Shown here in pieces: positions 1 through 41,370 of a stretch of DNA of 41,370 nucleotides. The translations under genes were made by a program, and so were the position numbers. Location of the stretch: NCBI GenBank assembly GCA_903911085.1, contig CAIWCC010000200.1:1-41370 (forward strand), in the 5' to 3' direction. Source of the DNA: an uncultured Bacteroidales bacterium (GTDB lineage Bacteria; Bacteroidota; Bacteroidia; Bacteroidales; Paludibacteraceae). The notes below the pieces were generated by a model. The model was not told the origin of the DNA. It saw nothing but the letters and a program-made list of their open reading frames with translations, and made no database searches. Position 1 is the stretch's first letter; each line of letters begins with the position of its first letter.

Positions 1-1
1 G

Positions 2-274
2 GCCCATTTTTTTGGGTCGGGAACAACTACTATTTGGCAATCAAAAATTATTCATGGAACTTGGACTGGAACCAACGGCTTGAACTTACTGAAAAGTCTT
101 ACAGGTGGAAGTCTAAAAGGAGATACACAACATTTTTGGCCTTATGGAATCAATCAAAAAGAGGAGATTACTGGATTAGGCGATTTAAAAGCGCAGGAAA
201 ATGGTTTAAATACTTCTGTAAAGTTGGTAAAAGCAATGGTAATCGACGATTGTAATTTGCCAACAACTTGGTAG
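2..274 (+). CDS. C-terminal fragment of an unrecognised protein (5' end outside window)
   Basis: The reading frame is open from the first bases of the window and ends at a TAG at 272-274, giving 90 visible residues. No start codon is needed inside the window, so this is read as the 3' end of a longer gene; an overlapping frame with an internal start is taken as a shadow. The visible part has glycine/threonine-rich turns (GSGTTT, GTWTGTNG) and ends in VIDDCNLPTTW. I do not recognise a family. It points rightward, toward the minus-strand block that follows, and is separated from it by a REP-like repeat. A secreted or structural protein is possible, but no function is assigned. Confidence 0.5.
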   Translation, partial: AHFFGSGTTTIWQSKIIHGTWTGTNGLNLLKSLTGGSLKGDTQHFWPYGINQKEEITGLGDLKAQENGLNTSVKLVKAMVIDDCNLPTTW

Positions 275-578
275 AATAATTTGGGATTTTATATACGTCA
301 TTAATAACTTATACATTGAATTGAGTAAAAAATATGTGATAAACTGCGGCTTGTTTTGACTTTTGGTTCTAAAGTCTTTTATGCCAACAGTGCATATAAA
401 ATTACCCTTTACCCCGTAGCGTAATCCTGCGTAGTTCAAGTTCGGCGTATGGCTCTTTGCCCAATGTCGCAGCTGGAAGGAAAACTTTATATTTGAATTT
501 GGAAAGCGGCAGCTTTCCTTCCCACGCTAGCGCAGATCTGTGACTACGAGTGTTCACAGAAATCGCGCCAGCGGGGTG
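275..578. other. Gene-free spacer between convergent genes, with REP-like repeat in its right half
   Basis: This 304-base spacer lies between the partial plus-strand gene and a minus-strand lipoprotein gene. The left part is plain AT-rich sequence; a 77-residue minus-strand frame over 206-439 has no recognisable features and overlaps the partial gene. The right part is distinctly GC-richer and holds the hairpins listed separately. Confidence 0.6.
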
Positions 579-584
579 CTAGCG
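501..584. repeat. REP-like palindromic repeat
   Basis: Nested inverted repeats are visible. GGAAAGC (501-507) pairs with GCTTTCC (512-518). CGCTAGC (525-531) pairs with GCTAGCG (578-584), and inside that TCTGTGA (537-543) pairs with TCACAGA (554-560). The block is much more GC-rich than its surroundings, which is typical of extragenic palindromic repeats in Bacteroidota. It overlaps the TAG stop of the lipoprotein gene (579-581). It could also act as a transcription terminator for the converging genes. Confidence 0.65.
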
Positions 585-1142
585 GAGGAAATGAACTGAT
601 AATGCTGCCTTTTCCATAAAATCACAGGTTTTGGTTATTTCATTGCCTAAACAGGCTGTTTTAATTTCGTATAGGTCTTTTGAATAATCATCCTTCATAA
701 AATAGAACCTGATATTATAAATTTCACCTAAGTAGCTACTAATCTTGACTCTGAGCAACTTATTATTTATTTTTTTTACGCCAAAATCAACAAGTTTATA
801 TTGTTCCTTTTCATAATTAGTGGGAATTGTCTTAACCATAGAATAAAACACATACTCCATAGGATTTGATGAATGGTACGAATATTTGGATACTGAAAAT
901 AAATAATTTATACTGTCTCTGGTAGTCCGAGCCAAATAAATAATATCAGGATTTAGTTTCTTTACAAATCGTGCTTCACTGTCAGTGTCCTGTAATACAT
1001 AAAATTCGTTGGGTAATTCAAATCCAAACTTGTTATTATCAATATAAGTCAGATTCAGATTGTCAGTTTGCTTGTGACAACTGTTGAATGAGATTAACAG
1101 CAAGAAGAACAAGACTATTTTTGAGTAATTTTCAATTCCCAT
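579..1142 (-). CDS. Putative lipoprotein, target of the LytTR-FHA regulator (predicted)
   Basis: This 187-residue protein starts MGIENYSKIV, followed by a hydrophobic stretch ending LLLISFNSC, a loose Bacteroidota-type lipoprotein signal. An upstream in-frame start at 1199 would add 19 residues before the signal and would cover the predicted promoter, so 1142 is preferred. The mature part has no family I recognise; it is mixed alpha/beta in appearance with a late Cys pair (CLGNEITKTC). Upstream lie a TATTTTTG -7 box and a tandem TGTATGA site matching the one before the PP2C gene, which suggests co-regulation with the kinase/phosphatase module. Its stop codon lies inside a REP-like repeat. It is likely anchored in the inner leaflet of the outer membrane or on the surface. 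Confidence 0.65.
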   Translation of the reverse strand: MGIENYSKIVLFFLLLISFNSCHKQTDNLNLTYIDNNKFGFELPNEFYVLQDTDSEARFVKKLNPDIIYLARTTRDSINYLFSVSKYSYHSSNPMEYVFYSMVKTIPTNYEKEQYKLVDFGVKKINNKLLRVKISSYLGEIYNIRFYFMKDDYSKDLYEIKTACLGNEITKTCDFMEKAALSVHFLR

Positions 1143-1168
1143 GTTTTGTATATTTGCATAATTCACTA

Positions 1169-1176
1169 CAAAAATA
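1169..1176 (-). promoter_or_regulatory. Predicted -7 box of the lipoprotein gene
   Basis: The minus strand reads TATTTTTG, matching the Bacteroidota TAnnTTTG -7 consensus. It gives a leader of about 20 bases before the chosen ATG. It lies 40 bases from the nearer TGTATGA repeat, the same spacing as at the PP2C promoter. Confidence 0.55.
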
Positions 1177-1215
1177 AAAGCTTGAAAAGTATAATCCAAG
1201 CTTTCAGTATGATGT

Positions 1216-1243
1216 TGTATGAGTTAGTGGGGTTATTGTATGA
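1216..1243 (-). promoter_or_regulatory. LytTR-like tandem operator upstream of lipoprotein gene
   Basis: Two direct copies of TGTATGA (plus-strand sense) at 1216-1222 and 1237-1243 have a 21-bp period, two helical turns. LytTR-family regulators are known to bind ~9-bp direct repeats separated by ~12 bp, which also gives 21 bp. The distal copy is extended as TTATTGTATGAAGTG, nearly identical to the site at 8286-8299. Confidence 0.6.
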
Positions 1244-1247
1244 AGTG

Positions 1248-1928
1248 TTACATTTTACTGATTTGATGAATAATTTGTATAACATGATTTATTCTTTCTT
1301 CTCCTGAATTTGAAGGCAACGAACAAGCTATCAATTCCACGAAATTACTTTTTGACACTAATTTCTCACACTCTAATTTCAGAAATGTTCTTACTTCTTT
1401 GTCTGCTGCTCTCAACTCCTCCAACAGAATAGTCCGATTATCCAGCACATAGATAATATCCTCGAAGTCGGTACTCCCTCTCCAATCATTGCCTCCACGA
1501 TCATTTAGAGCAACAAATTTTGAAGCTAAAAAATAAGCTGATTCAAAATATCGTATGTTTGTACCATCGGCAAACGCATAATTTAGCGTGTGCGGCATCC
1601 CTTTTTTATACCACTCGTTGCTAAATCCTAAAATGTCCTCATCATCAGGCATTATATCCACCAGTAAACCAGCATACTTCCAACGACATATTACATCACT
1701 TTCCGTATCATTTGTGAATTTCAACTTGCGAAGTTTTTCTTCCAACTCGTTTAGTTTTGAATAGGAAACCAACTCAATAACACAATCTACATCATCAGTG
1801 GGACGAACCTCGGTGGCTGCTGAATCGGTGGCATATAGTTCAGTTACCGAGCCACCGACAAAAACCACATGAGGCAATAAATAATCAAGTCCCTGAGCTA
1901 CTGTGTGTAGCATATTTATGTTTGACAT
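1248..1928 (-). CDS. Nucleotidyltransferase-fold protein (AbiEii-like toxin candidate)
   Basis: This 226-residue protein has the nucleotidyltransferase signature: a VGGS turn around residues 24-27, an acidic motif TDDVDCVIE around 44-52, and a third acidic strand LLVDIMPDDED around 88-98. These match the GS...DxD...D layout of the MNT/AbiEii fold, though the sequence is not close to any one subfamily I can name. It starts 3 bases after the stop of a winged-helix gene, so the two are almost certainly co-transcribed. In AbiE (type IV) systems the upstream gene is a wHTH antitoxin/repressor and the downstream one an NTP-transferase toxin; this pair fits that arrangement. A non-toxin nucleotidyltransferase is possible. 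Confidence 0.65.
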   Translation of the reverse strand: MSNINMLHTVAQGLDYLLPHVVFVGGSVTELYATDSAATEVRPTDDVDCVIELVSYSKLNELEEKLRKLKFTNDTESDVICRWKYAGLLVDIMPDDEDILGFSNEWYKKGMPHTLNYAFADGTNIRYFESAYFLASKFVALNDRGGNDWRGSTDFEDIIYVLDNRTILLEELRAADKEVRTFLKLECEKLVSKSNFVELIACSLPSNSGEERINHVIQIIHQISKM

Positions 1929-1931
1929 AGC

Positions 1932-2456
1932 TTATTCTCCTTTAAGTCTTTTTTCTAATTCTTCAATGGCTAATTTTACTTCACGCGCTTTACCAACCCT
2001 AATAGCGTCTACCAGTGCCAATAACTCATATAACGCTTGGTCTTCTAACGCTATATTTGGAACTGTTTTGTACAGTGGAACAATTGCCTGACCTCTCATG
2101 GTGCCTTTGCTGCTTGCCCATACGTAATTATCGGTACTGGAAGCTACAATTGTTTGATTCAGTGGTAGCGCTGAGTGTGCAGTGGGAATGCCACGGACAA
2201 CTGAACCCGGACTTACCGGAAACACATACTTGAGCCCGTAAATCAAAAACTCTAAAAATGATGCAGTGTAAAGAGTTCGTTTATTATCGGACACCAGCCG
2301 TGCCTGCTTGCTACGCTGAAGGCTCTCGCTTACTTCCGAAGCACTAATTTGTAAACCGTTTGCAATATCTTGTACCCGCCATTTTTCGGACTTCAACGTG
2401 CTTAACTTGAGCAAAATTACCACATCCTGTGGGCGCATTCCATTATGATTTTTCAT
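1932..2456 (-). CDS. Winged-helix DNA-binding protein (AbiEi-like antitoxin/repressor candidate)
   Basis: This 174-residue protein has a MarR-like winged helix in its first 80 residues: QDVVILLKLST, then a helix-turn-helix WRVQDIANGLQISASEVSESLQRSKQA and a wing before YTASFLEFLIYGL. The C-terminal part (VVRGIPTAHSALPL onward) is unassigned and ends in an acidic helix. It precedes the nucleotidyltransferase gene by 3 bases. Its promoter carries a near-perfect 22-bp dyad over the predicted transcription start, consistent with self-repression. Start choice: the first Met at 2456; a second Met seven codons in is also possible. Confidence 0.65.
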   Translation of the reverse strand: MKNHNGMRPQDVVILLKLSTLKSEKWRVQDIANGLQISASEVSESLQRSKQARLVSDNKRTLYTASFLEFLIYGLKYVFPVSPGSVVRGIPTAHSALPLNQTIVASSTDNYVWASSKGTMRGQAIVPLYKTVPNIALEDQALYELLALVDAIRVGKAREVKLAIEELEKRLKGE

Positions 2457-2471
2457 GTTCTTTCTCTTTCA

Positions 2472-2526
2472 TTTGCTATTCGCGAATTGCAAATATATGA
2501 AATAGTTTTCTAATTATGAAATAGTT
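2472..2526 (-). promoter_or_regulatory. Promoter and probable auto-operator of the wHTH/NTase pair
   Basis: On the minus strand TATATTTG (2497-2490) is a -7 box. It adjoins a 22-bp dyad at 2472-2493 with perfect core ATTCGCGAAT and only one mismatched symmetric pair. Upstream are two identical 12-bp direct repeats (plus sense TATGAAATAGTT) at 2496-2507 and 2515-2526, period 19. A regulator bound to the dyad would cover the start of transcription. Confidence 0.55.
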
Positions 2527-2566
2527 GGGAGAATATATATACAGTAAAATAAATACCTTTTATAAA

Positions 2567-2944
2567 TCACACAATAGATTTAATTTTTGATCCTCTGCCA
2601 ACAACTAAATCAATAGTAAAATTTTGTGACATTTCAATTCCATCTTCTTTTAAAGCCTCTTGAAATTTTCTCATACTTTCGTCATTATCTATAAATGCAA
2701 TTTGTTCTTTCATATAAGCTAAAACATCTGTCAGCTCAATTAATTTCTGTTCATCTTCATATTCACATGCAAGCAAAATGCTTGCTGTATTAAGTGAGTT
2801 TTCTTGAAATGAGATTTTAAAATCAATTCCTTCTATTATGTCAATATAGGTATAAATAACTTTACGGTTTTCTGTAATTGGTTTTGATAATTTAATTTCT
2901 AAATTTGGGAATAAATCATTAATAAGGGTGTTCATTTTTTCCAT
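2567..2944 (-). CDS. Hypothetical protein, 125 residues
   Basis: A small acidic protein with no signal peptide or membrane segment. It shows alternating strands (EIKLSKPI, KVIYTYIDII, DFKISFQENS, SILLACEY) followed by a helix with DVLAYMKEQIAFIDNDESMRKFQEAL, and ends VVGRGSKIKSIV. I do not recognise the family. It lies between the HEPN-like gene (94 bases upstream) and the winged-helix gene (110 bases downstream), same strand. A second in-frame Met lies three codons after the first. Confidence 0.5.
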   Translation of the reverse strand: MEKMNTLINDLFPNLEIKLSKPITENRKVIYTYIDIIEGIDFKISFQENSLNTASILLACEYEDEQKLIELTDVLAYMKEQIAFIDNDESMRKFQEALKEDGIEMSQNFTIDLVVGRGSKIKSIV

Positions 2945-3038
2945 TTTGTTTTCGCTTTATGTGATTTGATTAATTTTACAGATAACGTGTCACTTAGAAT
3001 TACATATTAATAACATCGGGTATTTTTTGCTTAATCAA

Positions 3039-3578
3039 TTATATAGTTTTAGCTGCAATGTTATTACAAAATTCGACTAGTAATTCATTGTTGCATAGCT
3101 CATTATTTTTCATTTTGGTGAATTTTTCTTCTTTTTTGACAGAACGTAAAATATGAATATTATTTCTAAACTCATATAACTTTAATATTTTCTCACCTAT
3201 GTTTGAAGTTAGTATTTCCAATTCAATAGCTTTTGTTATTTTGTCTTTGAATCTGATTTTTCGCTTCTTCTTTTTTGCCTCTTTATGAATTTCTTTTAAA
3301 CTTTCGTTGAAATAACTCTCAAATATATAGTCAATTATAGCTTCATAAATTGATGCAAAGTGTAAAATAACAATTTCATTAAGAGGGTGAGCATCTGAAT
3401 AATTAATATTCAATTCTTTGATAATGTTTTTAATAAAAACTGCTTCTTTATATGATTTTTCTAATGCGTTTCTTAGTTTAGTTTCTTCAATAAAATTGAA
3501 CAAATCCCCAGTATATAAAAGTTTACAACCTTTGATTCTTTCTTCAATTATTTTATTGTCATTTACCTTTTTTGTCAT
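3039..3578 (-). CDS. HEPN-like alpha-helical protein
   Basis: This 179-residue, lysine-rich, all-helical protein has the helix IVILHFASIYEAIIDYIFESYF followed by a basic linker (KEAKKKKRKIRFKDK) and LYEFRNNIHILR near residues 134-145. The FRNNIHI segment resembles the RN..H motif seen in HEPN-fold proteins (usually R-x4-6-H; here R-x3-H, a variant seen in RNxIH forms). HEPN domains are frequent RNases or toxin/defence parts. It starts 53 bases after the kinase stop and may be in the same transcript. The family assignment rests on a short motif and helical pattern only, and RNase activity is not shown. Confidence 0.5.
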   Translation of the reverse strand: MTKKVNDNKIIEERIKGCKLLYTGDLFNFIEETKLRNALEKSYKEAVFIKNIIKELNINYSDAHPLNEIVILHFASIYEAIIDYIFESYFNESLKEIHKEAKKKKRKIRFKDKITKAIELEILTSNIGEKILKLYEFRNNIHILRSVKKEEKFTKMKNNELCNNELLVEFCNNIAAKTI

Positions 3579-3631
3579 AGTGTGATTTTTTTAGTTTTGA
3601 CTTCGTTCCTTGCCCACAATAATCATATATA

Positions 3632-5518
3632 TTAATCCATAATGCAACGAACAGAGTAGCCACTACTCATAAAACTGATGTAATTACTCACTTTGCTATT
3701 ATTATAGTTTAAACAATAACCCCATGCAGTGTCTGCATCGTTCTTGGTTGCATTCCACAAATAACCGTTGCAACCAATATTGCTGAACTTACCATAACTA
3801 TGACGGAAGCCGGCTGGAAGAAATTTGAAGCCAGATGAGTTGTTTGCTCCTTTATTGGGGTTTTGCCAGTGGCTTGTTCCTGCTTCCTTCAATTTTCCAC
3901 CAGCCGATTCTTCTCCGCTTAAATAGTTTACTAATATTTCCCATTCCTGATATGTTGGAATATGCCAACCTATTGGTGATATATCTCTATAGTCAGATAC
4001 TGCATACCAGTTATAAAGTTTTCCATACTTTCTTCCGTTTGCAGCATCATTATTAAAAACACAAAATGCGCCAGTTTTGAGTTTGTCCCATTGATCATTT
4101 TTAGTAACTTCTGGTATTGCATCTCCATTTCGATAATGAGTTACTTTTAGATTTTCAGCCATCCAAACTTGATTGCCAATCTGAACCGTTTTATAAACAT
4201 TGCCATCAATGTCAGTTACAGTTGAGTAGTTTTTTTTATTTACTGTAACAGCAGTTTCAGTATTTAAAACACTTTGTTCTTGATTTTTACTCACTGAATT
4301 TGAGGTTACATTAGGTTCATTAGTAGTAACTGACGGCATCATGACACCATCATTTATTGAGATTACTTGTTCGTTTACAGCAGATTGCTGTGAATTTCCA
4401 ACAGATTCATCAGAATTATTTAATTGAAAAACAAAGAATAATATAGCCGCAATTACTGCCACACCAATAAAGATATTTCTCACCAAATGACTTTTAGACT
4501 CATCAACTTCAACCTGTGTCAATCTTGGCTTAGGTTGAGAACTTTCTGTCCGTGTAGAATTATGGTTTGTTGCGGTGCGAGGTGCTTCAGTAGTTGCCGT
4601 AGAAGTAACAGTGTTGTTTCTGCTTGTATTTTCAGATTTGTGATTTTCAATGGGCACTTCTACTTTTCCACTCACCATTTCCAAACAACTTCCAGCACCA
4701 CTTATTCTTTTATCCACATCCACCACCAAACATTGCTTCACCAAGTTGCGCCAGTCGGCAGGAATTTGTGTTAATATGACGGTTATATCACCTGCGGTAA
4801 TTTGCTTAAATAATTCTATCCGTCCTGCTTCGCTGGTAACGGCCAATGCGCCAGAGTTAAAGGGCAGTTTACCTGTAAACATCCAGCACGTAATCACGCC
4901 AAAGCTCCACAGGTCGGTATTTTTGCGTATGGTACTCCCCAAAAGCTGCTCTGGCGAAGCAAAAGACAATGTTCCTGCACCTGCTAGTGAATTGGTAAAT
5001 ACAGAACTCTTGTTCACATCCAGTTTTTTGCTGATGCCAAAGTCGGTAATTTTGGGTATGTATTCTCCTTTTCTGTTCAAGGATATCAGGATATTCTGTG
5101 GCTTTAGGTCGCGGTGAATAATGCCGTGGCTGTGCAGAAACACAATGCCTTCCAGTATTTGTTTAAGTAGATTATCTTTCTGTTCGTAAGTCAGTTGCTT
5201 GTCGGTGAGCAATTGTTGCAAGTTGCCTTGCTCGTAATATTGCAGCACGCCAAAATCGTATTCTCCAGCAAAAGTGGAAAAAGTGTAGCATACATCGTAA
5301 TGTGCAATGTTGGGATGTGTAGGCAATTTGCTAATCACTTCCACCTCTTTGCGCAAGCGCACTTCTTCTAAATGTGGTTTTACTTCCGCCATTTTTATGG
5401 CTACATAATGGTCGAGATGCGTGTCGTAAGCTTTATAAACCTTGCCAAATCCACCTTCGCCCAAGCAGTCGGTGTTGGGGTTATAGTGGTAGCGCTTGTG
5501 AAATTCTTCTTGTGTCAT
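3632..5518 (-). CDS. Transmembrane Ser/Thr protein kinase with C-terminal FISUMP domain
   Basis: A 628-residue Hanks-type kinase. The N-terminal kinase domain (about 14-285) has glycine loop LGEGGFGKVY (19-28), Lys42, HRDLKPQN (135-142), DFG (159-161) and SPE (188-190), so it looks catalytically complete. A Thr/Ser-rich linker leads to one transmembrane helix (about 347-366). A further linker leads to a FISUMP domain (TIGR02145-type, about 434-628) with VTDIDGNVYKTVQIGNQVWMAENL, GRKYGKLYNWYAV, GWHIPT and a terminal SVRCI. In this topology the kinase faces the cytoplasm and FISUMP the periplasm, like PASTA-type sensor kinases but with a different outer domain. It starts 7 bases after the coiled-coil gene and is part of the PP2C-FHA operon. 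Confidence 0.9.
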   Translation of the reverse strand: MTQEEFHKRYHYNPNTDCLGEGGFGKVYKAYDTHLDHYVAIKMAEVKPHLEEVRLRKEVEVISKLPTHPNIAHYDVCYTFSTFAGEYDFGVLQYYEQGNLQQLLTDKQLTYEQKDNLLKQILEGIVFLHSHGIIHRDLKPQNILISLNRKGEYIPKITDFGISKKLDVNKSSVFTNSLAGAGTLSFASPEQLLGSTIRKNTDLWSFGVITCWMFTGKLPFNSGALAVTSEAGRIELFKQITAGDITVILTQIPADWRNLVKQCLVVDVDKRISGAGSCLEMVSGKVEVPIENHKSENTSRNNTVTSTATTEAPRTATNHNSTRTESSQPKPRLTQVEVDESKSHLVRNIFIGVAVIAAILFFVFQLNNSDESVGNSQQSAVNEQVISINDGVMMPSVTTNEPNVTSNSVSKNQEQSVLNTETAVTVNKKNYSTVTDIDGNVYKTVQIGNQVWMAENLKVTHYRNGDAIPEVTKNDQWDKLKTGAFCVFNNDAANGRKYGKLYNWYAVSDYRDISPIGWHIPTYQEWEILVNYLSGEESAGGKLKEAGTSHWQNPNKGANNSSGFKFLPAGFRHSYGKFSNIGCNGYLWNATKNDADTAWGYCLNYNNSKVSNYISFMSSGYSVRCIMD

Positions 5519-5525
5519 AATACTG

Positions 5526-5834
5526 CTATTTTAAATTCCGAAGTTCGGATTTTGCCTCTTTAGTCAATTCAACAATTTTTGCTTCAATCTTATTCTTATC
5601 ATTCATTCTATTAAATAGATATTTGCATTCCTCTCTGAATTCTGTGGAATTTAGTATTTCAGTAGACACCAAGTCATTGTACAAAACATTATACCATTTT
5701 TTTTTAAATCGTCGAATCTGATTTTCTTTAATGATTGTATCTAATGTTTCAACTTCTTCAAGTATGAGTCCTAATTTATCAAGTGATACATTAATAATCT
5801 CTTGATATTTCCTTTCAAATTCTTCATTCTTCAT
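5526..5834 (-). CDS. Small coiled-coil protein of the kinase operon
   Basis: A 102-residue charged, helical protein without signal peptide or membrane segment. Long heptad-like helices (EEFERKYQEIINVSLDKLGLILEEVETLDTIIKEN and KIEAKIVELTKEAKSELRNLK) flank a basic patch RRFKKKWYN. It is packed between the FHA-protease gene (11-base gap) and the kinase gene (7-base gap), so it is translated with them. A role as adaptor or kinase substrate is a guess from position. No family recognised. Confidence 0.6.
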   Translation of the reverse strand: MKNEEFERKYQEIINVSLDKLGLILEEVETLDTIIKENQIRRFKKKWYNVLYNDLVSTEILNSTEFREECKYLFNRMNDKNKIEAKIVELTKEAKSELRNLK

Positions 5835-5845
5835 ATTTAGTGTAT

Positions 5846-7219
5846 TTAATATCTATCAAATCCTCTTCCAACAATACTCACGGCAAAATTCAAATCAGCA
5901 GCATCCAATCCACCGGAAGTAATACCAATTACCTCACCTCGCATATTGAAAAGAGGACCACCACTGCTTCCATGGGTAATTTGAGTAGTGGTTTGTATCA
6001 ATGTCAAATCACTTTCGGTTCGTAATGCTGATACAATTCCTTTAGAAAGTGTTTGCTTTAAACCTTCGGGTGCGCCAATTGCAAAAACATCTTCACCTAC
6101 TCGTGGCAAAGAAGAAGCAATATTTAGGTACGGAAAAGTAGTACCATTACCCGCTACTTTAAAAACAATATAATCATTCTCATCGCTACTTGCTAAAACT
6201 GATTCAACTTTGAATGTACCATTTTCTGTTTTAATTGATTCTAATCCTCTGCCTGTACCTTTAAAAACGTGGTAATTACTAATACCCACTCCAGAATAAG
6301 ATATAAAAAATCCACTTCCTTGACTATTATTTGTTCCGTCGCTTGTATAAATTATAAATACAGCATCTTTATTCCGTTCGTATAAAGTTGAAATGTCAAT
6401 CTTTACGATAGTTTGAATGTCAGTATTCGGTTGCATTCTAGCATCTGATTGAACAGATACAACAACAGAATCTAATTGTGCTGTTTGCGTTTTTAATTGA
6501 TTTTTACTTGGTTTGTTGAATTTGGAATATGTGAAATAAATCATCCCTGCAAAGATTGCAGCAGAAACAAGATAACTCCAGATTTTAGTGCTATTTTGTG
6601 TTGTAGCAGAATAATTACTTCTATATTCGTTCGGTGGATTTAGCACATGAGGAGCAGCTTTAGGAACTGACACGTTTGGTATTCTATTCCAGTCCAACTC
6701 ATAGGAATTCGACAAGCTAATAGAATCAGTTGTAGAAACAGGAAAATCAACTTTTGATTTGATTTTCACTCCATTTACGTATATTCCATTGGTGCTTTGG
6801 TCGTAGATAAAGTATTTTCCATCACGTTTAAGTTTCAAAATGGCATGATGGCGACTTACATGATTGTCTGGATCTGAAATAACTATTCGATTGTCCGACT
6901 CTGTCCCAATGGTATAACTCACCTCTTCACCGTTTTCAATTACTGTTGCATCGTGCTTAGCCACAGGAATATCTACTAATGACCAGTTCAATACAAAATG
7001 AGGTCCAAATCGAACTTCGTCCCCTTTTTTCACCGCCACTTCAATACCTTTATTGGCTTTTACACCATTTATGTATGTGCCGTTGGTGCTGTTGTCGTTT
7101 AGGGTAATATTGCCATTGTCGTACACTTTTAGCACAGCATGATATCCGCTTACGGTTCTAGAACTGTCATCTAAAATAATATCATTATCAGGATTTCTTC
7201 CAATTTTGATTGTTTTCAT
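5846..7219 (-). CDS. Double-FHA transmembrane trypsin-like serine protease
   Basis: This 457-residue protein contains two FHA domains. The first (about 2-80) has GRNPDND, SGYH and NSTNGTYING; the second (about 103-178) has VSRHH and QSTNGIYVNG. FHA domains bind phosphothreonine. A transmembrane helix follows (about 213-231), then an S1C/trypsin-like domain (about 280-457) with His317 (SNYHV), Asp349 (ENDYIVFKV) and Ser419 (GSSGGP), so the triad is present. The FHA part should be cytoplasmic and the protease periplasmic. FHA1 has Gly where the usual SRxH arginine sits; FHA2 is canonical. The start overlaps the PP2C gene end by 32 bases. It probably reads phosphorylation by the neighbouring kinase. 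Confidence 0.88.
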   Translation of the reverse strand: MKTIKIGRNPDNDIILDDSSRTVSGYHAVLKVYDNGNITLNDNSTNGTYINGVKANKGIEVAVKKGDEVRFGPHFVLNWSLVDIPVAKHDATVIENGEEVSYTIGTESDNRIVISDPDNHVSRHHAILKLKRDGKYFIYDQSTNGIYVNGVKIKSKVDFPVSTTDSISLSNSYELDWNRIPNVSVPKAAPHVLNPPNEYRSNYSATTQNSTKIWSYLVSAAIFAGMIYFTYSKFNKPSKNQLKTQTAQLDSVVVSVQSDARMQPNTDIQTIVKIDISTLYERNKDAVFIIYTSDGTNNSQGSGFFISYSGVGISNYHVFKGTGRGLESIKTENGTFKVESVLASSDENDYIVFKVAGNGTTFPYLNIASSLPRVGEDVFAIGAPEGLKQTLSKGIVSALRTESDLTLIQTTTQITHGSSGGPLFNMRGEVIGITSGGLDAADLNFAVSIVGRGFDRY

Positions 7220-8195
7220 TTTTTGATGGGTGTGATTGATTTGAAGAATCGGCTGTTTGTTGTTTTTCTTTATGTATGTGCTTGATAATCATTTTCTTTT
7301 CTATTTTTTTAACTACAGGTTTCTTTTGCATTACAAAACATAGATCCACAACCATAGAACCCAAAAGCAATATTAACAACAAATAAATCAATCGTTTACT
7401 TCGTGATGTTGGTATTTTTTTTGTTGAACCCGATTGTTTCACTTCCGAATTTTGAATAATAGAGCTGGATTCTATTTCAAACAAAGCAGCAGTTAGATTG
7501 TCGTGCCGTCCACCGTTTTCAAATCCAATCGCATCAATCTTATCTACTAATTGAGTGATAATTGTTTCAATATCTGATTTCTGACTAACCATTTCCACTA
7601 ATTCATTTTCAGGTACAGCCCCCCAAATACCATCCGTACACAACAGAAAGCGGTCTCCTTTTTGATACGATAAATTATCTGTAATTTCAATATCAACAGT
7701 TGCACGAATACCTAACCCACGAGTAATGATATTTGATTTTTCGGACAGACGGGCTTGTTCTTCGTTTATTAATCCTGCTTTTACTAATTCGAAAACGTGT
7801 GAGTGGTCAAAAGTACGATGAAGTATTTTTCCTTCCTTGAGTTGATATATTCTACTATCGCCTACATGAGCACAAATGGCTTTGTCAGGTGTAAGCAACA
7901 AAGCCACCACCGTAGTGCCCATTCCTTTTCCTAATATGAAGGATTGGCTTTCTTTCCAAATAAAAGAGTTCGCATTTTCAATAGCTTTATTTAATGCTTC
8001 AACTGGTTTTTTATTGCTGCTTATTAAAAGACTATTTAGAATTATTTGCACTGCTTTTTCAGCTGCATGTCTTCCGCCATTATGACCACCCATACCATCG
8101 CATACAACGATTAATTCACCGTAGGGAGTTTTTGCTGTGCCGTAAAAGTCTTGGTTTTCAGTGCGACCGCCAGTTTTGGATTGGATATATATCAT
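7188..8195 (-). CDS. PP2C-type Ser/Thr phosphatase with C-terminal membrane anchor
   Basis: A 335-residue PP2C/PPM phosphatase. The metal-binding motifs are present: RTENQD (11-16), VCDGMGGHNGG (31-41), HVGDSRIY, LCTDGIWG and GGRHDNL. Length of the catalytic domain is normal (about 240). A single transmembrane helix (about 270-288) and a basic/polar tail follow, so the enzyme faces the cytoplasm at the inner membrane. It should reverse phosphorylation by the kinase encoded two genes on. It heads the operon PP2C, FHA-protease, coiled coil, kinase. Upstream are a TAATTTTG -7 box and a LytTR-like tandem operator. Confidence 0.92.
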   Translation of the reverse strand: MIYIQSKTGGRTENQDFYGTAKTPYGELIVVCDGMGGHNGGRHAAEKAVQIILNSLLISSNKKPVEALNKAIENANSFIWKESQSFILGKGMGTTVVALLLTPDKAICAHVGDSRIYQLKEGKILHRTFDHSHVFELVKAGLINEEQARLSEKSNIITRGLGIRATVDIEITDNLSYQKGDRFLLCTDGIWGAVPENELVEMVSQKSDIETIITQLVDKIDAIGFENGGRHDNLTAALFEIESSSIIQNSEVKQSGSTKKIPTSRSKRLIYLLLILLLGSMVVDLCFVMQKKPVVKKIEKKMIIKHIHKEKQQTADSSNQSHPSKNENNQNWKKS

Positions 8196-8221
8196 TATGG
8201 ATATTTATTAATATTACATTG

Positions 8222-8229
8222 CAAAATTA
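8222..8229 (-). promoter_or_regulatory. Predicted -7 box of the PP2C-FHA-kinase operon
   Basis: The minus strand reads TAATTTTG, a match to TAnnTTTG, about 27 bases before the PP2C start codon. It is 40 bases from the nearer TGTATGA repeat, the same distance as in front of the lipoprotein gene. Confidence 0.55.
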
Positions 8230-8268
8230 AAAGAATATAACAATCAATTAAAATCTTTTTAGTGTTAA

Positions 8269-8296
8269 TGTATGAAAAGTAGGCTTTATTGTATGA
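8269..8296 (-). promoter_or_regulatory. LytTR-like tandem operator upstream of PP2C operon
   Basis: Direct TGTATGA copies (plus sense) lie at 8269-8275 and 8290-8296, period 21 bp. The distal copy sits in TTATTGTATGAAATG, matching 14 of 15 bases of the copy at 1233-1247. It lies right between the LytTR-FHA regulator gene and the operon it presumably controls, in activator position upstream of the -7 box. Confidence 0.62.
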
Positions 8297-8305
8297 AATG
8301 GATTA

Positions 8306-9022
8306 TCAGAAAATTTCTGTTTTATCCAAATCCGCAAATTCCAATTGAAAATCAGTATTTCCTGCTTTAATCTTGACTCCGATATTTATTGGTTGAGGCG
8401 TTTCCGGTGAAATTCGCTCTAAAGAAAGGAATGTGCCGTTTGCACTATTTAGGTCATAAAGCTTAAACTCATATTTTCTCTCTGAAATTTGACAAGATAC
8501 TTCAATATCAAAATGCAACCGGCTAATTTTACTATCGCCATTATCAATAGGATGTTCACATTCAATGGAGTTCGTTTTTCGTCCAAAACGGTTATGCCCT
8601 AAATGAAGTTGATAAATCTTGCGGGTTTGTAAATCACGTAATTGAACTTCGTTTAAAATTTTTATCGGTGTTCCCTCTTGCGTTTCTTTTAGTTTCTTCA
8701 GTGCTTCTTTGGATACCTCTAACTCAAAGAACTTATCGCTATTCGGTACTGATAGAATTAACTTTTTCCGTAGTGTTTGAATGGAATATATAAAAGCTTT
8801 GCGAATAATTAAATCTCTTCCCACTCTTTCAAACATATCTGATTGTAAGCCTAATTGTTCATCAAGTTTCAATTGCACTTTTGACAGATTCATGGTCAAC
8901 AGTTGCACTTTCCTGGAAGTAAGCATCATTTTAGAATAATTACCATCTGCCTGAAAGTAAACAATATCTTCAGGGTTTATCTGAATAAGTTCATCACGGG
9001 ATTTAAAAATAAGATTGTTCAT
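8306..9022 (-). CDS. LytTR DNA-binding protein fused to an FHA domain
   Basis: This 238-residue protein starts with a LytTR domain (about 1-115): IVYFQADGNYSKMML, LTMNLSKVQLKL, and FERVGRDLIIRKAFIYSI are typical. It has no response-regulator receiver domain. Instead the C-terminal half (about 120-238) is an FHA domain: HLGHNRFGRKTNSIECEHP, ISRLHFDIEV and LYDLNSANGTFLS, with the R, SRxH and NG residues kept. It would therefore sense phosphothreonine, most likely placed by the nearby kinase, and bind tandem sites such as those at 8269-8296 and 1216-1243. It is transcribed just ahead of the PP2C operon, with a possible own promoter at 9038-9045. Confidence 0.88.
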   Translation of the reverse strand: MNNLIFKSRDELIQINPEDIVYFQADGNYSKMMLTSRKVQLLTMNLSKVQLKLDEQLGLQSDMFERVGRDLIIRKAFIYSIQTLRKKLILSVPNSDKFFELEVSKEALKKLKETQEGTPIKILNEVQLRDLQTRKIYQLHLGHNRFGRKTNSIECEHPIDNGDSKISRLHFDIEVSCQISERKYEFKLYDLNSANGTFLSLERISPETPQPINIGVKIKAGNTDFQLEFADLDKTEIF

Positions 9023-9037
9023 AATTATTCAATTTTA

Positions 9038-9045
9038 CAAAATTA
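9038..9045 (-). promoter_or_regulatory. Possible -7 box of the LytTR-FHA gene
   Basis: The minus strand reads TAATTTTG, identical to the predicted PP2C -7 box, 15 bases before the start codon. No clear -33 element and no TGTATGA tandem site is seen upstream, so self-regulation by the same operator is not supported. Confidence 0.35.
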
Positions 9046-9460
9046 ATTTCAATGCCTAAAGAAAATAAAATCCAGAAGTTATAACAAATTCTTAATCTCC
9101 AAATAGTATTTCTTTTTAAGTTTTTAATAAATTCTTACGTGCTAGTGTTTTTTAATAAATTTAAGTGTCAAAGATAAACACTATTATTTACATAAACAAA
9201 ATTTTACTAATTTAATTTCTAATTTATCAAACGGACTTTTTATTTGGTCAAATCCTTTGCCAGTAATGTGTTTATGTTTCGGTTGTTTTACTATTTTCAT
9301 GCCCTAACAGATTTTATATCAGTATCCACTTCAAGTAAATGAGTAACCAAAGACTAAAAAATGTAGCATCAGATTGATTCTTATCCCGAAGTCAGATTTT
9401 ATGTGTATGTCTGGCTTATAAGTTGGATATTTTTGCGCTTATTAATATTGCAATTATGGT

Positions 9461-9668
9461 GTTCCTTCGTACCATATAGGGGGCATGTTCGTATCTCCTT
9501 ATCTATTATTATATGGATATCCCATAGATATCCCATATATATCCCTACCTTGTCCCATATTATTTATGCAATGGAATATCATAGGAATATTGTATTGTTA
9601 TAATTAAATGAGTTATATTTATATGGATAATATGGTACGGTCATGCTGCGAACATGCAGCGAAGGAAC
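9461..9668. repeat. MITE-like element with matching inverted ends
   Basis: The two ends share three inverted segments. GTTCCTTCG (9461-9469) matches CGAAGGAAC (9660-9668). GCATGTTCG (9483-9491) matches CGAACATGC (9649-9657). TACCATAT (9470-9477) matches ATATGGTA (9630-9637), but in a different order on the right side. The middle is AT-rich with repeated ATATCCCATA words. No coding capacity and no clear target duplication. Confidence 0.45.
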
Positions 9669-9775
9669 AACAAAAGTGAATTATCAATTATACCATCAGA
9701 AGACATAAACCGATTGCCATTAAATTTTTTTTCGCCAGTTTTTTTATTTATCTAGCCCTTATTCTATATTTTCAT

Positions 9776-9783
9776 TAACTTTG
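9776..9783 (+). promoter_or_regulatory. recQ -7 box
   Basis: TAACTTTG fits the TAnnTTTG consensus and lies 16 bases before the recQ ATG at 9800. No clear -33 TTTG is seen. Confidence 0.5.
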
Positions 9784-9799
9784 CTGAAAAAAATAATCT

Positions 9800-11716
9800 A
9801 TGCAAAAATACCTCACCATTCTAAAGCAATACTGGGGCTACGATCAGTTCCGAGCTTTGCAGGGCGACATTATTCAAAGTATCGCTTCTGGACGTGATAC
9901 ACTTGGATTGATGCCTACTGGTGGTGGAAAATCGCTTACATTTCAGGTGCCAACAATGGCAATGGAAGGCCTTTGCGTGGTGGTTACGCCCTTGATAGCT
10001 CTAATGAAAGATCAAGTGGATAACCTAAAAAAACGCGGTATTTCGGCAGCTGCTATTTTTTCGGGCATGTCGTCAAAAGATATTATGTTGACATTGGATA
10101 ATAGCGTACATGGAGCTTATAAATTTCTATATGTTTCGCCCGAACGCTTGGCAACGCCTCTGTTTATGCAAAAAATTGAGCAAACACAAGTTTGCATGAT
10201 TGCCGTCGATGAGTCGCACTGTATCTCACAGTGGGGTTACGATTTTCGTCCGTCGTACTTACGTATAGCAGATATTAGGGAGTTGTTGCCCGAAGTGCCA
10301 ATTCTGGCTCTTACCGCCACTGCTACTCCCGAAGTGGTAGACGATATTCAAAAACAATTGCATTTTCGTGCACCAAATTTATTTCAAAAAAGTTTTCATC
10401 GTTCCAATTTGGCTTATGTGGTGCGTACGGTTGAAAATAAGGATGAAAATCTGCTTAAAATTTTAGAAAAAGTTCCAGGAACTTCGGTTGTTTATGTGCG
10501 CAACCGTAAGAAAACAAAGGAAGTTGCTGAGTTTTTGGTTCAAAATGGAATTTCGGCCGAGCATTTTCATGCTGGTCTGAAAAACGAAACTAAGGATGCC
10601 AAACAAAGCCGTTGGAAAAATGGCGAAACTCGAGTAATTGTTTCTACCAATGCTTTTGGTATGGGCATCGACAAAGCTGAGGTGCGCACAGTGGTGCATT
10701 TGGATTTACCCGACTCGGTGGAAGCATATTTTCAAGAAGCTGGACGAGCTGGGCGCGATGAACTAAAGGCTTATGCTGTATTGCTTTACAACAATGGCGA
10801 TGCGGTGAAAATGCGAAAACGAGTTGCCGATACTTTTCCGGGTAAAGAAATGGTGCGGAAAGTGTATGAAGCTTTGGGCAATTATCTCCAAATGGGTGTT
10901 GGTTCAGGATTGGACAAGGTTTTTGCATTCGACATTTCAGATTTTTGTATCAAATTCAAATTACCAATTCTTATCACGTATAGTTGTTTGAAAATACTAC
11001 AACAAGCTGGATATATCGAACTTACCGAAGAACAAGATAGTTCGTCGCGTGTACTTTTTATTGTCAACAAAGACGATTTATACAAAACAAAACAAACACC
11101 TGAGCAAGACAAATTAATTCATATTTTATTACGTTCGTACACAGGTTTATTTGCCGATTTGGCCTCAATAAGCGAAGAAACCTTGGCACAACGCCTACAA
11201 TGGACGCGTGAAAAAGTATATGAGCAGTTGGTGGGTTTAGCCAAAGATCATATTATTCAGTATATTCCACGAAAAAAAACGCCTTATCTAACTTATGTTC
11301 ATGAGCGGGTGGAAACAGAGCGCGTAGTTTTAGGCAAAGAAGCTTATGATGACCGTCGTGATAGGTACATTTCGCGCGTTAAAAGTGTTTTGGATTATGC
11401 CAAAGAAGAAAACATTTGCAGAAATCAAATGTTATTAGCATACTTTGGCGAGAAGAATTCTAACCCTTGTGGTAAGTGCGATATTTGCCTAAAGAAAAGA
11501 GAATCAAACCTATCAACCGATGATTTTGAAACTATTCGACTTGAAATTCAACAATTATTAACACAAGAGGAATTGTCGGTAAATGCATTGGTAAAAAAAG
11601 TGCCTTTCAAAGAGCCTAAAGTATTGAATGTCATTAGATTTATGATTGATAATGGACAAATTCAAGAAAATGAATTGATGCGACTTAAAAACATAAAACA
11701 TAATGAGATACAATAG
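9800..11716 (+). CDS. recQ: ATP-dependent DNA helicase RecQ
   Basis: A 638-residue 3'-5' DNA helicase of recombination and repair. Motifs: Walker A MPTGGGKS (38-45), Walker B-type DESH (137-140) in VDESHCISQWGYDFRPSYL, LTATATP (motif III), SVVYVRNRKK and the motif V/VI region STNAFGMGIDK...QEAGRAGRD. The RQC zinc site is Cys540, Cys557, Cys560 and Cys563, followed by a winged helix. There is no HRDC domain, so it is a short-form RecQ; Bacteroidota commonly carry more than one. A TAACTTTG promoter precedes it. No operon partner is evident; the next gene has its own -7 box. Confidence 0.95.
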   Translation: MQKYLTILKQYWGYDQFRALQGDIIQSIASGRDTLGLMPTGGGKSLTFQVPTMAMEGLCVVVTPLIALMKDQVDNLKKRGISAAAIFSGMSSKDIMLTLDNSVHGAYKFLYVSPERLATPLFMQKIEQTQVCMIAVDESHCISQWGYDFRPSYLRIADIRELLPEVPILALTATATPEVVDDIQKQLHFRAPNLFQKSFHRSNLAYVVRTVENKDENLLKILEKVPGTSVVYVRNRKKTKEVAEFLVQNGISAEHFHAGLKNETKDAKQSRWKNGETRVIVSTNAFGMGIDKAEVRTVVHLDLPDSVEAYFQEAGRAGRDELKAYAVLLYNNGDAVKMRKRVADTFPGKEMVRKVYEALGNYLQMGVGSGLDKVFAFDISDFCIKFKLPILITYSCLKILQQAGYIELTEEQDSSSRVLFIVNKDDLYKTKQTPEQDKLIHILLRSYTGLFADLASISEETLAQRLQWTREKVYEQLVGLAKDHIIQYIPRKKTPYLTYVHERVETERVVLGKEAYDDRRDRYISRVKSVLDYAKEENICRNQMLLAYFGEKNSNPCGKCDICLKKRESNLSTDDFETIRLEIQQLLTQEELSVNALVKKVPFKEPKVLNVIRFMIDNGQIQENELMRLKNIKHNEIQ

Positions 11717-11776
11717 AAATGGACTTTCGGCAATTTGAAATTTCGTACACTGTGAAAAAACATATAAAAAAAATAT

Positions 11777-11784
11777 TACCTTTG
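11777..11784 (+). promoter_or_regulatory. -7 box of the E2-like gene
   Basis: TACCTTTG matches TAnnTTTG and lies about 46 bases before the ATG at 11831. This suggests the gene is transcribed separately from recQ. Confidence 0.45.
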
Positions 11785-11830
11785 ACCCACAATTGTAATA
11801 AGTAAGAAAAAAACACAAAAAGTAAAGTCT

Positions 11831-12748
11831 ATGGATAAAGCGAATAAATTGAATTATTTCAAATGGAGTTTGGGCGATAGATATGATGGTTGGCGATTGC
11901 GAAAAGTGGATGCATTGTTTTCAGTTTCATCTTTTTTACAACCAAAACGTGTAGAATCGGAAGTTTTTTTTGAAATAAATATTCCTATTGATAAAATTGA
12001 AAATTTTGTTCGAGAACAGAAAGAAAATATTCCTGGAGTATCTATTATGCATGTGGTAATGGCTTCACTGGTTCGATTAATTTCGCAACGACCACACGTC
12101 AACCGTTTTGTGGTGTGGAATAAGCTTTTTGCCCGTAACCATGTGAGTTTTTCATTGGCAATTAAGCGTTCGATGACCGACGAAGGTGAAGAAACGGTTA
12201 TTAAACCCTACTTTTTACCTACCGATACCTTGGCCGATGTGGTAGAAAAGGTACGTTTAGAAGTTGAAAAAAACAAAAAAGAAGGAGAAGAAAACTCCTC
12301 TGATTCAATATCTAAAGTAATGAATCTGCTTCCAGATTTTTTATTGAGAACAGTAATATTTTTTGTACTACAATTAGATAAAATTGGTATTTTACCTAAG
12401 ATGATGTTCGACGCAAGTCCTTTTCACACTACACTGTTTTTGACAAATAGTGGATCGATAGGAATTGAGCCTATTTATCATCATTTGTACGAATTAGGTA
12501 CTTGTAGCATGTTTGTTTCGATGGGAAAAAAGGAAAGAAATTCGAGTACCGAAAAAGATGGTAAAGTAAAACAAACCAAGTCGATGAAGTTGAAATTTGT
12601 ACTTGATGAGCGTATTTGCGACGGTTTTTATTATGCTACCACCATTCGGATGATTGATAAAATACTTAACGACCCCGATCAATTGTTGAAACCACCTCAT
12701 AGCGTGGTAGTTGATTCTGGCGTTGGTAAAAAGCGTGCCGATTTGTAA
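11831..12748 (+). CDS. E2/CAT-fold acyltransferase-like protein without catalytic His
   Basis: A 305-residue protein resembling the catalytic domain of 2-oxoacid dehydrogenase E2 (chloramphenicol acetyltransferase fold) with no lipoyl or E1/E3-binding domain. The segments VSIMHVVMASLVRLISQRPHVNRFV, HTTLFLTNSGSIGIEPIYHHLYELGTCSMFVSMGK and LKFVLDERICDGFYYA (about 253-269) correspond to the substrate channel and the active-site loop. The E2 motif DHRxxDG reads DERICDG here, so Glu260 replaces the catalytic histidine. No E1, E3 or lipoylation gene is near. It may be a structural relative or have a changed activity rather than a pyruvate dehydrogenase subunit. It ends just before a strong terminator. 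Confidence 0.75.
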   Translation: MDKANKLNYFKWSLGDRYDGWRLRKVDALFSVSSFLQPKRVESEVFFEINIPIDKIENFVREQKENIPGVSIMHVVMASLVRLISQRPHVNRFVVWNKLFARNHVSFSLAIKRSMTDEGEETVIKPYFLPTDTLADVVEKVRLEVEKNKKEGEENSSDSISKVMNLLPDFLLRTVIFFVLQLDKIGILPKMMFDASPFHTTLFLTNSGSIGIEPIYHHLYELGTCSMFVSMGKKERNSSTEKDGKVKQTKSMKLKFVLDERICDGFYYATTIRMIDKILNDPDQLLKPPHSVVVDSGVGKKRADL

Positions 12749-12788
12749 TTTGCTTTTTATTAGTAGTGTACTAATTAAATAATACCAT

Positions 12789-12837
12789 TGAACCACAACA
12801 AGTCACGTTATAAAACGTGTGATCTTGTTGTGGTTCA
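12789..12837. terminator. Two-way terminator hairpin between convergent genes
   Basis: TGAACCACAACAAG (12789-12802) pairs perfectly with CTTGTTGTGGTTCA (12824-12837), and the stem continues inside with TCACGTT (12803-12809) against AACGTGTGA with one bulge. The stem is over 20 bp, symmetric, and lies between the plus-strand E2-like gene and the minus-strand regulator gene that converges on it. Confidence 0.8.
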
Positions 12838-12921
12838 TTATTTATTAGTATAATCAAATTTTTAATGTCGGTAATTTGCGAAATTAACTTCAAACATTTT
12901 TAATTATAGCTAAAATCATTT

Positions 12922-15804
12922 TCAAAACCGCTGCAAAAACTCACCTAAATTCACTTCTCTATCTATGCCCATTTTTTTGCGAAGTCGATATCGACTCATT
13001 TCTACACTTCTAATGGACATATTCATTAATTGAGCAATGTCTTTAGATGATAAATCCATTTTTAGATATGCACACAGTTTTTTATCGCTAACGGCTAAGT
13101 CGGGGTAACTTTCGGCGAGTCGTTTTAGGTAATTCTCGTACACTAAATCAAAGTTTTCTTCAAAGCGTTTCCAGTTATTATCGTTTCCAATATTTTCTTT
13201 AATACTTCGTTCCATTTTGTTGAGTCGACTAAGTACAGCATCTGCATCATGATTGGCTTTGATTTCGGCAGATACCTTTGATAAATTATCCATGATATCT
13301 TGCAACATTTCATTTTTCCGTATAACATTCATCGTTGAACTCGCCAATTCTTGTGATTTATGTCTTAATTCGTAATGCAACTGCTGATTTTTTAATTCTT
13401 TTATTTCTTTCTTTTTTTCGGTGGTTTCGGCCTCAAATTTCTTTTTCTGTTCATTTATCTCTATTTCTTTTTGAATTTCCATTTCACGCGCACCTTTTTT
13501 TGAACGATTGTTTATCCAAATCATCAATGCAACAAATAATAACAAAATTAGAATTCCATAAGAGATATATGCCATCGTAGTTTCGTACCAAGCTGGGAGT
13601 ACAGTAAAGTAGTAATTACAAATAGCATCTTTTGATTCGAGCAAGTTGCGTGCACGAACTTTAAGAATGTAATTTCCTTTGGGTAGTTGAGTATATTCTT
13701 TTGAGTTGTCGAAAGCGTAATCGGACCATGCTTCATCGTAGTTTTCGAGCATATAACTGTATTGAACAAGCCCTTCGTTGCGGTATTCGGGTGCAATAAG
13801 CTCAAAACGCAAGGAATTATGATTATGTTTAAATGTTTGGTTATTTTGGGAATTGCTGGATTTGTATTCTGTCGGATTAAATGATATTTTATCATTTGTG
13901 AATATTACATTATTCATAAAGACCTTAAATGTATTTTTTGTATCAACTTTTCGTTTTGAGTCAATCCAACTAAAACCATCTTCTGTTCCTATTATCAAAT
14001 TATTATTATCGATGAAGTTAAAATGCTCAAAACCGATAATGATTTTTGGTTGCAAAAGCCTATATGATAGTGAATCAATAATATAAGAACTATTTTGTTG
14101 TTTTTTTGCCAACCCTATAAATTTACCCGAAACACACCATATATCGCCTGTTTTATTTTCGTGCAAACGAATGTAACAAGGTGGTGTGGTAAATAATTTA
14201 TTCCATTTTTCATAAGGTACCATTTTATCCGTTTTACTATTATAGTAATAAAAGCCACGTTCGGACGAAAATACAATTTCGTTGGCAACTCTAAATAAAG
14301 TATTGTTTCGGTTGCTTGGAAATCCTTTTCTAATGTCGTATAAATTTACTTTTGTTATACTATCCATTTTTTCGTTGAAATGGAGGTGAAATATACCTTT
14401 TTGCCAATGACTAAACCACACAGAACCGTCTGGTGCTTCTTCAAACATTGGACTCGATTCTGAGAATTTACCTTTTATAAAATGTGAGAATTGCCACTTT
14501 TTATTGATTTTTTTTAGAATAAATAATCCTTGATATGAACATCCTAAAATTAAATCGGGGTGCTTACTTAGTGATTTGAAAGCCCAGGTACCTTGTATGT
14601 TTTGTAAACGTTCGATGTTATTCGAATTTATTATAAATGCACCTTTATCGCTCCCGCAGAAAAGGGTATTATCAATTTCGGTTAAGTTCCAAACTTGTCC
14701 TTCCATGCCTTTTACGATGTTCAATTGAACTGGTAAAGCGCTGTTTTGTAGAGGATACGAAGTTGTATAAAGTCCTTGATTTGTACCGAAATACAATGTG
14801 TTATTTTTCAGAATAGAAGTGTAACCTGCCCCATAGAGGTTATTTATTCCGAGCACATTTTGAATTGGTGAATTTAGAATCACATAATCAATGCCTTTAT
14901 CTAATCCTAGCCAAAGATTTTCCTGATTATCAAAAGTCATACTTAGCACCGTATTATTTTGTAATCCTGTAAATGTATTTATATATGTTACGTTTTTATC
15001 GGATAAATCAAGTATTGCAATGCCTTTTTGAACGGTGCCAAAAACAAGCTTATTGTTTTTTCTAGCTGCACAAAAAATCTGATTTCCTTTTAAGAAATTA
15101 TCAATGCCAGTGTTGTAGGGAACAAATGTAATTCCATTAAAAAGATATACGCCATCAAAATAGGTTATAAAAAGCGTATTTTCATTGTCCAATGGAAGTA
15201 TGGAACAAACCTTTTTGTTGATAAGAATTTCTGAACCTGGTAATCGCAAAAACTGTTTTCCGTTCAGCATGAAAACTCCACTTTGCTCACTTGAAAAAAA
15301 CAATACATTATTAATATAAGCAGATGCATCAATTTTACTATGAAATGCTATTTTATCAATTTTTGAACCATCGTATTGATAAATGTTTTTTTCGCCTAAG
15401 AAGTATATAGTTTTATATCCGTCGATAATTGAAAATAAAGCATTTGACTCTTGTGTGTTAATGTTCAGTTTTTCGGACAGAGAATGATATATAAATTGAT
15501 TATTTTGTTTTTTGAAGTACCCGAAATCATTGAATGTTGAGGCATATACGCGTTCATCTTTATTGTATAGCAATGATCTTACGCTAGTTCTATTTTTTAT
15601 AGGTACCGTAGTCCATTTTTTTCCATCAAATATCAACAGTCCATTATTATTTGCAAAATACATTGAATTTTCATTGTCTTGAACAATTGACCAATTTTGA
15701 GTTCCTGATTTATAATTTTCTCTTAAGAAATTTCTTACCAAAGGGAAATTGGCATATCCTGACATGTAGAAAATAATAGAAACGAATAACATTTTTTGTC
15801 TCAT
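12922..15804 (-). CDS. SusR-like sensor regulator (Reg_prop / Y_Y_Y / LuxR-type HTH)
   Basis: A 960-residue one-protein glycan sensor. An N-terminal signal segment is followed by a beta-propeller of two-component-regulator (Reg_prop) repeats through about residue 600 (for example NENSMYFANNNGLLIFDGKKW, NQENLWLGLDKGIDYV). A Y_Y_Y domain follows (about 665-740, YSYMLENYDEAWSDYA), then a transmembrane helix (about 746-766), a long coiled coil (about 770-830) and a C-terminal LuxR/GerE-like helix-turn-helix (about 895-955, DLSSKDIAQLMNMSIRSVEMSRYRLRKKM). It has no histidine kinase or receiver, so the signal must cross the membrane directly to the HTH. It is transcribed away from the glucan locus and is the obvious candidate to bind the shared operators at 15891-15909 and 30175-30193. 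Confidence 0.9.
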   Translation of the reverse strand: MRQKMLFVSIIFYMSGYANFPLVRNFLRENYKSGTQNWSIVQDNENSMYFANNNGLLIFDGKKWTTVPIKNRTSVRSLLYNKDERVYASTFNDFGYFKKQNNQFIYHSLSEKLNINTQESNALFSIIDGYKTIYFLGEKNIYQYDGSKIDKIAFHSKIDASAYINNVLFFSSEQSGVFMLNGKQFLRLPGSEILINKKVCSILPLDNENTLFITYFDGVYLFNGITFVPYNTGIDNFLKGNQIFCAARKNNKLVFGTVQKGIAILDLSDKNVTYINTFTGLQNNTVLSMTFDNQENLWLGLDKGIDYVILNSPIQNVLGINNLYGAGYTSILKNNTLYFGTNQGLYTTSYPLQNSALPVQLNIVKGMEGQVWNLTEIDNTLFCGSDKGAFIINSNNIERLQNIQGTWAFKSLSKHPDLILGCSYQGLFILKKINKKWQFSHFIKGKFSESSPMFEEAPDGSVWFSHWQKGIFHLHFNEKMDSITKVNLYDIRKGFPSNRNNTLFRVANEIVFSSERGFYYYNSKTDKMVPYEKWNKLFTTPPCYIRLHENKTGDIWCVSGKFIGLAKKQQNSSYIIDSLSYRLLQPKIIIGFEHFNFIDNNNLIIGTEDGFSWIDSKRKVDTKNTFKVFMNNVIFTNDKISFNPTEYKSSNSQNNQTFKHNHNSLRFELIAPEYRNEGLVQYSYMLENYDEAWSDYAFDNSKEYTQLPKGNYILKVRARNLLESKDAICNYYFTVLPAWYETTMAYISYGILILLLFVALMIWINNRSKKGAREMEIQKEIEINEQKKKFEAETTEKKKEIKELKNQQLHYELRHKSQELASSTMNVIRKNEMLQDIMDNLSKVSAEIKANHDADAVLSRLNKMERSIKENIGNDNNWKRFEENFDLVYENYLKRLAESYPDLAVSDKKLCAYLKMDLSSKDIAQLMNMSIRSVEMSRYRLRKKMGIDREVNLGEFLQRF

Positions 15805-15890
15805 ATTCTTGTGATTTGTAAGTTTTCTATTGATTTTTATTTTTCTAAAAGTTCAATTTTACCACTTTTATTTCAGTTGAAAGTATGGCT

Positions 15891-15909
15891 GAAATATGTT
15901 ATACAACAT
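15891..15909 (+). promoter_or_regulatory. Operator dyad A of the transporter promoter
   Basis: GAAATATGTTATACAACAT contains the dyad ATGTT-N4-AACAT. It matches 18 of 19 bases of the site at 30175-30193. Confidence 0.65.
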
Positions 15910-15991
15910 GATTATAAATATAGCATTAATAATCAGTATAATAAGAGGCTGATAAATGAACTTTTGAGTATCATTAAATAGCTATATGTGT

Positions 15992-16042
15992 ATTTTTGTG
16001 AAGTAAAAAAAAAATCTTTTCATTAATAACTCCCTATATTTG
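15992..16042 (+). promoter_or_regulatory. Box B and -7 element of the transporter promoter
   Basis: Box B ATTTTTGTGAAGTAAA (15992-16007) matches ATTTTTGCGTAGTAAA before the second glucan promoter in 14 of 16 bases. TATATTTG (16035-16042) is the -7 box. The gap from dyad A to box B is 82 bases in both promoters; the gap from box B to the -7 box is 27 and 28. Confidence 0.62.
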
Positions 16043-16260
16043 CAAAGTGGATTTTCCAATTTTTTGAACAGCAACATCATCTTTTAATAATGTTCCTTAT
16101 AATTTTTTTTTGACTGATGACCTCATAATAAAATTGTGTTAAAACAGGTTCACTTTATTTTTATTATTCATTAAATAAAGATGTTTAAGTCCCATAAAAT
16201 TATAATTCAAGTTTAAAATGAAATAAAGCTCTCACTTACAATCTAATAAAACAAATATAT

Positions 16261-17697
16261 ATGAAACAAGAACAACACAAAACAGCCGCCAAAGATTTAG
16301 TGCCATTCGGACAGAAAATTGCTTTTGGTTCAGGTCATTTAGCTAATCAATTATTTCCAGCCGCATTGGGTGTTTTTATGATTGTATTAGTATTATCATT
16401 AAAAATGAATCCAGCTTTGGCAGGCTTATTAGCTGCTTTGCCACGTGTGCTGGATGCAGTATTAGACCCAATAATGGGTTTTGTCTCGGATAATACGGTA
16501 TCTAAATGGGGAAGACGCAAACCATATATTTTCCTTGGAGCCATAATCACTGGTTTTGTATTTATGATTATGTGGCAGTTATATCCCGAAAATAGCGAGA
16601 TGTATAATTTTTTCTATTTTTTATTTACGTCACTATTCTTTTATGTTGGTTATACCATTTTTGCAGCTCCACTTATTGGATTAGGTTACGAAATGACAGC
16701 TGATTACAATGAAAGAACAAGATTAATGGCGATTTCTCAATTTATGGGTCAAATTGCTTGGATGATTGCTCCTTGGTTTTGGGTTTTAATCTACAAAAAA
16801 GAACTTTTTGCAAGTGGTCCCGAAGGTGCACGAAGTTTATCATTATGGGTTGGTGGATTATGTTTAATACTAGGAATTATGCCAGCTTTGTTTTGTAAAG
16901 AAATAGATCAAACTCATTTAACTAACAGAGCCACTCTATCTGCCAAAGAGTTTATAAACAATATGAAAGCTCTATTCAAAAGTATGAAACAAATCATTAC
17001 AAATAAATCGTTTTTAAGACTTTGTGGCTCAACCTTTTTGATATTTAATGGATTTCAAATAATTGCTCAATTTGCTTTCTTTATTATTATTTTCTATTTG
17101 TTCAATGGCGATACCACTGCTGCAGGAACGTGGCCAGCGTGGTTTGGAACAATAAGTGCCGTATGTACTGCATTTCTGGTAATTCCTATTATTACTTTTA
17201 TTTCAACCAAAGTTGGTAAGAAAAATGCATTTGTAATATCAACTGCTATTTCAATAGTAGGATATTCATTAAAATGGTGGGCATTTAGTCCTTCAAATCC
17301 GTGGTTAATGTTTCTGCCGCTCCCATTAATTTCATTCGGAATTGGCGGATTGTTTACACTGATGATGTCAATGACAGCTGATGTGTGCGATTTGGATGAA
17401 TTAGAAAACGGAATGCCCAGAAAAGAAGCAACATTTGGTGCTGTTTACTGGTGGATGGTTAAACTTGGCACTGCTATGGCTTTGCTTCTAAGTGGAATAG
17501 TTCTGAATATGGTTGGATTCGATCAAAATGCAACAGTTCAAACTGTGGATACTCTTACAAAACTAAGATTAGCTGACATTTTAATACCTTCAATTACAGG
17601 TATTCTTGCAATCTTGGTTATGTGGAAATATGATATCACCGAACAAAAATCGAATGAAATACGTAAAACATTAGTTGAACGTAGAGGTGATCTGTAA
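16261..17697 (+). CDS. GPH-family (MFS) sugar:cation symporter
   Basis: A 478-residue inner-membrane transporter with about 12 transmembrane helices. The N-terminal features are those of the glycoside-pentoside-hexuronide:cation symporters (MFS_2): a helix-1 region KIAFGSGHLANQLF, the loop RVLDAVLDPIMGFVSDNTVSKWGRRKPYI, and helix 4-5 sequence GLGYEMTADYNERTRLM. The conserved late loop MSMTADVCDLDELENGMPRKEATFGA is also present. First gene of the glucan operon, 25 bases before GH17. It probably imports short beta-glucan oligosaccharides released in the periplasm for the cytoplasmic GH17 enzymes; the substrate is inferred from neighbours. Confidence 0.9.
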   Translation: MKQEQHKTAAKDLVPFGQKIAFGSGHLANQLFPAALGVFMIVLVLSLKMNPALAGLLAALPRVLDAVLDPIMGFVSDNTVSKWGRRKPYIFLGAIITGFVFMIMWQLYPENSEMYNFFYFLFTSLFFYVGYTIFAAPLIGLGYEMTADYNERTRLMAISQFMGQIAWMIAPWFWVLIYKKELFASGPEGARSLSLWVGGLCLILGIMPALFCKEIDQTHLTNRATLSAKEFINNMKALFKSMKQIITNKSFLRLCGSTFLIFNGFQIIAQFAFFIIIFYLFNGDTTAAGTWPAWFGTISAVCTAFLVIPIITFISTKVGKKNAFVISTAISIVGYSLKWWAFSPSNPWLMFLPLPLISFGIGGLFTLMMSMTADVCDLDELENGMPRKEATFGAVYWWMVKLGTAMALLLSGIVLNMVGFDQNATVQTVDTLTKLRLADILIPSITGILAILVMWKYDITEQKSNEIRKTLVERRGDL

Positions 17698-17722
17698 TAA
17701 TTAACAATAAAAAATAAGAATT

Positions 17723-18619
17723 ATGTCAGTCAGAGAAGGAAAAAGAATGTCATTGGCAGGAATATCAGGAATTGATTATTCTACAAAAACCGTTGAGGAA
17801 TTTAATGATATTTTCAAAAAAGTATTGAATGACGGAATGCATGGTCTATGCTTCAGTGCATACGAAGAAGGACAAATGCCTGGCGATATTCTAACGGAAG
17901 AGCAAATTAGAAGAAGAATGAAAATAATTCAACCATATACAAAATGGGTTCGTTCTTTTTCGTGCATCGAAGGCAACGAGTTAATTCCAAAAATAGCAAA
18001 AGAATTTGGAATTAAAACATTGGTTGGTGCTTGGCTGGGCAAAGATCAAGAAATGAATGAGCAAGAAATAGAAGGGCTCATAAAATTGGCAAATGAAGGT
18101 TATGTAGATATTGCTGCCGTTGGAAACGAGGTTTTATACCGCGAGGATATGACAGAAGAAGAGCTGTTGGACACCATCAACCGTGTCAAGAATGCCATTC
18201 CTAACATTCCAGTTGGGTACGTTGATGCATATTATGAATTTGCGGCTCGCCCTAAAATTACAGAAGCATGTGATGTAATTTTAGCCAATTGTTATCCATT
18301 TTGGGAATGTTGTCACGCCGATTATTCCTTGATGTATATGAAAGAAATGTTTTATCAAGCGGTTCTTGCTGGTAAAGGCGATAAACATGTAATTATTACC
18401 GAAACTGGCTGGCCAAGTCAAGGCGAGGATTATAAAGGAGCTCAACCGTCGCACGAAAATGCGTTAAAATACTTTCTGAATACTCAATTATGGTCAAAGG
18501 AAGAAGGTATCGACATTTTTTACTTTACGTCATTCGACGAATCATGGAAAGTTGGCGTCGAAGGTGATGTAGGTGCTTTTTGGGGAATTTGGGACAAAAA
18601 TGAAAATCTGAAATACTAA
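17723..18619 (+). CDS. Cytoplasmic GH17-family beta-1,3-glucan hydrolase-like protein
   Basis: A 298-residue TIM-barrel of glycoside hydrolase family 17. Acid/base Glu136 lies in AAVGNEVLYR and the nucleophile Glu227 in IITETGWPSQG, both typical of GH17. The barrel begins within the first residues and there is no signal peptide, so the protein should stay in the cytoplasm, unlike most secreted GH17 enzymes. It follows the transporter by 25 bases. It likely trims or rearranges imported beta-1,3-gluco-oligosaccharides; GH17 members can also transglycosylate. A second, diverged GH17 gene ends the locus at 28913-29848. Confidence 0.88.
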   Translation: MSVREGKRMSLAGISGIDYSTKTVEEFNDIFKKVLNDGMHGLCFSAYEEGQMPGDILTEEQIRRRMKIIQPYTKWVRSFSCIEGNELIPKIAKEFGIKTLVGAWLGKDQEMNEQEIEGLIKLANEGYVDIAAVGNEVLYREDMTEEELLDTINRVKNAIPNIPVGYVDAYYEFAARPKITEACDVILANCYPFWECCHADYSLMYMKEMFYQAVLAGKGDKHVIITETGWPSQGEDYKGAQPSHENALKYFLNTQLWSKEEGIDIFYFTSFDESWKVGVEGDVGAFWGIWDKNENLKY

Positions 18620-18711
18620 GTACTTTATTTATTGTTTCAAATACGCAATATCCTGCAAAACAAACTTGTAACGAAAAAACATGATGACTAACCATTAAAA
18701 ATTACAATTAT

Positions 18712-21700
18712 ATGAAAAAATCATTATTAACATTACTATTTTATTTATCTATAACATCTGCGTTTGCTCAGGCAGATAAAGTTTCGGTTGTGGATAACAA
18801 TGAAGGAATGAAGCTATTAGTAAATGGCAACAATTTTATGATAAATGGTATGAATTGGGATTATTTTCCAATTGGCACAAACTTTAATTATAGTTTATGG
18901 CAACAGCCAGATGACTTTATAAAAGGTGCTCTTGACGCTGAGATGTCGATGCTTAAAAACATGGGAGTAAATACCATTCGTGCTTACACTGGCATTCAAC
19001 CAAAATGGATAAAATATATCTACGAAAAATATGGAATTTGGACAATTGTTAATCATTCTTTCGGACGATATGGCTTAACCATTAATGGTAAATGGGTTGT
19101 AAATACCGAGTATTCAGATGCAAGCACTCGTGAATTACTACTGAAAGAGGTTACTAAAATGGTTGAAGAATATAAAAATACGCCTGGATTGTTGGTTTAT
19201 TTATTAGGTAATGAGAATAATTACGGACTTTTTTGGTCAGGTGCCGAAACAGAGAATATTCCTTTAGAGCAAAGAGAATCCACACATCGTGCCAAAGCTT
19301 TGTATAAAATGTTTAATGAAGCAGTTGTGACAATGAAAGCGCTAGATAAATCTCATCCAGTGGCTATTTGCAATGGTGATATGCTTTTCCTTGATATCAT
19401 TTCTAAGGAATGTAAAGATATTGATATTCTAGGCGTTAACTGTTATCGTGGTGCTTCATTTGGTGACGTTTTTCAAAAAGCCAAAGCTTCAATTAACAAA
19501 CCAATTATGTTTACAGAGTTTGGTTCTGATGCTTTTAATACTATTACCAATGACGAAGATCAGCAATCGCAAGCTTATTATTTAATCAATAATTGGAAAG
19601 AAATTTATGAAAATGCTGCTGGTTTAGGCAAAGGAAATAATTGTATCGGTGGTTTTACTTTTCAGTTTAGCGACGGCTGGTGGAAATATGGACAGACTAA
19701 TAATTTAGAAGTTCATGATACTCATGCTTCATGGATAAATGGTGGATATCAAAATGATTATGTACCAGGTGAAAATAATATGAATGAGGAGTGGTATGGA
19801 ATATGTGCCAAAGGTCAAACCAATGAAACTGGTCATTATCAATTATATCCACGTGCAGCATATTATGCTTTACAACAAGTTCATAAGTTAAATCCATATG
19901 CAAAAAATCTAAAAGTTGATTCGCTAAACAAGTATTTTTCAAGTATCCTGATTACAGAAAATCTGTTGAAAGCTAGAGGCGATAAAGCATCATTGTTTAC
20001 TGAAGTGGCTGAAAAAGTACGTATCAGTGGCGTTAGAGCTGAACTAACTACCTTTACCACAGGTGGAAATATGATTACTACGCCCAAAGAAAAAAATACT
20101 GATCCTACAAAATTGACTTATCCAAGTAGGCTTGGTTTCGACCGCATGGAATCGTTTTATGTTGGCGTAGAAGCCAAACCGACTCAAAATGTGCAAGCAA
20201 ATGTTACCTTTAATATACTCGGAAACATTGCCGAAAATCCTATTGATGAGATATTTTATGAAAATCGTGGTGCTGTACGTGATGTAAAAACTACTGACCC
20301 AACAAACAATCTATCGGTTTCAAATAATAGAATTCAAGTTTATCAAGCCGATATTAAATGGGATTCAAAGTGGTTTAATTTGCTGGGCTTTTATCGTACA
20401 GGCCACAATCATTGGGGCTACGACGGCGATTTATTTGGCTTATATCCCGAAACACATTACGGCGCAAACATGGATATTTACAATGGCGAAGCACCATTTG
20501 GCTTTGAAGTTGGAGGAAAAAAATCGTTGAGTGGTTTAATGGTTGCCTTTGGTCCAGAACTTTGGTGGGGTGCCAATCCAGCTGTGTTGGCAAAATACAA
20601 CTACAAATTAGGTCCTTTTAATATTACAGGAATTTATCACGAAGACTTGGATAAAAGAACAGCTTCGGTGAGTTCGTTTGCAATACCAACACCACAAACT
20701 CGCAGAGCTACACTTGGTGTTAAAACAAAATTAGGTGCTGCAGGATTTGAATTTGGAGGCATTTGGGCTGGTTCGAGAAGAATTGGCGATGTTTTCCAAA
20801 TTATTGATGGTACTGCTGGAAATTACACTATTTATCAAGATAAAATAAATTCAACTGACACTTGGGGAGGTAAAGCAAAAATTACATTTTCTGCAGGCCC
20901 AATAAATTGGTATGCACAAGGCGCCATTCAAGGATTGGTGGCTATGGGTGGTGCCGATTATACAACCACATATACTGGCTGGCGATTAAAAGATAGCGGA
21001 AGTGGAAACCAATACAATTTCTTAACAGGACTAACTTATGGTATAGGTGATTTTCAAATTGCTCCAAATTTCTTATGGCAAAAACCAATTGTTGGTCCAG
21101 TACCAGGTGACGCTCCAGCCCCAGGAAGACCTAGAAACATTGTTGACGACCCATTTGCAGTTAGGTCGAACAGACAAACTACTGCTGGTGAACTTTTAAT
21201 TGCTTATGATCCAACACCTGCCACATGGATGTGGGCTTGGGACAATGATGAAATGGAAAATGCCACTTTTGCAATGAGTGCCGATTTTGTTTATCGCCAT
21301 CATCCTACAACTCAAGATGCTTCGATTGGTATGTTGGCAAATCGTACTCGATTCGCATTTTCTGGCTCGCCTGCAGCACGTGATATTTGGGAAGTGAATT
21401 CACGAATTGTAAGTAAAGTGAATCATAATTTTGGTCTAATATCAAATCTTTTTGTTGGAACTGCCGAATCGAATGGTAGCGATCAAAGATTAATTAAACG
21501 TTATGGTGGTGATATTAGATTGATTTACCAAAAAGTAAAACTTATTTCAACAGTAAAAGTAAATGATTGGGGGCCTTATGATTATCATCGTGATTTTAAC
21601 TTGACATATCCATTACAACTAATGGCAGATTTGTCAACCTCTGTTGCAAAACCAAAATGGTTTATTGTACCAGAAACAAGACTCGGATTACGATGCACTT

Positions 21701-21852
21701 GGCGATCGCTTGACCAATATTCACCAAGATATAATCCTACTACAAAAACTGATGGCTCTGGAGCAACTGTAGCCGACCCTACTGCTGTTGGTTACGGAAA
21801 TGGAAGTGAATGGGAATTCAGAACGTATGTACATTTTAATATAGGAAAATAA
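18712..21852 (+). CDS. GH2-like (clan GH-A) glycosidase fused to probable outer-membrane beta-barrel
   Basis: A 1046-residue protein with signal peptide ending SAFAQ (about 20). Residues 30-400 form a GH2-like TIM barrel: GMNWDYFPIG, LKNMGVNTIRAYTG, acid/base Glu168 in LLGNENNYGLFW and nucleophile Glu269 in MFTEFGSDAF. From about 450 to the end there is no enzyme motif; instead there are many amphipathic beta-strands with aromatic girdles and short turns (FNLLGFYRTG, GPFNITGIYHED, GFEFGGIWAG, WYAQGAIQGL) ending FRTYVHFNIGK, as in outer-membrane porin-like barrels. The enzyme would then sit at the outer membrane, possibly at the mouth of its own pore. The barrel call is from strand pattern only; a secreted beta-rich binding domain is the alternative. 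Confidence 0.75.
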   Translation: MKKSLLTLLFYLSITSAFAQADKVSVVDNNEGMKLLVNGNNFMINGMNWDYFPIGTNFNYSLWQQPDDFIKGALDAEMSMLKNMGVNTIRAYTGIQPKWIKYIYEKYGIWTIVNHSFGRYGLTINGKWVVNTEYSDASTRELLLKEVTKMVEEYKNTPGLLVYLLGNENNYGLFWSGAETENIPLEQRESTHRAKALYKMFNEAVVTMKALDKSHPVAICNGDMLFLDIISKECKDIDILGVNCYRGASFGDVFQKAKASINKPIMFTEFGSDAFNTITNDEDQQSQAYYLINNWKEIYENAAGLGKGNNCIGGFTFQFSDGWWKYGQTNNLEVHDTHASWINGGYQNDYVPGENNMNEEWYGICAKGQTNETGHYQLYPRAAYYALQQVHKLNPYAKNLKVDSLNKYFSSILITENLLKARGDKASLFTEVAEKVRISGVRAELTTFTTGGNMITTPKEKNTDPTKLTYPSRLGFDRMESFYVGVEAKPTQNVQANVTFNILGNIAENPIDEIFYENRGAVRDVKTTDPTNNLSVSNNRIQVYQADIKWDSKWFNLLGFYRTGHNHWGYDGDLFGLYPETHYGANMDIYNGEAPFGFEVGGKKSLSGLMVAFGPELWWGANPAVLAKYNYKLGPFNITGIYHEDLDKRTASVSSFAIPTPQTRRATLGVKTKLGAAGFEFGGIWAGSRRIGDVFQIIDGTAGNYTIYQDKINSTDTWGGKAKITFSAGPINWYAQGAIQGLVAMGGADYTTTYTGWRLKDSGSGNQYNFLTGLTYGIGDFQIAPNFLWQKPIVGPVPGDAPAPGRPRNIVDDPFAVRSNRQTTAGELLIAYDPTPATWMWAWDNDEMENATFAMSADFVYRHHPTTQDASIGMLANRTRFAFSGSPAARDIWEVNSRIVSKVNHNFGLISNLFVGTAESNGSDQRLIKRYGGDIRLIYQKVKLISTVKVNDWGPYDYHRDFNLTYPLQLMADLSTSVAKPKWFIVPETRLGLRCTWRSLDQYSPRYNPTTKTDGSGATVADPTAVGYGNGSEWEFRTYVHFNIGK

Positions 21853-21874
21853 CGAACCACAAAATATTATACTT

Positions 21875-23269
21875 ATGAAAAACAGTAAATTTAATTATTC
21901 AATAGCTGTGCTGATAGCAATAGTAACTTTAATTGCTGGCTGCGACAGAAACCTAGATGAACTTCCATTGGCTACCAACTATTCTACTACACCAGAGGTT
22001 TTTATCGATGGTTTTAGTGCTGGGTTGGATTATGCAGCATGGGGAAAAGTAACTAATTTTAATTTGGATTATGCCGAAAAATACAGCGGAACGGCTTCAA
22101 TGAAGTTTGATGTACCCAATTTTGGTGATCCAAATGGAAATGCTGCTGGTGGAGTTTTTCATACTTCTATTGCTCGCGATTTATCGAGTTATAACGTACT
22201 TACTTTTTGGGCCAAAGCGTCGCAAGTAGATACTATTACTAAAGTTGGATTTGGTTCGTCACAATTAAAAGGTGTGTCGAGCGAAATTTATAAAGTTACT
22301 CTCAACAACTTGGTTGTTACCACTACATGGACAAAGTATTATATTCCAATACCAGACGCATCGAAACTTAAGAATGAAAAAGGTATGTTTTATTATTGGG
22401 CTGACCCCAAAAATGGAGGGAAGGGTTTTACATTTTGGATTGATGAACTTAAGTTTGAGAACTTGGGTACAATAACTCATACTAATGTTGGAACAATTTA
22501 TTCGGGTAAAGATATGATATACAATAATATCGAAACCGGTGAATATCAAGTTCCATCATTATCTGCCACTTTCAATCTACCTACTGGAATAAATCAAAGC
22601 ATTGATTTTCCAAGTTCGTATTTAACGTTAACTTCGTCCAATCCAACTGTTGCTGCTGTAAATAAACCAGGTGTTTATACAATTATAAATAAAGGTTCAA
22701 CTCTAATTACTGCCAAACTTGGCGAAAATTATGTAAAAGGATCATTGTTAATCAATTCAATAGGTGCACCAGTTTTACCAACAATATCGGCAACTATACC
22801 TTCTGTTGCAAGTTCAAATGTAATTTCACTATTTAGTAATGCATATACAAATAGTAAAGTTGATACTTGGAATCCTTACTACAGTGGTTCGACAGCAGTA
22901 AATATAGACATTAAAATTAATGGAACCGATGATGTTATTCGCTATCGTTATCTTAATTGGGTTTGTATATTATTTCAATCAGTACCAATTAATGCTACTG
23001 CAATGACTAATATACACATAGATGTTTGGACTCCAGATGTTACAACCAATAAATTTGTACTGAAAATTCATGATTATGCAACAGATTCGGAAGGTGTTTA
23101 CACATATCCTACAGCTTTGATGGCCAACCAGTGGAACAGTTTGGACATTCCTTTATCAAGCTTTGTTGGATTAACTGGTAAAACTAAACTGGGTATGGTA
23201 ATTCTTGCTTCGTCACCAGATGCCTCTAATCTAAATGTTTATGTCGATAATATCTATTTACATAAATGA
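21875..23269 (+). CDS. Glycan-binding lipoprotein (CBM-like / Ig-like / CBM-like)
   Basis: A 464-residue lipoprotein with signal ending LIAGC (Cys23). Three modules are seen. A jelly-roll-like carbohydrate-binding domain comes first (about 40-195; AEKYSGTASMKFDVPNFG, SSYNVLTFWAKAS, FTFWIDELKFEN). A BIg2-like Ig domain follows (about 225-300; LTLTSSNPTVAAVNKPGVYTIINKGSTLITAKLG). Last is a C-terminal CBM-like domain (about 310-464; SSNVISLFSNAYTN, NQWNSLDIPLSSF, LNVYVDNIYLHK). The last module recurs in the secreted protein at 30406. It starts 22 bases after the glycosidase-barrel gene and likely serves as a surface glycan-binding protein. It is not SusD-like in sequence. Confidence 0.78.
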   Translation: MKNSKFNYSIAVLIAIVTLIAGCDRNLDELPLATNYSTTPEVFIDGFSAGLDYAAWGKVTNFNLDYAEKYSGTASMKFDVPNFGDPNGNAAGGVFHTSIARDLSSYNVLTFWAKASQVDTITKVGFGSSQLKGVSSEIYKVTLNNLVVTTTWTKYYIPIPDASKLKNEKGMFYYWADPKNGGKGFTFWIDELKFENLGTITHTNVGTIYSGKDMIYNNIETGEYQVPSLSATFNLPTGINQSIDFPSSYLTLTSSNPTVAAVNKPGVYTIINKGSTLITAKLGENYVKGSLLINSIGAPVLPTISATIPSVASSNVISLFSNAYTNSKVDTWNPYYSGSTAVNIDIKINGTDDVIRYRYLNWVCILFQSVPINATAMTNIHIDVWTPDVTTNKFVLKIHDYATDSEGVYTYPTALMANQWNSLDIPLSSFVGLTGKTKLGMVILASSPDASNLNVYVDNIYLHK

Positions 23270-23315
23270 AAAATTGATTAAATACTATGTTACTCATTCA
23301 TAAAAAAATAATGCT

Positions 23316-24191
23316 ATGAATTATACTAAATTTAAAACTAATAGCCATAAATTGGTTTCAGGACTTCTAGGTTCAATCTTTTTAATTTCGCTAATAGGAT
23401 GTAATGAAACAAGCGATATTCAAAAACTTCCACAGCGTAATTATCAACTTGTGTGGAGCGATGAATTTAATGGTTTAGCAAATGTATCACCAGATGCTAC
23501 AAAATGGGTTTTTGAAACTGGTGGTGGCGGTTGGGGAAACGCTGAATATGAGGTTTATACAAATAGTACTGCCAATGTTTCTACCAATGGAAAAGGTAGT
23601 TTAGCCATTACTGCTACCAAAGTACCTACAACACCAAATCCAACTTATTATTCTGGTCGTATTATAACAAAAGGTTTATTTACAAAAACTTACGGACGTT
23701 TCGAAGCACGAATTAAATTGCCTTACGGCCCTGGAATATGGCCAGCTTTCTGGATTCTTGGTGCAAATAAAGACAGTTTGGATGCTAATATGAAAACTAT
23801 TGGCTGGCCTCAATGTGGAGAAATTGACATTATGGAAATGAATGGTTCTAAACCCAATATTATCAACGGAACCGTGCATGGTCCAGGATATTCTGGCGGT
23901 GCTTCCATTACAAAAAGTTTCGGTTTGCTGAATGATAGATATGATACTGACTACCATGTGTTTGCTATTGAATGGGGAAAAGATTATATTGATTTTTTTG
24001 TAGACAACACACTTTATCAGGAGCTTACACCGTCGAGCGTAACTGGCAATTGGGTTTTTAATGATCACCCCTTTTATATTCTGTTAAATCTTGCAGTAGG
24101 TGGTAATTATGTAACTGGTCCAACCGACCAAACTCCGTTTCCACAAACAATGCTAGTGGATTATGTAAGAGTTTATGATGAAGTAAAATAA
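23316..24191 (+). CDS. GH16 endo-beta-1,3-glucanase lipoprotein (laminarinase-like)
   Basis: A 291-residue lipoprotein: signal ending LISLIGC (Cys29), then a GH16 jelly roll. Substrate-cleft motifs are typical for laminarinases: LVWSDEFNG, GGGGWGNAEYEVYT, YGRFEARIKLP, GIWPAFWILG. The catalytic motif EIDIME has nucleophile Glu169, assisting Asp171 and acid/base Glu174, and the bulge Met of the beta-1,3-glucanase type is kept. DYVRVYDE closes the domain. Length is normal for a single-domain enzyme. It probably cuts long beta-1,3-glucan at the cell surface for the other locus proteins. Confidence 0.92.
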   Translation: MNYTKFKTNSHKLVSGLLGSIFLISLIGCNETSDIQKLPQRNYQLVWSDEFNGLANVSPDATKWVFETGGGGWGNAEYEVYTNSTANVSTNGKGSLAITATKVPTTPNPTYYSGRIITKGLFTKTYGRFEARIKLPYGPGIWPAFWILGANKDSLDANMKTIGWPQCGEIDIMEMNGSKPNIINGTVHGPGYSGGASITKSFGLLNDRYDTDYHVFAIEWGKDYIDFFVDNTLYQELTPSSVTGNWVFNDHPFYILLNLAVGGNYVTGPTDQTPFPQTMLVDYVRVYDEVK

Positions 24192-24266
24192 ATTTCCGTG
24201 TCTTTCAAAAATGGATTTTAATCCTGTATATGAATTGATTAGTAACAAAATTAGAATTAAAATATT

Positions 24267-25442
24267 ATGAAAAAAACTATATTTATTGCACTAAGCATAA
24301 TCTCCTTTTTTCTTTGTTCTTGCAACAATGAAGTAGTATTTAATGGGATTTCTATAGACAAAACAGCATTGGCATTACCAGTCAATGGAACTGCTAATAT
24401 TGTTGCAACAGTTCAGCCAGTTGGTGCAATTGGCAACATTAAATGGTCATCTTCCAATTCAGCTGTGGCAACTGTTGTTGACGGTACAGTTACTGGAGTT
24501 TCGGAAGGATCCGCACAAATTGTTGCAACTGTTGGACAATATACCACAACTTGCGATGTAACAATCTCAGCTGCAATTACATCTTTGTCATTAAACATTA
24601 GTAGTGTAAGTTTAAAAGTTGATTCAACACAAACATTAATAGCAACATTTTTACCTGCCCAATCTGCGGCTGTAACAAGTAATTTATTGTGGACATCTTC
24701 CAATCCTACAGTGGCTACAGTTAATAGCAGTGGAAAAATAACAGCTATTTCGGATGGTACAGCATTGGTAGTAGCATCAATTGGTACAGTGACAGCAATA
24801 TGCTCTGTTACAGTATATACTACTGTTGCAAATTCATTATTGGGCACAAATTATTATCTGTTAAATGTTGATGCATCTACAGTTGGAATATTGGGAAGCT
24901 CAAAAATTGCTGCCGATTTCCGACCGAATAATACCACTCAAAATTTATATATTTGGCAAGGCGGTATTACAAACACTTTCAACACTGGTACTTGCACAGG
25001 AACAAATTTTTATGGTAATGTTGATACTTGGTTAAGTTGGGTTGTTGGATCAGTTGGTTGGTCGGGTGGAGCTTATAATGTAAAACCTGGCACTGAATTG
25101 GATAAACTCAAGGCTGTAACCGATGACACGTCTGGAAAATATTATTTACATTTTGCCATAAAGAGCACTACAAGCAATAGTTATGCATTTAAATTGGGCT
25201 ATGGTGCTTCGGCGGTTACAATTGTTTTTGGTACTGCTGCTATGGAAAGTACTTCGCCTTATGGAAATTTTACTCGCAATGGTCAATGGCAAGAAATTGA
25301 AATTCCAATGTCATATTTCAAAGGCAAAGGATTGATCTATACTACAGGAATGGTTGAAACAAATATTTTTGCAATGCTTGCTGGAGGTACTGTAGGAACT
25401 AAATTAGAGATGGATGCGGTATTTATTTATAAAAAACCATAA
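24267..25442 (+). CDS. Lipoprotein with two BIg2 domains and a C-terminal binding module
   Basis: A 391-residue lipoprotein with signal ending FFLCSC. Two tandem bacterial Ig-like (BIg2) domains follow (about 24-100 and 105-183): each has the W-S-S-N-x-x-V-A-T-V core and the T-x-x-S-x-G-x-A strand. The C-terminal part (about 190-391) is a beta-rich domain with many aromatics (YIWQGGITNTFN, NVDTWLSWVVGSVGWSGGAYN) and a CBM-like ending (QWQEIEIPMSYFKGKG, LEMDAVFIYKKP). It sits between two GH16 genes and is most likely another surface glycan-binding protein. It is followed by a strong hairpin. I do not recognise the C-terminal family. Confidence 0.72.
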   Translation: MKKTIFIALSIISFFLCSCNNEVVFNGISIDKTALALPVNGTANIVATVQPVGAIGNIKWSSSNSAVATVVDGTVTGVSEGSAQIVATVGQYTTTCDVTISAAITSLSLNISSVSLKVDSTQTLIATFLPAQSAAVTSNLLWTSSNPTVATVNSSGKITAISDGTALVVASIGTVTAICSVTVYTTVANSLLGTNYYLLNVDASTVGILGSSKIAADFRPNNTTQNLYIWQGGITNTFNTGTCTGTNFYGNVDTWLSWVVGSVGWSGGAYNVKPGTELDKLKAVTDDTSGKYYLHFAIKSTTSNSYAFKLGYGASAVTIVFGTAAMESTSPYGNFTRNGQWQEIEIPMSYFKGKGLIYTTGMVETNIFAMLAGGTVGTKLEMDAVFIYKKP

Positions 25443-25454
25443 TTGATAAATTGA

Positions 25455-25500
25455 CATACAACTACTTTTGTGTAAGCTCATCCACGAAAGTAGTTGTATG
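25455..25500 (+). terminator. Strong hairpin inside the glucan locus
   Basis: An 18-bp stem pairs 25455-25472 with 25483-25500 (CATACAACTACTTT / AAAGTAGTTGTATG plus TGTG/CACG, one G-U pair) around a 10-base loop. It lies just after the BIg2 lipoprotein stop. The following bases are A-rich and lack a long U-tract, so termination may be partial; an mRNA-processing or stabilising hairpin is the alternative. Confidence 0.6.
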
Positions 25501-25565
25501 AAAACCAATTATGCTTTAACTGTTTTATTAAAAAATCAAAAATAAACATTTTAAAAATATATTTT

Positions 25566-27386
25566 ATGAAAAAAATTACTCTATTCTTATACTTTCAGTT
25601 TTTTCTCATTAGTGTTTTTTCCCAAAATTGGAATTTAAAATGGCAAGACAATTTTGAAAATAGTACTTCTCCAACAGCTTCGGTTTGGACACTGGAAGAG
25701 GACGGATGGGGTGGTGGAAATAGCGAGCTTCAGTGTTATTTACCTAAAAATGTTTCAATTGAAACTTATCAAGGTTTAAAATGTTTGGTTTTAAGTGCAA
25801 AGAAAGAGAATTACACTTGGGCTCTCAAAAACAAACTTTGTACTGCCACTTCAGGGCGTGTAAACACTCAAGGCAAAGTTTACTTTAAATATGGAAAAGT
25901 TGAATCGCGCATGAAATTACCCAAAACCGCCAACGGTCTTTGGCCAGCATTTTGGTTTATGGGTAACGACCGCACATTCAATATCAACAACTTCGATAAT
26001 AGTTGGCCGGCTTGTGGCGAGATTGATGTTATGGAATGTGGAAATAGTGGGGGAATAGTGAGTAATTCGCAAGCTTATAATTTTGGTGGTGCACTGCATT
26101 GGGGAACAATTTCTCCATATATTCACCAAATGGATTACACGAGCATAAATGCTCCTTATTCTATTCAAGATGAGGAATTTCACCTGTATACATTGATTTG
26201 GAATGCGGATAGTATCAAAATGTACCTCGACCAAGATAAATATCCTGCAGTAAAACCTTTTTATGCGCAGCGTATTCAAAACGGTTCAAATACTCCAAAT
26301 GGTGGTGGTGGCAATTTTAGTAATATATATGATCAATTCCACAAACCGTTTTACATTCTCTATAATTTAGCCGTTGGTGGCTCTTATACTGGCATTTACG
26401 ATATCAATAATATTACCGCCCTTGCCTCAGATGGTTCTGCAGCCAAAATGTATATTGATTATGTGCGTATTTACCAAAAAGGTGATGTTGGGGAGGAGTT
26501 TTACAGTGCCACAACTTATTCAGATACTCAAATACCAACTCTTACATCCGCAACTTTGGGAGCAGTTACCAGAACTACTGCCGAAATATTGGTTAATGGA
26601 ACCGACAATAGTGGCAGTGTTATTTATAATGTTTCGGCCAACGGAAAAACCTGGACAACCGAAGGGGCATCTGGCTTACAAAAATCGGTGATTGCCACTG
26701 GTTTATCAGCTAGTACAACGTATAATTTTACGGTTACAGCCAAAGATGCGTCGGGTAATGTCTCCAGCACTTCAATTCCTGTATCTGCTACCACTGGAGC
26801 CAATACCGACTGTTCTGGATTGTCAAATTTAGCCTCACAAGGCACTTTCGACACCGGTTATAGTTATAACTTTGCTACAAATGGAACTAACGTAACAATT
26901 AGTTTTGAAATGCTCGATGGTAAATCTGGAATTGTGGCATTTCTATGGGATCAAACTTCTGGTTTTGTCGAAACTCAGATGACAAATGTAGGTGGTAATA
27001 AATTTTCAATTACCTTATCTGGAAAAACGGCTGGATCGATATTAAAAGTAGCATGTAAATTTGCTTTTGTTGGTGGAATGAGCGTAACAAAGCAATTGTC
27101 ATATACTGTTGGGAACAATTGTGGTGCTTCCGAATTAAAAAACATTATAAGCGAAAAAGGATTTTTCTATCCAAATCCCGCTAAAGATATTGTTAATCTC
27201 AAATCTGATTCGCCTATTCAAAGTGTGACTATCCAGAATTTATTAGGTCAAACTTTAAAAATAATTGAGATAAATGCCAATGTTAATAACATCAATATTT
27301 CCAACTTGCCTACTGGTAATTATTTGATTACTGCAAAATTAAACAATGGAAAAATAGTAGTGAATAGAATTGTGAAAAAACAGTAA
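25566..27386 (+). CDS. Secreted multidomain GH16 glucanase with FN3, binding module and T9SS tail
   Basis: A 606-residue protein. The start at 25566 (ATG, MKKITLFLYFQ) gives a proper signal peptide ending VFSQ; a TTG 24 codons upstream overlaps the hairpin and is not used. GH16 (about 21-295) has WGGGNSELQCY, GLWPAFWFMG and catalytic GEIDVMEC with Glu152, Asp154 and Glu157, closing at YIDYVRIYQKG. An FN3 domain (about 310-395) and a beta-sandwich module (about 400-515; GIVAFLWDQTSGFVETQM) follow. The last 75 residues are a type A T9SS sorting domain (FFYPNPAKDIVNLKS, VTIQNLLGQ, LPTGNYLI, NRIVKKQ). Compared with the GH16 lipoprotein it is released or attached through type IX secretion. Confidence 0.9.
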   Translation: MKKITLFLYFQFFLISVFSQNWNLKWQDNFENSTSPTASVWTLEEDGWGGGNSELQCYLPKNVSIETYQGLKCLVLSAKKENYTWALKNKLCTATSGRVNTQGKVYFKYGKVESRMKLPKTANGLWPAFWFMGNDRTFNINNFDNSWPACGEIDVMECGNSGGIVSNSQAYNFGGALHWGTISPYIHQMDYTSINAPYSIQDEEFHLYTLIWNADSIKMYLDQDKYPAVKPFYAQRIQNGSNTPNGGGGNFSNIYDQFHKPFYILYNLAVGGSYTGIYDINNITALASDGSAAKMYIDYVRIYQKGDVGEEFYSATTYSDTQIPTLTSATLGAVTRTTAEILVNGTDNSGSVIYNVSANGKTWTTEGASGLQKSVIATGLSASTTYNFTVTAKDASGNVSSTSIPVSATTGANTDCSGLSNLASQGTFDTGYSYNFATNGTNVTISFEMLDGKSGIVAFLWDQTSGFVETQMTNVGGNKFSITLSGKTAGSILKVACKFAFVGGMSVTKQLSYTVGNNCGASELKNIISEKGFFYPNPAKDIVNLKSDSPIQSVTIQNLLGQTLKIIEINANVNNINISNLPTGNYLITAKLNNGKIVVNRIVKKQ

Positions 27387-27453
27387 CCTCAATGCTTATT
27401 TTTTGCTAATCATGTAATTAAAATTTGCGCTAGTTCTTTAAATAACTCTCATT

Positions 27454-28875
27454 ATGCGAAAACTATTCTTAACAACATTTTCATTACTAATATTTGGTAA
27501 TATGTTTTGTCAAAAAATATCAAAAGACATAACTGTTTATTCTACTGCTGAAAACACCAATCAGCGATTAACAAAAACTGAGAGTCTCATTTTTTCGGAT
27601 AAAGAAACAGTTGCTGATGTTTCGATTTTTGTAAACCCTCAAAAATCATTTCAATCAATACTTGGAATTGGAGGTGCTATAACCGATGCAAGCGCCGAAG
27701 TATTTGCAAAATTGCCTAATGAAAAGCAAAATGAACTTCTTAACGCATATTTCGATGCAACGAAAGGAATTGGCTATTCGTTAGTGCGGACACACATCAA
27801 CAGTTGCGACTTTAGCTCCGAATCTTATACGTATATCGCTGAAGGTGATAAACTATTGAAAACGTTTAATATACTACACGATAAGTCGTTTCGGATTCCA
27901 TTTATCAAAAAAGCAATAAAAACAGCTAACAATAAATTAGTAGTTTATGCAAGTCCATGGAGTCCGCCGGCATTTATGAAAGATAATAAAAACATGCTTC
28001 ATGGAGGTAAATTATTACCAGAGTTTTATCAGTCGTGGGCAAATTATTATGTAAAATTTATAAATGCATATCAGCAAGAAGGAATTCCAATTTGGGGCTT
28101 AACTATTCAAAATGAGCCAATGGCATCTCAAACTTGGGAATCGTGTATTTATACTGCCGAGGAAGAAAGAGATTTTCTGAAAAACTTTTTAGGTCCCACC
28201 CTTGCAAAGAACGCATTGGGTACAAAAAAGATAATTGTATATGATCATAATCGCGATTTTATCAATCAAAGAGCAAATGTGATATTTGACGATGCCGAAG
28301 CTTCAAAATACGCATGGGGCATTGGGTTTCATTGGTACGAAACATGGGCGGGTGGCGAACCAATGCACATAAATGTAGCTAAAGTTCACGAGGCATATCC
28401 GTCAAAAAATCTCCTTTTTACCGAGGGTTGTGTTGAAGTATTCAATCCGCAAAAATTTAATTTTTGGGGTAATGCCGAAAGATATGGACGCTCGATAATA
28501 AACGATTTCAATGCAGGTACGGTGGGTTGGACCGATTGGAACATACTTCTAGATGAACATGGTGGTCCAAATCATGTTGGCAATTTCTGTTTTGCTCCAA
28601 TACATGCCGATACTAAAACTGGTGCTTTGATATATACACCTAGTTATTACTACATTGGACATTTCTCAAAATTTATTCGCCCTAACGCTAAAAGAATAAG
28701 CACAGCAACATCTAAAAGTCAATTATTCAGTACTTCATTTATAAATAATGATGGAAAAATAGTAACTGTGATTATGAATGGAGAGGATAAATCATTGACA
28801 TATAATTTAATAATAAATGGCAAAAGTGCTAAATCACTAATTTTACCTCATGCTATTCAAACATTAATTTATTGA
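27454..28875 (+). CDS. GH30-family beta-glucosidase / beta-1,6-glucanase
   Basis: A 473-residue protein with signal peptide ending NMFCQ. It has a GH30 (beta/alpha)8 barrel with side beta domain: GIGGAITDASAEVFAKLP (71-88), YSLVRTHINSCDFS, ASPWSPPAFMK, acid/base Glu221 in TIQNEPMA, and nucleophile Glu324 in LLFTEGCVE. The end (VTVIMNGEDKSLTYNLIINGKSAKSLILPHAIQTLIY) is the typical GH30 C-terminal strand set. The layout is that of the glucocerebrosidase / endo-beta-1,6-glucanase branch, which suits removal of beta-1,6 branches from laminarin-type glucan. The exact linkage is inferred. It has no T9SS tail or lipobox, so it is probably periplasmic. Confidence 0.9.
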   Translation: MRKLFLTTFSLLIFGNMFCQKISKDITVYSTAENTNQRLTKTESLIFSDKETVADVSIFVNPQKSFQSILGIGGAITDASAEVFAKLPNEKQNELLNAYFDATKGIGYSLVRTHINSCDFSSESYTYIAEGDKLLKTFNILHDKSFRIPFIKKAIKTANNKLVVYASPWSPPAFMKDNKNMLHGGKLLPEFYQSWANYYVKFINAYQQEGIPIWGLTIQNEPMASQTWESCIYTAEEERDFLKNFLGPTLAKNALGTKKIIVYDHNRDFINQRANVIFDDAEASKYAWGIGFHWYETWAGGEPMHINVAKVHEAYPSKNLLFTEGCVEVFNPQKFNFWGNAERYGRSIINDFNAGTVGWTDWNILLDEHGGPNHVGNFCFAPIHADTKTGALIYTPSYYYIGHFSKFIRPNAKRISTATSKSQLFSTSFINNDGKIVTVIMNGEDKSLTYNLIINGKSAKSLILPHAIQTLIY

Positions 28876-28912
28876 AAATTGGTGACTCATAATACTTAAT
28901 TTACTCTTAAAA

Positions 28913-29848
28913 ATGAATTTACTAAAAAAACTAAATCTTCCCGATGGAAACGCAATTTGTTATTCTGGATATAGAGAAGGACAAAGCCCTGACACAGGCA
29001 TTTATCCTACTTATAATGAGATTTATGAAGATTTATTGATATTGCAAAAAAACTGGACATATTTGCGTCTGTACGATTGTACTATACATGCCGAAACGGT
29101 ATTGAAAGTGATAGAAACAGAAAATATGAACTTCAAAGTTATGCTTGGCGCATACATTGGAGCCGAACGTAATAATTTTGGCTGTCCTTGGGGTACAATA
29201 TACACTGAAGAAGAGCTCAAATTGAACAAGGTCAAGAACTTAAAACAAATAAAGAAACTGATTAAGTTAGCTAATAAATATCCCAACATTATCTTTTCTC
29301 TTTCGGCAGGTAATGAAGCTACTGTAGATTGGACCGACCATTATGTACCAGTAGATAAAGTGATTAGTTATGTTAAAATGATAAAGAAATGCGCCAAGCA
29401 ACCTGTTACTTTTTGCGAAAACTATGTTCCTTGGTACGACAAGCTGAAACCCTTAGTTGAAGAAGTTGATTTTATTTCTATTCATACCTATCCGGTTTGG
29501 GAATACAAAAACATACATGAAGCAATGGCGTATACAAAACAGAATTATGATAGTATTACTGAAAAATATCCCGAAAAGCCTGTTGTGATTACAGAGGCTG
29601 GATGGGCAACACAATCAAATGGTCGTGGCATTCATCCAAATAATGTAGGCGAAGATTTTCAGGAAATTTACTATAACGATCTTTTGAATTGGAGCAAAAA
29701 AGAGGGTGTTTTAATATTCATTTTTGAAGCGTTTGATGAACCGTGGAAAGGCTCACCCGAGCCACTTGAACCAGAAAAACATTGGGGATTATTTTCTGTG
29801 GAGCGTAAACCTAAAAAGGTCATGAGGAATTTGTATTCAAATATATAA
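28913..29848 (+). CDS. Second cytoplasmic GH17-family protein
   Basis: A 311-residue GH17 barrel that begins almost at residue 10 (NAICYSGYREGQSP) and lacks a signal peptide. Acid/base Glu135 is in SAGNEATVDW and nucleophile Glu228 in VITEAGWATQ. It is clearly diverged from the GH17 at 17723-18619, with a different substrate loop (CPWGTIYTEEELKLNKVKN). It starts 37 bases after GH30 and closes the run of same-strand genes. Likely acts on imported beta-1,3-gluco-oligosaccharides; hydrolysis and transglycosylation cannot be told apart from sequence. Confidence 0.85.
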   Translation: MNLLKKLNLPDGNAICYSGYREGQSPDTGIYPTYNEIYEDLLILQKNWTYLRLYDCTIHAETVLKVIETENMNFKVMLGAYIGAERNNFGCPWGTIYTEEELKLNKVKNLKQIKKLIKLANKYPNIIFSLSAGNEATVDWTDHYVPVDKVISYVKMIKKCAKQPVTFCENYVPWYDKLKPLVEEVDFISIHTYPVWEYKNIHEAMAYTKQNYDSITEKYPEKPVVITEAGWATQSNGRGIHPNNVGEDFQEIYYNDLLNWSKKEGVLIFIFEAFDEPWKGSPEPLEPEKHWGLFSVERKPKKVMRNLYSNI

Positions 29849-30174
29849 TTAGTTAATTCTTTCCAAAACAAACCCTATATTCCCCTAAAAAAGTGCCAAT
29901 ATTTTTCGTGGTACTACAGAATTATTTTTATTGAACTTTTGTGTTGATTTTATTTTCTTAATGGTATTACTGAAAAATGTAACCTTGAGATTAGTTTACT
30001 TTATTGCCAAATGAATTACCAAAAACTAAATCAACACATAAACCTCCGTTTTCAATCTTCCTATTTTTTTAATTTAAGCCTATTCAGTTTTTATTGATTT
30101 TTCTCAAAATTAAGGTTCATATCTTTCATTAAATCGTACATTTTTTCATTTTTTATAAGGTTGAATTCATGTAT

Positions 30175-30193
30175 GAAATATGTTACACAACAT
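30175..30193 (+). promoter_or_regulatory. Operator dyad A of the binding-protein promoter
   Basis: GAAATATGTTACACAACAT with dyad ATGTT-N4-AACAT. It differs from the copy at 15891-15909 in one base. Confidence 0.65.
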
Positions 30194-30243
30194 ATTATTT
30201 TGTATCTATCAGATATACAGTGTTATAAAAATGATAATGACGT

Positions 30244-30327
30244 ATTTCTGTGTAGTGATTTTCTAACAAAATCGAATTTTTGCGTAGTAAATTATTTGTG
30301 GTTTCATTATAAATGCATCTATATTTG
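30244..30327 (+). promoter_or_regulatory. Box B direct repeats and -7 element of the binding-protein promoter
   Basis: Box B ATTTTTGCGTAGTAAA (30276-30291) has a weaker upstream copy TTTCTGTGTAGTGATT starting about 30245, period 32 bases. TATATTTG (30320-30327) is the -7 box. At the transporter promoter a weaker copy also lies 32 bases before box B. Confidence 0.58.
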
Positions 30328-30405
30328 CAATGCTTTCAAACAAATTTCTAATCATTTAAATACTAATTATCGAATCTACTTTACTAACAATTAAAATTTT
30401 ACACA

Positions 30406-32748
30406 ATGAAAACAATTACTAGATTTTTTCTTTTGGCGGTAGCGATTGTTACTTCCACTTTTATGGGTTTTGCAGCCCAATCTACTATCGACTTTGAAAC
30501 CGTTGGTAATACTTGGACATGGTCTACTTTTGAGTTTGCTCCGGCATGGAGTATTGTTGCAAATCCTTCATCAGCAGGAATAAATACTTCAGCTCATGTT
30601 GGCAAACTTGTTGTAAACCCAACTGATCAGCCTTGGGCTGGTGTACAATGTGCCAAAAGCGACTTTGGCCCACTTACTATTAATGCAAGCAGTAATATCA
30701 TTAAAATTATGGTTTACAAGGATGTTATAAGTCCAGTTGGCATCAAGCTTGTAACTGCTACCGATGCTTCAAAAGGTGAAATAAAAGTTTCGAACACCAA
30801 AATCAACGAATGGGAGGAATTGACTTTTGATTTTACTGGCCAAATTGATCCAAATTTCACTTACAATGGAATTGTTGTATTTACCGATTTTCCAGCAAGC
30901 AGAACCGCAGGAAGTACTACCTATATTGATAATATTGTTTACACTAAAAATGATGTTGCAAGTGATACTGAAGCACCTACTGTTTTTACAGCTACTGCAG
31001 GAACAATTTCTGCATCGAGTGTTATTTTGAAACTTAATGCAAACGACAATTCAGGTACATTAAACTATACAATTAGCTATGGGAATACAGTATTAAATAC
31101 TACTGGAACCTCAGGTGTTGAAAAACTCTTTTTAGTTTCTGGTTTAACTCCTTCTACTGCTTATGATTTTAGTGTTGTTTGTAAGGATGTTGCTGGAAAT
31201 AATGCAGCTAACAATCCTATTGTAGTAAATGCATCAACAACTGCTGCTTCCACTGCCACATCTACTATCGAGTTTGAAACTATTGGTAATGCTTGGTTAT
31301 GGTCAACGTTTGAAGCAAAACCAACTTGGAGTGTTGTTGAAAATCCTTTCTCAACAGGCATTAATACTTCAGCACATGTAGCTAAAATTGTAGTAAATCC
31401 CACCGACCAACCTTGGGCAGGTGCTCAATGCGCGCATGGTGATTTTGGCCCAATGACAGTTACTGCTAGTAGTTCTATTATTAAGATGATGGTTTACAAA
31501 GATGTAATCAGTCCTGTAGGTATTAAGTTAGTTATTGCTGATGGTGGTTCGCAAGGTGAACTTAAAGTATCAAATACTAAGATTAACGAATGGGAAGAAT
31601 TGACTTTTGATTTCACGCCACAAATTAGAGCAGGTTGGGTTATTGACCAAATTGTAATTTTCCCTGATTTTCCTGCAAGCAGAACTGCTGGTAGTACTAC
31701 TTATATCGACAATATAGTTTATACGCCCGATGCAGTTATTCCAGATAACGAAATTCCAACAGCATTCACAGCAACTGCAGGAGCCGTTTCTTCATCAGAT
31801 GTTGTTTTAAAATTAAATGCAACAGATAATTCAGGAAATGTGAAATATACTATTACCTATGGCACTACAGTTTTAAATACTAGTGGTACTTCAGCTACTG
31901 AGAAATTGTTTACTATAACAGGTTTAGATGCAGCAACTGCCTATAATTTTAGTGTTGTATGTAAAGATGCAGCAGGAAATGCAGCAGCAAATAATCCTAT
32001 TGTAGTTGCGGTAACAACAAGTGCTGCTATGGTGGCTGCTGCAACGCCTACTCTTTCAGCTAGCAATGTAATATCACTTTTCAGTGATGCATATACAAAC
32101 ATAAATGCAAATTTTGATCCAGGATGGGGAGGAGGCCCAATTAGTGATGTATTGGTAAGTGGTAATGCAACTAAAAAATATGACGCGTTTACTTATAAAG
32201 GTGTACAATTTGCAGCAGCTGTTGATGCAAGTTCAATGACTGGTCTACATATTGATATTTATCCTACTTCAGAAACTTCTATTAAAATTTCGCCAATTAA
32301 TACTTCAAAGGGAGGTACTTTAAAACAAAATGACACTTCTGTTGGAACTCTTATTCCAAATCAATGGAATAGTATAGATATTCCTTTGTCAACAATTGGA
32401 GTGGATATGACAGCTGTCGATCAATTTATTTTCTCTGGCGGAACAAGTGGTTCTTTTTACATGGATAATCTTTATTTCTGGAAAGTTTCAACAGGTATAA
32501 ATGAAGTTGCTGGATCAACACAAATCCGTTGTTATCCTAATCCAGCTGTAAATAATCTTACAATTTCGGCTCAATCAAACATTAGTGAAATCACCGTTCG
32601 GAACTTAATAGGTCAATCCATTAAAACTGAAATTGTGAACGGAACATCAAAAACCATTGATTTATCAGGTTTGGCATCTGGAAATTATTTCCTAGTGGCT
32701 AAAATGAATAATGGTATGATTTCTACACAGAAATTCTCGAAATTATAA
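30406..32748 (+). CDS. Secreted, tandem-repeat carbohydrate-binding protein with T9SS tail
   Basis: A 780-residue protein with signal peptide ending GFAAQ. Two long near-copies follow: CBM-like domain (STIDFETVGNTWTWSTFE..., about 25-185) plus FN3 (about 190-280), then the same pair again (about 284-445 and 447-540). The copies share runs such as AGSTTYIDNIVYT and KVSNTKINEWEELTFDF. A further CBM-like module (about 548-697, SASNVISLFSDAYTN, NQWNSIDIPLSTI) is related to the end of the lipoprotein at 21875. The last 75 residues are a T9SS sorting domain (IRCYPNPAVNNLTIS, LASGNYFLVAKM). No catalytic motif is seen. It probably concentrates glucan at the surface and is controlled together with the transporter operon. 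Confidence 0.82.
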   Translation: MKTITRFFLLAVAIVTSTFMGFAAQSTIDFETVGNTWTWSTFEFAPAWSIVANPSSAGINTSAHVGKLVVNPTDQPWAGVQCAKSDFGPLTINASSNIIKIMVYKDVISPVGIKLVTATDASKGEIKVSNTKINEWEELTFDFTGQIDPNFTYNGIVVFTDFPASRTAGSTTYIDNIVYTKNDVASDTEAPTVFTATAGTISASSVILKLNANDNSGTLNYTISYGNTVLNTTGTSGVEKLFLVSGLTPSTAYDFSVVCKDVAGNNAANNPIVVNASTTAASTATSTIEFETIGNAWLWSTFEAKPTWSVVENPFSTGINTSAHVAKIVVNPTDQPWAGAQCAHGDFGPMTVTASSSIIKMMVYKDVISPVGIKLVIADGGSQGELKVSNTKINEWEELTFDFTPQIRAGWVIDQIVIFPDFPASRTAGSTTYIDNIVYTPDAVIPDNEIPTAFTATAGAVSSSDVVLKLNATDNSGNVKYTITYGTTVLNTSGTSATEKLFTITGLDAATAYNFSVVCKDAAGNAAANNPIVVAVTTSAAMVAAATPTLSASNVISLFSDAYTNINANFDPGWGGGPISDVLVSGNATKKYDAFTYKGVQFAAAVDASSMTGLHIDIYPTSETSIKISPINTSKGGTLKQNDTSVGTLIPNQWNSIDIPLSTIGVDMTAVDQFIFSGGTSGSFYMDNLYFWKVSTGINEVAGSTQIRCYPNPAVNNLTISAQSNISEITVRNLIGQSIKTEIVNGTSKTIDLSGLASGNYFLVAKMNNGMISTQKFSKL

Positions 32749-32758
32749 TACCTACTTC

Positions 32759-32800
32759 AAGGTCTGTAGTGTGAATTCACTGCAGACCTTTCTTTTTCCA
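32759..32800 (+). terminator. Terminator of the secreted binding protein gene
   Basis: AAGGTCTGTAGTG (32759-32771) pairs with CACTGCAGACCTT (32778-32790) with one G-U pair around a 6-base loop, followed by TCTTTTTCC. A classical intrinsic terminator 10 bases after the stop codon. Confidence 0.85.
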
Positions 32801-32921
32801 TCATTTTTAAGTATTTCTATTCTTAAATAATAGTTTTTTTACTGCCGTTACTTTCATAATTATCAAAAGTAATGGAAAAGCTAATTGAGTATTTCGAGAT
32901 TCTGTTTTACGGAACAAATAA

Positions 32922-32960
32922 AAAACGCTAATAATCTAAATGTAAGATTATTAGCGTTTT
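32922..32960 (-). terminator. Terminator of the tRNA with CTT anticodon
   Basis: A perfect 16-bp stem (32922-32937 with 32945-32960, core ACGCTAATAATCT) and 7-base loop directly after the tRNA 3' end; on the minus strand the stem ends in a run of T. Confidence 0.8.
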
Positions 32961-32966
32961 ATTTTG

Positions 32967-33037
32967 TTGTCTCACTAGGGCTCGAACCTAGACTGACAGA
33001 TTAAGAAACTGGAGTGCTACCATTACACCATGAGACA
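32967..33037 (-). tRNA. tRNA-Lys (anticodon CTT) on a tRNA-Gln-like body
   Basis: This 71-base cloverleaf reads: acceptor TGTCTCA/TGAGACA with T1-A72 pair and A73, D-stem GTGT/GCAC with loop AATGGTA, anticodon loop TTCTTAA giving CTT (33003-33005 on the plus strand read AAG), a 4-base variable loop, and T-stem CTAGG/CCTAG with TTCGAGC. CCA is not encoded. Its first 25 bases are identical to the tRNA-Gln next to it, and the body (GGTGTAATGGTAGCAC) is of the Gln type rather than the usual Lys type. The anticodon stem has mismatches at 27-43 and 31-39. The Lys label rests on the anticodon alone. Confidence 0.75.
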
Positions 33038-33163
33038 ATATTGGTATTGTATTTGCAAAAAAAATGGTTATTCTATTTCTATTGGTACTCAATTTTTTTT
33101 TACAAACCCATATAAAGAGGTTCAAAAAATCTAAATTTTACCATTATTCTTTTCAATAATAAA

Positions 33164-33199
33164 AAAACCCTGATAATTATATTTGATTATCAGGGTTTT
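33164..33199 (-). terminator. Terminator of tRNA-Gln
   Basis: A perfect 14-bp stem (33164-33177 with 33186-33199, core ACCCTGATAAT), 8-base loop, and T-run on the minus strand, starting 15 bases after the tRNA-Gln 3' end. Confidence 0.8.
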
Positions 33200-33214
33200 A
33201 CTTTGGTTATTGTG

Positions 33215-33285
33215 TTGTCTCACAAGGACTCGAACCTTGTCAGGCAGAACCAAAAACTGCAGTGCTACCATTACACCATGAGACA
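33215..33285 (-). tRNA. tRNA-Gln (anticodon TTG)
   Basis: This 71-base cloverleaf reads: acceptor TGTCTCA/TGAGACA with T1-A72 and A73, D-stem GTGT/GCAC, anticodon stem GCAGT/TCTGC (one T-T mismatch), loop TTTTGGT giving TTG, variable loop CTGA, and T-arm CAAGG-TTCGAGT-CCTTG. It has a consensus promoter upstream and its own terminator, so it is transcribed alone. Confidence 0.9.
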
Positions 33286-33313
33286 ATCGTTGGGCTTTAT
33301 TTCTAAAGCGGTG

Positions 33314-33344
33314 CAAAGATACTTTATTTTTTCTTTTGGGCAAA
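33314..33344 (-). promoter_or_regulatory. tRNA-Gln promoter, full Bacteroidota consensus
   Basis: The minus strand reads TTTG (33344-33341), a 19-base spacer, then TATCTTTG (33321-33314). Both the -33 and -7 elements and the spacer length fit the Bacteroidota primary sigma factor consensus. Confidence 0.75.
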
Positions 33345-33372
33345 ATTAATATTGCAATATTAAGAGAAAAAT

Positions 33373-34665
33373 TTACTCTGCCGTCAGTAAATAATAGTTT
33401 TTTTTGCCTTTTTGAATTAATAAGTATTTGTTATTTAGCAAGTTCGAACAATTTATAATTAAATCTTGATTTTCAAGTTTTTCTTTGTTTAAACTTACTC
33501 CACCCGACTGAACGAGCTTGCGCATTTCACCTTTTGATGGAAAAACAGGTGCCGAATCGGTCAATAAGTCGATGGCTTTAACACCTAATTCTAATTCTGA
33601 TTTAGAAATAGAAAATTGAGGTACGCCATCAAAAACTGCTAATAGTGTATCTTCGTCCAATTTTCGCAAAGCGTCAGATGTTGAGTTTCCAAATAATATG
33701 GACGATGCATCTATTGCTGCTTGGTAATCTTCGAGTGAATGAACCATAACTGTCACTTCTTGCGCCAAACGCTTCTGAAGGGTACGTAAATGGGGTGCTT
33801 GTGTGTGTTCTGCTATAAGTGCCTCAATTTCGGTTTTGTTGATAGCCGTAAATATCTTAATGTATTTTTCGGCATCAGCATCGCTCACATTTAGCCAAAA
33901 CTGATAAAACTTATATGGTGATGTATATCTACGATCCAACCAAACATTGCCACTCTCGGTTTTACCAAATTTGCCACCGTCTGCCTTTGTTATAAGCGGA
34001 CAAACAAGTGCAAAGGCTTCTCCACCGGTTTTGCGACGAATCAATTCGGTACCAGTGGTAATATTACCCCATTGATCGGAACCGCCCATTTGCAATTTGC
34101 AATTTTTTGTTTGATATAAATGTAAAAAATCGAAACCTTGCAACAATTGATATGAAAACTCAGTGAACGACATTCCAACGCTCGATTCGCTACTTAAACG
34201 TTTTTTTACCGATTCCTTTGCCATCATATAGTTCACCGTTAAGTGTTTACCAATGTCGCGGATAAAATCTAAAAACGAATAGTCTTTCATCCAATCATAA
34301 TTATTCACCAGCTCAGCTGCATTTGGTGAATCGCTGGTAAAGTCGAGAAACTTAGCTAGTTGTGCTTGCAAGCAATTCTGATTATGACGCAAAGTTTGTT
34401 CATCAAGCAAATTTCGTTCAGCAGATTTACCCGACGGATCGCCAATCATGCCTGTAGCGCCACCAATCAAAGCAATAGGTTTATGGCCTGAAAGTTGAAA
34501 ATGTTTAAGCATCATTACGCCTACCAAGTGACCAATATGAAGCGAATCTGCCGTTGGGTCAATGCCAACATAAGCGGATGTCATTTCCTTTTTGAGTTGT
34601 TCTTCGGTACCTGGCATCATAGTATGAATCATGCCACGCCACTGTAATTCTTCAATGAAATTCAT
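33373..34665 (-). CDS. tyrS: Tyrosyl-tRNA synthetase
   Basis: A 430-residue class I aminoacyl-tRNA synthetase charging tRNA-Tyr. HIGH motif at 43-46 (SLHIGHLVG), tyrosine-binding [36 protein letters not shown], and the KMSKS counterpart KFGKT (232-236). The C-terminal 80 residues are an S4-type RNA-binding domain ([21 protein letters not shown]). Length is normal for bacterial TyrS. No T-box-like leader was noticed in the 70 bases upstream. A palindromic repeat element separates it from the next gene. Confidence 0.97.
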
Positions 34666-34753
34666 GTGTATATTTTTATTTTATTCGTTTTTTATTCAAT
34701 TTTTGCAATAACTTAAGTAATGGACAAAATATAATGTAGTATAAAAAAAAATA

Positions 34754-34926
34754 GAACGCGGATTTGGCGGATTAAGCGGATAAATACGGATAATATTTTA
34801 ACGGATTGAGAACTGATTAAAGTCATGTAAACATGACTGATAATACCTAAACTATTGAAAATCATTCCGATTTATCGGAATTAAAATCCGTTTTTTTATC
34901 CGCTCAATCAGCGTTTATCCGCGTTC
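34754..34926. repeat. Palindromic intergenic element with GCGGAT words
   Basis: The outer arms start GAACGCGGAT and end ATCCGCGTTC, and both arms carry several GCGGAT/ATCCGC words. Inside are two perfect hairpins, AGTCATGTAAACATGACT (34821-34838) and ATTCCGATTTATCGGAAT (34864-34881). It fills most of the 343-base spacer before tyrS and has no coding capacity; it looks like a non-autonomous repeat. Confidence 0.65.
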
Positions 34927-35008
34927 CATTCTTTTTATTTTTTATAAAATAATACGACATTATTTACTTCCACTTACAATATTTGCTTAAACTGCTGAAA
35001 AAGAGTTC

Positions 35009-36160
35009 TTACGCAAACATTTCAATATCTTCCTTAGTAATACTTGTTCCACCCAAAATAATCAATCGTTCCACCACATTGCGCAGTTCACGTATATTAC
35101 CAGTCCACGAGCGTGCCTTAAGAAATTCTATTCCTGCATCTTCAAATATTTTGGTTTGAATACCTTGTTCACTGCATATTAACTCACAAAAATGGGTGAT
35201 TAAAAGTGGAATATCGTCTTTGCGGTCGTCCAAACTTGGCACATTGATTGGTATCACGTTCAATCGATGAAATAAATCCTCCCGAAAATTACCTAATTCA
35301 ATTTCTTTCTTTAAATTTTTATTAGTTGCGGCAAGCACACGAACGTTTACTTTTATACTTTTATCACTTCCCACACGAGTTAACTCGCTTTCTTGCAATA
35401 CTCTAAGCACTTTTGTTTGTGCCGAAAGACTCATATCTCCAATTTCGTCCAAAAAAATGGTACCTCCGTCGGCTTGTTCAAACTTACCAATACGTTGTTT
35501 AATAGCCGAGGTAAATGCTCCTTTTTCGTGTCCAAAAAGTTCACTTTCAATTAATTCGGATGGGATAGCGGCACAATTTACTTCTACATAAGGCGCGTCA
35601 GTGCGATTACTGTTTTCAAATAATAGTCGCGCTACAACTTCTTTTCCAGTACCATTATCGCCAGTTATTAAAACTCGTGCATCTGTTGGTGCCACTCGTT
35701 CTATCATCATGCGCACTTTTTCAATTGCTGCCGAAGCGCCAATCATTTGATGACGTTTTGCAACTTTCTTTTTAAGCGTTTTGGTTTCTGTTACCAAGTT
35801 ATTTCGTTCCAATGCATTGCGCACTGTTATTAGTAAACGGTTCAAATCTATTGGTTTAACAATAAAATCGAATGCTCCTTTCTTTATACATTCTACAGCT
35901 GTTTCAATATTTCCATGACCAGAAATCATAACTATTGGTGCTTCAACATTTGCTTCTATTAAATGACCAAGTAGTTCGATACCATCCATTTCGGGCATTT
36001 TTATGTCCGAAAAAATCAAATCGAAGATTCCGTTTTGAGCTATTTCTAATCCTTGTTTTCCGTTTTCGGCCGTTGTAACTTGATGTTTCTCAAATTCTAG
36101 TATGTCCTTCAGCGTATTACGGATGCTGCGTTCGTCGTCAATAACTAATATTTTTGCCAT
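35009..36160 (-). CDS. Sigma-54-type response regulator without DNA-binding domain
   Basis: A 383-residue NtrC-like protein. The receiver domain (1-120) has Asp9/Glu10, phospho-acceptor Asp52 (FSDIKMPEMDG) and Lys102. The AAA+ domain (about 138-365) has Walker A GDNGTGKE (167-174), Walker B FLDEIGD (236-242) and the sigma-54 contact loop GAFTSA (214-219, Ser where most have Gly). The protein stops after the AAA+ lid (LRNVVERLIILGGTSITKEDIEMFA) with no Fis-type HTH. It may bind DNA only through partners or act from solution. No sensor kinase is adjacent. It follows purD by 91 bases. Confidence 0.9.
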   Translation of the reverse strand: MAKILVIDDERSIRNTLKDILEFEKHQVTTAENGKQGLEIAQNGIFDLIFSDIKMPEMDGIELLGHLIEANVEAPIVMISGHGNIETAVECIKKGAFDFIVKPIDLNRLLITVRNALERNNLVTETKTLKKKVAKRHQMIGASAAIEKVRMMIERVAPTDARVLITGDNGTGKEVVARLLFENSNRTDAPYVEVNCAAIPSELIESELFGHEKGAFTSAIKQRIGKFEQADGGTIFLDEIGDMSLSAQTKVLRVLQESELTRVGSDKSIKVNVRVLAATNKNLKKEIELGNFREDLFHRLNVIPINVPSLDDRKDDIPLLITHFCELICSEQGIQTKIFEDAGIEFLKARSWTGNIRELRNVVERLIILGGTSITKEDIEMFA

Positions 36161-36251
36161 AAAAAATTTTCGAACTTGAGTTTGGTATCACCCAAATTTT
36201 AAATTGAACAGTTTGTATAAATTTCTACAATTTGTAATCAAAAGTGTTCGT

Positions 36252-37520
36252 CTACAAATCAAACCCAATATCACTTCTAAAATACTTACCTTGGTAAACT
36301 ATCTTTTGTGCATTGGAAAACGAAACTCCCAACGCTTCCGATTTATTTGTGCCATAAGAACTTATAGCCATTACCCGACCGCCATTGGTGACAATTTTTC
36401 CATCTTTTGAGGCAGTTCCAGCATGGAAAACTATGCTTTTATCAACAGTTTCGAGCCCGTAAATTTCATCTCCTTTGGCATATTCCTCGGGGTATCCGCC
36501 AGCAACCAACATTACTGTTACGGCTGAGCGTTGGTCAATTTCTATGGTTTTCTCGTCCAAATTACCTTTTGCAACACCTTCAATTAAATCCAAAAAATCA
36601 CTTTTTATACGCAACATCACAACTTCAGTTTCGGGGTCACCCATTCTGGCGTTATATTCGATAGTTACAGGTTCTCCTTTAACTTTAATCAGTCCAAAGA
36701 AAATAAAACCTTTATAAACAATTCCTTCGCTGTTTAGTCCATCTACAGTAGGTTTAATAATGCGTTCCTCTACTTTGCGCATAAAATCAGCATCAGCAAA
36801 TGGAACTGGCGATATGGCACCCATACCACCTGTATTGAGTCCTTTATCACCTTCGCCTATTCGTTTATAATCTTTGGCTTCGGGCAGAATTTTATAATTT
36901 TTTCCATCGGTAATAATAAAAACTGAACATTCAATGCCATCAAGAAATTCTTCGATAACAACTGTTTTGCTAGCAGCACCAAATTTGCCATCGAGCATTG
37001 CCTTTAGTTCCATTATTGTTTCATCCAAATCATTCAATATCAGCACACCTTTTCCGGCAGCTAATCCATCAGCTTTCAACACATAAGGAGCTTCTAGGCT
37101 TTTCAGGAACTCTATTCCTTCGGTAATATTTTCGGCGGTAACACTCAGATATCCAGCTGTAGGGATATTGTGACGAAACATAAATTGTTTTGAAAAATCT
37201 TTACTGCCTTCAAGTTGAGCACCAAATTTATCGGGACCAACCACTGGAACAGTTTTTAATTCAGCGTCGGCAGCAAAAAAATCGACAATCCCTTTTACCA
37301 ATGGATCTTCGGGACCAACAACCACAATATCGATTTTTTGTTCCAAAACAGCTACTTTTAATGCTGGAAAGTTATCGGCTGCAATTGCTAAATTGGTACC
37401 AACTGTAGCTGTTCCTGGATTTCCAGGTGCTATAAAAAGTTTGTTGAGTTTTGGACTTTGTGCTATTTTCCAAGCCATTGCATGTTCGCGACCGCCCGAA
37501 CCTAGTAGTAGAATATTCAT
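36252..37520 (-). CDS. purD: Phosphoribosylamine-glycine ligase (GAR synthetase)
   Basis: A 422-residue ATP-grasp enzyme of the second step of purine synthesis, joining phosphoribosylamine and glycine. [22 protein letters not shown] and [12 protein letters not shown] open the N domain; [29 protein letters not shown] (ATP-grasp), [10 protein letters not shown] and [18 protein letters not shown] are characteristic. It is full length. It lies between the topoisomerase and sigma-54 regulator genes, same strand, with a terminator before it, so it likely has its own promoter. Confidence 0.97.
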
Positions 37521-37601
37521 ATAATGTTGTAAATGGATTTGTTGTGCAAAAGTACTGAATTTTGATGGTTCATCAAAATGAACTTTAACGATAGTTTTTT
37601 T

Positions 37602-37645
37602 ATAAAAAAGATGCCCGAAAACTATATTTTGCTTTCAGACATCTT
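37602..37645 (-). terminator. Terminator of the topoisomerase subunit A gene
   Basis: On the minus strand a 13-bp stem with two G-U pairs (37645-37633 with 37620-37608) and a 12-base loop leads into a T-run. It lies about 24 bases after the stop codon at 37669. Confidence 0.7.
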
Positions 37646-37668
37646 AATTCTTTTTGTAAAATTGTTAT

Positions 37669-40533
37669 TTAGAATAAACTTAATTGCTCTGAAACATCAT
37701 CATTTTTTTGCTTTTTATTATTAACTCCTTCAGCCGAAGTTGATTCATTTGGAACAACTTTATCTTTTTTTTGCTTAACAGACTCTTTATCAACCGGTAT
37801 CGTAGAATTGTTTTTGACTTCAGTGCTTACTGTTTCAATTTCCTGATTATCTGATGTTTCTACAATATCTTCAAGCTCCGAATTATCAGCCTCCTCGCTT
37901 ATTTCCTCATCGGCATTTTCGCTTTCGGATGGTTGTGCACTTGCAGGCTTAAATCTCAAAGGTTCAAGTTCGGAAATTGTTTCAACTTCAAATGTTGTCA
38001 ATCGCTTTCCTTTAGCTTTGTAACTTTTCACACCAATAAATTCTTCGCCATCTACCACCAAACTTTCGCGGAATGAATCATTGCCACCAAATTTTACTTC
38101 AAAACGTGGAAAATCGTTGTCAGATAGTAATAATAGTCGTGATTCCAAATTTTCGCCTAATAAATTCTGAGGTTTTGCTGACGTTTCGAGTTGGAAGCGT
38201 TTCAAATAATAGAATTTTTGCTCTGCATCGTACAATGCTACCGACCAAACTTTATTCGAATCAAATTTTTCAATTACTAAAATATCTTTTTCGTAATGAT
38301 TATTCAAATCGAAATTACTCGTATAGAAATTTCCTTTTTTGGAAATAATTAAAATGGTATCTTCGCTTTGGAATTCGCCTAAATATTCACCACGACTATC
38401 ATAATTCAAACGCAGCACATCGCGGTCGAACCAAACTTGACGGCCACCCAATGTTGAACCTCCTTTTTGTTTCAAGGCTATTTTTAGTACGTCGTTTTTA
38501 GTTAACACATTACCCATCGATTGCCGACCTTTAATGGCAATATCGCTAAAATCTTTTTCGAAAACCAATTTAAAAAGCCTTGGTTTCGGTTTCAATGTAA
38601 CGCGTATTACTTCGGCTTCGGCATTTGGATTTGAAGTAAAATACATTACTTTAGAGCCTGTTGTTCCCTGTGTTACATCATAATCTTTGTCGCGCGTAAT
38701 ACCATTCACTGCAAAACGTTTGATATAATATGGACCAATTTTCCCATCTCTATAAACTGCATTATAAACAGTACGTTTATCATTTTTTTTGAAAACATCG
38801 AGGTGTAAAATATTTTTACCCACAAATATCTTGTCCGCCACTTTCACCACCTTATATTTTCCATCTTTGAAAAATATAATCACATCATCAATGTCCGAGC
38901 AATTGCATACAAATTCGTCTTTGCGGAGTGCTGTTCCTATAAAACCCTCGTCGTAGTTGACATATAATTTTTCATTGGCTTCCACCACTTTAGATGCTAC
39001 AATGGTTTCAAAATTTCGAATTTCGGTTAAACGTGGATGGTCTTTTCCATATTTATCTTTCAAATTTTCGTACCAGAAAATTGTAAAATCTACAATATTT
39101 GCAAGATTATAGTCTATCTCTTTGATTTTTTTCTGAATTGCCAACATTGTGTCATTGGCTTTGTCGGTGTCGAATTTGGTGATTCGCATCATTTTTATTT
39201 CGAGCAATTTCAGAAAATCTTCGCGGGTTATTTCGCGAATAAAGTCGGGCTTAAATGGTTCTAGTCGTTTGTCAATGTGCGCAATAACAGCATCTTGCGA
39301 TGTGCTATCTTCAAAACCCTTATCTTTGTAGATTCGGTTTTCGATAAATATTTTTTCGAGAGAAGTAAAGAATAGTTGTTCTTGCAATTCTCCTTTCTGG
39401 ATTTCGAGTTCCAGTTTCAACAATTCCATAGTGTGATTACAGCTAATGCGTAACATTTCGCTCACACCACAAAATCGAGGTTTATTATCGTGAATAACGC
39501 AGCAATTGGGCGATATACTCAATTCACAATCAGTGAATGCATATAATGCATCAATCGTTTTATCGGATGACGAACCAGGAATAAGATGAACCAAAATTTC
39601 TACATTGGCAGACGTGTTGTCATCTACTTTGCGAATTTTTATCTTTCCTTTGTCGCTGGCTCTAATAATGGATTCAATTAATTTTGAAGTGTTTGAACCA
39701 AAAGGAATTTCGGTAATTACAAGAGTTTTGTTGTCAACTTTTCCAATCTTAGCTCGTATTTTTACTGCTCCGCCACGTTCGCCATCGTTATATCTGCTTA
39801 CATCTATCGATCCACCTGTCTGAAAATCGGGATAAAGTACAAACGGCTCATCGCGCAAATGTGCTATACAAGCATCCAATAGCTCGTTAAAATTATGTGG
39901 TAATATCTTGGAATTCAACCCAACGGCAATACCTTCAACACCTTGTGCCAACAACAATGGAAACTTTACAGGTAAGGCTATTGGTTCTTTGTTGCGACCA
40001 TCATACGACGCTTTCCATTCGGTAGTTTTGGGGTTGAAAACAGTTTCAAGGGCAAATTTTGATAGTCGTGCTTCGATGTAACGAGGAGCCGCAGCGCCGT
40101 CGCCAGTGAGTATGTTACCCCAGTTTCCTTGACAATCTATCAGCAAATCTTTTTGTCCCAATTGTACCAATGCATCGCCAATTGACGCATCGCCGTGTGG
40201 GTGAAACTGCATGGTATGACCAACTATATTTGCAACTTTATTATAACGTCCATCGTCCAAACGCTTCATTGAGTGCAAAATACGTCGCTGAACTGGTTTC
40301 AGCCCGTCATAAATATCTGGTACTGCACGTTCCAAAATTACATACGATGCATAATCTAAAAACCAGCTTTGGTACATGCCCGAAAGATGATGTTTAACCG
40401 CATCATCTTTAATTTTGGGCACTTTGTAACTCGAATGTGCAGGTGATTCTAAATCATCAACTATCTCATTTTCTGCACCAACATTTTCAAATTCTTCGTT
40501 TTCAGTATCAAGTATTTCTTCGTCAGATGCCAT
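37669..40533 (-). CDS. parC: DNA topoisomerase IV / gyrase subunit A family
   Basis: A 954-residue type IIA topoisomerase A subunit. The breakage-reunion domain has YASYVILERAVPDIYDGLKPVQRRIL (61-86), VGHTMQFHPHGDASIGDAL (104-122) and the DNA-linking Tyr152 in APRYIEARLS. Blade-type sequences of the C-terminal DNA-wrapping domain follow (about 560-850), without an evident canonical GyrA box QRRGGKG, which favours topoisomerase IV over gyrase. The protein has an acidic N-terminal extension of about 30 residues and a long Glu/Ser/Lys-rich tail (about 850-954) typical of Bacteroidota homologues but not of E. coli ParC. The partner B subunit is not in the window. Confidence 0.9.
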   Translation of the reverse strand: MASDEEILDTENEEFENVGAENEIVDDLESPAHSSYKVPKIKDDAVKHHLSGMYQSWFLDYASYVILERAVPDIYDGLKPVQRRILHSMKRLDDGRYNKVANIVGHTMQFHPHGDASIGDALVQLGQKDLLIDCQGNWGNILTGDGAAAPRYIEARLSKFALETVFNPKTTEWKASYDGRNKEPIALPVKFPLLLAQGVEGIAVGLNSKILPHNFNELLDACIAHLRDEPFVLYPDFQTGGSIDVSRYNDGERGGAVKIRAKIGKVDNKTLVITEIPFGSNTSKLIESIIRASDKGKIKIRKVDDNTSANVEILVHLIPGSSSDKTIDALYAFTDCELSISPNCCVIHDNKPRFCGVSEMLRISCNHTMELLKLELEIQKGELQEQLFFTSLEKIFIENRIYKDKGFEDSTSQDAVIAHIDKRLEPFKPDFIREITREDFLKLLEIKMMRITKFDTDKANDTMLAIQKKIKEIDYNLANIVDFTIFWYENLKDKYGKDHPRLTEIRNFETIVASKVVEANEKLYVNYDEGFIGTALRKDEFVCNCSDIDDVIIFFKDGKYKVVKVADKIFVGKNILHLDVFKKNDKRTVYNAVYRDGKIGPYYIKRFAVNGITRDKDYDVTQGTTGSKVMYFTSNPNAEAEVIRVTLKPKPRLFKLVFEKDFSDIAIKGRQSMGNVLTKNDVLKIALKQKGGSTLGGRQVWFDRDVLRLNYDSRGEYLGEFQSEDTILIISKKGNFYTSNFDLNNHYEKDILVIEKFDSNKVWSVALYDAEQKFYYLKRFQLETSAKPQNLLGENLESRLLLLSDNDFPRFEVKFGGNDSFRESLVVDGEEFIGVKSYKAKGKRLTTFEVETISELEPLRFKPASAQPSESENADEEISEEADNSELEDIVETSDNQEIETVSTEVKNNSTIPVDKESVKQKKDKVVPNESTSAEGVNNKKQKNDDVSEQLSLF

Positions 40534-40676
40534 ATAAAAATTGTGTGTTATTTTTTTCTGAAATAATTTTCGGTGTTATTTCAAACTATTTGGTACTAAA
40601 TTAGTCTTCAAATTAACATTGTCGGGTTACATAATTGCTTTGTAAATAGTAGAATTGCCCGATTTTTTATTCGATT

Positions 40677-40717
40677 GGCAAAGTTACGAAAAATAAGAAA
40701 AAAACAGTAACTTTGCC
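40677..40717. promoter_or_regulatory. Palindromic pair of divergent -7 boxes
   Basis: GGCAAAGTTAC (40677-40687) and GTAACTTTGCC (40707-40717) are perfect inverted copies around a 19-base A-rich spacer. Each contains TAACTTTG pointing outward: leftward for the topoisomerase gene (leader about 140 bases) and rightward into the repeat-rich end. Confidence 0.5.
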
Positions 40718-40861
40718 ATTCTTTTTTATGTTAGAAATTGATTTTAAATCATTAAACTCTTTTTTTAGAACAAAAGATTATTAGTAATTAAAATTGCTAA
40801 TATACTTTTTGAATTATAGAATTTATATTGAATAGATTACTATAAAATTAAATATAAGAGG

Positions 40862-41020
40862 CTTAACACTAAGTCCATTGAGTAACACTAAGGTTCACTG
40901 AGGATTATTTTAACTAATATAGAGCACTAAGTATATAACATAAATGTTTTATAATGTGACAATTGAAAACTTTAAAACATTTATGCTTTTTCTAAGTGCG
41001 CTTAGTATCTTAGTGGTGAA
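40862..41020. repeat. Intergenic inverted-repeat element with CACTAAG words
   Basis: Degenerate words of the CACTAAG/CTTAGTG type flank a perfect 13-bp inverted repeat, CATAAATGTTTTA (40939-40951) and TAAAACATTTATG (40973-40985). The build is like that of the 34754-34926 element, though the words differ. No coding capacity. Confidence 0.5.
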
Positions 41021-41194
41021 TCTTAATTCTCTATTTTTGAGCATAATAAACATTTATCCAATATAAACTCTTATTTTATTAGCTAAACTCTTCGGTTCTT
41101 TACTACAAACTATTGATTGAAAATTGTTCTGAAATAAAGCTTTTTATATTTTTTTTTATTGTTGTCCGGTAAAAACAAAAGAAAAAATAATGTC

Positions 41195-41333
41195 GCTCCT
41201 AAGGAGCTCTGCTAATACTTGTAACTTATTGACTACCATAATGTCGCTTCTCCGAAGCTATTTATAAAAAGTCCCATCGGGACGAAATTATGGTAGAAAA
41301 TATACAAAAACAAAATCTAAGCCCCATCGGGGC
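41195..41333. repeat. Cluster of four short REP-like hairpins
   Basis: Four 13-base hairpins with 3-base loops: GCTCCTAAGGAGC (41195-41207), GCTTCTCCGAAGC (41246-41258), GTCCCATCGGGAC (41271-41283) and GCCCCATCGGGGC (41321-41333). The first two are preceded by ATAATGTC and the last two followed by GAAATTAT, so the units face each other, as in paired REP clusters. Confidence 0.7.
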
Positions 41334-41370
41334 GAAATTATCTCAAAGCATTGTTGGAAGCGGTTTTTCA

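Follow-up and report, generated by a model that had tools for sequence, protein, structure and literature searches.

Five genes on the minus strand, between positions 3632 and 9022, probably encode a dedicated phospho-threonine circuit in which a transmembrane kinase would tag threonines, FHA domains would read the tags and a PP2C phosphatase would erase them. They lie in a 41,370-nucleotide stretch of DNA (the window) from an uncultured bacterium of the Paludibacteraceae, order Bacteroidales. We favour this kinase/FHA/LytTR/protease circuit because of the co-location of the homologues, the LytTR tree and its neighbourhoods, the operon-like spacing and the conserved threonine tags. An earlier note on this DNA had suggested a candidate phospho-signalling circuit of these genes; this is supported in part, as a dedicated circuit is likely, whereas the five-gene set turned out to be one arrangement of a larger class and not unique.

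Gene content and layout

The genes are indeed together on one strand, as the ORFs and the Pfam matches showed, although only four of them are the named signalling genes and the fifth is a small ORF. In the order of transcription, all on the minus strand, the features are:

8306..9022, minus: LytTR-FHA regulator, 238 aa (ORF; Pfam LytTR 2.1e-8, FHA 4.9e-9); LytTR at about 8684-8992, FHA at 8363-8590 (Pfam)
8309..8332, minus: C-terminal tail of the regulator, residues 231-238, with the Thr235 tag D-x-D-K/R-T-E-I
7188..8195, minus: PP2C phosphatase, 335 aa (Pfam PP2C_2 3.3e-17)
5846..7219, minus: FHA-FHA-TM-trypsin-like protease, 457 aa (Pfam two FHA 1.7e-34, Trypsin_2 1.5e-25); FHA1 at 7004-7210, FHA2 at 6713-6916, Trypsin_2 at about 5921-6319
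6926..6961, minus: linker between the two FHA domains, residues 87-98, with the Thr92 tag D-A-T-x-I
5526..5834, minus: 102-aa protein between the protease and kinase genes (ORF; no Pfam family over the cut-off)
3632..5518, minus: transmembrane Ser/Thr kinase with a FISUMP outer domain, 628 aa (Pfam Pkinase 2.7e-48, Fib_succ_major/FISUMP 1.7e-45); Pkinase at 4694-5467, TM at about 4430-4486 (residues 345-363), FISUMP at about 3641-4186

The LytTR-FHA gene is 110 bp upstream of the PP2C gene, which has a 32-bp overlap with the FHA-protease gene; gaps of 11 bp and 7 bp separate the 102-aa ORF from the protease and kinase genes, respectively. Catalytic motifs were found in the kinase (VAIK, HRDLKPQN, DFG) and in the PP2C (DGMGG, HVGDSR, CTDG), and the protease has its catalytic residues H317/D349/S419. 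By hydropathy, the PP2C has one TM helix near its C-terminus (residues 270-288). The TM segment of the FHA-protease stayed under the hydropathy cut-off, but the AF2 model places a helix at 213-234, flanked by disordered linkers. The AF2 model of LytTR-FHA has a mean pLDDT of 84.

Alignment of homologues showed that the pocket residues are invariant in the FHA domain of LytTR-FHA (R148, S167, N195, T197) and in FHA1 of the FHA-protease (R8, S24, N46, T48). At the usual position of the pocket arginine, FHA2 has Thr (Ser in one row) in all 20 homologues having this domain, among 22 aligned; therefore FHA2 may not bind phosphate.

In the genome itself (6.25 Mb, 97.9% complete), the only three FHA matches all fall inside 3632-9022. 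Pkinase has four matches genome-wide (three of them over the cut-off) and PP2C_2 has two; with all FHA domains located here, the cluster is more than a chance grouping.

Related loci and the cluster class

Homologues of the window genes were compared for their presence on contigs of equal listed size. We observed 5 such coincidences for LytTR-FHA with FHA-protease, 11 for LytTR-FHA with kinase and 9 for FHA-protease with kinase, whereas a control list of 83 other proteases gave 0, 0 and 1. As the three families share contig sizes well above the controls, the genes are hardly a chance assembly.

In the LytTR tree, a 100/99 split separates 21 rows, among them the window protein, from 62 others that are mostly orphans; the window branch is long, and the program gave a warning. 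The window protein groups with 18 LytTRs, mostly located within kinase/PP2C/FHA/caspase clusters, and a kinase neighbour was present at 15 of the 18 loci of this clade against 6 of 61 others. The closest kinases are 79% identical (median) in their heads and 20% in their outer parts. From the contig sharing and the clade neighbourhoods, the window's gene set looks like a compact member of a broader class of Bacteroidales clusters with a constant core and swapped ends.

This class has no name; it comprises LytTR/FHA/c6/caspase/ZnR-FHA/PP2C/kinase clusters (for example L060, L102, L108, L169 and L256). In the window, the LytTR belongs to the cluster clade and has genes for a kinase, a PP2C and FHA proteins beside it; the window shares with the class the LytTR subfamily, PP2C, FHA and the threonine tags, and with some loci also the kinase subfamily. 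It differs in having the LytTR fused to an FHA domain and a trypsin-like in place of a caspase-fold protease. Separate genes for c4 FHA, c6, caspase-fold and zinc-ribbon FHA proteins were absent among the window ORFs near the cluster. Records of gut Prevotella, Bacteroides and Parabacteroides are among the related loci.

The co-occurrence that the earlier note had proposed to look for in other Bacteroidota was recovered as co-location above controls, but not as the exact five-gene set, and relatives of the same genus retain one gene or remnants. Full LytTR-FHA was found in 2 of 358 genomes of the family, and one more (G188) has the LytTR part only and, after it, a remnant of the PP2C start. 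In G188 and two others (G186, G174), the kinase query matched the FISUMP part only and no further FHA was found. None of 20 further loci from the window's family had a kinase or PP2C neighbour, and among 13 other contigs of at least 20 kb in the LytTR list only 4 match a listed kinase. The composition had been called undescribed, and we likewise found no system with the same composition in the open-access literature.

Conserved threonine tags and the proposed circuit

A new observation is that both readers carry a short tag, acidic-x-Thr-x-hydrophobic, in segments predicted to be unstructured. Among 84 full-length LytTR-FHA homologues (window protein included), position 235 is Thr in 84/84, with an acidic residue at -2 in 80/84 and a hydrophobic one at +2 in 82/84; residues 232-238 have pLDDT < 50 in the AF2 model. 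T92 of the FHA-protease is at least 90% conserved in an alignment of 22. Among 27 homologues of at least 430 aa (window protein included), the +2 position is hydrophobic in all and the -2 position acidic in 22, and the linker again has pLDDT < 50 (AF2).

The tag pattern was defined on a discovery set. It is enriched in partner proteins of the related clusters, and the enrichment was repeated in held-out genomes; the held-out test used order-level loci because clusters were absent from the first held-out set, 20 loci of the window's family. No enrichment was seen in the kinases, PP2Cs and caspases, and no conserved tag was present among those tested in the window kinase and PP2C.

We infer the phosphorylation, the tag–FHA binding, the topology, the direction of regulation and the signal to be as follows. 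The transmembrane kinase, through an exchangeable outer domain (here FISUMP, which would sense outside the membrane, as had been proposed), would answer an envelope or extracellular cue and phosphorylate the tags on the circuit's own readers, i.e. the T235 tail and the T92 linker. FHA domains would bind the phospho-tags in cis or in trans. Such binding would affect how LytTR-FHA pairs and contacts DNA and how the membrane protease clusters or works; the catalytic domain of this protease would be on the periplasmic side. The membrane PP2C would take the phosphate off. The outputs would be LytTR-directed transcription and proteolysis in the periplasm.

More tentatively, the window may represent the compact version of a modular Bacteroidales system, not described before, for transmembrane signalling by phospho-threonine, a reading to which we give slightly less than an even chance. 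In it, a kinase head that stays constant and the FHA readers would act on a threonine tag common to several partners, somewhat like eukaryotic receptor-kinase pathways, while the outer sensors (FISUMP, FGE-like, WG repeats, TPR and others) and the outputs (LytTR transcription, exported caspase-fold or trypsin-like proteases, DUF805 membrane proteins) would be exchanged. If so, Bacteroidales would use a Ser/Thr phospho-relay with defined tag and readers to link cues from outside with transcription and with proteolysis in the envelope; the tags and FHA domains could be tested directly as substrates and binders, and the exchange of outer domains would make the signals approachable domain by domain.

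Alternative modes of action

In GarA and OdhI the FHA domain docks and is then closed. The same parts could follow this opposite logic here: FHA would dock on the phosphorylated kinase, and phosphorylation of the tail would then close the FHA domain onto its own tail and switch the regulator off. The solved FHA proteins that match in sequence and fold include OdhI and GarA. The window tag resembles their tails and fits the self-ligand features that the available text of PMC6733907 reports for OdhI and Bdellovibrio DgcB, i.e. a flexible-tail Thr, acidic at -2 and hydrophobic at +2, recognised by the FHA domain of the same protein. However, the tail is N-terminal there and C-terminal in LytTR-FHA, and the outputs there are enzyme inhibition or c-di-GMP instead of LytTR; tag–FHA binding here is putative. 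In the related clusters, the tag is also found on membrane partners (c6) with no detected FHA domain, and therefore binding in trans is favoured. To our knowledge, GarA and OdhI have no DNA-binding or protease domain, which also counts against this logic, and we consider it unlikely.

Another FHA transcription factor, EmbR of Mycobacterium tuberculosis (PDB 2fez, 2ff4), is regulated by a Ser/Thr kinase and likewise combines a DNA-binding and an FHA domain in one protein. The listed EmbR matches cover the FHA part, which agrees by sequence and fold; the DNA-binding domain of EmbR is of another type and at the other side, with no LytTR. We know of no EmbR operon with PP2C and FHA-protease genes.

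A system for phage defence or conflict, comparable to KKP, PD-T4-6 or the candidate PDC-M21 and with kinase and phosphatase as toxin/antitoxin-like arms, appears improbable in comparison with the signalling circuit. PADLOC matched the kinase to mad6 (6.4e-57) and PD-T4-6 (1.2e-46) and, weakly, the PP2C to PDC-M21C (7.1e-14), with PDC-M21A (2.2e-49) and PDC-M21B (6.4e-63) next door; the presence of the cluster is patchy, and related clusters hold proteases and caspase-fold proteins. However, the kinase matches reflect the generic kinase domain, and a similar score was obtained for the kinase of a related locus. PDC-M21A/B (1248-2456) were considered as a component and rejected: in all 20 loci fetched, which come from 20 of the 29 other genomes with a match, A and B adjoin each other and none has a kinase, PP2C, FHA or LytTR match. 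Of the loci covered, L070 and the window alone hold A/B together with cluster genes.

As described in the available text of PMC11341870, the KKP phage-defence module (PfpC-PfkB-PfkA) has a PP2C gene and, after it, two kinase genes of 900-1300 bp, the kinases having CSD and FHA parts. The window is alike in having PP2C with a kinase and FHA involved, but its single kinase gene (1887 bp) encodes TM and FISUMP parts with no CSD or FHA fused, the FHA domains are on other proteins, and there is no second kinase. No phage or plasmid record carries the LytTR-FHA fusion; one phage and two plasmid records match, each in the LytTR part only, and carriage by a mobile element was rejected. Plasmid matches to the FHA-protease covered less than 80% of the protein in 466/466 records, and viral contigs gave one locus, LytTR only. 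The TerY-type triad places a vWA protein beside PP2C and kinase; no vWA family was found by Pfam in the ten window proteins scanned. A triad-like set, read from ORFs only, occurs elsewhere in the genome (C233).

That unrelated genes, alike only in their phospho-signalling domains, lie together by chance is very improbable: two LytTR-FHA relatives (L038, L039) are without kinase or PP2C neighbours and many contigs are listed for one family only, but the equal-size coincidences, the LytTR clade association, the overlapping PP2C and FHA-protease genes and the LytTR/PP2C remnant in G188 argue against it.

Post-translational control of a secretion machine can practically be dismissed: the T6SS threonine phosphorylation pathway (PpkA/PppA/Fha) also encodes kinase, PP2C and FHA protein together, and the membrane protein TssL has an N-terminal pThr site to which its Fha binds (available part of PMC3953482), but the window has a transcription factor and a protease for outputs and, in agreement with the earlier note, no secretion genes were recognised in the window. 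The genome gave no match to the VipB-family T6SS sheath (PF05943), in a search whose control matched in Escherichia coli only and whose sensitivity for the Bacteroidota subtype is unproven.

Candidate regulatory sites

The upstream regions of LytTR-FHA relatives from four genomes showed no clear common operator, and promoter-like sites were not in excess (36 against 38.3 in shuffles). An 11-bp tandem repeat at 9506-9560 was rejected as a LytTR site, as it sits within a dispersed repeat of ∼550 bp, of which two further copies were found in the genome.

Composition of the gene cluster

The earlier note had claimed that a kinase, a PP2C, an FHA-protease and a LytTR-FHA protein are encoded together, and the ORFs and Pfam matches confirmed this arrangement on one strand, 3632-9022. 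In the order of transcription, the genes are:

8306-9022, minus strand: LytTR-FHA (ORF and Pfam)
7188-8195, minus strand: PP2C-TM (ORF and Pfam)
5846-7219, minus strand: FHA-FHA-TM-trypsin-like protease (ORF and Pfam)
5526-5834, minus strand: 102-aa protein (ORF)
3632-5518, minus strand: kinase-TM-FISUMP (ORF and Pfam)

From PP2C to the kinase, neighbouring genes overlap or are separated by 7-11 bp, and the gap to LytTR-FHA upstream is 110 bp. By sequence reading, the active-site motifs of the kinase, PP2C and protease are all present; among 22 aligned homologues of the protease, P0116 alone has lost the active-site Ser. We found three FHA matches in the window's own genome (6.25 Mb, 97.9% complete), all inside the cluster, together with four Pkinase matches (three over the cut-off) and two PP2C_2 matches. 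The genome's second kinase and PP2C are on contig C233 (L263, 5288-14933), with several ORFs that read as putative TerY-type vWA proteins. The stretch directly 3′ of the kinase gene (2567-3578) encodes small proteins of 125 and 179 aa, in neither of which the Pfam scan gave a family over the cut-off.

Among the papers listed by our searches of the open-access PMC library, we found no description of such a system; the earlier note likewise knew of none with this composition.

Co-location of the homologues

The LytTR-FHA family comprised 91 listed proteins (84 full length) and the FHA-FHA-protease family 27 proteins of 430 aa or more, the window's own included in both. We tested linkage by comparing the sizes of the longest listed contigs between 91 LytTR-FHA, 32 FHA-protease and 120 kinase rows (the best 120 of 5108 kinases), with the window's own contig left out. 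LytTR-FHA shared 5 contig sizes with FHA-protease and 11 with the kinases (one, 961599, through a LytTR-only protein), FHA-protease shared 9 with the kinases (two, 5162 and 6245, through single-FHA proteases), and two contigs were present in all three lists. In the controls, 83 other trypsin-like homologues gave 0, 0 and 1 sizes in common, and sizes shifted by 1-200 gave on average 0.2-0.6 coincidences (maximum 4). These equal sizes suggest, indirectly, that the three families are linked, and closely so where the contigs measure 4-19 kb. Against this, only 4 of the 13 other contigs of at least 20 kb in the LytTR list match a kinase among the best 120 of 5108.

At E 1e-30, LytTR-FHA was matched in 3 of 358 family genomes: at full length in the window's own genome and in G186, and by its LytTR part only in G188. 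In G186 (82% complete), PP2C was not matched, nor was any further FHA. G188 retains LytTR and, behind it, a 138-nt remnant of the PP2C start (75% identity); G174 retains 93 nt from the start of LytTR (81%). The kinase query matched these three genomes (G186, G188 and G174) from residue 375 onward only, that is, in the FISUMP part. None of twenty further family loci, fetched at weaker matches, had a kinase, PP2C, c6 (membrane partner) or caspase as neighbour. From such sparse matches and remnants, the cluster looks to have been gained and lost. Of the five genes whose conserved co-occurrence the earlier note asked about, three (LytTR-FHA, FHA-protease and kinase) show contig sizes in common above controls; same-genus relatives hold a single gene or remnants.

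Two other contigs of the window's genome carry fragments (L265, 4211-4295; L264, 4203-4278) whose match is confined to the kinase gene's first 76-85 nt (91-92% identity), as if left over from further kinases of this family.

Related clusters in Bacteroidales

Profile scanning of genome contigs with the LytTR-FHA alignment retained 80 of 226 loci. Most were free-standing LytTR genes of Bacteroidales, and part were clusters of LytTR, kinases, PP2C, c4 (the FHA gene immediately downstream of LytTR), c6 (a short N-terminal part, then a hydrophobic stretch), a zinc-ribbon FHA protein and c7, a caspase-fold protein with Peptidase_C14 in both members scanned and a signal-peptide-like start in most members.

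The tree built from 83 LytTR domains split at 100/99 into the window, two close relatives and 18 rows versus 62 rows; the alignment is short, the window's branch is long, and the program warned of long-branch joins. Neighbours are tabulated with the close relatives (L038, L039) and a viral locus (L118) left out; L037, among the 18, was fetched because two hits fell on one contig.

Neighbours of LytTR genes (18-row clade; 61 other loci)
Kinase: 15; 6
PP2C: 13; 2
c4: 17, of which 16 directly downstream; 1
c6: 16 in the clade
Caspase: 12; 1
Zinc-ribbon FHA: 15; 2

The window's kinase domain was matched by cluster kinases of L108 (1e-101), L169 (2e-73), L256 (3e-78) and L261 (5e-75). In L169, the neighbours of the kinase-FISUMP genes are PP2C, FHA and a LytTR that matches weakly (2e-5), and in two genomes of one other family (G516 and G349) a kinase gene is directly upstream of an FHA-FHA-trypsin gene. 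In loci such as L060, L062, L102, L108 and L256, the caspase-fold proteins begin with what resembles a signal peptide, and the c6 proteins carry Thr tags ahead of the hydrophobic stretch; these clusters form a wider system worth separate study.

Exchangeable ends

The 49 closest kinases (P0213-P0261) have a median identity of 79% (range 56-91) to the window's over the first 280 residues and of 20% (range 0-53, some proteins being short) over residues 370-628. Among the best 120 of 5108 kinases, tallied by hand, outer domains were FISUMP (PF09603; 27, own included), FGE-sulfatase (PF03781; 24) and PF14903 (19), which we take to be WG repeats; one row carries two of these, and the remainder have TPR, TonB, OmpA or no named domain. 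In this list ten contig sizes occur at least twice, suggesting that a locus may hold several kinases. The double-FHA head (56-65% identical) is found on five proteins with PF05656, presumably DUF805, in place of the protease. With both heads conserved and the ends variable, it is, judged from the sequences, the phospho-core that stays and the inputs and outputs that would be exchanged.

FHA pockets and the Thr tag

Pocket residues are invariant in 24 aligned LytTR-FHA proteins and in FHA1 of the aligned FHA-proteases; the pocket Arg of FHA2 is lost in all 20 aligned rows having this domain. Among the solved structures related to the FHA domain are those of FhaA, the transcription factor EmbR, OdhI, GarA, DgcB and TIFA.

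T235 of LytTR-FHA is kept in 84/84 homologues, with an acidic residue at −2 in 80 and hydrophobic residues at +2 in 82, +3 in 60 and −3 in 62. The tag pattern is found in the FHA-protease linker in 27/27 proteins (acidic −2 in 22, the pattern having picked up a neighbouring Thr in P0115 and P0116). Both segments (232-238 and 87-98, respectively) have pLDDT < 50 in AF2 models. DgcB and OdhI carry FHA self-ligands with glutamate at −2 and hydrophobic residues at −3, +2 and +3 (PMC6733907), and T6SS Fha binds TssL at an N-terminal DLPpTVVEI site (PMC3953482).

We counted the pattern [DE]-(x)-T-x-[ILVMFY] in the related clusters against shuffled sequences. The N-terminal 80 residues of c6 were enriched for it (23 motifs, 16/19 proteins; shuffles 6.4, reached by 0/1000), and so were the zinc-ribbon-FHA linkers (21 motifs, 15/15 proteins; shuffles 4.3, 0/1000). 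There was no enrichment in the c6 remainders (17 versus 28.9), kinases (107 versus 105), PP2C (20 versus 34) or other genes of the discovery loci (205 versus 207); c4 (20 versus 14.3; 23/300 shuffles reaching the count) and the caspases (14 versus 11.3; 66/300) were marginal. As the pattern was chosen on this discovery set, we therefore tested 20 loci fetched from other genomes. Zinc-ribbon-FHA linkers carried 13 motifs in 9/11 proteins where the locus has a kinase (shuffles 4.0, 0/2000) and the tag in 0/5 where it has none; c6 carried 9 motifs in 6/9 proteins (shuffles 3.3, 8/2000). Other genes gave 64 versus 58 in the first 80 residues (61/300) and 294 versus 288 over the whole (37/100). The held-out zinc-ribbon-FHA and c6 proteins include no exact copies of discovery proteins; best matches are 26-52% identical, apart from a single match that reaches 67% across 45 residues.

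In the mechanism that we consider likely, the kinase would sense outside and then phosphorylate the Thr tags, FHA1 and the FHA domain of LytTR-FHA would bind the phosphorylated tags, and PP2C would erase the phosphate. The tag may act by forming dimers (on) or by closing the protein (off).

Other surroundings

Window 1248-2456 holds a PDC-M21A/M21B pair, which reads as HTH-like and nucleotidyltransferase-like and is adjacent in 20/20 other loci, with an ORF reading like a calcineurin-type phosphoesterase beside it in 7 of these. Between LytTR-FHA and a divergent RecQ-like ORF, at ~9147-9699, is a dispersed intergenic repeat of ~550 bp that holds an 11-bp tandem repeat and has ~81% identical copies on contigs C206 and C69. 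By reading, the ORFs at 12922-32748 resemble a locus for glucan use, with a sensor-regulator, a transporter and glycoside hydrolases.
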